In this document: positions 1-64,000 of the stretch, piece by piece
How positions within the stretch are numbered: the first letter of the stretch is position 1
Layout: the number at the start of each line of letters is the position of its first letter
Assembly (NCBI GenBank): GCA_011033025.1
Contig: WFMF01000117.1
Location: 248,001-312,000, forward strand
DNA length: 64,000 bases
Direction: 5' to 3'
Source: Beroe forskalii
Lineage: Eukaryota; Ctenophora; Nuda; Beroida; Beroidae
Translations under genes and position numbers: made by a program
The notes under the pieces: model-generated
Database searches by the model: none
Seen by the model: the letters and a program-made list of their open reading frames with translations, nothing else
What the model was told of the DNA's origin: nothing

Positions 1-856
1 ACCCAACTCAAACTCGCTACTGGACTGGAGCACAGGTGGTCTACAACAGATGGTCTAGCTCGGATTTCCGGCAAGAACCTACAAGAGGTACAAGAGGTCC
101 AAGAGGTAGGTACAAATATAAGAGCTAAATGTGGCAAATTTAACAGTTTAGTAACCGATAATGCAGTACACATCTTGCACAAACGTTTCTGAAGTTAAGA
201 CAATAACTCAAAATCTTAAAAATGGTTGTCCCGTGTACGGAAGGGTCTGAACTAATAGCCTAACACGATAACCGAACGTATCAAGTTATTTAAATGTTAT
301 TTTTCTGGGCAATTGTCAGAGCAAAAGTTGCAATTGCCCTATCTGGAGCATACCCTTTTTGAGGTCAAAGCTCCCCCTTAAGATAATTTCAACTCGACGA
401 AAAACAATTCATTTGTTCCAGTAAGCATCCACGTGTGCTGCAACAGCCTCATTTTGATTATCTCGCACTTCCTGGGTCCGTTGATAGCGTGTTTTCTTTG
501 ACAACGAAATTTGTGGTCAGTTTCGTACAGCGGTGCAAAAAATTAGAAATTTGAATCCGCCGTAGAATGGGCTAAGAAAACTTAGTTATCGGTAAAACCC
601 GGTTATCTTAATCCAAAAATGTCTGAAAAAGACGAATATCACATCAAAAAGTCACTCCCGGCAGCCGTTTCTCCAGAAAATTGCAAGTGAAAATCTTTTC
701 CGAACGCACTATTATTCCATCAAATGTGACACTTTCCTGTGCTGGTTAAATCTCTCTGAGAAGCTCATTACCCCCAATATGCTTATTCTGGGGATATTGT
801 AAAATATAATGACCTCCTTATTATGAAAAACAACTCTTCCTAACTTTCATTTTATG
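1..856. other. non-coding stretch, no gene recognised
   Basis: I see no convincing reading frame or repeat boundary here. The only local structure is a 9-bp unit of the form ACAAGAGGT repeated three times around 81-109. Confidence 0.4.
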
Positions 857-1191
857 ACATAAGGGTGTATGTATGTAGTTTGAAGTGTCCACCTGCTAAC
901 ACCTTACCCAAAAGTCCAAAACTGTATTTTTGTGTGATCTTAAGTGGGCAAGTACAAGCACCAAGCATCCTTGTCCCCCGTTTCTGCACACAAGTGAGAT
1001 GGCCTGCCTAATTACCCTAAAGGAATGCCACTCTCTAAACTGGTGGACAGTGATGCTGGTGTTGTTATCCTATTTGAAGGCACATAATGACTTAAAAATG
1101 AAATTAGGAAAATATTTTTACCAATATATGCCTAACAATTTCTATCATCGAGATTTTGGTTTGCAAGTGTTACATACATACACCCTTATGT
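857..1191. mobile_element. candidate MITE with 21-bp terminal inverted repeats
   Basis: Positions 857-877 (beginning ACATAAGGGTG) and 1171-1191 (ending CACCCTTATGT) are perfect 21-bp inverted repeats about 335 bp apart, with no internal coding capacity I can defend. No clear target-site duplication is visible, so it could also be a chance or SINE-associated hairpin. It lies just downstream of the stop codon of the TRF-like gene. Confidence 0.45.
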
Positions 1192-1204
1192 ACAAACCAT
1201 CAAA

Positions 1205-2512
1205 TTAAGGTCGAAGGTGGGGCTTGAACCCACGATCATTCTTCATAATGACTCGCCATTTGTCCTTCAACTGAACATTGCTTTTATGCTTGAGCCCATA
1301 TCTTTGGTCATATCTAATGGACTGCCATTGTCCTTTCCCATGATGTTTCACTGCATCAATTAAGTTTTTAGTTTCCTCTTCTGACCATTTTTTTCTTGGA
1401 ACTTTCTGTTTGGAATCCGGTGGCATTGAAGTTAAAGTTACATCCTCATCACTGCTGTGCCACAAAAGGTCGTCTGGATCAACAACAATTTCTTCAGCAT
1501 CTACTGGGGGTGATCTAGAACGAAGTATTTCTTCCCATGTAGAAGCTTTCTTTGGTTTACTTGGTCCAGGAGGTTGATGGTCTGACAGAGCTGATTTCTC
1601 TTGGCTTTCAGCAAAATCTGTGATCTCCATGGAAGAGGTATCGAATGTTTTGTCATCTGCAGATGCGTTTTCATCACTTGCAAGCATAGACTGGGGTCGG
1701 GTGCTATTGCAATCCTGTATTTCATCTAGATTTTCACTCCTTGGATCCATTTGGGGTGATGTGTTCAGACAATCCTCAATTTCATCTGAATGTTCTCTAC
1801 TTCCAAGCCTTTGAGGCTGTTTGTTATCATCATTTGCTTCTGTATCCTTTGGTTTGCCACACATGTAATGAAAAAATTTAAGCCCAAAGCAAAACACACT
1901 GATAAATTCCTTGTACAAGTCTTGGAAGAAATCTGGCATTTCCTCAATGAATGCATATAAATCTTCTTTAGTTCTAAAGAGTTCCTTGTTGACAAAAAAA
2001 TACTTCTTGAACTTGACATTAGGTTCACAACATTCAATAACACAGCAAATTTGTGTTATGTATTCTGAAAAATATTCATCAGACAGGCTAACAAAATCAA
2101 ACGTTTGGTTGGGAGGGTTTACTTTTAGTTCTACTTGGAAAGTGCGGAGCAGGAAATATTTATTGAAAATGGCTTTACTTGCCATGAAATCAGAGTATGT
2201 TGGGTGATTACTATCACCTTGAAAAGTTTCAAACAATCCATCCAGATATTGGAATGTTTCACTTTCCAGAGTACAAAACTCTTCAATATCATTTTCATCA
2301 TTGATATTTTCTGTTGTTTCAACTACTCTCTTCAAAATCTCATGGAGTTGAAGGCGCTTCTTCAAAAGAAATGGAGCTTCTTGCATTGTTAATGACGAAA
2401 CCTCTTCATCAATTTCACTAGAAACACACTTTGCTCCTTGATGGTCACGGTTAGACAGCCTAACCAAATACTGGAAACATAACAAATCAATCCTATTGCA
2501 TTTCTTGTCCAT
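1205..2512 (-). CDS. TRF1/TRF2-like telomere repeat-binding protein, single exon
   Basis: A 435-residue open frame. Residues 374-423 form one Myb/telobox domain: tryptophans W376, W396 and W419 are spaced as in a Myb repeat, and the third helix reads VQLKDKWR (413-420), close to the VMLKDRWRTM of animal TRF1/TRF2, which read double-stranded TTAGGG. Residues about 5-215 are helical, with an LCFQYLVRL start and a TLESETF block that I read as a diverged TRFH dimerisation domain. This part is inference. Residues 220-373 are an acidic, Ser/Pro-rich linker with a 20-residue duplication (SDEIEDCLNTSPQ near 242, LDEIQDCNSTRPQ near 262). The ATG at 2512 is the first after an in-frame TAG. TRF order is TRFH, linker, C-terminal Myb, and the length fits that family. 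Vertebrate TRF genes have many introns and this has none, so it may be a retrocopy. The last codons overlap a tRNA-like sequence (see next entry). Confidence 0.65.
   Translation of the reverse strand: MDKKCNRIDLLCFQYLVRLSNRDHQGAKCVSSEIDEEVSSLTMQEAPFLLKKRLQLHEILKRVVETTENINDENDIEEFCTLESETFQYLDGLFETFQGDSNHPTYSDFMASKAIFNKYFLLRTFQVELKVNPPNQTFDFVSLSDEYFSEYITQICCVIECCEPNVKFKKYFFVNKELFRTKEDLYAFIEEMPDFFQDLYKEFISVFCFGLKFFHYMCGKPKDTEANDDNKQPQRLGSREHSDEIEDCLNTSPQMDPRSENLDEIQDCNSTRPQSMLASDENASADDKTFDTSSMEITDFAESQEKSALSDHQPPGPSKPKKASTWEEILRSRSPPVDAEEIVVDPDDLLWHSSDEDVTLTSMPPDSKQKVPRKKWSEEETKNLIDAVKHHGKGQWQSIRYDQRYGLKHKSNVQLKDKWRVIMKNDRGFKPHLRP
1209..1237 (-). repeat. tRNA-derived (SINE-like) T-arm at the gene's 3' end
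   Basis: On the minus strand 1217-1233 reads GTGGGTTCAAGCCCCAC, a perfect T-stem/T-loop with a Pol III B-box (GGTTCAAGCCC), preceded by GATC and followed by an acceptor-like tail. Anticodon and D-arms are missing, so this is a 5'-truncated tRNA-derived piece, not a tRNA gene. It supplies the last residues of the TRF-like frame (about R427-P435). Confidence 0.6.
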
Positions 2513-2660
2513 ATTTATGGACTTCTATTCACATCTGACACAAAAGAAGTTCAGATACTCAGATAATAAATAAGGTGTAAAATGCAATCAAAATTCTCTT
2601 CCCAGATGCAAAATATCAAATACATATAAATCTGGAAAATCATTTTTCTTATAAAAAAAA
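2513..2660. other. 5' flank of the TRF-like gene
   Basis: AT-rich leader of the minus-strand gene. An in-frame TAG lies four codons upstream of the ATG. A pyrimidine-rich stretch ending TTTTGTGTCAG, about 25 bases upstream of the ATG, could be the acceptor of a 5'-UTR intron, but nothing shows that it is used. No clear TATA box is assigned. Confidence 0.3.
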
Positions 2661-2693
2661 TATCACCACCAAAACCGTTGGACGGTTGGTCTA
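2661..2693. repeat. left half of a 64-bp palindromic target site
   Basis: The 31 bases at 2661-2691 are the exact reverse complement of 6535-6565. With the transposon between them removed and one TA kept, they make one 64-bp perfect palindrome with TA at its centre. Confidence 0.85.
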
Positions 2694-4076
2694 TACTCGG
2701 CGTATTAGTAATTGGCGGATCGAATAGGACATCCGCGCCGGCTCAAAAGTACACTTCGTCACATGACATTGGCCAATCAGAGGGCAGTATCAGACGCTGG
2801 ACAGCAACTCAGCCGTTCTCAGAGATGATAATCCTTTCGAACGCAGGGATCTATCCGTTGCGCAGATACTCACGAATTGAAGACAGGATAAAAGGACCCC
2901 AAGTATAGTGCTTTCACCTTTGATCGAAGTCTAAGCTTCAAGAAAAAATATCAGATTTATGAGTCATGCATTAAGCTTGTTTTAACGCTCGACTGTTCCG
3001 TCAAGCAGTACAAATATCCAACGAGACGGAGCTGATCTTCAAAGTATCAGAAATCGTCTCACAGTACTTTTTTCTGTTCCTAGATTTGAGAAACAATTCA
3101 TTGATTTCCAACTTGATGCCCAATTGCATTTGTTCATATACCGTATAGTAATATTTCCTTGTGTTTAAAGAATAATGACGGATCGGACATTGTTGCAGTT
3201 TTATGCAGTAAAATTTGGAGCTGATGTACCTTGTCTACCTTCAAATAGTTTGATCACCGTCTGACATCCAACGAGCAAATTTAAAAAAGCTTGTTTATTA
3301 TTACTTTATTCTCATTAAACTGAGTAATCACATTGTACGCAAGCACAAATAACAACAGAGAGACAAGGTATAGATCAAGGACGATTGGCAGAGCCTATTT
3401 CGTTATCAAATACTATCATTGAATGTGTTGAATCCCGACAATTTGTCTTGATTCTGCTTCACTTACATCGAAATTCGAAAAGCATGTTGAATGCTTTCCC
3501 GCAAAAATTTCACGTTTAAACCATTTCAGATAACCCGACTATCGTCAGGTGAAACAAATATAGCGATCGGCTGATCGTGAACAAAAGTTCTCAACCAAGC
3601 TGCACCACTGAGTGAAAACATAAAGTTTGAATTTGTTTCAGAGCTCTGATTTTCTCCAGCCTTATAGCCCCGATAAAGATATTTCCTTGTGTTTCGATCC
3701 AATTAAAATTTCCTGTAAATGGCACAAGTGCATGGTTTCGGTCGCTAAAACAGTAGCATTTTGGCTTGTTAACATCCCCCAAGCAATTCAAAAGATTTTG
3801 GCAACTCACAATGCGTTGATATGAGCCTGTTGCACACTTGAAACAACATAATTATGATTTCAGGCGACTCGCATGCTACACTCATGGGTGAAGATAAAGC
3901 TCTTGGAGGACTGCCGGTTACAGTTCATCATATCATCTCCGTGGTCCATTTTGTAGCTGATCTGATGAGGTAAGTAAGTTTTAAAATACTCATCTGACCG
4001 AGCAAACGCGAAGCATTGCCTTTATTTATAAACTGTGAGCTTCATTTTTCACATTTCTAACGACTATTGATTGATA

Positions 4077-4502
4077 GCGGTATCCTTAGTAGGACTTGAA
4101 ATTCTAGCTTCCCATCCCTCTAAATTTGTAATTATATCGAGCCTGCAGTATGATTCTTTTGGCTTCATAATTGTAAAATGTAGAAGATCTTGTTGTCCGA
4201 TGAGGTCGAGATCGAAAAAAAATGGATTCCATCGAGTCTCGAACCTATGACCCTCTGCTTTTGAGCCAGTGAGTTTACCACTACACCATCGTAGCTATGG
4301 GCTGAATGTATTTCGATGCATCATATTCACAATTTCATAATTCGAACGAAAATTTTCGAAATTGCAAGATTTTTTCTTTCCTAGGCCAATTCAACTTGCA
4401 AACTCAATACCTACTCAATTTTAGAGTGAAATTACTCTGGTGTACGCCATTTCTCCGGATGGGAAGCTAAAATATTAAGTCGTACTGTCATAAGGATACC
4501 GC
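4077..4502. mobile_element. MITE in left arm of Pal-1
   Basis: Terminal inverted repeats start GCGGTATCCTTA and end TAAGGATACCGC, flanked by TA on both sides, which fits a Tc1/mariner-type MITE. The sequence AGCTTCCCATCC lies just inside both ends in inverted orientation. The core holds a tRNA-like module on the minus strand. Confidence 0.7.
4224..4303 (-). repeat. tRNA-derived SINE-like module
   Basis: On the minus strand, an A-box-like TGGTGTAGTGGTAAAC is followed about 40 bases later by the B-box GGTTCGAGACTC, the spacing of a Pol III tRNA promoter. The anticodon stem does not fold as a standard cloverleaf, so I call it tRNA-derived, not a working tRNA gene. Confidence 0.6.
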
Positions 4503-4632
4503 TACCAATACATAGTCGAGATGATAATATCCTATCGGTGGCTGGTTCTCTTGTTCATCTGATGAGGTAAGTAAGTTACAAAGTAATCTTCTGGTTGAGA
4601 AGCTTTATTTACATTTCTAACGTCTACTGCTA

Positions 4633-5055
4633 GTGGTATATATCTCTATGAAATAAGGGATTGAAATTCTAGCTTCCCATCCGGGGAAATAGCGTACACC
4701 AGAGTTATCCCACTCTAAAATTGAGTAGGTATTGAGTTTGCAAGTTGAATTGGCCTAGGAAAGAAAAAATCTTGCAATTTCGAAAATTTTTGTTCGAATT
4801 ATGAAATTGTGAATATGGTGCATCGAAATACATTCAGCCATGATGGTGTAGTGGTAAACTCACTGGCTCAAAAGCAGAGGGTCATAGGTTCAAGACTCGA
4901 TGGAATTCATTTTTTTTCGATCTCGACGTCATCGGACAACAAGATCTTCTACATTTTACAATTATGAAGCCAAAAGAATCATACTGCAGGCTCGATATAA
5001 ATACAAATTTAGAGGGATGGGAAGCTAGAATTTCAAGTCCTACTAAGGATACCGC
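4633..5055. mobile_element. MITE in right arm of Pal-1 (mirror copy)
   Basis: Its outer end (TAAGGATACCGC, 5044-5055) mirrors the left-arm MITE and TA flanks both ends. The inner end (GTGGTATATATCTC) differs from the left-arm MITE, so the inverted identity stops a few tens of bases short of the inner termini. Confidence 0.6.
4836..4907 (+). repeat. tRNA-derived SINE-like module (mirror copy)
   Basis: A-box-like TGGTGTAGTGGTAAAC at 4843-4858 and B-box GGTTCAAGACTC at 4887-4898. It is the inverted counterpart of 4224-4303. Confidence 0.6.
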
Positions 5056-6447
5056 TATCAATCAATAGTCGTTAGAAATGTGAAAAATGAAGCTCACAGT
5101 TTATAAATAAAGGCAATGCTTCGCGTTTGCTCGGTCAGATGAGTATTTTAAAACTTACTTACCTCATCAGATCAGCTACAAAATGGACCACGGAGATGAT
5201 ATGATGAACTGTAACCGGCAGTCCTCCAAGAGCTTTATCTTCACCCATGAGTGTAGCATGCGAGTCGCCTGAAATCATAATTATGTTGTTTCAAGTGTGC
5301 AACAGGCTCATATCAACGCATTGTGAGTTGCCAAAATCTTTTGAATTGCTTGGGGGATGTTAACAAGCCAAAATGCTACTGTTTTAGCGACCGAAACCAT
5401 GCACTTGTGCCATTTACAGGAAATTTTAATTGGATCGAAACACAAGGAAATATCTTTATCGGGGCTATAAGGCTGGAGAAAATCAGAGCTCTGAAACAAA
5501 TTCAAACTTTATGTTTTCACTCAGTGGTGCAGCTTGGTTGAGAACTTTTGTTCACGATCAGCCGATCGCTATATTTGTTTCACCTGACGATAGTCGGGTT
5601 ACCTTAAATGGTTTAAACTTGAAATTGTTGCGGGAAAGCATTCAACATGCTTTTCGAATTACGATGTAAGTAAAGCAGAATCAAGGCAAATTGTCGGGAT
5701 TCAACACATTCAATGATAGTATTTCTGATAACGAAATAGGCTCTGCCAGCCAATCGCCCAATCTATACCTTGTCTCTCTGTTGTTATTTGTGCCACGTAC
5801 CATGTGATTACTCAGTTTAATGAGAATAAAGTAATGATAAACAAGCTTTTAAATTTGCTCGTTGGATGTCAGACGGTGATCAAACTATTTGAAGGTAGAC
5901 AAGGTACATCAGCTCCAAATTTTTACTGCATAAAACTGCAACAATGTCCAGATCCGTCATTATTCTTTAAACACAAGGAAATATTACTATACGGTATATG
6001 AACAAATGCAAATTGGGCATCAAGTTGGAAATCAATGAATTGCTTCTCAAATCTAGGAACAGTAGTGGTACTGTGAGACGATTTCTGATACTTTGAAGAT
6101 CAGCTCCGTCTCGTTGGATATTTGTACTGCTTGACGGAACAGTCGAGCGTTAAAACAAGCAATGCATGACTCATAAATCTGATATTTTTCGAAGCTTAGA
6201 CTTCGATCAAGGTGAAAGCATTACTTGGGGTCCTTTTTATCCTGTCTTCAATTCGTGAGTACCTCGCAACGGATACGATCGTCCTGCGTTCGAGGATTAT
6301 CTGTCTCTGAGAACGCGCTGAGTTGCGCGCGCGTCCAGCTTCTGATACTGTCCTCTGATTGGCCAATGTAACGTCACGCGCTGGTCACGTGCGAGGCAGC
6401 TCAAAGAGTCACCGAGGAGTCCGCCAATTTCTAATACGCGGAGTATA

Positions 6448-6532
6448 GTAACCCCCCGCTGGTTTGGATGTGATCAGCCCATTTTGTCTCTTTTCTGGTT
6501 CCGTTGTCACATCCAAACCCGCGGGGGGTTAC
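6448..6532. mobile_element. 85-bp micro-foldback element, TA target duplication
   Basis: Begins GTAACCCCCCGC and ends GCGGGGGGTTAC, with TGGTTTGGATGTGA inverted just inside, flanked by TA (6446-6447 and 6533-6534). It sits exactly in the TA duplication made by Pal-1. The small loop has no coding capacity. Confidence 0.75.
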
Positions 6533-6565
6533 TAGACCAACCGTCCAACGGTTTTGGTGGTGATA
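6533..6565. repeat. right half of the 64-bp palindromic target site
   Basis: Reverse complement of 2661-2691, separated from Pal-1 by the 85-bp element at 6448-6532. Confidence 0.85.
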
Positions 6566-6574
6566 TCTTGACAG

Positions 6575-6715
6575 ATGTATGTTTGAACCCATGTTACTTG
6601 CCCAAAGGCAGTTTGGACCCACTTAACTTGCCCTCACGTAGTCCGAACCCACGTTATAAGCCCACACGCAAGTCTAACCCACGTAACTCACCCTGACGAA
6701 GTCCAAAATTACGTT
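6575..6715. repeat. degenerate tandem repeat, about 30-bp unit
   Basis: About five imperfect copies of a unit like CACGTAGTCCGAACCCACGT followed by TATAAGCCCA. No spacers or coding meaning are seen. Confidence 0.7.
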
Positions 6716-6752
6716 ATTCTAACTTGGATTTACTAGAATTGATATATTTCTT

Positions 6753-7075
6753 AATTTCTACAAATCATCCATGTGAACTCACGTGCTGAAATATAGCAAC
6801 CAGATCTAATTTCACGTGCATAAGTCGTATTTGAACTCATTTCAACGTCACCAAGTCGAAAATCCCGTGTAAATATCAATTTCTTCAAATCCCCTAATTT
6901 CTACAAAACGGCCTTGTGAACTCACGTGCTGAAATATAGCAACCAGATCTAATTTCACGTGCAGTAGTCGTATTTAAACTCATTTCAACGTAATCAAGTC
7001 GAAAATTCCGTGTAAATATCAATTTCTTCAAAATCCCTAATTTCTACAAAACGTTCGCGTGAACTCACGTGCTTC
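6753..7075. repeat. 143-bp tandem repeat, about 2.3 copies
   Basis: Units begin AATTTCTACAAA at 6753, 6896 and 7039, an exact 143-bp step. Each carries GTGAACTCACGTGCT. The third unit breaks off after about 37 bases. Confidence 0.85.
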
Positions 7076-7846
7076 ACTATTCCATCGTATATTTCCATCC
7101 CTAGTCACTGCGAGACATGGAGAAACCATTATCAGTTCACTATCGTATCACAGAATAGGACTACAGTACAATTTTTCGTCATAAACGCAATTTCAACCAT
7201 TTTTCATCTCAATTTTTAGAGGCTTCACATGACGACATTTTTCGACCCATCACCTTGAAACTATTTTTATAGCTAAACCTCGAGGTGAAAAAGCAAAATA
7301 TCGACGTAAAACATTATCCGATCAAAACTCTCTGGGTTAGAGATGTTCAAAGTAGTGCAAAATAGCGTTTTATCACAAAATACGTTATTTTAGTGGTTTT
7401 ACGCGATTTTGATGACGTCATCACAGCACCAAAATAGGCTCAAACCAATTTCCCATATAGCCTATTAAGCAATTCCGCCTTAGTAGAACATACTTTGACC
7501 GGTCTCATCTCAAGATACTTGGTACATCTCACTCGTTTCAGTTTTGACCTATAATTTGGAAATCGATTACCTGGCCAGGGCGGGAATAGAAGTCCTAGTC
7601 CAATCTGGCCCAAAATAGCACAATGAAAATGTAAAATTGCTTATTCCTAAATGTAGCGTGTCGAACGTTATTTAAAGTTTTGAAATATTAAAACCAAATC
7701 TTATCTTATATAATTATAAAGTAAAGTCACACGTGAATAATGTTTGTATGTGCCGCCGTACACAATTAAAAATTGAGCTTGCCAAGAAAATATCAAGGGA
7801 AAGATAGGCTAAGCCGGGATAAGCCGGGCTTAGTCGCGCAGTTGCT
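7076..7846. repeat. non-coding; contains a dispersed repeat (about 7208-7375)
   Basis: I see no gene. The stretch from about 7208 to 7375 (around TTTTTATAGCTAAACC and ATTATCCGATCAAAACT) recurs in a badly smoothed form at 16285-16455, so it belongs to a dispersed repeat family of unknown type. Confidence 0.5.
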
Positions 7847-8078
7847 ATGGATACAGATATTCTTTATTATTTAGATGAGAATGGTCTTAGGATCAATCAG
7901 CTCTCGAAATTTACTGACTTTTTACATAATAGCTGTTCCAATACAATCACACTTAGAGAATGTAATGAAGAGGAAATTGAATCAATTATTTCAGAACTGA
8001 AGCTGGACAAGTCCAGTGATATACCAGTGCATGTTATCAAATTCACTGTAGGAATTATTGCACCATATTTAGCCCCTT

Positions 8079-8531
8079 CCCTGACGAGTTGGTCTAGCGT
8101 GGTTCCACGCTAGGGAAGCGGTTGCCAACCGGTTGCAAACTGGTAGTGGAACGGTCCACAACCGCTTCACTAGCGTGGTTCCACGCTACGTAGCGTGGCA
8201 ACTAAGCTACGTAGCGTGGAACCACGGTATGTAGCGTGGTTGATTGCAGTAAAACTACCATGCTACGTAGCGTGTAACCACGCTACGTAGCGTGGCTGAT
8301 AATTAGGGTAATTAACGACGAAAAATGTCAAATATCGCGCACAATCAACCACGCTACATACCGTGGTTCCACGCTACGTAGCATGGTCGCCACGCTACGT
8401 AGCTTAGTCGCCACGCTACGTAGCGTGGAACCACGCTTAGTGAAGCGGTTGTGGACCGTTCCACTACCAGTTCGCAACCGGTTGGCAACCGCTTCCCTAG
8501 CGTGGAACCACGCTAGACCAACTCGTCAGGG
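8079..8531. mobile_element. foldback element built on the palindrome CCACGCTACGTAGCGTGG
   Basis: A 453-bp inverted repeat beginning CCCTGACGAGTTGGTC and ending GACCAACTCGTCAGGG. Arms of about 90 bp match almost perfectly, and the interior repeats CCACGCTACGTAGCGTGG. Flanks show only TT on each side. Removing the element and one TT leaves the LINE frame continuous (APLINKCMDNGYFP), which fixes the insertion boundaries. Non-autonomous; superfamily not assigned. Confidence 0.85.
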
Positions 8532-8700
8532 TTTAATCAATAAATGTATGGACAATGGTTATTTTCCTGATGAATTAAAAACAGGCAAGATAACCCCTAT
8601 TTATAAAAAAGACACTGAAGAGCTGCTTGAAAACTACAGACCAGTGTCTACTTTGCCTATATTTGGAAAAAATTTTGAGAAGGTAATCTACAGTAGACTT

Positions 8701-8990
8701 AGTCTTACATTCTCTGTTTCGGTTCACACAATAGCCCCAGCAAGTGTGATTCCTATGCCCCAGACTTTGTAATAATTGGCTACATGTAGGATTAAACTAT
8801 GGGATAATTGTTGACCATTATACATAATAGTCTATAAACCTTGCCCAGAAAAAGCATATTAACCACCTTAAGGCAACAATTAATTAATTATTCCATCCCA
8901 TATTTGCTCTGATATTGAATAATTCAATGTTTTTGTTAAATGGCATGAAATTTCAATTTTTGTTTTATTCAAATTTTTTGTTTTATTCAA
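8701..8990. mobile_element. about 290-bp insertion in the LINE, unidentified
   Basis: The LINE reading is interrupted between KVIYSRL (to about 8700) and the LEDNNIIYNNQFGF block (from about 8991). The intervening AT-rich DNA has no coding match. I see no clear terminal repeats or duplication, so boundaries are approximate. Confidence 0.5.
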
Positions 8991-9613
8991 TTTCTTGAAG
9001 ATAACAATATAATATACAATAATCAATTTGGTTTTAGAAGGAATCACTCTACAACACATGCTCTAAACCACTCTGTCTCCTATATTGAGCAACAAAGAAG
9101 GTCAAAAAGCACACTATTGGAATATTAATAGATCTCAGCAAAGCATTTGATACATTAGACCACAAAATACTATTATGTAAATTGAATAACTATGGTATTA
9201 AGGGAAATGCACTTAACTTGATTGAGAGCTAGTTATTTGAAGGATTTGATATCATTAAGAGATACTAAAAGGATGATTTTGAGGTTAGATGATGATTTCT
9301 TTTTACTAAAAACACCTAGTCCTGTTAACTTATTATTAAATCTGGCAATAGTAAATACTTGAATATGATACTATCGTGCCTCTTCACGTAGGCATAACAA
9401 TCACTTGAAAAGAACAGAAGGTGCTTTTCAATATTATGGTCCAAAAGTCTGGAATATTTTACCTTATGAAATTAGAAGTATAGGAGAAATTGATAAGTTT
9501 AAGAAATCCTTGAAGACATATTATTTTGAAGATGCATCTTCAAAAATTGATTAAAGTCTTTATGGGTATGGTAGGAATATTCAATTTGGTAAAGATTTAA
9601 GTTAGATATTTTT

Positions 9614-9655
9614 CTTGGGTGCATTTTTGACTTTCTTGGGTGCATTTTTGACTTT
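9614..9655. repeat. 21-bp direct duplication
   Basis: CTTGGGTGCATTTTTGACTTT occurs twice in tandem (9614-9634, 9635-9655), in what is probably the LINE 3' region. Confidence 0.85.
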
Positions 9656-9667
9656 AAACACTTTTGC

Positions 9668-10453
9668 AGTAAAAGTGTCACAAGAGTTGTGATTTTTGTC
9701 CAATGGATCCATTGGATCCATCATGTCCAATGGACATGTCCAATGGATGTCCATTGGACATCCAATGGACATCCATTGAACATGATGTCCATTGGTAAAA
9801 ATGTCCAATGGTGTTCAATGGATCCAATGGATCCATTGGATCCATTTTTGATGTTCAATGGACATGTTCAATGGATCCAATGGATGTTCAATGGATCAAT
9901 CGAGGAAAACAAGAAAATTTGAGGAAAACAATGGATCCATTGTGCCCATTGAACACCATTGGACATGTCCATTGGATCCATTGGATCCATTGCACATTGT
10001 GTCTATTGGATCCAATGGATCCATTTTGTCCATTGGACACAATAGATCCATTGGACACAATGGATCCAATGGACACAATGTACAATGGATCCAATGGATC
10101 CAATGGACATGTCCAATGGTGTTCAATGGACACAATGGATCCATTGGATCCAATGGACACAATGGATCCATTGAACAAAAATACCAGTCTGATGTCCATC
10201 TACCAAACCATGTTTGGTGATTGTGTCCATTGGATCCACTCAGATGGATCCATTGAACATCCATTGGATCCATTGAACCTGTCCATTGAACATCAAAAAT
10301 GGATCCAATGGATCCATTGGATCCATTGAACACCATTGGACATTTTTACCAATGGATGTCATGTCCAATGGACGTCCATTGGACATGTCCATTGGACATG
10401 ATGGATCCAATGGATCCATTGGACAAAAATCACAACTCTTGTGACACTTTTAC
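9668..10453. mobile_element. Mutator-like foldback element made of GGATCC palindromes
   Basis: A 786-bp palindrome whose ends read GTAAAAGTGTCACAAGAG and its complement, flanked by a 9-bp direct repeat CACTTTTGC (9659-9667 and 10454-10462). A 9-bp duplication with long inverted arms is the hallmark of Mutator-like elements; an 8-bp hAT duplication is the alternative. The interior is almost wholly ATGGATCCAT and TCCAATGGA units. The long frames open on both strands here are a by-product of the repeat. It probably sits in the LINE 3' region. Confidence 0.8.
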
Positions 10454-10462
10454 CACTTTTGC

Positions 10463-10719
10463 TATCTGAGTCTTTGAGTTAAGCTTTAGTCACGCTTAAA
10501 TGGCTAGAGTAGTTCCCTCCTAGATATCTATTTGACAATGTCTAAGCATGTAATAAATGCTTCAATTTATTTTTTTATATTTTAGAGATTTGCCAATCTA
10601 TCTTCTCAAGCAAATTTTCTGAATATTGATCAATGACCACAGTTTCTTGTGTTTCCATGAGCTTCTGATCACCTTCTCTACTGACAAGGAGGTGCAGTGT
10701 GCATCTAGATTAAGAAATG
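10463..10719. other. non-coding, possible LINE 3' tail
   Basis: Continues the sequence interrupted by the 9668-10453 element; AT-rich with GTAATAAATGC near 10550. I see no gene. Confidence 0.3.
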
Positions 10720-11040
10720 TTTCCCATGATCCAGGTGTTCTAATGAACAAGGAGAAGGCCCTCTAATCTTAACTTGATCCTAGAGATATTCCCCAATACC
10801 TATCACACAATTGTATCCCATGATCAAGGACTCTGTCTGAAGACCAAGGGGTCTATCCCAGGATCAAAGAATGTAGGTGTCCAGGATCAACTATCAAGGT
10901 GCCCACAAAAGGGTAGAGAAACTTAACCCAGGTTCAACTATCAAGGAGTCTGTCCCAGGAACAAGGAGTATGTTTAAGGATCAAGGAATGCATCCCAGGA
11001 TCAAGGAGGCTCCCAACATGAAGGAGTCTATATTCTGTAT
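10720..11040. repeat. degenerate minisatellite, unit like ATCAAGGAGTCTGTCCCAGG
   Basis: Imperfect copies of a roughly 20-bp unit containing CCAGGATCAAGGA run through this stretch with variable spacing. Confidence 0.6.
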
Positions 11041-11723
11041 CTTAGATTAATATCATTACATACAATCTTGCAATAATTTGTGCAATGTATACATGCATAG
11101 AATTGCTTTCACTTCTCAAAACTGCCATGCTCAAACTGTAATACCAGATTTTAGCAAAACATTGAACTTTTCTTCAAAGAGTGAATGAATCTGCAAAATT
11201 GTAGGACATTAGAAAATGAGATGGGAGAAATATCTAAATTTCAAATATGTGAATTTTAGTACTGGAATTGGATTCAGCTCTACAATTGCAACTTAATTTT
11301 CAATAAGAACTCGAGCTCATTTCATTGATGATACTTTAACTTCTTACTCTGAAAATATATCTGACTAGGGTTATATCTCAGCTCTGATTGATGGTTCATT
11401 AGGGGAAGCAGTAAGCCCAAAGCCTTGTGACCCTGCATTTCGCCATCAATCCAGAGCCTACCTTGGACACAAGGTAGTAGGCCTTCACAAAGAATAGAAC
11501 TGAACCTAGGAAAATAAATTTTCTCACATTAAAAACTCTGGCCTCTATTCGGATCTAATTTACCTCATTAAATGATATCTATAACTCAAGTCTGTGTGGG
11601 ATTATTTGTTTAGAATGAATATATTTATTAATTAGGAATGAAGAATGAGATGCAAAATAAACATTTGTTTTATTCTGAACATTTGTTTTATTCACCGAAA
11701 TTTGGAAAATTATAGTCATATAG
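11041..11723. other. non-coding stretch
   Basis: AT-rich DNA without a convincing frame or repeat boundary. Confidence 0.4.
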
Positions 11724-12016
11724 TATGGTGGCCCAGCAGGCTCACTTTTTTTCACATGTGTTTTTTGTGTTTTAGGCGAAAAAACACTGAAAAACGTGTT
11801 TTAGACACAAAAATCATATAATTTTTACATAGTAAGTTTTTTCATGAAATTTGTGTTTTAGACGCATTTTTACTGTTTTTGTGTTTTAGACGCGTTTTTA
11901 GTGTTTTTTGTGTTTTAGACACATTTTTAGTGTTTTTTGTGTCTAAAACATAAAATTCATGAAAAACGCGTCTAAAACACAAAAACACATGTAAAAAAAG
12001 TGAGCCTGTTGGGCCA

Positions 12017-12586
12017 TGAGTGTTACAGAGGGTGTCGCCCGTCGCGCTTAACGCGCCGCGGCGCCTACTCCGTGTTCCCCTAACCAGGGGTGTCGCGAAA
12101 CAAGGAGCAAGGCGCGGCGCGCGCGTAAAACTAGGGATCTGGTTAGAGCAAACTCCGTGCGTAACCAAAGTGAAAGCTTCACCACGGCAGATGGTTGCCC
12201 GGCCCTAACCAAGACCCTGCTTTCGCGAACAGAGTGCGCGCGTTGCAGCAAGCGCTACCCCAGGTTAGAGGAAGACAATCTATCCTTCGACCGAAGTTTC
12301 ATTTCCCTAATTTATAACCAAGGGCGTCGCGCGACGTTTAACGCACCGCAGACATTATGCGCGCGCGAAACCAGGGTCCTGGTTAGGGCAAGCATCTTGA
12401 TCTATCTGCCATCTGCAGGTTCCTAAGCCCGCATAGGTGTGTGTACGCGCCGCGCGAGCCACACAGGGATATACGTGTTTAGCAAATCTGCAGGTTGGGT
12501 GAAGCTTTCACGGTTCACCTTGGTTACGCACGGAGTAGGCGCCGCGGCGCGTTAAGCGCGACGGGCGACACCCTCTGTAACACTCA
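12017..12586. mobile_element. GC-rich foldback core of the composite
   Basis: Begins TGAGTGTTACAGAGGGTGTC and ends with its reverse complement. The next bases (CGCCCGTCGCGCTTAACGCG) are also mirrored. The same core starts at the same junction in the second copy, so the two parts travelled together. Confidence 0.75.
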
Positions 12587-12963
12587 TGGCCCAACAGGCT
12601 CACTTTTTTTACATGTGTTTTTGTGTTTTAGACGCGTTTTTCATGAATTTTATGTTTTAGACACAAAAAACACTAAAAATGTGTCTAAAACAGAAAAAAC
12701 ATGAAAAACGCGTCTAAAACAGAAAAAACATGAAAAACGTGTCTAAAACAGAACAAACACTTCCTAAGCCCGCATAGGTGTGTATACGCGCCGCGCGCTT
12801 CCCTACGGGAAGCTGAGGAAGCGCGCCGCGCGAGCCACACAGGGATATACGTGTTTAGCAAAAAAACACTAAAAACGCGTCTAAAACACAAAAAACACTA
12901 AAAATGTGTCTAAAACACAAAAACACTTAAAACGCGTCTAAAACACAAAAAACAGTAAAAATG

Positions 12964-13210
12964 GGTACGTCTCCCATACAAACGGGAGCCTTCATTATCT
13001 ATGACAATGACGTCACTCAGAAAAATATAATTAAGCGCACCTAGCTTTAAGGACCTACGGTTGGGGTCAGGATTAGGTCAGGATTTGTTAGGGTTAGGGT
13101 TAGGATTAAGGTTAGGGTTTTGGTTAGGGCTATGGTTAGGTTTAGGATACAGAAAAATTGACGTTTAGATCTGTGACGTCACTCAGAGCCGTTTATATGG
13201 GAGAGATACC
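12964..13210. mobile_element. hAT-like MITE carrying TTAGGG-type repeats
   Basis: Inverted ends (GGTACGTCTCCCATACAAAC; right end complement GGTATCTCTCCCATATAAAC) are flanked by an exact 8-bp duplication TAAAAATG (12956-12963, 13211-13218), the length typical of hAT elements. The core at about 13060-13145 is a degenerate run of GTTAGG and TTAGGG units. TGACGTCACTCAG occurs once near each end. Confidence 0.8.
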
Positions 13211-13359
13211 TAAAAATGCGTCTAAAACACAAATTTCATGAAAAAACTTACTATGTAAAAATTATATGATTTTTGTGTCTAAAACACGTTTTTCAGTGTT
13301 TTTTCGCCTAAAACACAAAAAACACATGTGAAAAAAAGTGAGCCTGCTGGGCCACCATA

Positions 13360-13740
13360 GAACAAGTTCGCCGCGAACTAGTTCGCAGCGAACTTAAATT
13401 TTTTGGTTGGCGAACGATTGTTCGCCGGCGAACAATCGTTCAAGGCGAACTAGTTCATGGCGAACAAGTTCGCGGCGAACTAGTTCGTGGCGAACAAGTT
13501 CGCGGCGGACTAGTTCGCCGCGAACTAGTTCGCGGCGGACTAGTTCGCCAAGAACTAGTATTTTTCTAAGTTCCCCGCGAACTAGTTCGCGGCGGACTAG
13601 TTCGCCAAGAACTAGTATTTTTCTAAGTTCCCCGCGAACTAGTTCGCGGCGAACTTCATTATTCATTTTATGCTGCGAACTTGTTTTTCATCAACTATAA
13701 CAATTCCCCTACAAACTGCCAAACTAGTTCGCCTCGAACG
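13360..13740. repeat. array of GCGAACTAGTTCGC palindromes
   Basis: About 20 copies of a 14-16 bp unit GCGAACTAGTTCGC and variants (one GTTCGCCGGCGAAC). A matching remnant lies at 14395-14450, so the whole 13360-14455 block may be one foldback element. Frames rich in Arg-Thr-Ser or Glu-Leu-Val here are repeat artefacts. Confidence 0.75.
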
Positions 13741-13744
13741 ATTG

Positions 13745-13890
13745 TTCGCTAACCCGAACCCAAACCTAACCCCTAACCCAAACCCTAACCCCTACCGCCC
13801 AAACCTAACTCCAACCTCTAACCCTAACAGTATACTGTTAGGTTAGGTTAGGGGTTAGGCTGCTAGTTTTGGTTAGGGGTTGCCTGGGGT
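13745..13890. repeat. telomere-like interstitial repeats meeting head to head
   Basis: CCTAACCC-type units on the left turn at CAGTATACTGTTAGG (about 13827-13845) into GTTAGGGG-type units on the right. Too degenerate to be recent telomere addition. Confidence 0.6.
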
Positions 13891-14460
13891 TTTTGGTTTG
13901 GGGAAATTCAAATACCCAAACCCCAAAACCAAACAAACCCCCAAAACCCAAACCAAAAACCCAACCCAAACCCAAAAAACCCTTAAAAAACCCAACCCCA
14001 ACGGCTAACAAAATTTGTTCGGCGCCATCCCAAAGAAAAAAAAAGGGTTCGTTTTTGGGCGCGCCCCCCCGAAGGCAAAGGGGCAACAACGCGGGAAAAA
14101 GTTCGCCCCGAAAGCGCTGCGAACAAAAAGGGGTTTTTGCGGGGCGGGCTGGGTAGTTCGTGGGGGGTTTGCCCAAAGGGCCCCGCGGGTTCGCCGCGAA
14201 CCCCAAAAAAACGTTCCCAACCAAAAAAAAATTTTCCCCCGGGGGGAAATTGCCCCGGTTTGGCGCTAACGCGGGGCGCCTGGGTTTCCCAAAATTTGCC
14301 AGGGTTGGGGAACGTCTGGGGGAAAACCTTTTGGGGAACTTTCAGGGGGTTTGCCAAGGAAAAATTCGAACTGTCGGCACCTGGGGCAAACTTTTTTGCG
14401 GAGTTCGCGCGGGTTCGCCTGAGTTCGCCAGTTCGCGGCGAACTAAAGTTCACCCGCCTA
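13891..14460. other. low-quality, homopolymer-smoothed sequence
   Basis: Runs of CCCAAAAACCC, GGGGTTTTT and similar dominate and stop codons are rare on both strands, giving several overlapping long frames. I read this as consensus error, not genes. Confidence 0.5.
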
Positions 14461-15000
14461 TATGCCTATAGTTGGGCACATTGCCGCAGGAACGTGTTTT
14501 TTCAAGCTGGGGTCTGAAATTTTTGGGCAATAGCTTGATGCCAAAAGAATACGCTATGGTGTTATTTTTTCGATATCTCTCGTACTTTTCGAGTTATTGT
14601 CGAAAAACTGTCAGCGGGCACGAACCGAAAGCTGATTGACTCAAAACTTATTTTATCTCCAAATATAGCTTCATATGTGCTCAAAATAACCGGAATGGCC
14701 AAATTCAGCCAAAGCAAGAAATAGCCAAAAATAAACCAATGAAAAACGTTTTCTTTGGTTTAATTTTGATTTAAATCAAACGTTATTCCTAAACGTTTTT
14801 GATACGTTTATCAGACGGACTTGTAGAAACGTTTACATTCGAAACCAAATTAAACGATTTTTTCTGATACGTTTATTTTTGGTTTATATATTTCGTTTTT
14901 CACAAAACCATAAATAAAACGTATGTGGAACTTCCTGCACTACCATGGGAATATTTATAGTGGAATGGCGCCGAAACCCAGAACCAAAAGAAAATCGTTA
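14461..15000. other. non-coding; AAACGTTT-rich 14740-14930
   Basis: No gene is seen. AAACGTTT/AAACGT motifs recur around 14745-14920 in both orientations, possibly the ends of an unrecognised element. Confidence 0.35.
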
Positions 15001-16455
15001 TGGGGAAGAACCTCGCCAAAATTTATTGTATAAAAAAATTTTATATTCTGGGTTTTTTTAAATTTTTATTATTATTCGAATTTTTTATTTCCTCCCTTTT
15101 TCCCTTTCTTTGATAATATTCCCCCCGAAATTCTTTCCTTTTTATCTGAAAAAATAAACTCAAAATCTTTTCCTTCCCTTTGGGCCCCGATAAGGTTTTA
15201 TTTTCCCCCTGGATGCTTCCAAAAAATTTTTTAATGGGTTTAAAACTAATTTGTGGATTGAAAATTTTGTTTTCCCCCATAAAAAACCTCCATAAACTTT
15301 TTTTAAAAAATTTATTTTTTTGTTCACGAAAAAAATGGTTTTTCCTTTTTAAACCCCATGTTTTAGCACCCACAAAGGGGTTTAAAACCCAAAATTTTTC
15401 CGGGTGTTCGGGGTTTTTTCCCCAATTTTTAAAAATAGGCTATGAAAAAAAAGGCTTTGGAATAATTAAACCCCTTCCCTTTTTCCCAAAAAGTAATTTT
15501 CCCCTATAACCCCCAGGTGACGTCACAAACCAAAGGTCAATTTTTTTTTTGTCCGAACCCAACCATGAAATTTTCCCAAAACCCCAACCTAAAACCCAAT
15601 AAACCCAACAAAAAATTTTACCCTAATCCGGACCTAACCCCGGGCCTTTAAAGGGGGTTGGGTGGCAACTTATTTTTTTGACTGACGTCATTATCTTGAA
15701 AAAGAAGAGCCAGGGGAATTTATAAGACCAGCCCCTTCCCCCACAACTTCCTTGTAATCTCTTCAAGAACAAAAACAGTATAATTACTATTATATAACCT
15801 TCCCTTTCTTTCACCGGGCGCCCGTGTTTCCCAAAAAATTTACCACAGGGCCCGCCTTTTCTTTTTCCCAACCCCCCGCTCATGGGGACCGCATCACTGA
15901 CACTCCTCAAACTCACCCTTTAATTGCTCCCCCCATTTACTCTGCTGGAACCGGTTTTTCCTTTATTTTTATCGGGAAACCCCCATAAACGGTGAATCGG
16001 TCCCGCTGCCGGGCTCTTCTCTTTGCTCTTTTTTGACCGAAAAACCGGGGCAACTGTCAAAAACCAAATTTTACTGAGTAAGGGGAGACTGACTTGGGCA
16101 AACTTCATCCCTGTCGTCTTGCAAAGTACAGGTTGACTCCTCCCACTTTTCCAAAAATTGCATTTGAAAGTTCTTTTCCAATAACTTTTCTAACTGGCAA
16201 CAAAGGGCCCATGAAAAAGGGCCCCTTCATCACTAAGTTGCGGCAGCAGAACGTTTTTTTGCCAAAAAACCCACTTTAATCCCTTTTAGCTAATTTTTAG
16301 GGCTTCCCGGGGCATTTAACACCATTTTTCCCCGAAAATTTTTTATAGCTAAATCTTAAAAAAGAACAATATCAACCAAACCCAAATTTAAAAAAATTAT
16401 CCCATGAAAACTGGTTGGGCCCGAAAGTTTTAAAAAAGGCGCCCAAAAATTTTTT

Positions 16456-16555
16456 NNNNNNNNNNNNNNNNNNNNNNNNNNNNNNNNNNNNNNNNNNNNN
16501 NNNNNNNNNNNNNNNNNNNNNNNNNNNNNNNNNNNNNNNNNNNNNNNNNNNNNNN
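16456..16555. other. assembly gap (100 N)
   Basis: Exactly 100 N, the conventional length for a gap of unknown size. Frames crossing it are meaningless. Confidence 0.99.
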
Positions 16556-16559
16556 ACCC

Positions 16560-17240
16560 GTCCCAAAACCCGATCCTTTTCCCCGGTTCCTTTTGACCCT
16601 TTTCCCAAGTCCCCCAGTTCCCGAATTTTAAAAGATCTTGTTCCAGTTCCTGATCCTGTTCCAAATCTACACCCGTTCCACGACCCTGTTAAGATCAAAA
16701 CCCTTTTCCCACGATCTTTTTCCCGGTTAAAAGATCTAAATCCATTTCCCAACCCTGTTCCGATCTTTTTGGGTTTTTTCCGGGACCCTGTTCCAAGATC
16801 TACTCAGTTCCAGTCTTTCCAAGATTTTGTTGTTCCGCCCTTTTCCCAAAGATCTCCTCCATTCCCACGATCTTTCCCAAAGATCAAAAATCGTTCACGA
16901 TTTGTTCCGGGTTTCCCATACCCTGTTCCAGATCAAAAAATCGTTCTACGATCCTGCCCCCGATTTTTTCCGGTCCATGACCCCTTTTCCCAAGATCAAA
17001 TGTTCTGACCCTTTTCCCCACGATTTTGTTCCTTCCTACCCTTTTCCCAAGATCTAAATCCAGTTCTACATCTGTACGATCTTTTTGGCCAGATCTTGTT
17101 CAAAAATCAAAACCCCAACGATTTGTTCGGTTCCTGATTTTTTTAAGTTTAAACCCAGTTCGATCTTGTTCAAGATCCCCAGTTCTACGATTTTTTTTAA
17201 TTTAAGTTCCCGGTTCGTTCTTGTTCTTAAATAACAAAAA
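16560..17240. repeat. degraded tandem repeat with GATCTTGTTCC / CCAAGATC
   Basis: Recurrent CACGATC, CCAAGATC and GATCTTGTTC motifs every roughly 30-40 bases suggest a minisatellite blurred by sequence error. The period cannot be fixed. Confidence 0.5.
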
Positions 17241-17560
17241 AATTAAATTATTTTTTTAAAAAAAGGGGAAAACTAGGTTTGGGAAAAAATTTTTTAAAAA
17301 TTCATGAATAAATAAAGGGGTCCCGTAAAAAAAAGGGGGAAAAATACGTCACCCCCGTTTACGGGAAAACCTTCCCCGGAAGGGAGGGAAGGGCAAAAAA
17401 CCTATGCGGGCGGCGTTGAACCCCCCCAAAAAACCGGTTTTCGCGGCCAAACAACCCCCGGTTAATTCAGGTTTGGGCTTTCCCCGGGCCCCCTCGCCCC
17501 GGCAAGGGGCACCCCATCCAGGTCGGGCCCCTTTTTTTAAAAAAATATGAGGCAGGCAAC

Positions 17561-19302
17561 GTCTGGCAAGGGCAAGTATTGTCAAACGTTGTCTGACCCC
17601 TTCGCCTCCAATGCGCGCGCGCGTCAAACCAAGGCATGTACGCGCCGGTCGAGCCGAGAGGACCTTATAACGTTTTAGGGCACTCAGGGCACAGGGCACT
17701 ACGTCAGGGCACCAGGGCACTACGTTACACAGTGGCTGCATTTCGTGAGCTTAGGAACAAATTATTGTCGCTTTTGCAACGGCTCATTTCAATTACGGAA
17801 AAGTGTGGCCGTCATCATTGGTGTCTTGTAAATCAACCATGAAAGCTGCGATTCTCTGCGATCTTTTGTGCTATTTAATACTATCGTTAAAGTACAAAGA
17901 TGGTCTTTTTCATCTCCAGAGCATATTCCTATGCTGAGTTATAACAAATTGAAAAGGAGCAAAATATTGTTGAATTTCATTATGCCATCTCGAAACTAAA
18001 CGGAACTACGCGGGATTTTTACATCATATTAAAATTCAGAGTCTCATCTTTCGATTGGTGTATGAGTTGGTTTGCCAGATATTGGCAAACATGTCCAAAA
18101 TTGAATTTGAAAAGAGGGACTCCGACTTAAATCACACGATTTCGAAAGAAACAACACGCGCGCATTTCGCGCATTTTTTATAAAGTCAGCGTCAAACTAA
18201 AATACACAGGGAGCCGCGCGCGGATTGAAAATATGTATCTACTCGAGCCTGTGACGTCACAGAAATCGGCACTGGATAGTCACGTGCGTAGCAACCACAG
18301 TCACGTGCGTAGCAACCACAGCACAGTACGTATAGCTGCTTTGCGGACTGCGATATGCGTATTGCATTGTGCAGAGCTATACGAACTGTAATGTGGCCGC
18401 CTTTTAGCTGAGTTTATGATCTGGCCATGCTGATGCCCAGGTTATTGCATTGATTTTAAATGAATGCATGACTGAGGTTGCATTGGCCATAGGTACTGGT
18501 ATACTCAAGTATATCACTCAGCAAATTCATAATTCTATGGTTGCTCAGAAGAAACCCGTGATTCAATTTCGAATGAACTGGCACAGGCACTCAATTTTCA
18601 CTGCATGACACTCAATACCCAGCAGTAAGACTCGATATTACCAATACCACACGGTGTGGAGGTCAAGTTCTCCGGAGTGAACGGGCAGTTTGTTTCCGGC
18701 TATGTTCCAACATTCACGAAATTGCGGCCCACTAATTCTAAAAGTTTAATTACACATTTATTGTCGCAAAATTTAAATGCTAATCACTGACCAGAATTCG
18801 ATTTAAAAGTTAAACCTCTGTAATTTCGTGAAGTTCTGAAGCATTTAGCAAATTGCTTGTGCATCACCATAAATGCAGCCCGTTAATTGATTCGAGTATT
18901 TCCTGCTTGAAAAATTTAATTCGGGAACAATTCTCATATAATGAGGTATGCGATTTAAGCCAAACAAGCATGCTTGTAATGTATACAAACATCAATTCCA
19001 ATGTATTTGTATAAACAGCGCTAATGGCGCGCATCCTAAATTTGAAATTGTATGGTTTCTTCCAGCAAAATGTCAAATTTTCAGCTCCATCCATAAAATT
19101 TTGAGAAGACCCTTTTAAAATACCCGTATTTTGTGCCCAAAACACCGCTGGCCGATGAAAAGAATCTTTACAGAAAATAAAATTTTACGTGGGTTTATGA
19201 CGCCTAGGTGTCACGCAGTGAAACAAAGCAATGATCCCGTGAAAAGCTACGTTACGTCCCGTCCCCACGTCAATCAGCAGATTCATATTCACTCATGCAT
19301 TC
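17561..19302. other. non-coding, a few short duplications
   Basis: No gene is supported. CAGGGCACTACG-like units repeat at about 17675-17726. A 21-bp unit AGTCACGTGCGTAGCAACCAC is duplicated exactly at 18278-18319, next to TGACGTCA at 18252. Confidence 0.45.
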
Positions 19303-19304
19303 TA

Positions 19305-20136
19305 TGGTGGCCCAGCAGGCTCACTTTTTTTCACATGTGTTTTTTGTGTTTTAGGCGAAAAAACACTGAAAGACGTGTTTTAGACACAAAAATCATATAA
19401 TTTTTACATAGTAAGTTTTTTCATGAAATTTGTGTTTTAGACGCATTTTTACTGTTTTTTGTGTTTAGACGCGTTTTAGTGTTTTGTGTTTAGACATTTT
19501 AGTGTTTTTTGTGTTTTAGACGCGTTTTAGTGGTTTTTATGTTTTAGACGCGTTTTTCATGTTTTTTCTGTTTTAGACACATTTTTCATGAAATTTGTGT
19601 TTTAGACGCGTTTTTACTGTTTTTTGTGTTTTAGACACGTTTTTCATGTTTTTTGTGTTTTAGACACATTTTTAGTGTTTTTTGTGTCTAAAACATAAAA
19701 TTCATGAAAAACGCGTCTAAAACACAAAAACACATGTAAAAAAAAGTGAGCCTGTTGGGCCATGAGTGTTACAGAGGGTGTCGCCCGTCGCGCTTAACGC
19801 GCCGCGGCGCCTACTCCGTGTTCCCCTAACCAGTTGTAGGATGTTACCCTACCCTCCGCCGCGCACACAACGTTTTCCGCGTATGCAACACGACCCTCCA
19901 AACCTCCGAGTGTTGCGCGCAGGGATGGGAGAAATCCATCAACTAACCAGGGGTGTCGCGAAACAAGGAGCAAGGCGCGGCGCGCGCGTAAAACTAGGGA
20001 TCTGGTTAGAGCAAACTCCGTGCGTAACCAAAGTGAAAGCTTCACCACGGCAGATGGTTGCCCGGCCCTAACCAAGACCCTGCTTTCAATTTCGCGACAG
20101 AGTGCGCGCGTTGCAGCAAGCGTTACTCCATGTTAC
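19305..20136. mobile_element. composite palindromic element, copy 2 (left half)
   Basis: Starts TGGTGGCCCAGCAGGCTCAC after TA (19303-19304) and follows copy 1 through the left arm, the inner terminus and the left part of the GC-rich core. Homology stops near 20130 at a hairpin, and the right half is absent. It carries one extra 109-bp insertion. Confidence 0.8.
19834..19942. mobile_element. 109-bp insertion with 8-bp target duplication
   Basis: Compared with copy 1 (CCCTAACCAGGGGTGTCG), copy 2 has 109 extra bases between two exact copies of CTAACCAG (19826-19833, 19943-19950). Ends TTGTAGGATG and CATCCATCAA-like are imperfect inverted repeats. The 8-bp duplication suggests a hAT-type mini-element. 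Confidence 0.75.
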
Positions 20137-20195
20137 GGAGCCTTATTTTGCGCGCGCAAGCGCGCCTCTTCAGAGAAGAGGCAAAATAAGGCTCC
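20137..20195. repeat. 59-bp three-way-junction hairpin
   Basis: A 15-bp stem (GGAGCCTTATTTTGC with GCAAAATAAGGCTCC) encloses two further hairpins, GCGCGCAAGCGCGC and CTCTTCAGAGAAGAG. One strand would fold into a T-shape. No neighbouring coding sequence explains it. Confidence 0.75.
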
Positions 20196-20534
20196 ACCAT
20201 AATGGTAATAGTCGATGCGCGTCGTAACTAATTATCGCGCGCGCTGAAAATATCCCGCGCATTGGATTCATCGTGGATGGTTTACATAACATGAATTGCA
20301 CCGCGGCTGCACGATATGTCATTATGCAGTAAAAAGAGCAGTAGGACTTTCGACCAAAAGTGAACCAAATCGTGCGCGGAAATCTGCGTTTTTACGGAAT
20401 AGCTTGGAAATATTTTACCACTTATTTTTCAAAATCATGAAATAAGAAAGTTACCCACCGACTGATTATAACTAATGAGAATAATGAGAATTTGCTGCAT
20501 TCGAGAGTGATAATACTAGAAAGTTGGCGGTCCA
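20196..20534. other. non-coding stretch
   Basis: CpG-containing sequence with several CGCGCG blocks. No gene or repeat boundary is recognised. Confidence 0.4.
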
Positions 20535-22258
20535 TGAGTAATTTTCGAGATACCTATCAGGTCAAATGGTTCAAAAATGGCAAAAAGTCGATTTTGAGCA
20601 TGTACCAACCAACAGAAATTTTTGTGCAGGGATGTTCATTTCATCATTGTCTTTCAGAAACCGTAAAGAAAATTGGGGGTCTATGTGCTTATTTTCGAGA
20701 TATAAGGTCAAACGCAAGGAAATACCGAAGAAAATGGTTCAAAAATGGTTCAAAAATGGCAAAAAGTCGATTTTGAGGATGTTCCCACCAACAGATTTTC
20801 CTGAAATTTTGCAGGGATGTTCATTTCATCATTGTCTTTCAGAAACCACAAAGAAAATGGGGGTCTATGTGCTAATTTTCGAGATATAAGGTCAAACGCA
20901 AGGAAATACCGACGAAAATGGTTCAAAAATGGCAAAAAGTCGATTTTGAGGGTGTTCCCATACGAAATTTTGCAGGGATGTTCATTTCATCATTGTCTTC
21001 CAGAAACCATAAAGAAAATTGGGGGTCTATGTGCTAATTTTCGAAATATAAGGTCAAACGCAAGGAAATACCGACGAAAATGGTTCAAAAATGGCAAAAA
21101 GTCGATCTTGAGGGTGTTCCCACCAACAGATGTTCCTGAAATTTTTCAGGGATGTTCATTTCATCATTGTCTATCAGAAACCATAAAGAAAATTGGGGTC
21201 TATGTGCTAACTTTCGAGATATAAGGTCAAACGCAAGGAAATACCGACGAAAATGGTTCAAAAATGGCAAAAAGTCGATTTTGAGGGTGTTCCCACCAAC
21301 AGATTTTCCTGAAATTTTGCAGGGATGTTCATTTCATCATTGTCTTTCAGAAACCACAAAGAAAATGGGGGTCTATGTGCTAATTTTCGAGATATAAGGC
21401 CAAACAGAAGGAAATACCGACGAAAATGGTTCAAAAATGGCAAAAAGTCGATTTTGAGGGTGTTCCCACCAACAGATTTTCCTGAAATTTTGCAGGGATG
21501 TTCATTTCATCATTGTCTTTCAGAAACCGTAAAGAAAATTGGGGGTCTATGTGCTTATTTTCGAGATATAAGGTCAAACGCAAGGAAATACCGACGAAAA
21601 TGGTTCAAAAATGGCAAAAAGTCGATTTTGAGGATGTTCCCACCAACAGATTTTCCTGAACTTTTGCAGGGATGTTCATTTCATCATTGTCTTTCAGAAA
21701 CCACAAAGAAATTGGGGGGTCTATGTGCTAATTTTCGAGATATAAGGTCAAACGCAAGGAAATACCGACGAAAATGGTTCAAAAATGGCAAAATGTCGAT
21801 TTTGAGGGTGTTCCCACCAACAGATTTTCCTGAAATTTTGCAGGGATTTTCATTTCATCATTGTCTTTCAGAAACCATAAAGAAAATTGGGGGTCTATGT
21901 GCTTATTTTCGAGATATAAGGTCAAACGCAAGGAAATACCGACGAAAACTGTTCAAAAATGGCAAAAAGTCGATTTTGAGGATGTTCCCACCAACAGATT
22001 TTCCTGAAATTTTGCAGGGATGTTCATTTCATCATTGTCTTTCAGAAACCACAAAGAAATTTGGGGGTCTCTGTGCTAATTTTCGAGATATAAGGTCAAA
22101 CGCAAGGAAATACCGACGAAAATGGTTCAAAAATGGCAAAATGTCGATTTTGAGGGTGTTCCCACCAACAGATTTTCCTGAAATTTTGCAGGGATTTTCA
22201 TTTCATCATTGTCTTTCAGAAACCATAAAGAAAATTGGGGGTCTATGTGCTAAGATAT
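20535..22258 (+). repeat. satellite array, monomer about 173-174 bp, forward
   Basis: About ten head-to-tail monomers, each containing CCTGAAATTTTGCAGGGATG and TTTCGAGATATAAGGTC. The step is 173-174 bp. Neighbouring monomers differ at only a few positions. Where the step is 174 (58 codons) the array stays open in one frame, giving a false 311-residue protein. Monomer size is near nucleosomal, as in many centromeric satellites; that role is only a possibility. Confidence 0.9.
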
Positions 22259-22904
22259 AAGGTCACATGCAATATACAAGCTCAAAATCGAATTTTGTGT
22301 AATATTTGAACCATTTTTGTGGATATTTCCTTATTATTATTACGCTTGACCATACTTTTTTCTTCTTTTAAGCCGCAAACTAGCAGAAAAACTCAAATAT
22401 TGTACTTCCACTGCATTAAAGTTATAAAATTCAGTGTATATTGATTGGTATATTGTATATCTTGTATAATATGTATGTGGCACCTTGTATATAAGTATAT
22501 AATTATCTTGGAGGGTCATGATAGTTGATGGGGCTGTCAAACTCTTGGTAATGAGGTTGTCTAGCTGCGTTTTCTTACCTCATCACCCTAAGGGCTATTA
22601 CCTTATCCTGTTAGCGTGATAGTTTATCCTAAAGATGGCCAATATTGAGTTATAATCTTTCACTAATTGGTTTAGTCAAGAGAGTGACATGACCGTGATA
22701 GGAAACGTATGCTCGTGTGGCTAGCTTAAACTTTATGGGGAACAACTTCAGCCGTCTCATGGTAGCCTTTCTCCTGAGTTTCTCAGTATCAATTGACCTT
22801 GGGTGATATCGATCAGAGTATATTTTGTATATTAGTAGGTGTATTGGTAAGCTATGATGAAGACTGTATATTTTGAACCATTATCTATATGCTATAGTTT
22901 CATG
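22259..22904. repeat. orientation switch and spacer between satellite arrays
   Basis: About 22285-22350 is a diverged monomer in reverse orientation (AAAATCGAATTTTGTG, then GAACCATTTTTGTGGATATT), so the satellite turns around right after the forward array. The remaining 550 bp is AT-rich and unique, with no gene seen. Confidence 0.6.
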
Positions 22905-24612
22905 CATATTCCTTGCGTTTCGTGAAATTTCCTTTGCGTTTGACCTTATACCTCGAAAATAAGCACATAGACCCCCAATTTTCTTTATGGTTTCTGAAAG
23001 ACAATGATGAAATGAACATCCCTGCGAAATTTCAGGAAAATCTGTTGGTGGGAACACCCTCAAAATCGACTTTTTTGCCATTTTGAACCATTTTCGTCGG
23101 TATTTCCTTGCGTTTGACCTTATATCTCGAAAATTAGCACACCCCAATTTCTTTTTATGGTTTCTTGAAAGACAATGATGAAATGAACATCCCACGGGAA
23201 AATCTGTTGGTGGGAACATCCCAAAATCGACTTTTTGCCATTTTGAACCATTTTCTCTGGCGGTATTCTTCCTTGCGTTTGACCATTTCGAAAATTAAAA
23301 TATAGACCCCAATTTTATGGTTTCTTAAAGATGAGAAAATCGAACATCCCGTAAAATTTCAGGTCTGTTGGTGGGAACACCCTCAAAATGGACTTTTTGC
23401 CATTTTTGAACCATTTTCGTCGGCCTTTATATCTTTATCTCGAAAATTAGCACATAGACCCCCAATTTTCTTTATGGTTTCTGAAAGACAATGATGAAAT
23501 GAACATCCCTGCAAAAATTTCAGAAAATCTGTTGGTGGGAACACCCTCAAAATGGACTTTTGCCATTTTGAAACCATTTTCGTCGGTATTTCCTTGCGTT
23601 TGGATATATCTCGAAAATTAGCATATAGACCCCCAATTTTTCTTTATGGTTTCTGAAAGACAATGATGAAATGAACATCCCTGCAAAATTTCAAGGGAAA
23701 ATCTGTTGGTGGGAACATCCTCAAAAATCCTTTTGCTTATTTTTGAACCATTTTCGGTATTTCCTTGCGTTTGACCTTATATCTCGAAAATTAGCACATA
23801 GACCCCCAATTTTCTTTATATGGTTTCTGAAAGACAATGATGAAATGAACATCCCCTGCAAATTTCAGGAAAATCTGTTGTGGAACTTGCCCTCAAGATG
23901 GACTTTTTGTTATTTTTGGAACCATTTTCGTCGTTATTTCCTTGCAAGTTTTTATATCTGAAAATTAGCACATAGACCCCCAATTTTTCTTTATGGTTTC
24001 TGAAAGACAACAGATGAAATGAACATCCTGCAAAATTTCAGGAAAATCTAATTTGGGTAGAACACCTCAAAATGGACTTTGCCATTTTTGAACCATTTTC
24101 GTCGGTATTTCCGTTTATTTTTATATCTCGAAATTAGCACATAGACCCCCAATTTTTCTTTATGGTTTCTGAAAGACAATGATGAAATGAACATGCCTGC
24201 AAAATTTCAGGAAAATCTGTTGGTGGGGAACACCCTCAAAATCGACTTTTTGCCATTTTTTGAACCATTTTCGTCGGTATTTCCTTGCGTTTTGACCTAT
24301 ATCTCCAGTACCAGCACATAGAGACCCCAATTTTCTTTTGGTTTCTGAAAGACAATGATGAATGAACATCCCTGCAAAATTTCAGGAAAATCTGTTGGTG
24401 GGAACACCCTCAAAATGGACTTTTGCCATTTTTGAACCATTTTCGTCGGTATTTCCTTGCGTTTGGCCTCTTATATCTCGAAAATTAGCACATAATTTGT
24501 TTTTTTATGGTTTCTGAAAGACAATGATGAAATGAACATCCCTGCAAAATTTCAGGAAAATCTGTTGGTGGGAACATCCTCAAAATCGACTTTTTGTCAT
24601 TTTTGAACCATG
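22905..24612 (-). repeat. satellite array, about 173 bp, reverse
   Basis: About ten monomers of the same satellite in the opposite orientation. They vary far more in length and homopolymer runs than the forward array, either older or poorly basecalled. The array ends abruptly at about 24612, where the 52-bp satellite begins. Confidence 0.9.
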
Positions 24613-26341
24613 GTTCACTTGGTTCACGAAAGTCCAACTCAAAAAGAGCTGGTGCTCACGAGCAGCAAGCATTATCAAACGGGGTACAAGGAGCCGGTGC
24701 TCACAGATTCACAAGCAATTAGCCAAATCAAATGGAGTAGATAGAGCCGGGCCCAAAGAGTCACAATCAGCAAGCATTATCAAATGGGGCAGATGATAGA
24801 ACCGGGCCCACAGGCCAAGTCACCTACACAGCAATAGCATAATCAAATGGAGTAGATAGAGCCGGGCACACAGAGTCTCCTGCAGCAAGTATAATCAAAT
24901 GGAGTAGACAGGAATGGGCCCACAGGCCAGAGTCACCTGCAGCAAGCATAATCAAATGGATTAGATAGAGCCGGGCACTTTAGAGTCTCCTGCAGCAAAC
25001 ATTATCAAAATGGAGTAGATAGAGGCCGGGCCCCTGAGTAACCTGCAGCAAGCATAATCAAATGGGGGGTAGATACTAGATGGGGAGCCGGGCACACAGA
25101 GCCTGCAACAAGCAAAAATCAAATGGGTAGACAGAGCTGGGCTCACAGAGTCTCCTGCAGCAAGCACATAATTAAATGCTCAAATGGTGTAGATAGAGCC
25201 GGGCACACAGGAGTCCTGCAGCAAGCATAATCAAATGGAGTAAATAGAGGCTGGGTCCGAAGAGTCACAAGCAGCAAGCATAATTAAAATGGACTAGACA
25301 GAGTCGGGCACAGATTCTCCTGCAGCATTAAGCATAAATGGGGTTCATAGAGTCAGGCACACAGAGTCACCTACAGCAAGCATAATCAAATGGAGTAAAA
25401 ATAGAGCTGGGTCCGAAGAGTCACAAGCAGCAAGCATGATAAAATGGAGTAGACAGAGCCGGGCCCACAGAGTCTCCTCCAGCAAGCATAATTAAATGGA
25501 GTAGATAGAGCCGGGCACACAGAGTGACCTGCAGCAAGCATAATCAAATGTGAAATGGGGTTCATAGAGCCGGGCACACAGAGTTTCCTGCAGCAAGCAT
25601 AATCAAATGGAGTAGACAGAGCCGGGCCCACAGAGTAACCTGCAGCAAGCATAATCAAATGGAGTAGATAGAGCCGGGCCCACAGAGTAACCTGCAGCAA
25701 GCATAATCAAATGGGGTTCATAGAGCCGGGCACACAGAGTTTCCTGCAGCAAGCATAATCAAATGGAGTAGATAGAGTCGGGCACACAGAGTCTCCTGCA
25801 GCAAGCATAATTAAATGGAGTAGATAGAGCCGGGCACACAGAGTGTCCTGCAGCAAGCATAATCAAATGGGGTTCATAGAGCCGGGCACACAGAGTTTCC
25901 TGCAGCAAGCATAATCAAATGGAGTAAATAGAGCTGGGTCCGAAGAGTCACAAGCAGCAAAAGCATGAGTAAAATGGGAGTAGACAGAGCCGGGCCCACA
26001 GGTCTCCTGCAGCAAGCATAATTAAATGGAGTAGATGAGCCGGGCACACAGAGTGTCCTGCAGCAAGCATGTTAATCAAATGGGGTTCATAGGCAGACAC
26101 ACAAGTTTCCTGCAGCAAGCATAATCAAATGGAGTAAATAGAGCCGGGCCCACAGAGTCACAAGCAGCAAGCATGATAAAAATGGAGTAAGACAGAACCG
26201 GGCCCACAGAGTCTCCTGCAGCAACATAATTAAATGGAGTAGATAGAGGCCGGGCACACAGAGTGTCCTGCAGCAAACATAATCAAATGTGAAATGGGGT
26301 TCATAGGGCACACAGAGTTTCCTGCATGAGTTTCCTGCATG
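24613..26341. repeat. 52-bp satellite array, part 1
   Basis: Monomer includes TGCAGCAAGCATAATCAAAT and AGAGCCGGGCACACAGAGT. Clean stretches step by exactly 52 bp (25641, 25693, 25745). Two variants alternate (GGAGTAGATAG and GGGGTTCATAG), suggesting higher-order mixing. No spacer diversity, so it is not CRISPR-like. Confidence 0.9.
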
Positions 26342-26660
26342 CTACATTACATTTTTTCAGGGGGGGGCCTTTAAGAAAACTACAGGGGCCAAAATTGCTA
26401 CATATACAAATTTTCATTTTCATAGCCATAATTTTTCACTATTTTATAAAAAAGTACTAAAATCATTTTTATTCATTGATTTTACCCTGACAAAGGGTAA
26501 ATTTCAGGAAAAATTTCCGTCTTGATGAACTAAATTTCACCTCCTTTCTATGGTCAAATTTTTGAAAATCTTGAGTAGGGCCAAGGCCCCCCTAAGATTT
26601 TTCTGAAGAGAACCTTTGAAAGCTAGGGGGCCTGGCCCCCCCATAGGAAAGGCAATGTAG
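26342..26660. mobile_element. 319-bp insertion inside the 52-bp satellite
   Basis: Ends CTACATTACATTTTTTCAGG and (complement) CTACATTGCCTTTCCTATGG are imperfect inverted repeats, each followed inward by a run of seven or eight G and CC. It interrupts an otherwise continuous array. No clean target duplication is seen. Confidence 0.65.
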
Positions 26661-27464
26661 TCCCATGGTTTCCTGCAGCAAGCATAATCAAATGGAGTAA
26701 ACAAGGCTGGGTCCGAAAGTCACAAGCAGCAAAGCATAATCAAATGATTAAGACAAAGCCGGGCCTGAGTAACCTGCAGAAAGCATAATCAAGTAAAATT
26801 AAATAGAGGCCGGGCCCACAGAGTCTGAAGCAGCAAGCATAATCAAATGGGTAGATGAGGCCGGGCCCACAGGTAACCTACAGCAAGCATAATCAAATGG
26901 AGTAGATAGAGTCAGACACACTGGAGTCACCTGCAGGAAGCATAATCCAAATGGGGTAGATAGAGCTTGGGACAAAAGGGCACTTGCAGCAAGATAATCC
27001 AAAAAAGGGGGAAAAGGCCGGGCCCAGAGTTCCCGCAGCAAGCATTAAAAACAAAAGGGGTAGGAGGCCGGGGCCCCCAGATTCTCCCCTGCAGTTAACA
27101 AAACCCAAAAGGGGTAGATAGAGCCCCGGGCCCCCAGAGTCTCCCTGCAGAAAACATAATTAAATGGGGTGAATAGAGCCGGGCACACAGAGTCACCGGC
27201 CAAACATAATCAAATGGAGTAGATAGACCGGGGAAGGGAACCTAAGCATAATCAAATGGAGTAGATAGAGCCGGGGCCCCCGGGGTAACCTGCAGCAAGC
27301 ATAATCAAAAAGGGGGGCATGGGGCCGGGGAAAAAGGTTTCCCCGCAGGAAAATAACCCAAAAGGAGTAAATAGAGCTGGGTCCGAAGAATTTAAAAGAA
27401 AATAATCAAATGGATTAGACAGAGCCGGGCCCCCGGTAACCTGCAGCAAGCATAATCAAATGGA
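26661..27464. repeat. 52-bp satellite array, part 2, running into gap 2
   Basis: Same monomer, increasingly corrupted from about 26940 (for example AAAAGGGGGAAAAGG where AAATGGAGTAGATAG is expected). The array's true right edge is not in the assembly. Confidence 0.85.
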
Positions 27465-27564
27465 NNNNNNNNNNNNNNNNNNNNNNNNNNNNNNNNNNNN
27501 NNNNNNNNNNNNNNNNNNNNNNNNNNNNNNNNNNNNNNNNNNNNNNNNNNNNNNNNNNNNNNNN
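27465..27564. other. assembly gap (100 N)
   Basis: Exactly 100 N, placed between the 52-bp satellite and the intron before the exon at 27666. Confidence 0.99.
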
Positions 27565-27665
27565 TTTTCACCAGGTTATATAATGACTGAGGTTGATTTA
27601 GAAAACTCTTGTATTACAAATAATATTATCTGTATCATTACATTGAAATGGAAATTTTCTTTCAG

Positions 27666-28373
27666 ATCAAAGCTCAAATACGTGATGGAGATCAGGCATC
27701 TATTACACTTCATATTGAAGATATGGTCATTGTGTTTAAGTTGCAGCTCATTGCAAGTGAACCAGAGGCTGAGGGAGCTGGACCTAGCACCAGCACTGCT
27801 GTTGAAAGTAACGAAATTCACAAAAAGTTTGTACAATATATTCGCAAAGGGACCAATAATCAAACATCACTTCTTGCAAAAGGTAAATCAGACATCCCAT
27901 TGAGTAGTGACCTGAAAAAGTTTCTTAAAGACATGGTGATTAAGAAGCTGAAATCCGAGATGGGTATGGTCAAGTCAGACTCAGATCAGGCATCTCTCCC
28001 AACATATGCTAAAAGACGCAGCTCCACCCTGGAGAACTATCGAAATGTTGCCAAAAGGGCCAAAATGAATCTTGCCCAGTGCCACTTAGACCAGGATCCC
28101 ATTGCTGCCAAGCTTTCTAATGACTGCGAGAGAGAGAACAAGATTATGAAAAGTAAAATAGCTGGTTTGAAGGAAAGAATGCGAAAGACAAGGCTTCAGA
28201 AGAAAAGGAGGAGGTCGGCTCTGCCATGTGGGTGGACCAATTCCTCTAAGCTGTTACATGCTGATAGCACCACCTGCCAGACGACGTGTGACTCAGTTCA
28301 GTTGGCAGTTCACTCAGTCCCCGGCCCATCCAGTTCCAGCTATGCTGGTATGAAGAAGGGGTTCTTGTTGTGA
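27666..28373 (+). CDS. last exon of an unidentified gene, basic coiled-coil C-terminus
   Basis: Preceded by the acceptor TTTTCTTTCAG (ending 27665) and closed by TGA at 28371, with AATAAA at 28381. This is the layout of a terminal exon, entered in phase 0, of about 235 codons. It opens with a hydrophobic/charged block (ITLHIEDMVIVFKLQLIASE), then a Ser/Thr/Pro linker (GAGPSTSTAVES), a helical segment (IHKKFVQYIRKG; LSSDLKKFLKDMVIKKLKSE), and a Lys/Arg-rich helix (ENKIMKSKIAGLKERMRKTR, then KKRRR) that could be a coiled coil or nuclear signal. I recognise no family. Upstream exons lie beyond the gap. An in-frame ATG in the intron (27648) probably is not the start. Confidence 0.6.
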   Translation: MKAQIRDGDQASITLHIEDMVIVFKLQLIASEPEAEGAGPSTSTAVESNEIHKKFVQYIRKGTNNQTSLLAKGKSDIPLSSDLKKFLKDMVIKKLKSEMGMVKSDSDQASLPTYAKRRSSTLENYRNVAKRAKMNLAQCHLDQDPIAAKLSNDCERENKIMKSKIAGLKERMRKTRLQKKRRRSALPCGWTNSSKLLHADSTTCQTTCDSVQLAVHSVPGPSSSSYAGMKKGFLL

Positions 28374-28380
28374 TAATGAA

Positions 28381-28386
28381 AATAAA
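28381..28386 (+). terminator. polyadenylation signal AATAAA
   Basis: Seven bases after the stop codon of the exon at 27666-28373, followed by a GT-rich stretch (TGTATGTGACATGTATG). Confidence 0.55.
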
Positions 28387-31300
28387 TGCACTCTGTATGT
28401 GACATGTATGATCTGGCAAACTCGATCATTATTGACTAGAGAAAGGAAATTGTTTAGACAAATAAACAATCAGGAATTGTGATTGATGTGATGAAAACAA
28501 AAGACAATGTTAGCCCTGTTGTAACTTGAATTTGTCCTCTTCTAAGCTGCAATGAACTTATATGTAAATAGTGAGGTGATCTCACTATAATTATACAATG
28601 CTGCTTGGAAGGTAAATCATGAAGCCAACCATCAATTTAAATTTTTAAACCATGCCAATATAACATGATTATTGGACTAAGTATTGGTTGTATCCAGTTG
28701 TGTTGCTGTACCTACATCTCGTGTTCCTCGTGTGCTGTTGTAGTGCAGCTATTTAGATTCATGGTGACAGAGTTTCTGATGATGTTTAGAACGATTATTT
28801 TTGAACTTTTTCTGTTCTACATGAAAGACAAAGATTACAATGAATAATACTGCTAGGTTACCTGTTAGTTTGTGTAATTCAATGATCTCCAGCAGCTTAA
28901 AAGCTCAGCAGTAATAATTGATGGCTTTAAGCTATATTGTAATCTGATCAAATGCTATAGATACTTATCATAGAATATAACTAGTATATGATATATATGT
29001 AATATATACATTATGTATTCTACTGTAATTGGATTTGGGTAAAATAATTTATAGCTTAATGATAAATACTTACTATTTCTATCAATTCATACTGTAGTTT
29101 AACTGACAGTGGTCGTCGGTTCTCTATCTATTGAAAGCTAAAATTCTTTGGTTTGCAACCTTCACAGTTAGCACTGGAAGAGGGATTATAATATACAAGT
29201 TGCTACCAGTCACTAGTGTAATTTATAAAAGCTTCACGAAGAAAGTTAGTGTTATTGCCTCTCAGTTGTTCTTAAATCAATGAAAAGGGGAACACATTCA
29301 GTTGAGTTTGAATAAGTATCACTTATAAGTGCTCCATGAGACATATCGAAATTCGTTCAAAACAGGGGGTTAATTGGTGCCCAGCCGGGAAAAACTACAT
29401 GGCAATTCTGATTTTTAGTAATAAACCAGTAAAATTCCCTATTGGAATTTGACTAGGAGCGTTTATAAGGGATTTTGTTTAATGTATCATCAAAACTGAG
29501 AGTTGCATGTATACCTCATTTTAGTCGTTTCAAATCCGGAGTTATTCACCCAATTCAATGTTTTTCTACAATATGTTGAGTCTATGTGTGGCTGTATTTA
29601 CTTTTCTACCAAATATTTTCACCCATGTCATCATGATATATTCTAATTGATATAAGTATTGTTTTGTTTAGATCAAGTCTACCTTATTTTATCCTTCCCA
29701 TTCCTTGATCGGGAGTTAGTTTTAAAATTTGAAATTAAAGTTTTTTCTACAACCTCAGATCTCTTGCCCTAGTTTAGGAAGTTTTATCAAAATTGAATAT
29801 GTTTAAATGTCTTCACAAAATCATCTAGAATATAGTAGTTACGTACACTCACCCTTGTACGCACCCCTTTAATTCCTTCATACTTTTGACTTCTAGTAGT
29901 TGGTTATCGAGTAGACTTCAGTTTTGCTAGAAGAAAGTGAGATATATCATATCGAATAGTATGATTATGAATGTTAAGTCGAACTACCATATATTCATAT
30001 TACCCAAAGATGAGTGATACCAATTTAAGATTATATGTGATAACAGTTCTTGATTGAAGGAAAATATGAGTCAGATGTTTGGCTAATGGAATTTATTAAT
30101 AGGTTTCAATTAAACCGTGAACTGATCAAATACATAATAATGAATTTCCTTGATGGATTTTAAAAACATTGTGATTCCCTATCTTTGGTGATTGATTATA
30201 TTCATGAATGTAATGTGACGAGGAATGAAGATTTCATTTCTTCCTTTGGAATATGGAAATCTTCTTGAGCAAGGTGTGGAGCCTCCCTTTTAAATTTTGG
30301 GTGCGTGTGTATATTAATTATGATTATTAAGACATGTGAAATGCAGTAAGGAAGGTTGACGTCTGCCAATCAATAATTATCCAACTTATACTCAACCACC
30401 TTTTTGAATCCATCCTCTTGATTGTAAGATAATAATGGTAGAATAAAACCACGGTCAAATTTTCGAGCTGTAATTAATGATAGCAAACAGGATCATGATA
30501 CAGGTGGAGTGAGGTACCCGTTAATGATCCCACTTTCAGCTTGTTATGTTTCGAAAGTTTGTAATTCCGAAGTGCAGCTATGACAGATATGATGTATATT
30601 ATTTACCTATTAAACTACTTCGATATTGAGGCTCGTTCATGAAGAATAGGCTGACTGATGTCATCAAATTTGGGTCATTTAAAACAGTAACAATGACATC
30701 ATTCTCTATCGCCTATCCTTCCTTTACAGCCTAAAAAGAGGATTGGCATGCAACTTCGATTGAGCAAGTTGATTTATATTTTAACTTTACTTTTATCAAA
30801 ATTACGTTGTTCCAAGAGAAGGTATTAATTATTTGGTATGCCAATTTTGTAGATTTAATATTCTAAATTCTGAAACAGCTGCCATAATGTACACTGTACA
30901 TTGTACACACTAATGTACAATGTACAGGGCTGTACTGATTGAGTGCTTTGCAATGTAAAACTTTTACCATGTTCGACCATTTGTAGGTTCATTAATTGCA
31001 ATGTATATGGGATTTCGATTTGCTGTTAGTGTTGTTATAACTCTGTCGGAAGGAAGGCGTGTGCATGCCCTTGGAAATTTGGAAATTCCCTACTGCATTT
31101 AGTTAGTATTGTCAGTGAAATTTGTTGTTATAAAGTAACTATTTATAAATTGAACGTGTTGCGTTTCACTGTGATCCCTTCAGTATAAAATCCAAATCAT
31201 ACTTCAATGAAAAGAGTGCTCACATCGTCGTGATCCTCCTGGATGATATTACTCAAAGCATCCAAGATGTTAGATATATCTTGATGAAGTACAGTGCCCG

Positions 31301-32149
31301 ACAGCGGTACTCTAATTTTCGTTTAGCCGGATTCCTTCGTTCTATCTGGTATCTGAAAAGTACTGAGGAAGATATTGGGTATATTATCTAAGTATATATA
31401 TTATACCCTCATAATATATCTAAATGCATCTAAATACTCCAAGTTATTATAGCAACGTAGTGCTATGCACATAAACATTAAGGTCTACATTCCACGGAGG
31501 ACATATAAAGTTTATATTTATATTATGACATGTACAGCAAATCTACGTTGTGTTTGTCTGTGTTCTGAGCATGTTGTAGTATGTAATTTATATGATAATT
31601 TCTTATTTCGGTGCTGTTCCGCCGAGATTCCTAACATAACTGATCTGTTGCAGGTAGATTTTATGTCTGGGAGTCGAGGTAGAAGCTGGACATGATTTGT
31701 GAGTAACGATGCTTAGTGAAGCGACCAGCCTGACCAGTTACTCTCTGTAGCTGAGTACATGGTCGGGTAGAATATATGCCTGTAGAGAATTAACTATTAA
31801 TTATTGACTATTCAAATATCGGTGCAGAGTTAATCGGGTCTAAATTATGCTATTTAGGGAAATAGAAGGCAAATTCTACTCAATATCTTCTGTTATCTCC
31901 CTATTAAAGGAGATGAATGAACAACATTTTTGTTGGTTTTGAACTATCTCCTAAACCCGTGACCTGTTCAGTTTAAAGTCGTAGCAGCTCTGTCCATTTT
32001 ACAGTCTGTTTTAAGACTGATATTGGCCCACCATTTTTTATCAACGTAATTATTAACCCATACGCCACTCCTTCCTCTCCTTTTCCATCATTTCCCATCT
32101 ATCTTTTCCTGTCGTATTATTGGTGATCAACCGATTCACTCTTATCCTA
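28387..32149. other. unique AT-rich non-coding DNA
   Basis: No defensible gene in either strand. A TGTACA-based hairpin lies at about 30888-30930 (TGTACATTGTACA facing TGTACAATGTACA). Confidence 0.45.
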
Positions 32150-32575
32150 ATTTCCCATTCCCTCTTTTCCTATTTCACCCTCTTACAAAGCCCAACCTTT
32201 TTCCCTCCACTCTGTACCCCAAAGCCCTTTACTCCCTTCCAATCCTCCATTCTTCCCCCCACTCCGCTCCCACTCTCCCACTCCTCCCTCACTGCCTCCC
32301 TCCCATTCCCTCCCACTCTCTCCGACTCTCTACTCCCTCCTACTCCCTCCCACTCCTCCCTTACTCCCTCCCACTCCATCCCACTCCCGCGCTCCCTCCC
32401 ACTCCCTCCCACTCCCTCCCATTCCTCCCCCACTCCCTCCCACTCCCTCACAACCTCCCACTTCCTCTCACTCCCTCTCACTCCCTCTCACTCTCTACTC
32501 CCTCCCACTCCCTCCCACTCTCCACTCCCTCCCACCCTCTCTCTACTCCCTCTCACTCCTCCTTCACTGCCTCCC
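32150..32575. repeat. polypyrimidine minisatellite, CACTCCCTCC unit
   Basis: Strand-asymmetric C/T tract made of a roughly 10-bp unit (CCCTCCCACT and CTCACTCCCT). It yields Pro/Ser-rich frames on one strand and Glu/Gly-rich on the other, which I do not accept as genes. Mirror-repeat tracts like this can form triplex DNA. Confidence 0.8.
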
Positions 32576-33106
32576 ATGGTTCAATGTCTCTCTGATCCTC
32601 CTCTCTCCTACGCCATTATGTAATTGCCTGACAAATGTGCTGTGTACTACACACGAACACGGTGAATATTTCCTGGGCATAGTGAACGGGCATCTGAACG
32701 TGACGTAATTATTATAATTTAGCATGGTGAATTGATGCCGTAGAAATGTCCAATCTTCTTGTGCGATTTATCTATGTGCATGTGTGTGTGGGTGTTTGTG
32801 TGAGTGTGTGTGCTAGGTAATAGGTTGGTACCCGACTCTGCACAGCACAGTTGGTAATTGGTCCTTTACTAGACGATAAATTTTACTATTGCTTACACTC
32901 GAATAATATATATAGATTCTTATGTACGGCAACCTTATATTGTGCTGCCTCAAGTTTATATATAAAACACATACCTACCCCACTATCTCAGGAACATAAC
33001 ATGGATTTCACTCACAAACAAACACTCACATTTAAACACACCTCACAGACCGCGCATAACACGCTGCCTACCGACGCGGACATCACACCAACCCATCACA
33101 TTGCTC

Positions 33107-33127
33107 ACTCACACCAAGCGACAAACG

Positions 33128-33164
<37 letters not shown>

Positions 33165-33317
33165 ACAGAACACACCAATAGAACACACAGCACACACACA
33201 CTCACACCAAGCGACGAACGAACACACACACGAACAGAACACACGAATAGAACACACAGCACACACACGAACACACACTAACACACCAAGCGACAAACGA
33301 ACACGTTCAACACACAA

Positions 33318-33383
<66 letters not shown>
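33107..33383. repeat. CA microsatellite with embedded minisatellite
   Basis: Three copies of a unit containing CACCAAGCGACAAACGAACAC and AGAACACACCAATAGAACAC, separated by pure CA runs (33129-33163, 33319-33383). Confidence 0.85.
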
Positions 33384-33385
<2 letters not shown>

Positions 33386-34840
33386 CAACTCATAGACGCC
33401 GAGCAGCAACATCGTATATTACACAGAAATATAATTACGCAAGACATGGGATAGTAGTGTAGTTGCAGTAGTAGTATACGCGGCGTTTAACGCTGCCCTA
33501 ACACAGACGACACACACTGACAAGCTCAGTTAGCACAGACTGAATGGTGTGTATCATTTGGTTGCTTAAACACCCTTCGGGGTGCAGGAAATGCAGGATC
33601 ATATGCTGCAATAGTGCAATATTTCCGCCTATAGTATAGAGATAGTCCATCATTTCGATCCAAATTGTATGATATGAAACTCTGCGTTTCCTCGTCAAAT
33701 ATGCACTAATCATGATATGCACCTCAATATATTACATTTTGTAGTGTGTATGTTGTGTACCATTACACGATACACTTACAGTACACGAAGGGCTTCTTTG
33801 CTGAGCTTACAGGCTCGTGACCAAGAGAATATCAATCTAGGAAATGTGCATTTTATCCTCTTCCGTTCTCTTCCTTCCTCAGTATCCATTGGGGATGTCC
33901 GGTAATGAATATGTTGCCATATCATGTGTGTACGAGTGAGTGTATCATGGAAGTGACCAGTGTAACTGTGTCTGAGGCCTATGACACTTACATTCAGCAC
34001 ATACAAAGTGGACACAGTGGCTCTACTCTATTGCACGTACACTGTGCGCATGGTTGTATGCTTTGTAAAGTGGGCTAGGCAGCTCTCCGTTCTGACAGGT
34101 TGTTGGGGTGTGAGTGTACTTTATACATTTCATGGTGTGAGTGTACTGAATACAATTCATACCATAAAGTGTACCACCAGACACACGTTTGAGAAAGAGA
34201 AGCCGACTTAAAGCGCAGTGGATTATATACGAACTCAAGTGTAGGCTGTAGCTATCAGCTAGGGTGGGTGGTTTAACTCCCTACGGTTTAGTAATGAACG
34301 GTTATAACAAATTTCTCATGGTTAATATGACTCAGTTAGACGGTTAGTATGAGATCATGGCCTCACCTCGCCCTGATTCATAGCTTTGTATGTAGGATCT
34401 GCATGAAGCCAATACGTATCGAAAAGTCTCATCAATCCCAAACTTTCACTCGCGAACCCTCGTTAACTCGAACTTACACACTCTCTCACACATTCTCACT
34501 GACTCGCAAACTCTGTACTCACAGACTGACAAACTCGTACACACTGACACTCGGACTTACCCACACTCACACACACTGACTCGCAAACTCGCACACACTC
34601 GAGTCATGACTGTGCGAAAGGAGGTGTGAGGATATGTTATATGATATCAACTCAACATATTAACATATGGCATAAATAATAATAACCTTGTCTCCTTCCT
34701 CTTATTTTTCCGCGCGCAAGAAATAGGCCGTTCAACGTCATCAACGTGCTACGATGGGCTATGATGATTGCGTCATCACTGCGTTTTATTTTGCTGGCAT
34801 TCTAATTAGACAGCTTAAAGGTGAATATCTCCTGATGGGA
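33384..34840. other. unique DNA with CA-derived tracts
   Basis: No gene assigned. 34460-34610 is a degenerate ACTCGCAAACTC/ACACACT tract. Confidence 0.4.
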
Positions 34841-34880
34841 GTGTGTGTGTGTGTGTGTCGGTGTGTGTGTGTGTGTGTCG
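34841..34880. repeat. GT microsatellite
   Basis: GT dinucleotides interrupted by TCG. Confidence 0.9.
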
Positions 34881-37800
34881 GTCTGTGTGTGTATGTTTGT
34901 CGGTCTGTGTGCACTGACACAGGTAATTAGTATTTTAGTAATAATATGTACACTCAATATCTGTACACTGAATGTAATAAGAGTGACATATAACATTGGA
35001 TCTGTAATGTAATCATTCGTGTGTACAGTCTGTGTGATCTAACATCTGTGTCCGTGTGTGTGTGAAATGTATTTAGTATTAGCGCAGTCTCGCAGACTGC
35101 ATAGTATGCAGTGTGCCGGAAGCTACCGTTATAACAAAATAATACCTTCGGCTTTGAGAGCCGTGTACGTATCGCACGAGCTGTGCGAGGGCGTTCCAAG
35201 CTCTCAAAGTGGGAGATTTCCTTGGAGAGTGTTATGAATGAAGTGAGGAGTGACTTGGTCGTTTACTTGGTCGTTTACACACACGGCACACATTACGCTC
35301 ATTCACACATACACATCGTAATTAGAGATCATGCGCAATAGTACACACGCACATGCACACTGCACACCGCACACACATTTACTAGCATTGCTGACATGGG
35401 TTGATCAGATTACAGCACTTCTGTACTGTGGTTTGTAGATAAAATACCCTCTCTTCCACATACCCTTCAACAATCACATTTGTCATTTCTCTCATGCCTG
35501 TCAGTCATCGACAATACATACACATAGCACAAACACACAGACACACACACACTACACAGGTTGCAGAAAGACACTGCCACACACACGCACGGACACACGC
35601 ACTCGTATCTCTCCTGCTGCACATGCCTAGAATGCCCACACACACTCCTACACACGTATGTAATATGTTAGGTCACGTCTCTAAATACACGCAGTAATGT
35701 GCGATTGTGTGTGTGATACGCAAGTATAGGAGAGGGAGAGAAGGCTAAGTGGTGTTTGATAAAGGTGCAATCTGTGTATACTTCTGTGTGCGTCTGTGAA
35801 CACTGTATGTGTGTACTGTGTACGTGCAGCTGTGTGTACTGTGTAACATTGTACAACGAGTACGAGTACGCTGTATAAGGTGTGTCTGTATTGCAATGCC
35901 TAAAATACTACATATTGTTGTGAAGTGTAGTTCCAAACAATCTGTTTTCTGTATAATCGTGTGTTTATGTGTAAGAAGATATTCTTAGGAAGGAAAAAAA
36001 CGATAAATGGACCGAAGTTATCATCTCCAGCTATGAGTGTAGCATGGAATGTTACAATGTATGCTCTATTTCCTGCTTGAGATCATTTCAAGTGATGTTT
36101 TGTTATGCATGTCACGTGATAGTTACGTAGCTCGGTGATGCAGAGATGATGAACACTGCAGAAATGTTATCATTATGCAGTCAAGTTTGTAAAAATGATT
36201 CAAAGATCTTAAAGTAATGTTTCTCAGTAATGAGATACGTCATTGATGGCCGTTGATGTTCGATGCGAGATGTAACTTTGAAATGAATTGAATCTATGAT
36301 ATAGATTTTAAATCATGAGTCTGTGTACACTGTACTTACTACTTGAAATTCAGTGCATGTAACACTTTATTCAGATAGGTATGTAACACGATGCAATGCT
36401 GTTACTGATACCTTCAATAGGCGCACGAAAACAATTGATGGTTAAGATGACGTCATTGACAAAGCTCAAAAAGATATACTCCATAATACACCCTACTGCA
36501 CTATTAATAGTACCCTTAAAAGATACAACGCACGCCATTATCCCATTCTCGATATTTTGTACGAATTTTTTAATCAAATTGCTACTTTGCTTCAAGATAT
36601 TACAAGAGATTACAATTTCAAATGAAAGTGATATCTGAATCACAAGCCTTTATATTGAACATCGTGGAACATCGTGATTCCAAATCTAGTACATTGAAAC
36701 ACTTTTCCTCTGACTAATTTCTTTGCAAGATTTGCTTATATGAAAGTTATAATAAGCTCAAAGAAGTTTGCAGCTTTAAGCTTTTAGGGCTAGACAATTT
36801 TAAGCGACCTCTTCTTCGCAGATTTTCTGTTAATTTACAATGTTGATTCTTAGAAATCTTTATGTTGGACAGAGGTCTTGAATTAGTTCGAAAAGAAAAA
36901 TTCTGCCCAAAACATTAACCGGATATTTTTACTCAACGTGCCCTTAGCCCTTCTGTGCAGTATAAAGCTATCTAAATTACTTGTGGCATGTGATATCCCG
37001 AAATAACTTCACCACACGCCAAATATTAGCCAGACGCGGGCCAGACGTCAGCGGAGGGAATGGTTCACACTATATCTGAGTATTTTCTTCAGAAAACGAG
37101 ATTAGAGATATAATAACTTCTAGCAAATGTCTGGAAAGTTCAGACTGTATTTTAGCTTGGAGTTGTTGACAGGACCAATTTAATTCCTAAACCAGGTACT
37201 GTTCACTTTGTGTATCGTGATCTCTGTATTGTGGTGGGCATACTGTACAGCAACATTGTTTGATGTATGGGCACATAGAACACCTATGTTTGAAACAAAT
37301 ATATACATACACATGCATTATTAGACTTCTGTCGTAAGGAATTAGATGCAAATTTACACAAAAAACGCTGCAGTATTGCTCACAATCCTGCGCACAAAAA
37401 AGAAACACAAACTTACCTACACACACATACCCAGAAAAGTATGTGCCCAATCGCAAGTCCTACACCCGCACAATACCATACACCCACACAATACCATACG
37501 CCCATAACCCATTTCTCATCAGCTTCTTCTTTTCTCTCCTCACTATGTAGCTTGATACAACGCATACAAAGTGAGGAGCCGTTCAAAAAGAGCGAGTATT
37601 TGATACTTGGAAAATGCTCACGGATTCATGGAATCTAAAATAATGTAAAACTAACTCTCTAACTACATAGAATTAACGCAATTCTTATTCACGCACGTGC
37701 AAGTTAGTGCGTGCAATCTCCATTGCAACGTTTGCAAATCACGAATTTAATAACGTGCAAATGCAGCATTTTTTCCTGCCTTCAGATGTCAATTTGATGA

Positions 37801-39660
37801 AATTTAATAAAGCTTAAATTAAAATTTTAACGTATGCATTCGAAGCAGTATGTTCTCATTGATCTTCAATCAAAAATTCAGGGTTTATCGTTCGAATTGG
37901 CTGAGATATAAGCGTGCAGAGTCAGCTTTAAGAGGATATGTGAATTATAAACTAATTAAAAAGATAATTAGATTGATTAAAATGATAAAACAATTGTTTG
38001 ATGTAGAGTGAGTGTTTGATATTGTAAAGGAGATATAATACTCAAGATATGCTCCTCTCCTGAGCTTTATCCTTTGTTTCCTTTACATAATTATAATATC
38101 AGAAGTATGTGTGTTTAACACACTGTGAGCTCTCGAGCTCTTAATAACACGTGCGCGTTTGTGCGTCTGTGTGTGCCTGCGTGCCTGTATCTGTGCGTGT
38201 TTAAATAATTAGTATGTACATTCGGAATTCCGGGCATGGAACCCGATTGTGATAGTAAAATGTGAGTATCGCTTTATGGCAGCTCAAGTGTACGAGTTTG
38301 AGTTTGATTGCATATATTCGAATGTTTATTTGTGAGTGGTTTATTAAATGTGTGCAGATGTTTTAATAATATCGGACCACAACTTTCACCCCAAATATAA
38401 ATCCATCCAAACACCGTTACCCTCAATGGATAGTCTGACTAACATCTCTATATTATGAGAGCACAGATCAGATAATCAGAGAGAGATATATTAAATTCTC
38501 ACAGTCCTCCGTCTTCTGACGCACATCGAGTAATAATAACATCCAATGAACCTCTAAACATGGGATGCATTTCATGTTATATGTGTGCATTGCATTCTTG
38601 TCCGGGTTATGATAATATTTAGCCCCCACGCATGAATTATAAGCGACATTTGGTGACCTGTCAGTTATTGAACTAGAATTTATAATATACCACGAAGTGC
38701 ATTCCCCGAACTCTTCTAGTTCATATATGTCTGTGTGAGGTATTGCAAGACGTTGATAAGGTTTAGATTATAAAATTTAAAATAAAATCTCAGCTGTCAT
38801 ATTATAAAGATCATGCTCTCTAACACATAACCATTAGCCAATGGTTATTAACCATAATACTCAGAGATGTGTGATGCATTTTAGTGAGAGAAAATAACCG
38901 GGAGTAGAAAGTCTGCGAAAATAATGAGAGTTTCAGTGCGTCAGAGATCTGATAAAAGATTGTAGAAGAAGGTAAGAAGAAAATTTGGCATTAACCAACG
39001 TAACCAATAACCATCAATGTTACCACTGTACTGCAGAGTTTTATGGCAGTGAATTTTAATTGAAATATGTGAGAAATGTTGATTAGAACTCCGTACAGAA
39101 TTTGCTTGCATAACCTCAATAGACTTCCGTAGAAACGTTATCTATGATGAACCATTGGTATAGATGTGCAACATGATGTGGTTACTTGTCTTAGAGTTTA
39201 TGTGCACCATCCTTCATTTATTGTAGATTCATCACGTATTGGCAGTTCATTTCCTGTTTGGTGATGTAATAGAGATTTGCATGGATGTCGCTCTCGGGTC
39301 TTTATATAATGGAAACTATTAAAAACCCTTTACTTTGGTTGCTGCTACTTAATACTAAACTATTATGTTTCCATATGATGTTATAAATATTGCGATGGAA
39401 TTCATCAAAAATCAAATGGTTCATCACGAATCTCTGTACCCCTTCTATATATTTTTTGTGACTCATAAATAAAGACTTTTTCAGTCCTGCTGGTAGAACC
39501 AGAGCAGGATCAATCAATGGAACTGAACTACAGCAATTTGAATGTGTCTTACGAGCCCAAACTTGAATCCAGACTCCAGCAGTCCTTACTGTAATGCCAA
39601 CAAACCACCCCAGTACTTATATTACTCCCCAGAAAGCTTTATCTGTGTACGTGTGTCTCA
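34881..39660. other. unique AT-rich DNA, no gene recognised
   Basis: Scattered CA/GT patches (35515-35650, 38110-38200). No frame has a recognisable domain or a convincing splice/stop layout. Confidence 0.4.
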
Positions 39661-39670
39661 TTACACGCGA

Positions 39671-39716
39671 TTAAAGATGACGTCATCATCATGGTTTTAA
39701 ATGGTAAATTGATGGT
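39671..39716 (+). repeat. dispersed TGACGTCA-containing repeat, diverged copy
   Basis: GATGACGTCATCATCATGG, then TTTTAAATGGTAAATTGATGG, aligns loosely to the pair at 53609-53663 and 58109-58163. Confidence 0.45.
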
Positions 39717-41704
39717 GCGAAGGACCTACTTCTCAGCTGCATTCCTTTATCTTCCTATGTCTGGTTGTAGAAAAGAGTTTAATACGAGAACCAACTCAAA
39801 GACATCAACACCACCCATGTTAATGTGTCTCACGTGACGTGCTCGATGATTGGGCAACCATTTGGTGCTACACGATTTGAACCAAAAGAGGCAGTGTCGT
39901 GTCATCATTTGACCACTTTATCGTATAATAATGATGTCACTCAGAGCAGTCAGTTATTTGGGGCTGGCTGTGAGTGGTGACAAGACACAGGGCAGGGAGA
40001 GAACCCTCCCACCCGGCACTAGTGCTTTTTAAATCAAGATACGATATCAGTTGTAAATATTTAACATCCAAGTTAGTTTCTGGGCAACTTTTTAGTCTTC
40101 ATGGAAAGATCTTTCTTGACCTAAGACAACTTCAATTATTCGGATAATTTCTCAAGACTCCAGTGCTAGAAAGCGATATGTTGCTGTCCCGCAACATTCA
40201 TCCGCATTATTTGTCACAATACAGGTTCACAATGTACAGATTACAGTTGGTACACAAAGTTGGTAAAATTAGCTGCAGCGTTTGGCGTCATTATCATGTT
40301 TGGAAGTGGTCAAATGGTGAATCGATCAGCACACCTTTCGTTCTGGTGAACTACCTTGTAATTACTCCTGTACCTTTTAATAGCCCTACAAATATAATGG
40401 TCTCCCCTCTGGTGGGTATTTTGTAGTGGTCTCATGAGGTCACATGGTCAGATACCCGACATCACGTGATCTGAAATGTGATGTCACCCACCTGTGTGCC
40501 AAGTGGATTAGGCAAACAGTGCCATTATATCAGCCAGAGCTCTGTGTTTTGGGTTACGTGCGGTGCGTGTCTATTATTCCCTAGTCCTTACAAAAGAGTG
40601 ATGTAGGGATTTAATGCAATGAAAGATACATGATAGTGAAGTGTCTATCAAAATTCAAGCAGTGTGGTAAACTTTAAAAGACCTCGTCTAATCAAATATT
40701 TTATGTACCAATAATAGAGCTGACGTTTGGGGCAAATCTCTCGTAGACAATAGTTATTGGAAATTGCTTGTTAGGTATATGACTGGCCTGGGGAGTTTGA
40801 AGATTTGTGTAACAACATTTCCTACAATCTACAAATTTAAAAATCGCCTATCGTGTTTTGCGTCTAATTCGCGATTTCTCTTGCAACTTATGTGAACGGT
40901 TAAATTTGAACAAAAAATCTCCTAAAAATTAACATATATTGAAGAGGTAACGACTTGCCGACAAGTCGATAAATATCAAATTTTATCAGCTTCCAGACAA
41001 AAATGTTCCATTTGTACAGCTTTTCTAATCTACTCATTTACTGCTTTACTGATACGCCAGACACCCTTCAATTATTTAGCATAAATAAAGTGAGATCATG
41101 CATAAGAATACAGTGGTATCAGCAATATGTGCCCGCTTTATGAAACCGGAGTGGAGAGAATCGTAAAATAAAGAGAAATTCCTCCCGGGTTTCTCAGCGA
41201 ACCGTAATAAATGAAGCGTAACCTTTTTGTTGGCTAATGCATGACAAATGTAGACAAAAAGTGATGGACATACTTCCTGAGGTATGGTTTCTGCTATCGA
41301 GCCCTTTCCGTCAGGTTCAGAAGCTCCTTATGCATGATGGTTTTGTGATTCTCATTTTGCCTGCCTTCCCATCAAAACGAGCCCCAATTACCGTGATGGA
41401 CTCTGGAGGTATGGGGACAAACGTAAAACACGCCCCACACACTAGGTACGCACACTTTCACACGCACACTTACACACAAACGCACACACTTACACACAAA
41501 CACGTACACTTACACACGCACACTTACACTTACACACACACACACACACATATGGACACACACTCGGTACTTCGTATCTACATAATAATAGCTCACTATC
41601 TATTATACATCTGTTCTTTATATACATGAGATCTAGCTGGCTATAGATATTAGCGAGGGCGACCGTATATATTCAACATTTATATTGTCCCTCCTGATAT
41701 CACG

Positions 41705-41735
<31 letters not shown>

Positions 41736-42304
41736 ACACACAGAATTTTATATAGCGCACAACACACACACATGTCCATATTCGGCTTGCGCTTCCAGGT
41801 ATTCTTTAAATAGTTAAAATACTGCATGTAATAAGACGGAACACTTACACTCAACCCACACACACACGCACACACACACACACACAGCACTTACAGCGGT
41901 AATATGGTAGAGCTTGATGCGGCATGAAATACACATAGACGTTCTATGGCATCCTCTGTGGACCATTCTAAGGTATGATAATTCCCTCATATCTATCCGT
42001 CTGTTGTGCGCCTGCGACACACAATCAGACATTATATATAGAGCTAGATGTGTGCTGTAAATGATGTGCGTGTGTGTGTATGTGTGTATGATATCGTGCT
42101 TTACCAATGGCAGCAGCAAGTCTCGGTACTGCGGGACACTCAGACGCTGCGCGCACAATACCTCCTCCTGGCTAAATAGATATCTACACACGGTGTGGTA
42201 GCTAATTGGTAGAGCTAAGTGAGTGTACGATATGATCTCTCTTCTTCCGCGCACACACACACACACACACACAGGGCACAGGGAGAGTGTAAGATATGAT
42301 CTAC
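39717..42304. other. unique DNA with CA microsatellites
   Basis: CA runs at 41705-41741, 41857-41885 and 42251-42273, plus a degenerate ACACTTAC tract at 41455-41560. No gene is seen. Confidence 0.45.
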
Positions 42305-43841
42305 TATACTCCGCGTATTAGAAATTGGCGGACTCCTCGGAGACTCTTCGAGCTGCCTCGCACGTGACCAGCGCGTGACGTTACATTGGCCAATCAGAGG
42401 GCAGTATCAGACGCTGGACGCGCGCGCAACTCAGCGCGTTCTCAGAGACAGATAATCCTCGAACGCAGGACGATCGTATCCGTTGCGAGGTACTCACGAA
42501 TTGAAGACAGGATAAAAAGGACCCCAAGTATAGTGCTTTCACCTTGATCGAAGATTAAGCTTCGAAAAATATCAGATTCATGAGCCATGCATTGCTTGTT
42601 TTAACGCTCGACTGTTCCGTCAAGCAGTACAAATATCCAACGAGACGGAGCTGATCTTCAAGGTATCAGATGTCGTCTCACAGTACCACTACTGTCCTAT
42701 GTCTGAGAAGCAGTTCAATGATTTCCTACTTGATGCCCAATTTGCATTTATTCATATACCGTATAGTAATATTTCCTTGTGTTTAAAGAATAATGACGGA
42801 TCTGGATATTGTTGCAGTTTTATGCAGTAAAAATTTGGAGCTGATGTACCTTGTCTACCTTCAAATAGTTTGATCACCGTCTGACATCCAACGAGCAAAT
42901 TTAAAAGCTTGTTTATTATTACTTTATTCTCATTAAACTGAGTAATCACATTGTACGTGGCACAAATAACAACAGAGAGACAAGGTATAGATCGGGCGAT
43001 TGGCTGGCAGAGCCTATTTCGTTATCAGAAATACTATCATTGAATGTGTTGAATCCCGACAATTTGTCTTGATTCTGCTTTACTTACATCGTAATTCGAA
43101 AAGCATGTTGAATGCTTTCCCGCAACAATTTCAAGTTTAAACCATTTCAGGTAACCCGACTATCGTCAGGTGAAACAAATATAGCGATCGGCTGATCGTG
43201 AACAAAAGTTCTCAACCAAGCTGCATCGCTGAGTGAAAACATAAAGTTTGAATTTATTTCAGAGCTCTGATTTTCTCCAGCCTTATAGCCCCGATAAAGA
43301 TATTTCCTTGTGTTTCGATCCAATTAAAATTTCCTGTAAATGGCACAAACGCATGGTTTTGGTCGCTAAAACAGTAGCATTTTGGCTTGTTAACATCCCC
43401 CAAGCAATTCAAAAGATTTTGGCAACTCACAATGCGTTGATATGAGCCTGTTGCACACTTGAAACAACATAATTATGATTTCAGGCGACTCGCATGCTAC
43501 ACTCTTGGGTGAAGATAAAGCTCTTGGAGGAATGCCGGTTACAGTTCATCATATCATCTCCGTGGTCCATTTTCTAGCTGATCTGATGAGGTAAGTAAGT
43601 TTTAAAATACTCATCTGACCGAGCAAACGCGAAGCATTGCCTTTATTTATAAACTGTGAGCTTCATTTTGCACATTTCTAACGACTATTGATTGATAGCG
43701 GTATCCTTAGTAGGACTTGAAATTCTAGCTTCCCATCCTCTAAATTTGTAATTATATTGAGCTTGCATTATGATTCTTTTGGCTTCATAATTGTAAAATG
43801 TAGAAGATCTTGTTGTCCGATGAGGTCGAGATCGAAAAAAA

Positions 43842-43923
43842 TGGATTCCATCGAGTCTCGAACTTACAGCCTTCTGCTTTGGAGTCCACTATGGTGACCA
43901 CTACACCATCGTAGCTATGGGCT
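43842..43923 (-). repeat. tRNA-derived module, left arm of Pal-2
   Basis: A-box-like TGGTGTAGTGGTCACC and B-box-like AGTTCGAGACTC on the minus strand. The interior (CATAGTGGACTCCAAAGCAG) differs from Pal-1's modules but matches the other arm of Pal-2. Confidence 0.6.
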
Positions 43924-44478
43924 CAATGTATTTCGATGCACCATATTCACAATTTCGTAATTCGAACAAAAAATTTTCGAAATTGCAAGATTTTTTCTGT
44001 CCTAGGCCAATTCAACTTGCAAACTCAATACCTACTCAATTTTAGAGTGAAATAACTCTGGTGTACGCTATTTCCCCGGATGGGAAGCTAGAATTTCAAT
44101 CCCTGTTGTATTGTACTCTACTATACTTATTTCATAGAGATATATACCACTAGCAGTAGACGTTAGAAATGTAAATAAAGCTTCTCAACCAGAAGATTAC
44201 TTTGTAACTTACTTACCTCATCAGATGAACAAGAGAACCAGCCACCGATAGGATATCATCTCGACTATGTATTGGTAGCGGTATCCTTATGACAGTACGA
44301 CTTAATATTTTAGCTTCCCATCCGGAGAAATGGCGTACACCAGAGTAATTTCACTCTAAAGTTGAGTAGTTATTGAGTTTGCAAGTTGAATTGGCCTAGG
44401 AAAGAAAAAATCTTGCAATTTCGAAAATTTTTGTTCGAATTATGAAATTGTGAATATGGTGCATCGAAATACATTGGA

Positions 44479-44552
44479 GCCCATAGCTACGATGGTGTAG
44501 TGGTCACCATAGTGGACTCTAAAGCAGAAGGCCGTAAGTTCGAGACTCCGTG
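44479..44552 (+). repeat. tRNA-derived module, right arm of Pal-2
   Basis: Mirror of 43842-43923, with CATAGTGGACTCTAAAGCAG and the B-box-like AGTTCGAGACTC. Confidence 0.6.
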
Positions 44553-45381
44553 AACTTTTTTCGATCTCGACCTCATCGGACAACAAGATCTTCTACATTT
44601 TACAATTATGAAGCCAAAAGAATCATAATGCAAGCTCAATATAATTACAAATTTAGAGGGATGGGTTAGAATTTCAAGTCCTTACTAAGGATACCAGCTA
44701 TCAATCAATAGTCGTTAGAAATGTGTGAAAATGAAGCTCACAGTTTATGAATAAAGGCAATGCTTCGTGTTTGCTCGGTCAGATGAGTATTTAAAACTTA
44801 TCTTACCTCATCAGACTAGCTAGAAAATGGACCACGGAGATGATATGATGAACTGTAACCGGCATTCTCCAAGAGCTTTATCTTCACCCAAGAGTGTAGC
44901 ATGCGAGTCGCCTGAAATCATAATTATGTTGTTTCAAGTGTGCAACAGGCTCATATCAACGCATTGTGAGTTGCCAAAATCTTTTGAATTGCTCGGGGGA
45001 TGTTAACAAGCCAAAATGCTACTGTTTTAGCGACCAAAACCATGCGTTTGTGCCATTTACAGGAAATTTTAATTGGATCGAAACACAAGGAAATATCTTT
45101 ATCGGGGCTATAAGGCTGGAGAAAATCAGAGCTCTGAAATAAATTCAAACTTTATATTTTCACTCAGCGATGCAGCTTGATCGAGAACTTTTGTTCACGA
45201 TCAGCCGATCGCTATATTTGTTTTACCTGACGATAGTCGGGTTACCTGAAATGGTTTAAACTTGAAATTGTTGCGGGAAAGCATTCAACATGCTTTTCGA
45301 ATTACGATGTAAGTAAAGCAGAATCAAGACAAATTGTCGGGATTCAACACATTCAATGATAGTATTTCTGATAAGGAGATA

Positions 45382-45997
45382 CCTTAGTACATGAAATTAA
45401 GTAAGCAGAAAATTAAGCACTCCAGCCGCCAAAAATGCTTAATTTGATGTAACGTAGTAATGTGCTTTCTTAATTAAATGGTCCGACATTAAATGCGTTC
45501 TTAATTTATTTCAGAACCAAATCAAAACGTGCACCGCGCATATTTAATCATGTCATTAGATAAACAGGTAATCAGACAAAGTAGACACACACGCACGAGC
45601 AATCTCCAAGTTTCTTCTGGTTTCTTTAAAACAGAAGAAGGAAGGAAGATAATAATCAATGGGTGGAAGGGAGCTGGTATTCTCAGAGCGATTCAGGAGT
45701 GTAGGGAATCCATCAGTAGACCAGCTACTAGATCCGTTCTCAAACGTTCAAATTTGTGATTAAGAATTTAAGAAGCCCAATAAATCATTATATTTACTTT
45801 TGTTATTCTACTTAAATGAAAATGGACTCATTCTTACTGCCTAAATTAAACTCGAATCAATTAGGTGCAGGGAATTAAGAAAGCATTAAATTAAGTAGCA
45901 TAAAATTAAGCACTGGGGTCACAAAAAATGCTTAATTTGGTGCTGCGTAATATTGTGCCTTCTTAATTTTCGGAGATCTTAATTTCCTGTACTAAGG
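45382..45997. mobile_element. nested Tc1/mariner-type transposon, 616 bp
   Basis: Ends CCTTAGTACATGAAATTAAG and (complement) CCTTAGTACAGGAAATTAAG, flanked by TA (45380-45381, 45998-45999). Comparison with the uninterrupted arm of Pal-1 at about 5735 gives the empty site. Subterminal GAAAATTAAG and AATGCTTAATTT motifs repeat at both ends, as transposase-binding sites often do. It holds one short frame (45529-45759). Confidence 0.85.
45529..45759 (+). pseudogene. short frame in the nested transposon, possible transposase remnant
   Basis: About 76 residues beginning at a GTG, preceded by an acceptor-like TTAATTTATTTCAG (ending about 45514). Contains GFFKTEEGRKIIINGWKGAG, which recalls the tail of pogo/Tigger-type transposases, but this is a weak by-eye resemblance. 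No DDE triad is present. It could equally be a cargo fragment or chance. Confidence 0.3.
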
Positions 45998-46713
45998 TAG
46001 GCTCTGCCAGCCAATCGCCCGATCTTTACCTTGTCTCTCTGTTGTTATTTGTGCCACGTACAATGTGATTACTCAGTTTAATGAGAATAAAGTAATAATA
46101 AACAAGCTTTTAAATTTGCTCGTTGGATGTCAGACGGTGATCAAACTATTTGAAGGTAGACAAGGTACATCAGCTCCAAATTTTTACTGCATAAAACTGC
46201 AACAATATCCAGATCCGTCATTATTCTTTAAACACAAGGAAATATTACTATACGGTATATGAATAAATGCAAATTGGGCATCAAGTAGGAAATCATTAAA
46301 CTGCTTCTCAGACATAGGACAGAAGTGGTACTGTGAGACGGCATCTGATACTTTGAAGATCAGCTCCGCCTCGTTGGATATTTGTACTGCTTGACGGAAC
46401 AGTCGAGCGTTAAAACAAGCAATGCATGGCTCATGAATCTGATATTTTTCGAAGCTTAATCTTCGATCAAGGTGAAAGCACTATACTTGGGGTCCTTTTT
46501 ATCCTGTCTTCAATTCGTGAGTACCTCGCAACGGATACGATCGTCCTGCGTTCGAGGATTATCTGTCTCTGAGAACGCGCTGAGTTGCGCGCGCGTCCAG
46601 CGTCTGATACTGCCTTCTGATTGGCCAATGTCATGATGTCATGTGACGAAGTGTACTTTTGAGCCGGCGCGGATGTCCTATTCGATCCGCCAATTACTAA
46701 TACGCCGAGTATA

Positions 46714-47474
46714 ATGTATCTCTCTCTCCTGAGTAAAGCAGTGAGTGGTGTAGATATATCCGGTTAAATGGTAGTAAGGTGAAGCCTGGTAGCGCCCAGG
46801 TTGCGCCGTGTTGTTACATCTTGTGATTGGTTGATGAGTCTTCAGCCAGTTTTCACAAGAGGTGTTCAAGAATTTCACTGCTAGATGTAAACTTATTAAA
46901 AGTGTTAAAAGGGAGCCGTGTTTGAATGAAGATTGAAGAAAGAGGATAATTAATGAGGCTGTAACAGCGTAACACTGTAAATTGGGTAAAGTGTATAGCT
47001 GTCTGATCCTCAATATCTGATTGATTGATATATGGAAATTGTCCTTTGAGTATATAGCGAATTTTGAAATTGATGAAATTCCTGTAGACGTTAATTTCCT
47101 AATCAGTTCCGTGTCTCGCAGTGCTGAGTTGGGGATTGGAAGATAGCACTCTGTTGGTTGAATGTGCTGTGTTGTGTGTGTCTGTGTCCTGTATTGGAAT
47201 TTAGATAGGTACCTAAATACCTTATTAGGTACCTTATCCGTACACCTAATCAGTACTGCGTTGTACTGTGTGCTGTATAAGTTGTACTGTGTAGGAATTC
47301 AGAAATGTACTCACAGTGTTTTGTGTCTGATTTAGATGTGTGCTGCACTGTAAGTTGTGTTGGATTCCCTTATCTGTCCTGTGTTAGAGAAATCTACTTC
47401 TCTTCTCCCTCACTCTGTGTTCGGCTACTCTCTTCTCACTCACTCTGTGTGCTGGCTTCTGTTAAACACGGTGG
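46714..47474. other. unique DNA, no gene recognised
   Basis: GT-rich patches such as GTACTGTGTGCTGTATAAG near 47260. No accepted frame. Confidence 0.4.
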
Positions 47475-47759
47475 AGCTCCGGGGGGATTGTAGCCCAAAA
47501 AAAACCAAGCCCTACCCTATTTTTCGATTCTTGGGCTAGGTTTTTTTTGGTTTTTTTTGGTTTTTTTAGGTTTTTTTTGGGTTACATTTTGGTCATTTCT
47601 GGGGCCTATTCCAATGAATTTTGACATAGAAATCTGTTGTTTTTGAACATAATTTTCACAGTCAGTGGCTTTTTAAGTTTATTTGGCGAATAGAAACGGC
47701 TATTTTCACATTTTCAGAGCTTGAAGGGCTTGATATCACCTAACAGTAAAATGCCAAAT

Positions 47760-49230
47760 ATTGCCTGACTAACTGGTGTCTCTTGCTGACTTACTGGTGA
47801 CTCTTGCCTCAGTGACTGGTGACCCATGCCAGACCCAGCTTGTAACTTTTGCCTAACTCACTGGTGACTATGACCTGATCCAATGGGACCTCAAACCTGA
47901 GCGGCTGTGACTCCTGGCTGACACGCTCAGTGCTGTCCAGCTTTGCAACTCTTGCCTTATTCACTGTTGACTCTGACCTGACCAACTAGGGCCTCTTTTT
48001 CTCTAGCCTGACTGAATAATGACTTTTGCCTGACCTATTGGCTTTTTTTTGGTAACCTTTACCCGTTCCAGATGGCGATTCTTGCCTGACCAAATTGTGA
48101 CCAAGTTAGGCCTTTTTGCTGAATTCCTCAATGACTGGTGACTCCCATTACCTGATCTCCTGGTGCCTCCACACTTGACCTACTAGCGTCTCTCACCTGG
48201 CCTACTGACAACCTTAGCTGACCTAATAAGGAATCTTATCTGGCCAACTGGCGACTCTTACCTGGCCTAGTGACACTTCTTATCTGACCTACTGACTAAT
48301 CATCTCTGACCTACTTGCGAATCTTACCTGACCTACTTTAATACTTTCGACCATTGCCTGACCATAGGTGACAGCAGACACTTACCTGTGACCCAGCTGG
48401 TACTTCTTGCCTGACCCACTAGTAAAACTTAAATTAAAAGCTCAAATAGGTAACTGTTTTAGCCATTGGCGTCTCTTGATCCTACCTTACCTACTAACGT
48501 CTTCTGATCCTACCTGACCTACTAGCTTCTGATCCTACCTGACCTACTGGCATCTCCTGATCCTACCTGATCTTTTGGCGTCTCCTGATCCTACCTGACC
48601 TATAACTGACGTCTCCTGATCCTACCTGACCTATATCTGGCGACTGGCGTCTCCTGATCCTACCTGACCTACTGGCGTCTCCTGATCCTAACTGACCTAC
48701 TGGCGTCTCCTGATCCTACCTGTCCAACTGGCATATTCTGGACTGATCCTACCTGATCTACTGGTGTCTCCTCATCCTGCCTGACGTACTGGCATCTCCT
48801 GATACTACCTTACCTATTGGCATGTCCTGATCCTACCTTACCTACTGGCGTCTCCAGTTCCTACCTGACCTACTGGCATCTGGACTGATCCTATCTGACC
48901 CATTGGAGACTGGCGTTTCCTGATCCTACCTGAGCCTCTTAATCCTACCTGACGTACTGGCATCTCCTTATACCACCTTACCTATCGGCGTCTCCTGATC
49001 CTACCTGACCTATGACTGGCGTCTCATGATCCTACCTGACCTAAAGCTGGCGTCTCCTGATCCTACCTGAGCATCGTGATCCTAACTGACCTAATGGCAT
49101 CTTCTGATCCTACCGTACCTACTGGTGACTGCTATCCTACTTGATCTTACTGGCGTATCCGGTTCCCTACCTGACCTATAACTGGCGTCTCCTGATCCTA
49201 CCCCATGACTCCAGCTGGTACTTCTGGTCT
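47760..49230. repeat. minisatellite core: CCTGATCCTACCTGACCTA units
   Basis: The first half repeats CTGACC, ACTGGTGACTCTTG-type units loosely. From about 48470 a roughly 28-30 bp unit, GGCGTCTCCTGATCCTACC then TGACCTACT, recurs about 20 times. Confidence 0.8.
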
Positions 49231-49324
49231 GACCCACTGCTGACTCTTAGCTGATCAAGTAACCAACTGGTGATTCTGAGGCGATCTTCTGGCCGGATAC
49301 CCTCTTACATGAACCAGAGGCTGA

Positions 49325-49525
49325 CTAGACCCTTGGCGGCATCCTTTTCAGACTCACTTCTCCCAGTGTTAATTGCTCAATTATGACTTCACAGGACAGT
49401 AGAACATGTTTCATCAACAAGTCGACTCTCGCAAGAAGCTGTTGGCACTTGCCTGTCCCTTTGCCACACAGATGACTTTTTGACAGCTCGTGAAAGATAT
49501 GCTGAGCATCAAAAATCAAGCCTTG
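49325..49525 (-). pseudogene. coding-like fragment inside the G6 element
   Basis: An open frame of about 65 residues on the minus strand (IFDAQHIFHELSKSHLCGKG; LMKHVLLSCEVIIEQLTLGE) ending at a stop. It is non-repetitive, unlike its surroundings, and has ordinary amino-acid composition. It could be a captured host exon or a transposase scrap; I recognise no family. Confidence 0.3.
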
Positions 49526-50317
49526 CTGACTGATGAAGCCTTTATCATTGCTTGGTGCCTACAAACTGGTCTTCTGGTGATACTGATCACTGTGGCTGAC
49601 CTTTGTCAATCATAATTTAAGCAAGAATGCTAAATTGCTCTCAACTGGCCGACCTTCATCTGGCGACCTTCACCTGGTGCCTTGTTGGTCCTTTCTGCCC
49701 TCAGACCTCCCCCAGCTGACTCCCTGCAACACTTCTCTGGCCCTCTGGTGACACTAGTCTGACCTCCTCATGAAGCCTTATCTCGCCCTGAGATGCGATG
49801 TAACGCTTGGTGAACGAAGGACGACCTTTTGAAGGACCCTCGGGTCTTGAATAACCCCTACGTGGTAATGAGTGGCCAGAGCGCTCTCGTTTAGACCAGT
49901 ATGGCCTGATTCGACCCTTTTGATCCTTTATTGTTCCTCTCTAATCACTGTTGGACCAAGGTCCCGTGAGCTATCTCATGATTTTCCGTTGTACCTTATC
50001 AAAAAGCACTGAGGGCTCTTATTAAAATGCTTCTCAAATGCTAATAAAGTCCTTAAAATAGTGATTTAAGCCATATGTAATTATTGAAAACCATTGAGTA
50101 TCAATAAGAACATGTAAATAACACTAAAAACACATTGGTGTGAAATGTCCAAAAAGTTCAAAAAAATCCAACCCAAAAAAACCAAAAAAAACCTAAAAAA
50201 ACCAAAAAAAACCAAAAAAAACCAAAAAAAACCAAGCCCTACCCCAAATTTAGGATCTTGGGCTTGGTTTTTTTTGGTTTTTTTTGGTTTTTTTTGGGCT
50301 ACAATCCCCCCAGCTCC

Positions 50318-51197
50318 CTCCACTCTCACGAGCATGTGATGGTTGCTGGTAGCAATGAAACCTAATACCACATACAACCCTCCTCTCCCCGCATATATAC
50401 CAGCGAGTATGTGTGTGTGAGGGAGCTCTCTGCGCTGCTGGGTCTGTGTGTATGTACAGGGGATTGTGTGGCTGTATGGGAATTGGGAGTGTGTAGCCGC
50501 GTATAGGGGTTTGTATGTATATGTATGTCTGTTGGTGGAATGTATGTTTTAATGAGTGTGAAAGATTGCTCTGACGCTCTGTGCGCTGCTTGATTTGTGT
50601 AGAGGTATGGGAATGTGTGTAAGTGTGTGTGTGTGTGTGTAATTTTAGTCACATATATGGGTTTTTAAAACGGTAAAATGTACATTTTGTACGAGTGTAT
50701 GTGGTGTATTATCCGGTAATATTTTCATCTGCTGCCTTATGATAAGCGCGTGTTCATGGGCGAGTGAAGTAAAACTGATAGCACGGAGCCAATCACCCGC
50801 AACAGCAGCTGGCGGTGTACGCTGTACCAACATTGCAGAGTAATTGATTTGGATAATATGATTAAATCGCGGTGATACAGTCGGACACGCTTTACACCGG
50901 CGTGTAATATACATACATACACGCGTGACACGCGTGTATGTATGTGTACTATGATTGTGTGTGTGCTATGCTTCCTTGCTCTCTCCCATCTCAGTAATTC
51001 TAGGAATATGATCTTTGGAATACAAACCTCCCTCCTCTCCCATTCTCCCACTTACTCCAAAACTGCGTCACAGCTATAAAAAGAATAAGTACAAATTATT
51101 AACGTCTTTTCCTCCACAACGTCTCCATGTAAACGAGCTGAGCTGTGTGGTTCTTGGTTATGCGTATTATGAGATCGTCGTGCGTTATCAATACTTG
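50318..51197. other. unique DNA with GT tracts
   Basis: GT runs at about 50616-50640 and a TGTATGTATG/CATACATACA inverted pair at about 50910-50945. No gene is assigned. Confidence 0.4.
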
Positions 51198-51259
51198 GTT
51201 GAAAGTGACATCATTATCATGGTTTAGAATAGTGAGTATTGATGAGAGTATTGATGATG
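51198..51259 (+). repeat. dispersed repeat, copy B
   Basis: GGTTGAAAGTGACATCATTA then TCATGGTTTAGAATAGTGAG. Same order as the copy at 58109, with the CpG of the octamer lost. Confidence 0.65.
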
Positions 51260-53608
51260 TAAGGACAGCCTACATACATGTGACACATAATATATCACCA
51301 CCATATTCTTGTCTCCTGATGATTTGCTTGCAAACAGCAAATGTCCTGGGACAAAGACGATCATTGGTTGAGTGGCAGTCTCTGAGTGATGTGTGAGTGA
51401 TGTATGAGTGATGAGTGAATGTAGTGTGTGAGTGTAGTGTCTTTGTGGAGTGTGAATAACACGTTGTGTTTTACAAGCTGAGAGTCCACTCATACATATG
51501 ACATATATCTGCGTATACGCTATACATTTCTCCGTGTACATAACGCAATATGCATTTTCAAGTGTAAACTTGTAACATCTATACGAGTGTTTGCAAAGAA
51601 TCTTCCATGTATCTCATGACAGAGGAGTGTTAAATTTGCCTGCCGAATACATATACGTATTAGCCTGCTACATGTGTGTTAGTCTACTTCATTCGTGGGG
51701 TACCAGTAGCTTACACTCAACACTCATTTTAGTGTCTCTTCACTATTGTTTCTCATCACAAGCCCCCCTCATTATTCATGTTATTTGCTCCTTTTCACCT
51801 CACTCAATATGACTTATAAAATTGTAAAGTTATAATGCAGATAGCAATTTCTGAGAAAATATCCCCTGAGCTGGAAAGGCTTTTGTATTCGAACGTACGA
51901 GGGGGTTTGTACCTCACTGACTCTCTCGAGCCTCAATACAAACTAGAACATAGCAATAACATATCAGTTCTTGACAAATGACATGTTTAGTGCGGTATCA
52001 CTCGATTTGAGGCACAACAGAATACTAGAAACTGGTTCCTTGATAACTGTTACTATCACATGATGCTTCCTGCTCAGTGACATGACGAGTTTCAATCCCA
52101 GCGCTGTGAATCTGTTGTGTAACACAGATCTAGGATAAGTGCTCAGTCAAGAGTCAGACACCCAGGCGAGTACTAGATTCCAAAGAACACACATCCTCCG
52201 ACCTAGTTCACATGGGAGGGGTTCCATAGAATGGGTTCACAGAATAACGAGTTATAAAATACTTTGCATTTGGAGAATTATATTTCACACTCAAATCCAA
52301 TCGCAATAGATCAAAATAGAACTGTGTCAAAGGAATTGTTGCCAACTTTTATGGTTGTGGCTGCAAACGGTGGTAGCCGACTTGTCACCAGCCCTATACT
52401 TTCAATGGTGAAGGCACTTTTGGAGGAATTGGCGATCTCAGTTAAATTTGAACTTTTTACTCTGCTTTTCATCTTTTTACTGCCTCTCAGTATGTTTGAT
52501 GTTTCAAATATTGTATGATTTTCAAACTACTTCCATACAGCTTCGTTGTTCAAATCACAAGTTACATTACCCAAGAGAAGTGTGAGTGTTGAAGCGGCAA
52601 GAAAATTTTTATTTGCCATGAAACTGGGATAATGATAGGTTACTAAATAGTTTTGTCTATTTGAATCAAAGTTGAGCCAATGAAATCGATCCTGTATGAG
52701 TTGTGAGTTGAACCGAGAGCATTTTATTGTTACATTTATAATGCTTCATGCTTTTCAGGAGACGAAAGCAATTATTTCTTTCATTCTCTTTGGTTAAGAA
52801 AAATTGACTGGTTTGAAACCTCTGTCTTATGTAATCCTTCGCTTCGGGTTATATTTTCTGTGACTTCTATATGACGTTTCACCAAGCAATCGTATAATAA
52901 ACCCCCTAGTAGGTAGATTCAGGACACGGTTATAGGAATTAATTTACAGTTGCCCGGAAGATTAATTACACTTTGATTATTAAACACATGCACTTCGGTA
53001 CGTGAAGGGAATTTAATCCCGCTATGCCGGATAATGCAAGAATGCACCATACGTCTGATTGTCCGACCTCTTCGCTCAAACGACCTCTTCGCTCAAACGT
53101 CATCACTTCTTCATTCCAGACAAAGAAAATGATGTAATTTTTAGCCTCATCCTATTTAGCTATTTGTGTGCAATGTGTCCCCCATATTATTACGTCTTGT
53201 TCGACAGGTGCTTTGAATCTGATGGAAAACAGTCTGGGATTGCGTCAGCCGTCGTTACATCGTTAAAATATGAAGTTTTTTTAAATTATTTTTATTTTTA
53301 TTTTATTTTTATAATTTTTTATTTAAGTGAAGTTACTGAGCTGCCTGGTGATAGATATCTACTGTGAAGTCCGGTGAAGTGTGTGTTTGTATAATTCAAT
53401 GAGGAACACCATGAACAGGGAGACATCACTGTATCGACTTGATAAATGGGGAGTCATCACTGATGTCAAATTGAGCTTAGCGCCATCCAAACTTGACCGA
53501 CTTTCATCTTGAGACGCGCTCCTCCGCTGGCTGGGAAATCGAATCATGAAGAGTCAGAGTGAGCTAACTTACTAGCTCATTACCATTTGCCCTGCATTGA
53601 AAATATTG
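51260..53608. other. unique AT-rich DNA, no gene recognised
   Basis: No frame shows a domain or exon layout I can defend. Confidence 0.4.
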
Positions 53609-53663
53609 AGTTCATCGTCATCAGCTCACCATTCTAAACCCTGATAATGACGTCACTCTCAAC
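53609..53663 (-). repeat. dispersed repeat, copy D
   Basis: On the minus strand GTTGAGAGTGACGTCATTAT then CAGGGTTTAGAATGGTGAGC and TGATGACGATGAAC. Nearly identical to the copy at 58109-58163. Confidence 0.8.
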
Positions 53664-56600
53664 AGATCGATTGTTGGTGCCCAACTAACATAGTATATGT
53701 TAGACGAAGTGATCTAATACCCCGAAATGATTTGGTGAGATTGCACTGCTTGACGTATAAAACCTATTGCTGTTAGAATTGTTTGAACTTATAAAATGAA
53801 TTTCGTCATGCAAGGCAATATGTTGACCTGGAAGGTGTCTTTTATATATTTTGTATTAATTAATTTACTCGTAGTTCACGGTACATTACTATAACTTCAC
53901 CTGAAAATTTATTGAAGACGGCTGGCTGTGTTTTATATAATATCATGTTTTAAAGTACTCTCCCCCTATTTCGTTCTATATTCTACAAACGATGTTCACA
54001 GTACAAGCGTATAGCCGGCTGCCATGTCTAAATATACCTGATCTAATGCCGCTGATAAAGTCATATCCCAATATATATATATATATATGGCATACAGACC
54101 TCTGTAAATGGATAATATTTGTCCGTTAAACAATCATGTGCATCGAGTGTACACCGTGTGTCTAGTGTATGTGTGTTTGAGTGTAATCTACTCGGTGTAT
54201 TCCAGTGGTGAATCTAAATTTGTAAGGTGAATGTGTATTGTGTTCGTGTGTAATGTACATTTCAACTTGTGTGTACTGTTTAATGTACATTTCGACTTGT
54301 GTGTTCTGGATGTAAATTCCATGTCTGTATAATCCTGGGGTTCCATTCCGAAACTGAACTTAAAAAGTTAAACCGAAAAGTCAGTTTAGAAGTAAGTGAA
54401 ACTTTGATTGCAATTTACACTAAAATTTTGATTTAAGTTCGTTTTTTGACCCCCTTGTGAACCTCAGTTGAGTGCCAAGTGTTGGTATTCACTGTAAAGG
54501 ATTAAAGCACACATTCTCCGTGTAATGTCTCCGCATGTTTTATTAGATGTAATGTTTAGCACATTATATAATGCAGAAGATGGGCATGATAAACAGTAAC
54601 GGATAATAGTAGTGCGTTCTATATCGTGAAAAAGTTTAACATTTTCAGAATGCTGTATAGTTTTCTGAGTATTAGAGGGAGCAAAATTGAGGCGATGTTT
54701 AACTCGCATTTATATTTCCTGGGCAATTATTGGAATTAAACAAGTGCTATATCTATAGACATTTTATAATACATCCAGAAATCAGAGCTTTACTTCATGA
54801 AACTTCAAAATATATCAATTTCTAACTCAAGACTTGAGAAGTTGAATTTATCAATGTTAGACCTGGTTTTCAGACAGAATTAAACTTGCAATCTGAGTTT
54901 GATAGATAATTCAATGGACTGAAACTTTTGGACAATGCAGCACTCAAATTATTTCGCTAGAATTGAATGATTTAAAATATTATGCTCTTGCAATTGAGCG
55001 ACTGAATTATGATTTATGAATATATCGATTAAGAAACATTTGCAATCGTTTTAATAGAGAATAGATTTAAAAGCTTATATGGTTGGAGTGATTTACCCCT
55101 CATATTGATTCATGAGTTTGTGTGGGTGTATGACTGTGCAATGTGCATGAGTGTTATGTGTGGGTGACGGGTGTGTGTGGGTGTGATATGTTTGCCCTGT
55201 GTTCGTGATACTCCATTAGATGAACTAGCTGCAGCAGTTGTAGTTGACAGGCTTCTCAGCAATGTGACAGGGAGAGAGAGAACGTGTGCTGCTGCAAGGT
55301 GATTTCTGTGTGTAACGTGTGTATGTGTGTCTTTCTGTTTGTCTATTTGTTGGTTTGTTTCAATAAGGTTCACAGATAAGGTTTGTTTTTCTTCGTGGTT
55401 GTCTGTCTGTTTCTTAGTTTGTCTGTCTGGCTGGTGTTTAGTGCATGCTCTGCCCACAAAATCTCTGACAATTTAACTAACTGAGGTCTGTGGTCTGTCA
55501 GTAGCAGCTGCTGAACTTTTGAAAAGGCAAGGGGGTGATTCTCCGATCCCACCCACTGCTCTTGTGCTTTTGCTAATAATGTTTCCTACTGAGATTGTTG
55601 CCCCAAACCCTAAACGAAGTATTAGGTCACTCTGTTAAGTTCACCTTCCTTTCCATCGTGAGATATTGGTATTGAGTAGATTATTTTAATAGTTGTTTTT
55701 CTATAAACTCTACGTCATCTTCTTAACCTTCTTACAAAAAACAATGATATAATGATAGAATAGTTTAAGTGGCAATCAGGACCGGTAAATGTGTCCAAAG
55801 ATCAACGAAACTTTGAATTTACTGTAATTCAGATCAAATCTTTTGATTATTTGCGTGATTCATCAACACCCAATCCTCTGATATATGAGAAAACAGTCCT
55901 AGGCGATATTCGTCAAGATAACTCCAATTACTGCCGGCCTAATTATTGTCAGGCAAACGACACACAAAATTTCGTCTACAATTATTACAATACCACATTT
56001 ATACCACGTGCTCCACCCATTATTAATTGATAATTAATACATTATATTGGCATTAGTCATTCTTATAACCCAACAATAAGAGTTCACCTGTGATGATTAG
56101 GTATACTATACTTCACATCGTACTATCAACTTCAAATCTTTTGTGTTGGTATATCTGTCAATTTGCCACGATATATTATTAGGTCCAACTCCCATTGAAA
56201 CCACATACCTCAACACACAAAAACTCTGCTACAATACACAAGAGCACGTTGACTTGACTATAAAGGTAGGCCTATAATACTTCTACATTATCATTCCAAT
56301 TGTCCTAGATATATATAAATAACAATTGGCGTGCTGACTTTCAAAACGTTGATAATATATAGGTTTTATCTCGCACATCCCCCCAAGATGCCACATGTTA
56401 TATGTTAAGCTGTTACAGATATCTATGTTATGTACTCTAGCTAAATAGAGCTTGTTGTTGTGTGTGCTAATGTACTGTGTAAGCTGCGGGCAGGGACGGA
56501 GGGGTGTAATATATAAGAGGGACGCGGCTGGGGCTAAAATTGCCAATTATCACCGGAGCTTTTGCAATTTATAATGGCGGGTTGTGTATGATTAGGCTGT

Positions 56601-57671
56601 CCAGATCTCGGGGGTAGTTAGTGTCAGCCTTACAAAATGTTATATATTGCTTACTGATACTGCTCAGCGCTAAACATTTGTGTATCATGTGTGTGTGTGT
56701 GTGAGTGTAATATACGACACAGGGCGTAGCAAGCTGCAAGGTGTAGTTATGTGTGTTGTCTTATGACTATACAGTAGTTGAGACGCATAGGACCAAGTTG
56801 TGAGGATCAAACTCTACATGATCATTGAACGTAGGATCAAGTGGGTGTCTGTTTTTTGTGAATTCGCTTAAGATCATCACGGTGCACGATATTATGTAGC
56901 TTCATGATAATTGGGCATTGGGAAATGCATCTAAATTCGTTCAAAACTTCTCTGCAACTCAGCTACCAAGAACTATTTCGCATGTAAGGTTGCGGTCTTG
57001 GCTGAATAAACCGAGTCATATTATAACCAGGAGCCCAGTAAAATGTACGCCCCACACACCAATATATGACGCGAATAGCAGTTTAAGGGTGACGTCACTC
57101 TAACCCTCATTGTAAAGTTTAATAACCCTGTCAAGTGCTGACGACAGTTGCTCCTTCTCTCGTGTGCGTAGGGTGGTTACGCGGAATTTCTCAGACAGAG
57201 ATCGAGGAAGAACATTGAAAATCATATGAGCATTTAAGAGCATTCTTATAGCTAATCTAAAGACGAGTAAGACGACAGGCTCTCTCGTGATTCGTCTTGA
57301 GATTCAGGAAGAGTTTAGGGAGGAAGCGTAAAAGTTGCACGGCTATCAATCGATAATTGAGCAATTATATCATTTTAATGGTGGATGACAGCTCGGTAGG
57401 AGGAATAACAGAAAACAACGTTTCAGTATTACAGTGTTTTGCTTAGCTGAATTTCAGAGACTAAAAGATTTTGCTTCTTTTTTGTTACTAAATTTCTGTT
57501 AAGATTATCTTAAGTTCGTTTACTGTCAGTACCAGTACCTACAGTCAACTTTTTTTTCTCAACTACGGATCTAAGATAGCTAGATGGTTACTGTATTCAA
57601 ACTTTTATGCCTTATTTCATATCGCTCAGCATTGTTAGAAAGTTAGAAATCAAACTCGATTCTATAATTCA
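53664..57671. other. unique AT-rich DNA, no gene recognised
   Basis: Contains an AT microsatellite (54071-54088) and GT-rich patches (55115-55190, 56685-56705). No gene is accepted. Confidence 0.4.
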
Positions 57672-57677
57672 TTTATT
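57672..57677 (-). terminator. polyadenylation signal AATAAA (minus strand)
   Basis: TTTATT on the plus strand, 8 bases beyond the stop of the exon at 57686-58013. Confidence 0.45.
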
Positions 57678-57685
57678 TCATGTTG

Positions 57686-58013
57686 TTAACTTTGCACACA
57701 CTTTGGATGTCTGCCAACATACATCATTGAACTATTAAATGTGTATGTGTGCGGAAACATCAGATCGTCAGTCATGATAATTTTAATAGAAACACGACCA
57801 CGTAATAAACTATTGTCGCCATCATGTAACACAATTCTGGAAATATCAGCAAAACAACGTGCTATTTGACCTATGCTTAGAGTTACCAGCTCTTCCCCTC
57901 CCCCTGTGTGGACTGTTCCTTGAACAGCTCTGTAGTTGCTAGGAATATATCCCTGGTACCCAATTAAATATAACACCGTTTTTGTCGAAGCAGGGGGGTA
58001 TAATTGTGTCCCA
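57686..58013 (-). CDS. probable terminal exon, unidentified protein
   Basis: On the minus strand an open frame of about 108 codons runs from a possible acceptor (GCAATTGTAG ending at 58014) to TAA at 57686, followed by AATAAA. The frame is closed upstream by a TAA at about 58027, so if real it is spliced. It reads as a compact mixed sequence (GTQLYPPASTKTVLYLIGYQ; GTVHTGGGEELVTLSIGQIA; RGRVSIKIIMTDDLMFPHTY) with alternating hydrophobic strands. I recognise no family. Upstream exons should lie at higher coordinates; I could not identify any. It may be an isolated gene fragment. Confidence 0.4.
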
Positions 58014-58108
58014 CTACAATTGCAACATTACCCGATTCCCAATATGGTTAAATGAAGAGCACCTCTACACCCGCCATTTAGGAAAGAACACGTACGAAAA
58101 GCATGGGC

Positions 58109-58163
58109 GGTTGAAAGTGACGTCATTATCAGGGTTTAGAATGGCGTGTTGATGACGATGAAC
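58109..58163 (+). repeat. dispersed repeat, copy C
   Basis: GGTTGAAAGTGACGTCATTA then TCAGGGTTTAGAATGGCGTG and TTGATGACGATGAAC. Near-identical to the inverted copy at 53609-53663. Confidence 0.8.
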
Positions 58164-59402
58164 AGCATATTGCTCGGGCGCTGCTGCCGCTTCGTGTGAT
58201 TCCGTGCAGTGGAAGTAATTCAAATATATTCTGTTCCTGCATTATATACCCATAATAGTTCATGCCTTACACACGCCGAACCATTGGGTCCTTACCTTAC
58301 AGAAAATGAAGTGAGCAGTTTGCGAATGAAATATATGGTTTTATGGAATTTCTCTATTTTTTGGAATATGAGACATTTTGGCGACGTGTGTGGGTCTTAG
58401 AGTTTATAAGAATCTATAAATAACACCGTTTATAGTCACGATGATAATAATTTTGAATTTTGTCTTTCAAATCTTCGTTCATGTCAGATGTCAGTTCTTC
58501 GGAGTTCTCAGTATGTCTCATTGCCTCAAATAGCTCGATAAATTCCACAGTTCACGCATTTTTCTAAATACCCTTTTAAATATGTTGTATACATACCATG
58601 GTTACATCTTAAAATTTTTTCCAGTTATACTTTATACTCATTATACCCCGTATTTTATGCCTAACAGCTGGGTAAATTAAAGTTCTATCACCTCGTTGCA
58701 TTTCGTATGATTTCACCGGCACAGAAGGTTTCTACTTCCTTGCCACTTTCAGCCCTGTGGGTGTTTTAAAACTTGACAAAGCCTCGAACGGACTGGAACG
58801 GATAGGTACAGGTTTCATGATGTAACCTATGAAGTTGCATGGTTATTAACGATAAACAGTTAATTGTGAGCTATTGTTTAAAATATTACCAAAGTCCAAA
58901 ATTTCTACATTTTTTACTGCCCATATATAACCGGTTGGTGTGTGTATGATAAATGTGCATGTAATCGATTCTTGTCAGCACCACAATTACATCTGCAGCC
59001 TGTTTCGTGTATATCTCATCGGAAGTATGCCTACACAACGTTTCACAAATCAAAAGTACCAGGTGGTACAAGCTTTATTAAGTCTTATTGAACAGACAGT
59101 CTGCGTGCAGTAACGATCCTAACGATTAACGACGTGTCATACTTATAATGTGAATGACACTTCATGCTTATTTTAGCGGTTTGTATACATACAAGTGTCA
59201 TAAGTCATTCATCTTCATGTATGTGAATTGTGTACAACCATCGTATTATCATTTTTACTGGTTGTGTATAGCTTTCCAAATGTACGAGTTACAGCTTCTC
59301 GGTTTGTGTGTTCGACAGTTTGTTTGTACCACTGTTCGAGTGTTTGGCTCCTTGTTTGTCTGTAAGACACATTTTGATAGCATTATACGCGGTATATATA
59401 AT
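58164..59402. other. unique DNA, no gene recognised
   Basis: No accepted frame. Approaches the TA-rich left boundary of the foldback element. Confidence 0.4.
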
Positions 59403-59754
59403 ACAAGGTGTACCACGAAAAACGTTACAAAAGTAAACTTTTATTACTCGGCTTCTGTTTGGAGTTTCTGGATGAAATTTTGGGAAGTCATAGATATAGG
59501 CTGAAAGTTTTTGCACAACAAATTTGAAGTGTCTAGCTCAAAAAATGTTTGAGTTATCAACAAAAAACCGCTTTTTTGACCATATCTCCGCTCCTGGGAC
59601 TCAAAAATGTTAGCTACTCCTTGGATATATTGGTCAAATATTGCCCGTAATATCCTGAAAGTTTCATCAAGATTGCTCAAAAAACCTCGGAGATATGCGC
59701 ATTTTTGTATCGTAAAAAGTGTACATAAAGCACAATTAAAGGGTACATTATCAA

Positions 59755-61354
59755 GGGGGGCCAACCCCCATAAACCCCCGGTGGATATCGAAAAATGGCA
59801 AATGGGGGTTTAATTTTTGGGGGTTTATGGGGGCTTAATTTAGCTAAATTTGGCTGTTTTATGATTAATTTTTGCACGATTTTTGGCTTTTTTAACGGAA
59901 TGGTACCATTTTTGTTAAGGATTTTGGACCCTTTTCTGAAATGGTACCATTTTTTTGTTGGCGATTTTTAACCCTTTCTGAAATGGTACCATTTTTTGTT
60001 GACGATTTTGGGCCCTTCTTTGAAATGGTACCATTTTTCGTTGATTATTTTCGAACCTTTTCTGAAATGGTACTATTTTTGGCCCTTTTCTGAAATGGTA
60101 CCAATTTTCGTTGATGATTTTCGACCCTTTTCTGAAATGGTACCATTTTTTGTTGGAGATTTTTCGCCCTTTTCTGAAATGGTACCATTTTTTGTTGACG
60201 ATTTTGGGCCCTTCTTTGAAATGGTACCATTTTTCGTTGATTATTTTCGAACCTTTTCTGAAATGGTACTATTTTTGGCCCTTTTTATGAAATGGTACCA
60301 TTTTTCGTTGATGATTTTCGACCCTTTTCTGAAATGGTACCATTTTTCGTTGATGATTTTCGACCCTTTTCTGAAATGGTACCATTTTTTGTTGACCATT
60401 TTGGGCCCTTCTTTGAAATGGTACCATTTTTCGTTGATTATTTTCGAACCTTTTCTGAAATGGTACTATTTTTGGCCCTTTTCTGAAATGGTACCATTTT
60501 TCGTTGATGATTTTCGACCCTTTTCTGAAATGGTACCATTTTTCGTTGATGATTTTCGACCCTTTTCTGAAATGGTACCATTTTTTGTTGACGAATTTCA
60601 ACCCTTTTCTGAAATGGTACCATTTTTGTTGAAGATTTTTCGCACTTTTCTGAAATGGTACCATTTTCTGTTGACGATTTGCGAACCTTTCCTGAAATGG
60701 TACCATTTTTGGCCCTTTTCTGAAATGGTACCATTTTTCGTTGATGATTTTCGACCCTTTTCTGAAATGGTACCATTTTTTGTTGGACATTTTTCGCCCT
60801 TTTCTAAATTGGTACCATTTTTTGTTGACGATTTTTGGCCCTTCTTTGAAATGGTACCATTTTTGATTGATGATTTTCGACCCTCTTCTGAAATGGTATC
60901 ACTTTTTGTTGACAAATTTCAACCCTTTTCTGAAATGGTACCATTTTTTGTTGAAGATTTTTGGCACTTTTCTGAAATGGTACCATTTTCTGTTGACGAT
61001 TTGCGAACCTTTTCTGAAATGGTACCATTTTTGGCCCTTTTCTGAAATGGTACCATTTTTTGTTGATGATTTTCGACCTTTTTCTAGAATGGTACCCTTT
61101 TTTAGAGATTTTTGGCTTAACTTTTCTTCCTTTCTTCGCTTCTTAGTTTAAATACGCCTTTAAAATTGAGCAAGGATCACAAGAATTACACATTTTCACC
61201 ACAATTGAGCCATTTTTGTCTGAAAATTTGATTATTTTGGAAATGGTACCTGGAAAATTAAACCCCCATAAACCCCCAAGTGGATATCGAAAAAGGCAAA
61301 TGGGGGTTAAATTTTTGGGGGTTTATGGGGGTTTATGGGGGTTGGCCCCCCCCC
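59755..61354. mobile_element. second G6-ended, hairpin-ended element, nested
   Basis: Begins GGGGGGCCAACCCCCATAAA and ends with the complement. The 6-bp direct repeat TATCAA flanks it (59749-59754, 61355-61360). Each end folds through CCCCCATAAACCCCC and GGGGGTTTATGGGGG, and the loop GTGGATATCGAAAAA lies in the same orientation at both ends. The core is the 42-bp array below. The plan is the same as 47481-50311, with unrelated sequence. Confidence 0.75.
59890..61095. repeat. 42-bp array built on AAATGGTACCATTT
   Basis: Roughly 28 units of TTCTGAAATGGTACCATTTT plus a variable half (TTCGTTGATGATTTTCGACCC). Because 42 is a multiple of three and stops are rare, frames of up to 349 residues stay open on both strands; these are artefacts. 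Confidence 0.9.
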
Positions 61355-61925
61355 TATCAAGCTTGCATAGTTTTACATGTCCAAATATGGAGATAAGCAC
61401 CGTGTTTGTTTACATTTCATTTCTAAAAGCTTGCGTATACACACTATTTTGTGTTACAAAAATGCACATATCTCCTACGTTTTTTGAAGAATTCTGATGA
61501 AACTTTCAGGATATTACGGGCAATATTTGACCAATATGTCCAAGGAGTAGCTAACTTTTTTCAGTTCCAGGAGCGGAGATACGGACAAAAAACGGTTTTT
61601 CGTTGATAACTCAAACATTTCTTGAGGTAGACACTCCAAATTTTTGATGCGAAAACTTATGACCCATACCTATGGCGTCCCAAAATTTCATCTTAAAACT
61701 CCAAACAGAAGCCAAGTTATTGACTCTCAGAAACTGAAAAATGGCCAAAAAACAGGGTTTTTGTTGATAACTCGGATATTTTTTAAGCTAGACACTTCAA
61801 ATTTTTTGTGCAAAAACTTTCAGCCTATATCTATGACTTCCCACAATTTCATCCAGAAACTCCAAACACAAGCCGAGTAATAAACGTTTACTTTTGTAAC
61901 GTTTTTCGTGGTACACCCGGTATAT

Positions 61926-64000
61926 AGATTATCATCGTCGTGGGATTATTTGCCAGATGTTCTGAGGTAGATTGTTATTAGATTATACCTCACGTAGGAA
62001 GTTGCTGCTGGTCTCGTCTGTATAATGTTATACCAGGTATACCCGCGGGTATTGAATATACTCCCTGTCACACATTATATAGAATCTGTGTAGGTTATGC
62101 ACGAATGATATGCTACTTTGACGTTGTCAGTGGCAAGAGTTGATGTATGATAATGACGTCACTCGGGTCCGCCTATGAGTATTCAACCTCCCTGTCACAT
62201 AATCTGTGAAGACTTCCTGATTTTCCGCGCCTACAAAAGACATGTGCTATCCTACACTTACAATCACACACTTATTACTCGCAGTTAGAGTCAAACTTAC
62301 TCACATTCATACTTACTCACACTTACACTTACGCTTCACAGTCACACACCTACTTACGCTGACTTACGCCAGTCTCTTGTGCTGGCTCTAGAAGTCAGGA
62401 TACACACAGAACAAACTTACCTACACACAAACTCCAATATAATATATGACACTCGTACAAACTCTCGGACACACACACACACACACACATATGGGCGGTG
62501 GACACACAGCCTCGCGATAGAGGGTATTATGATATGTTAAAATGTTTACACCACTTTATTACAAGAACGGAATATTTTAAACTTTTACTCTATCAAATTT
62601 ATATGTTCAGTGTCTGGGATACTACTGGCTGCCCTGGGTTCTGTGTGTTACATCGTGTAAGTGTGTAACATCGTGTTAGTGTCCGTGTGTAATATTGTGT
62701 AAGTGTTTGTTTTAAACTATGTGGACGTTTGTAGGTGTAACTTTCTCAATGATTTGTTTTCAATCATGTATTTTCGGTCTGTTTCATTCAAACTGTATCT
62801 TTCACTGCAATTTTGGAGGAATTTTCTCTTTTACCGAACTTTATCGATCAATGGACGTTTAAATGACAATTGGGTGCTACTCATTCTGTAGACCAGACAT
62901 GAGTCTACCAACAATAATGACTATGAGTCTTTGAGTCTTTGCGATGAGTTAATAAACCTCCAGACTTTATCAAATACTGTTAAATGTAGAGCATACCAAC
63001 TCAGTACTCACAATGCATGAAGTCATCAAGACTCATTAATATAACTGATGACACTCTGTATACTGCTGTACTCAATTAATATACCCTATAAGCCTATACA
63101 TCACACAGACATTTAGTACATTTCACACCCTTCTATTGGACGGCGAGTAGAGAGGTTTTAAGTTTCTCCTATCACGCTTAGGTCACACATACTAGCACCA
63201 ACCCTAGAGAACCTCTCATTTCATGAACGCCGCGCTAGGATATAACGACATCACAGGGTCGCTCTGGGATGACGAAATCACTATATTCTGCCCCATGGTT
63301 ACGCCTCTCTCATATTATACATCTTTGGTATCAATGACGTAACACATAACTTCGACTCCTCCATATGTTAGAGTTACACGATCTTTTCCCCCGGTTATAT
63401 TACTGGTTCAGTATACCCATTCCCCTGCTGCAGAATGAGAGTAGCAGTAGCACACGACCTAAAATAATAAAATACAAACCTAAGGCTTTTGCTGCCCGTG
63501 TCTGCCGCGGCGCGGTGACTACCTCCAGATCAAAGGCTGGCGTATTTCTCCTCTCCCTCGCTCGTGTAGTATATAATTGTGATGATGAGGTTGAAGATGG
63601 AGTAAACTCTCTTTCTCCTTCTCCGTCCAGCCTCCTTTTCCTGTTAGCCCTGGCAGTGGTGGGGATCTGCCGTGTAATGTAGTTATACCCGAGTGTAGGA
63701 TGAGTGTGTTCGTACATCTGTGTGTCTGTAGGTTTGTGTACGATTAAGTGTGTGTGTGCGTTCGTGTGTGCATATGTTTGTTGTTGCTGTGTGTATATAT
63801 GTGTTTGCTGTGTGTACGTGTGTGAATTAGTGTGTAATTTATATGTGTGTAAATCTGTGTGTCTGCAGGTTTGTCTATGCCTGTGTGTGTCGATTGTTTG
63901 ATGAAAGGCGTGTGAGCAAGGACTCACGATGATATTATGGAGTTTAACTGTGTGAGGGGTGGTGTATGTATAGATATTCCACAGTAAACGAGGGCCGTTA
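61926..64000. other. unique DNA with CA/GT tracts, no gene recognised
   Basis: CA run at 62470-62489, degenerate ACTTACTCACA at 62270-62350 and a GT-rich tract at 63700-63900. No accepted frame. Confidence 0.45.

Follow-up and report, generated by a model that had tools for sequence, protein, structure and literature searches.

Foldback elements are built on long inverted repeats that pair one end of the element with the other. Several published systems come close to the elements reported below. Tetris, a Drosophila foldback, is non-autonomous, has internal tandem repeats and no conserved ORF, and its autonomous partner was not found; its target duplications are 8–10 bp long and its ∼220-bp tandem repeats lie within the terminal inverted repeats (PMC4079207). 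Galileo, of the P superfamily, makes mixed duplications (7 bp, some 8 bp, giving 7–10 bp for Tetris and Galileo together), has terminal repeats of variable length and has a palindromic target motif (PMC4168063, PMC4079207). Tandem-repeat-bearing MITEs are short, non-autonomous DNA elements whose core of tandem repeats is variable (PMC12628747), and members of the Dada superfamily make 6–7-bp duplications, target multicopy small RNA genes and are without terminal inverted repeats (PMC3706591, PMC8869645). Duplications of 6 bp are made by Polinton, IS3EU and GingerRoot, with termini TA..TA in IS3EU and TA..TA, occasionally TG..CA, in GingerRoot (PMC10045372).

We analyzed a window of 64,000 nt from Beroe forskalii (contig WFMF01000117.1, positions 248,001 to 312,000, forward strand) that contains one copy each of two mobile elements, A and B. 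Like Tetris, A and B are non-autonomous, contain tandem repeats, have no conserved ORF and yielded no autonomous partner; they differ from it in having a local hairpin at each end, loops in direct orientation and a central minisatellite. They resemble Galileo in their mixed duplications and terminal repeats of variable length, but a test for a palindromic motif at the target was negative (p 0.55–0.66). In contrast to FB, Tetris and Galileo, the ends of A and B fold locally and their duplications are mostly 6 bp (A) or 6–7 bp (B). The likeness to tandem-repeat MITEs extends to the variable core, whereas direct, end-specific loops and arms with 10/15-bp spacing are not mentioned in the excerpt of that description (PMC12628747). 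The duplication length recalls Dada; however, the target sites of A and B are varied and AT-rich, and their ends are inverted. The 6-bp duplications recall IS3EU and GingerRoot, but A and B run from a G run to a C run. This combination of features was not recognised among the largely open-access papers searched, judged by titles and abstract starts. The sequence-only reading had suggested an undescribed class of non-autonomous element; the non-autonomous mobile families stand, whereas a new class is not shown, foldback and MITE elements with tandem repeats such as Tetris being already known (PMC4079207).

Structure and genomic distribution of the elements

Element A is 2,831 bp long (47481..50311; all features are given on the + strand of the window), lies between exact copies of AGCTCC (47475..47480 and 50312..50317) and shares its ends with 13 other copies. 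Element B, of 1,600 bp (59755..61354), lies between copies of TATCAA (59749..59754 and 61355..61360) that are supported by flank comparison and by an empty site. On re-checking, the boundaries, the G6 starts, the C-run ends and both flanking repeats proposed from the sequence proved exact. The outermost inverted repeats are GGGGGGATTGTAGCCC..GGGCTACAATCCCCCC in A, with the left terminus at 47481..47496, and in B a G run followed by CCAACCCCCATAAACCCCC, with the complement at the other end. The terminal runs of the window B copy are 6 G and 9 C. The length of the G run is close to constant in A, at 6 in nine of the 14 copies and 5–8 in the others, but varies from 4 to 14 across copies in B.

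The core of A is a gapped tandem repeat of 22-bp and 28-bp units (47761..49202) and that of B repeats a 42-bp unit containing AAATGGTACCATTT (59899..61033), TRF reporting periods of 28 and 22 for A and 42 for B. According to the window ORF list, the sole ORFs of at least 130 aa inside either element are the B minisatellite read in two frames, in agreement with the earlier description of both cores as tandem repeats without a transposase. The same description held the two elements to be unrelated in sequence, which needs tempering in that both left loops contain ATTTTTCGAT, carried on one strand in A and on the other in B as written here, a likeness seen by eye and weak alone.

Both elements belong to families. 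The A terminus GGGGGATTGTAGCCCAAAAAAA has 82 + 74 = 156 exact matches in the genome (reversed control 0), and the corresponding counts are 134 for the ends of B and 116 for the left end of the relative B2 (controls 0). The A loop pattern was matched 121 + 95 = 216 times (control 0) and the B-type loop 807 times (control 2). With the same ends, A copies measure 2,831–3,365 and 4,789–10,484 bp, and B copies 497–624, 1,046–1,706 and 3,852 bp. The hairpin plan recurs in two relatives of B, namely B2 and B3, which have end and core sequence in common with it, and A2 shares its ends with A and has a left end of the same plan. The hairpin end plan is thus present in at least four sequence families of one genome (A, B, B2 and B3), and since it is repeated in further families the pairing of A and B is not a coincidence.

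Insertion and target duplication

Target duplications flank 13 of the 14 A copies with both ends (6 bp in 12, 7 bp in one) and 34 of the 36 such B copies (5 bp in one, 6 bp in 19, 7 bp in 11 and 8 bp in three, lengths being counted after ambiguous run letters were assigned). When flanks were mismatched as a control, a duplication of at least 5 bp arose in 1 of 182 pairs for A and 7 of 1,260 for B. The expected 6-bp duplication therefore describes most A copies, but B makes mostly 6–7 bp within a range of 5–8.

Comparison with empty sites had been set beforehand as the refutation test, and the duplication was found for window B, two other A copies and one nested B copy. Joined flanks of window B align with the empty sites L087 and L088 over 160 of 160 columns without a gap (157 and 156 identical), and both sites carry a single TATCAA; because the target occurs there once, exactly 1,600 bp (59755..61354) were inserted and 6 bp duplicated. 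A third empty site, L089, has a single target copy and one gap, away from the junction. As a point against, 24 of the 30 listed places of the repeat into which window B is inserted carry 8–14 extra bases relative to the joined-flank query; the three closest places, L087–L089, are without them. In family A, copy L014 has one empty site (L090) and copy L018 has two (L091, L092), and the target occurs once at all three; of these two A copies, one has a 6-bp and the other a 7-bp duplication. L053, a B copy, is nested within a second copy of its family, and when joined its flanks can be aligned over almost their whole length with 20 distinct sequences (29 rows). For window A, no empty site was found among the candidates scored. 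A and B insert as discrete units, from G run to C run; the target duplication is 6 bp in A, with a single case of 7 bp, and 5–8 bp in B, most often 6–7 bp, and the empty sites bear out that both families are non-autonomous mobile elements.

The end module

All four ends fold into hairpins as DNA. At the left of A the hairpin with loop CCCTATTTTTCGATTCTTGGG (47495..47550; z = -4.20, 1 of 200 shuffles folding equally well) is short, rather than the roughly 80–110 bp first suggested for every end, and phased 10-bp GGTTTTTTTT repeats (47539..47580; TRF period 10 × 4.2, and spacing count) extend beyond it on the inner side alone. The right hairpin of A (50202..50297; z = -7.65, 0 of 200) has the loop CCCTACCCCAAATTTAGGATCTTGGG in direct orientation relative to the left loop, with phased 10-bp AACCAAAAAA repeats on its inner side (50170..50235; TRF period 10 × 6.6). 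In B, the left hairpin has loop GGTGGATATCGAAAAATGGCAAATG (59765..59833; z = -2.71, 3 of 200) and the right hairpin has loop AGTGGATATCGAAAAAGGCAAATG, again in direct orientation (61260..61334; z = -4.68, 0 of 200), with phased 10-bp TTTATGGGGG repeats at 61312..61343 (TRF period 10 × 3.2). Tracts are spaced by 10 bp in 175 and by 15 bp in 62 of ∼240 B spacings, and by 10 bp in 20 of ∼40 A spacings.

The direct orientation of the loops held throughout: they lie on the same strand in 38/38 B-type and 27/27 A-type neighbours, in left-then-right order in 37/38 and 27/27, and left and right loops are end-specific, their letters being kept by family. Copies keep an end module composed of the G run, a palindromic arm with tracts 10 or 15 bp apart, an end-specific loop and a second arm. 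The proposal that the hairpins are recognised by the mobilising enzyme gains indirect support from the loops, which in all pairs found retain their orientation and their identity as left or right, and from the stem-loop being far better kept between A and A2 (54–55 of 57 bases identical) than the sequence just inside it (52–55 of 76–78) at 4/4 A2 left ends. The mobilising enzyme probably recognises the element by this hairpin module.

Long copies and candidate partners

No transposase was seen by eye in five long A or B copies or in a long B3 copy. The five, X189 (L061+L062, 10.5 kb), L063, L064 and L065 with A ends and L066 with B ends, were rejected as autonomous copies, having no recognisable transposase frame and extra sequence that consists in part of other repeats. 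All have flanking duplications, of 4 letters plus GG in X189 and 5 letters plus G in L064 and L065. Within this extra sequence, X189 contains B2, L063 has tandem arrays in inverted arrangement, L064 has a foldback-like element and L065 a TTCGATA array. By eye, X189 also contains what we take to be a GIY-YIG-like frame, and the frames of L066 presumably correspond to a LINE-like reverse transcriptase and RNase H. The B3 copy (L086, 4 kb) was likewise rejected, since it has ∼2.6 kb of unassigned sequence between two minisatellite blocks and its longest non-minisatellite frame is 99 aa, and X376 (C376, 10.5 kb) was discarded as a single element, its B-type ends being inverted with respect to each other inside a larger structure, either an inverted repeat or a fold-back of the assembly.

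Domain searches of the genome gave 23 hAT, 46 MULE and 150 rve matches, the last including at least nine in frames of 357–391 aa. Inspected by eye, none of the listed matches lies between facing A or B ends among the 100 of 156 A and 100 of 134 B ends listed. The nearest lead, set aside as too weak, was an rve match on C567 that lies 8 kb to the inside of a B2 left end. The P RNase H model (PF21787) had no genome match, and its controls were equally silent. As the six long copies read yielded no autonomous partner, the elements are not assignable to a superfamily.

Proposed mechanism and alternative explanations

We consider it likely (a probability of about 0.7) that the two families are non-autonomous DNA transposons of foldback/MITE type that move by cut-and-paste, and that a DDE/D transposase binds their end module in trans. 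Encoded elsewhere, such an enzyme would bind the end module, bring the two ends together and cut at the G run, and joining to the target with a 6–8-bp stagger followed by repair would produce the duplication. The palindromic arms would provide the inverted repeat that the transposase requires, and the differing loops may distinguish the left from the right end. The minisatellite core would be passenger DNA, expanding and contracting via slippage or unequal exchange. Against this reading stand the mixed 6-, 7- and 8-bp duplications of B, a wide spread for a DDE/D enzyme, the failure to see a transposase in the six long copies read or a listed hAT, MULE or rve match between listed facing ends, and the negative result for a palindromic target motif.

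The loops need not be functional, and there is a sizeable chance, though short of even, that these are ordinary MITE or foldback families in which the arms alone act as inverted repeats and loop orientation was inherited by accident from the founders of the A and B groups. End and core sequence are common to B, B2 and B3, and A2 has the ends of A, so that perhaps only two independent founding events took place; two direct outcomes would then occur by chance 1 time in 4, and normal transposase movement requires the arms alone. Set against this, the loop windows are the best-kept part of B (0.97–0.99; 15 of 36 copies aligned), and left/right loop identity is retained across diverged families. 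Family A shows no clear excess, its left loop (0.97) equalling one inner window (0.97) and its right loop standing at 0.90–0.92; because the loops of A are no better kept than the inner window, conservation within this family may reflect age. Historical accident is also disfavoured by the left and right loops of B resembling each other (0.90) more than those of other families (0.72–0.87), as is likewise the case for B2 (0.87) but not for B3 (0.79).

Mobilisation by an integrase-type (rve) enzyme of the IS3EU/GingerRoot or Polinton kind is unlikely: the 6-bp duplications of A and the 150 rve matches in the genome would suit it, but the termini are G..C rather than TA..TA or TG..CA, B duplicates mostly 6 and 7 bp, and no listed rve match lies between the listed facing ends, as seen by eye. 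HUH transposases (IS200/IS605 type) and integron integrases read hairpins, and an enzyme that reads folded single strands in this manner would need direct orientation; here both ends have hairpins that can fold and that present similar loops on the same strand. We nevertheless hold this to be rather improbable, given that the outermost G and C runs form an inverted pair of the kind used by DDE/D enzymes, and that no known HUH or integron-type enzyme, to our knowledge, leaves short target duplications whose empty sites are exact, the Y1 HUH enzymes of IS200/IS605 type making no target duplication that we know of. Direct repeats at both ends together with 6-bp target duplications could also evoke TRIM-like retroelements with short LTRs, in which case the end modules would be those LTRs. 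This is very improbable, in that the left module lacks the outer TTGGC run of the right module and vice versa; the loop letters differ between left and right and are kept by family, so the modules are not homogenised at each round. Moreover, no solo module was seen by eye among the 100 of 134 B and 100 of 156 A ends listed, the nearest facing ends there being 479 bp (B) and ∼2.5 kb (A) apart. Helentron-associated (HINE-like) rolling-circle elements are noted for hairpins at their ends and a core of tandem repeats, and A and B have both and no coding capacity; the target duplication demonstrated by empty sites makes this origin the most remote of all, since Helitrons and Helentrons, as far as we know, produce none.

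These families could, although we doubt it, represent an undescribed superfamily whose enzyme would tell left from right by direct-orientation hairpins on helically phased arms, reading the loops in a strand- or structure-specific way, with 6–8-bp staggered insertion. If true, this would combine two ways of recognising ends that known transposons keep separate. The recurrence of the plan in at least four families, with loop orientation and left/right identity retained in the pairs found, yields a testable claim, namely that a transposase could recognise ends with palindromic arms but a directional loop. Mobile elements that carry minisatellites, and differ in length between copies sharing the same ends, may also be one origin of dispersed tandem repeats.

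Structure and mobility of the two elements

Element A (window positions 47481–50311, 2,831 bp) lies between exact AGCTCC direct repeats and element B (59755–61354, 1,600 bp) between TATCAA repeats, as the sequence-only reading had described. The runs of six G and six C that it placed at the ends are present at the left of both elements and at the right of A, but the right run of B is C9. Stems form at all four ends when these are folded as DNA, both cores are tandem arrays, and no frame of at least 130 aa in A or B resembles a transposase, all in agreement with the same reading; the 349-aa and 173-aa frames of B are minisatellite read through. The 10-mer ATTTTTCGAT, found on opposite strands in the left loops of A (47519–47528) and B (59787–59796), could be common to these otherwise unlike families by chance.

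A and B are mobile. Within the 216-Mb assembly containing the window, exact ends of A gave 82 + 74 matches and those of B 62 + 72 (reversed controls, 0 for each). In the stretches read, 14 A and 36 B copies were recovered with both ends. Flank matching revealed a target duplication in 13/14 A and 34/36 B copies, while pairing the flanks of different copies as a control gave at least 5 bp in 1/182 (A) and 7/1,260 (B) cases. With run letters assigned, the duplications measure 6 bp (n = 12) or 7 bp (n = 1) for A and 5 (n = 1), 6 (n = 19), 7 (n = 11) or 8 bp (n = 3) for B. The duplication is missing in L025 (A), L049 and L057 (both B); by eye, L057 has TAATAAGG at either side, provided that two end letters count as mutated. 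In copy X189 the target AACTGG is visible by eye in a flanking 39-bp array, and its own run is therefore six G.

A genome search with seven joined flank pairs, in which 40 of 1,113 candidates were scored, yielded full-length empty sites (related loci lacking the element) for three pairs, each with the target once. Those of window B are on contigs C1049 and C670, without gaps, and on C192, where a single gap lies clear of the junction; those of A copies L014 (C155) and L018 (two places on C202) are gap-free. The pair from B copy L055 gave a partial, gapped match only, and the remaining three, including window A, gave no empty site among the candidates scored. B copy L053 is inserted in a second copy of B, and 20 distinct sequences (29 alignment rows) match its joined flanks over nearly their whole length. 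Window B itself sits in another repeat (flanks ∼59675–61440), its joined flanks matching at least 30 places in the genome at 87–98%, C1049, C670 and C192 included; 24 of the 30 listed places carry 8–14 bases more than the joined-flank query, which the closest relatives lack. A ∼50-bp inverted copy adjoins many of the listed places, as in a further inverted-repeat element.

Related families and loop orientation

Genome-wide searches with loop patterns showed the end plan to be common to further families. The B-type loop pattern has 445 + 362 matches (control, 2), the first 100 of which comprise three families, B, B2 and B3, each with typical left and right loops, and three places that fit no class. 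B2 is about 69% alike to B and has 62 + 54 left-end matches; the one B2 copy read, in X189, has by eye the 6-bp duplication TGTATA. For B3 a single copy was read (L086); its right terminus lies beyond the stretch, and hence no duplication was visible. The A loop pattern has 121 + 95 matches (control, 0). Its relative A2, seen from four left ends only (L093–L096), has a terminus unlike that of A, a G run followed by TGAAGCCC; compared with window A, its stem-loop is identical at 54–55/57 positions and the stretch just inside at 52–55 of 76–78.

The direct orientation of the loops, also claimed at the outset, extends to the families. Among neighbours less than 6 kb apart, drawn from 100 of 807 B-type and 100 of 216 A-type matches, both loops are on the same strand in 38/38 B-type and 27/27 A-type pairs; the A-type pairing left out 46 unpaired matches, none of which has by eye an opposite-strand neighbour within 6 kb. 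The left loop comes first in 37/38 and 27/27 pairs, respectively, the sole exception under the assignment rule used resembling a right-loop variant. In full copies, a same-strand right loop was matched in 35/36 B and 13/14 A and an opposite-strand one in none; the two unmatched copies, L080 with one changed letter and X189 with an insertion, prove direct when inspected by eye. This orientation may nevertheless be chance, as perhaps only two founding events lie behind it. Since the arms are palindromic, inverted arms need not depend on which way a loop points. Their G5/C5 tracts are spaced at 10 bp (n = 175) or 15 bp (n = 62) in B, of about 240; of about 40 GG/CC spacings in A, 20 measure 10 bp. 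A8CC repeats phased at 10 bp are expected to give curved DNA, as phased A-tracts.

Other repeats and frames

Copy L064 of family A contains a separate foldback-like element (∼3108–4873; window 13360–13976 looks similar), which has by eye palindromic GTTCGCGGCGAAC arms, a 12-bp telomere-like core (CAAACCCTAACC × 41) and an apparent 8-bp flanking repeat, GGCTGGAG. The window also holds two large minisatellite arrays with related 174-bp units, oppositely oriented and ∼670 bp apart (20564–22253 and 22927–24611), arrays whose units are short palindromes (CCACGCTACGTAGCGTGG, 8171–8437; TCCAATGGA, 9722–10400) and scattered arrays built from similar 29-bp units (TTTGTGTTTTAGACGCATTTTTAGTGTTT), both orientations being represented (11850–11942, 12661–12961 and 19429–19687). 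A 435-aa frame on the minus strand (1205–2512) carries a Myb domain at its C terminus (PF00249, E 8.8e-8) and resembles telomere-repeat-binding factors. Elsewhere, a 10.5-kb stretch (L059, L060; C376:177400–188080), with reverse-complementary ends and flanks and a B-type end on each, is either a large palindrome or an assembly fold-back.

Relation to known elements and mobilisation

An autonomous partner with the same ends was not found in the long copies read, which carry other sequence, partly recognisable repeats. Genome domain matches listed number 23 for hAT, 46 for MULE and 150 for rve, none of them by eye between facing ends among the first 100 ends of each of A and B. Nine rve matches lie in 357–391-aa frames, unlike the long LTR-element frames (C346:58765, C178:295628, C669:563504, C619:28241, C818:21443, C64:1653, C913:1208580, C1000:17013 and C997:3399); our guess is that these may be IS3EU- or Polinton-type enzymes.

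The suggested undescribed class is not the preferred reading. Foldback elements and tandem-repeat MITEs are a kind already known (PMC4079207, PMC4168063, PMC12628747), but the end plan of A and B departs from these, from IS3EU, with 6-bp duplications and TA..TA ends (PMC10045372), and from Dada, with 6–7-bp duplications, RNA-gene targets and no terminal inverted repeats (PMC3706591, PMC8869645), as far as the portions of those descriptions consulted go.

The short duplications, the exactness of the empty sites and the inversion of the outermost ends together suggest that a DDE/D transposase would act in trans on A and B. Within family A, the left loop is kept at 0.97, as is one inner window, and the right loop at 0.90–0.92, and excess loop conservation is not clear from these alignments. 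The hairpin module would nonetheless be the likeliest binding site for the mobilising enzyme, because A and A2 share it even though they differ in terminus and inner sequence, and because no windows of family B are better conserved than those of its loops (0.97–0.99 in 15/36 copies).
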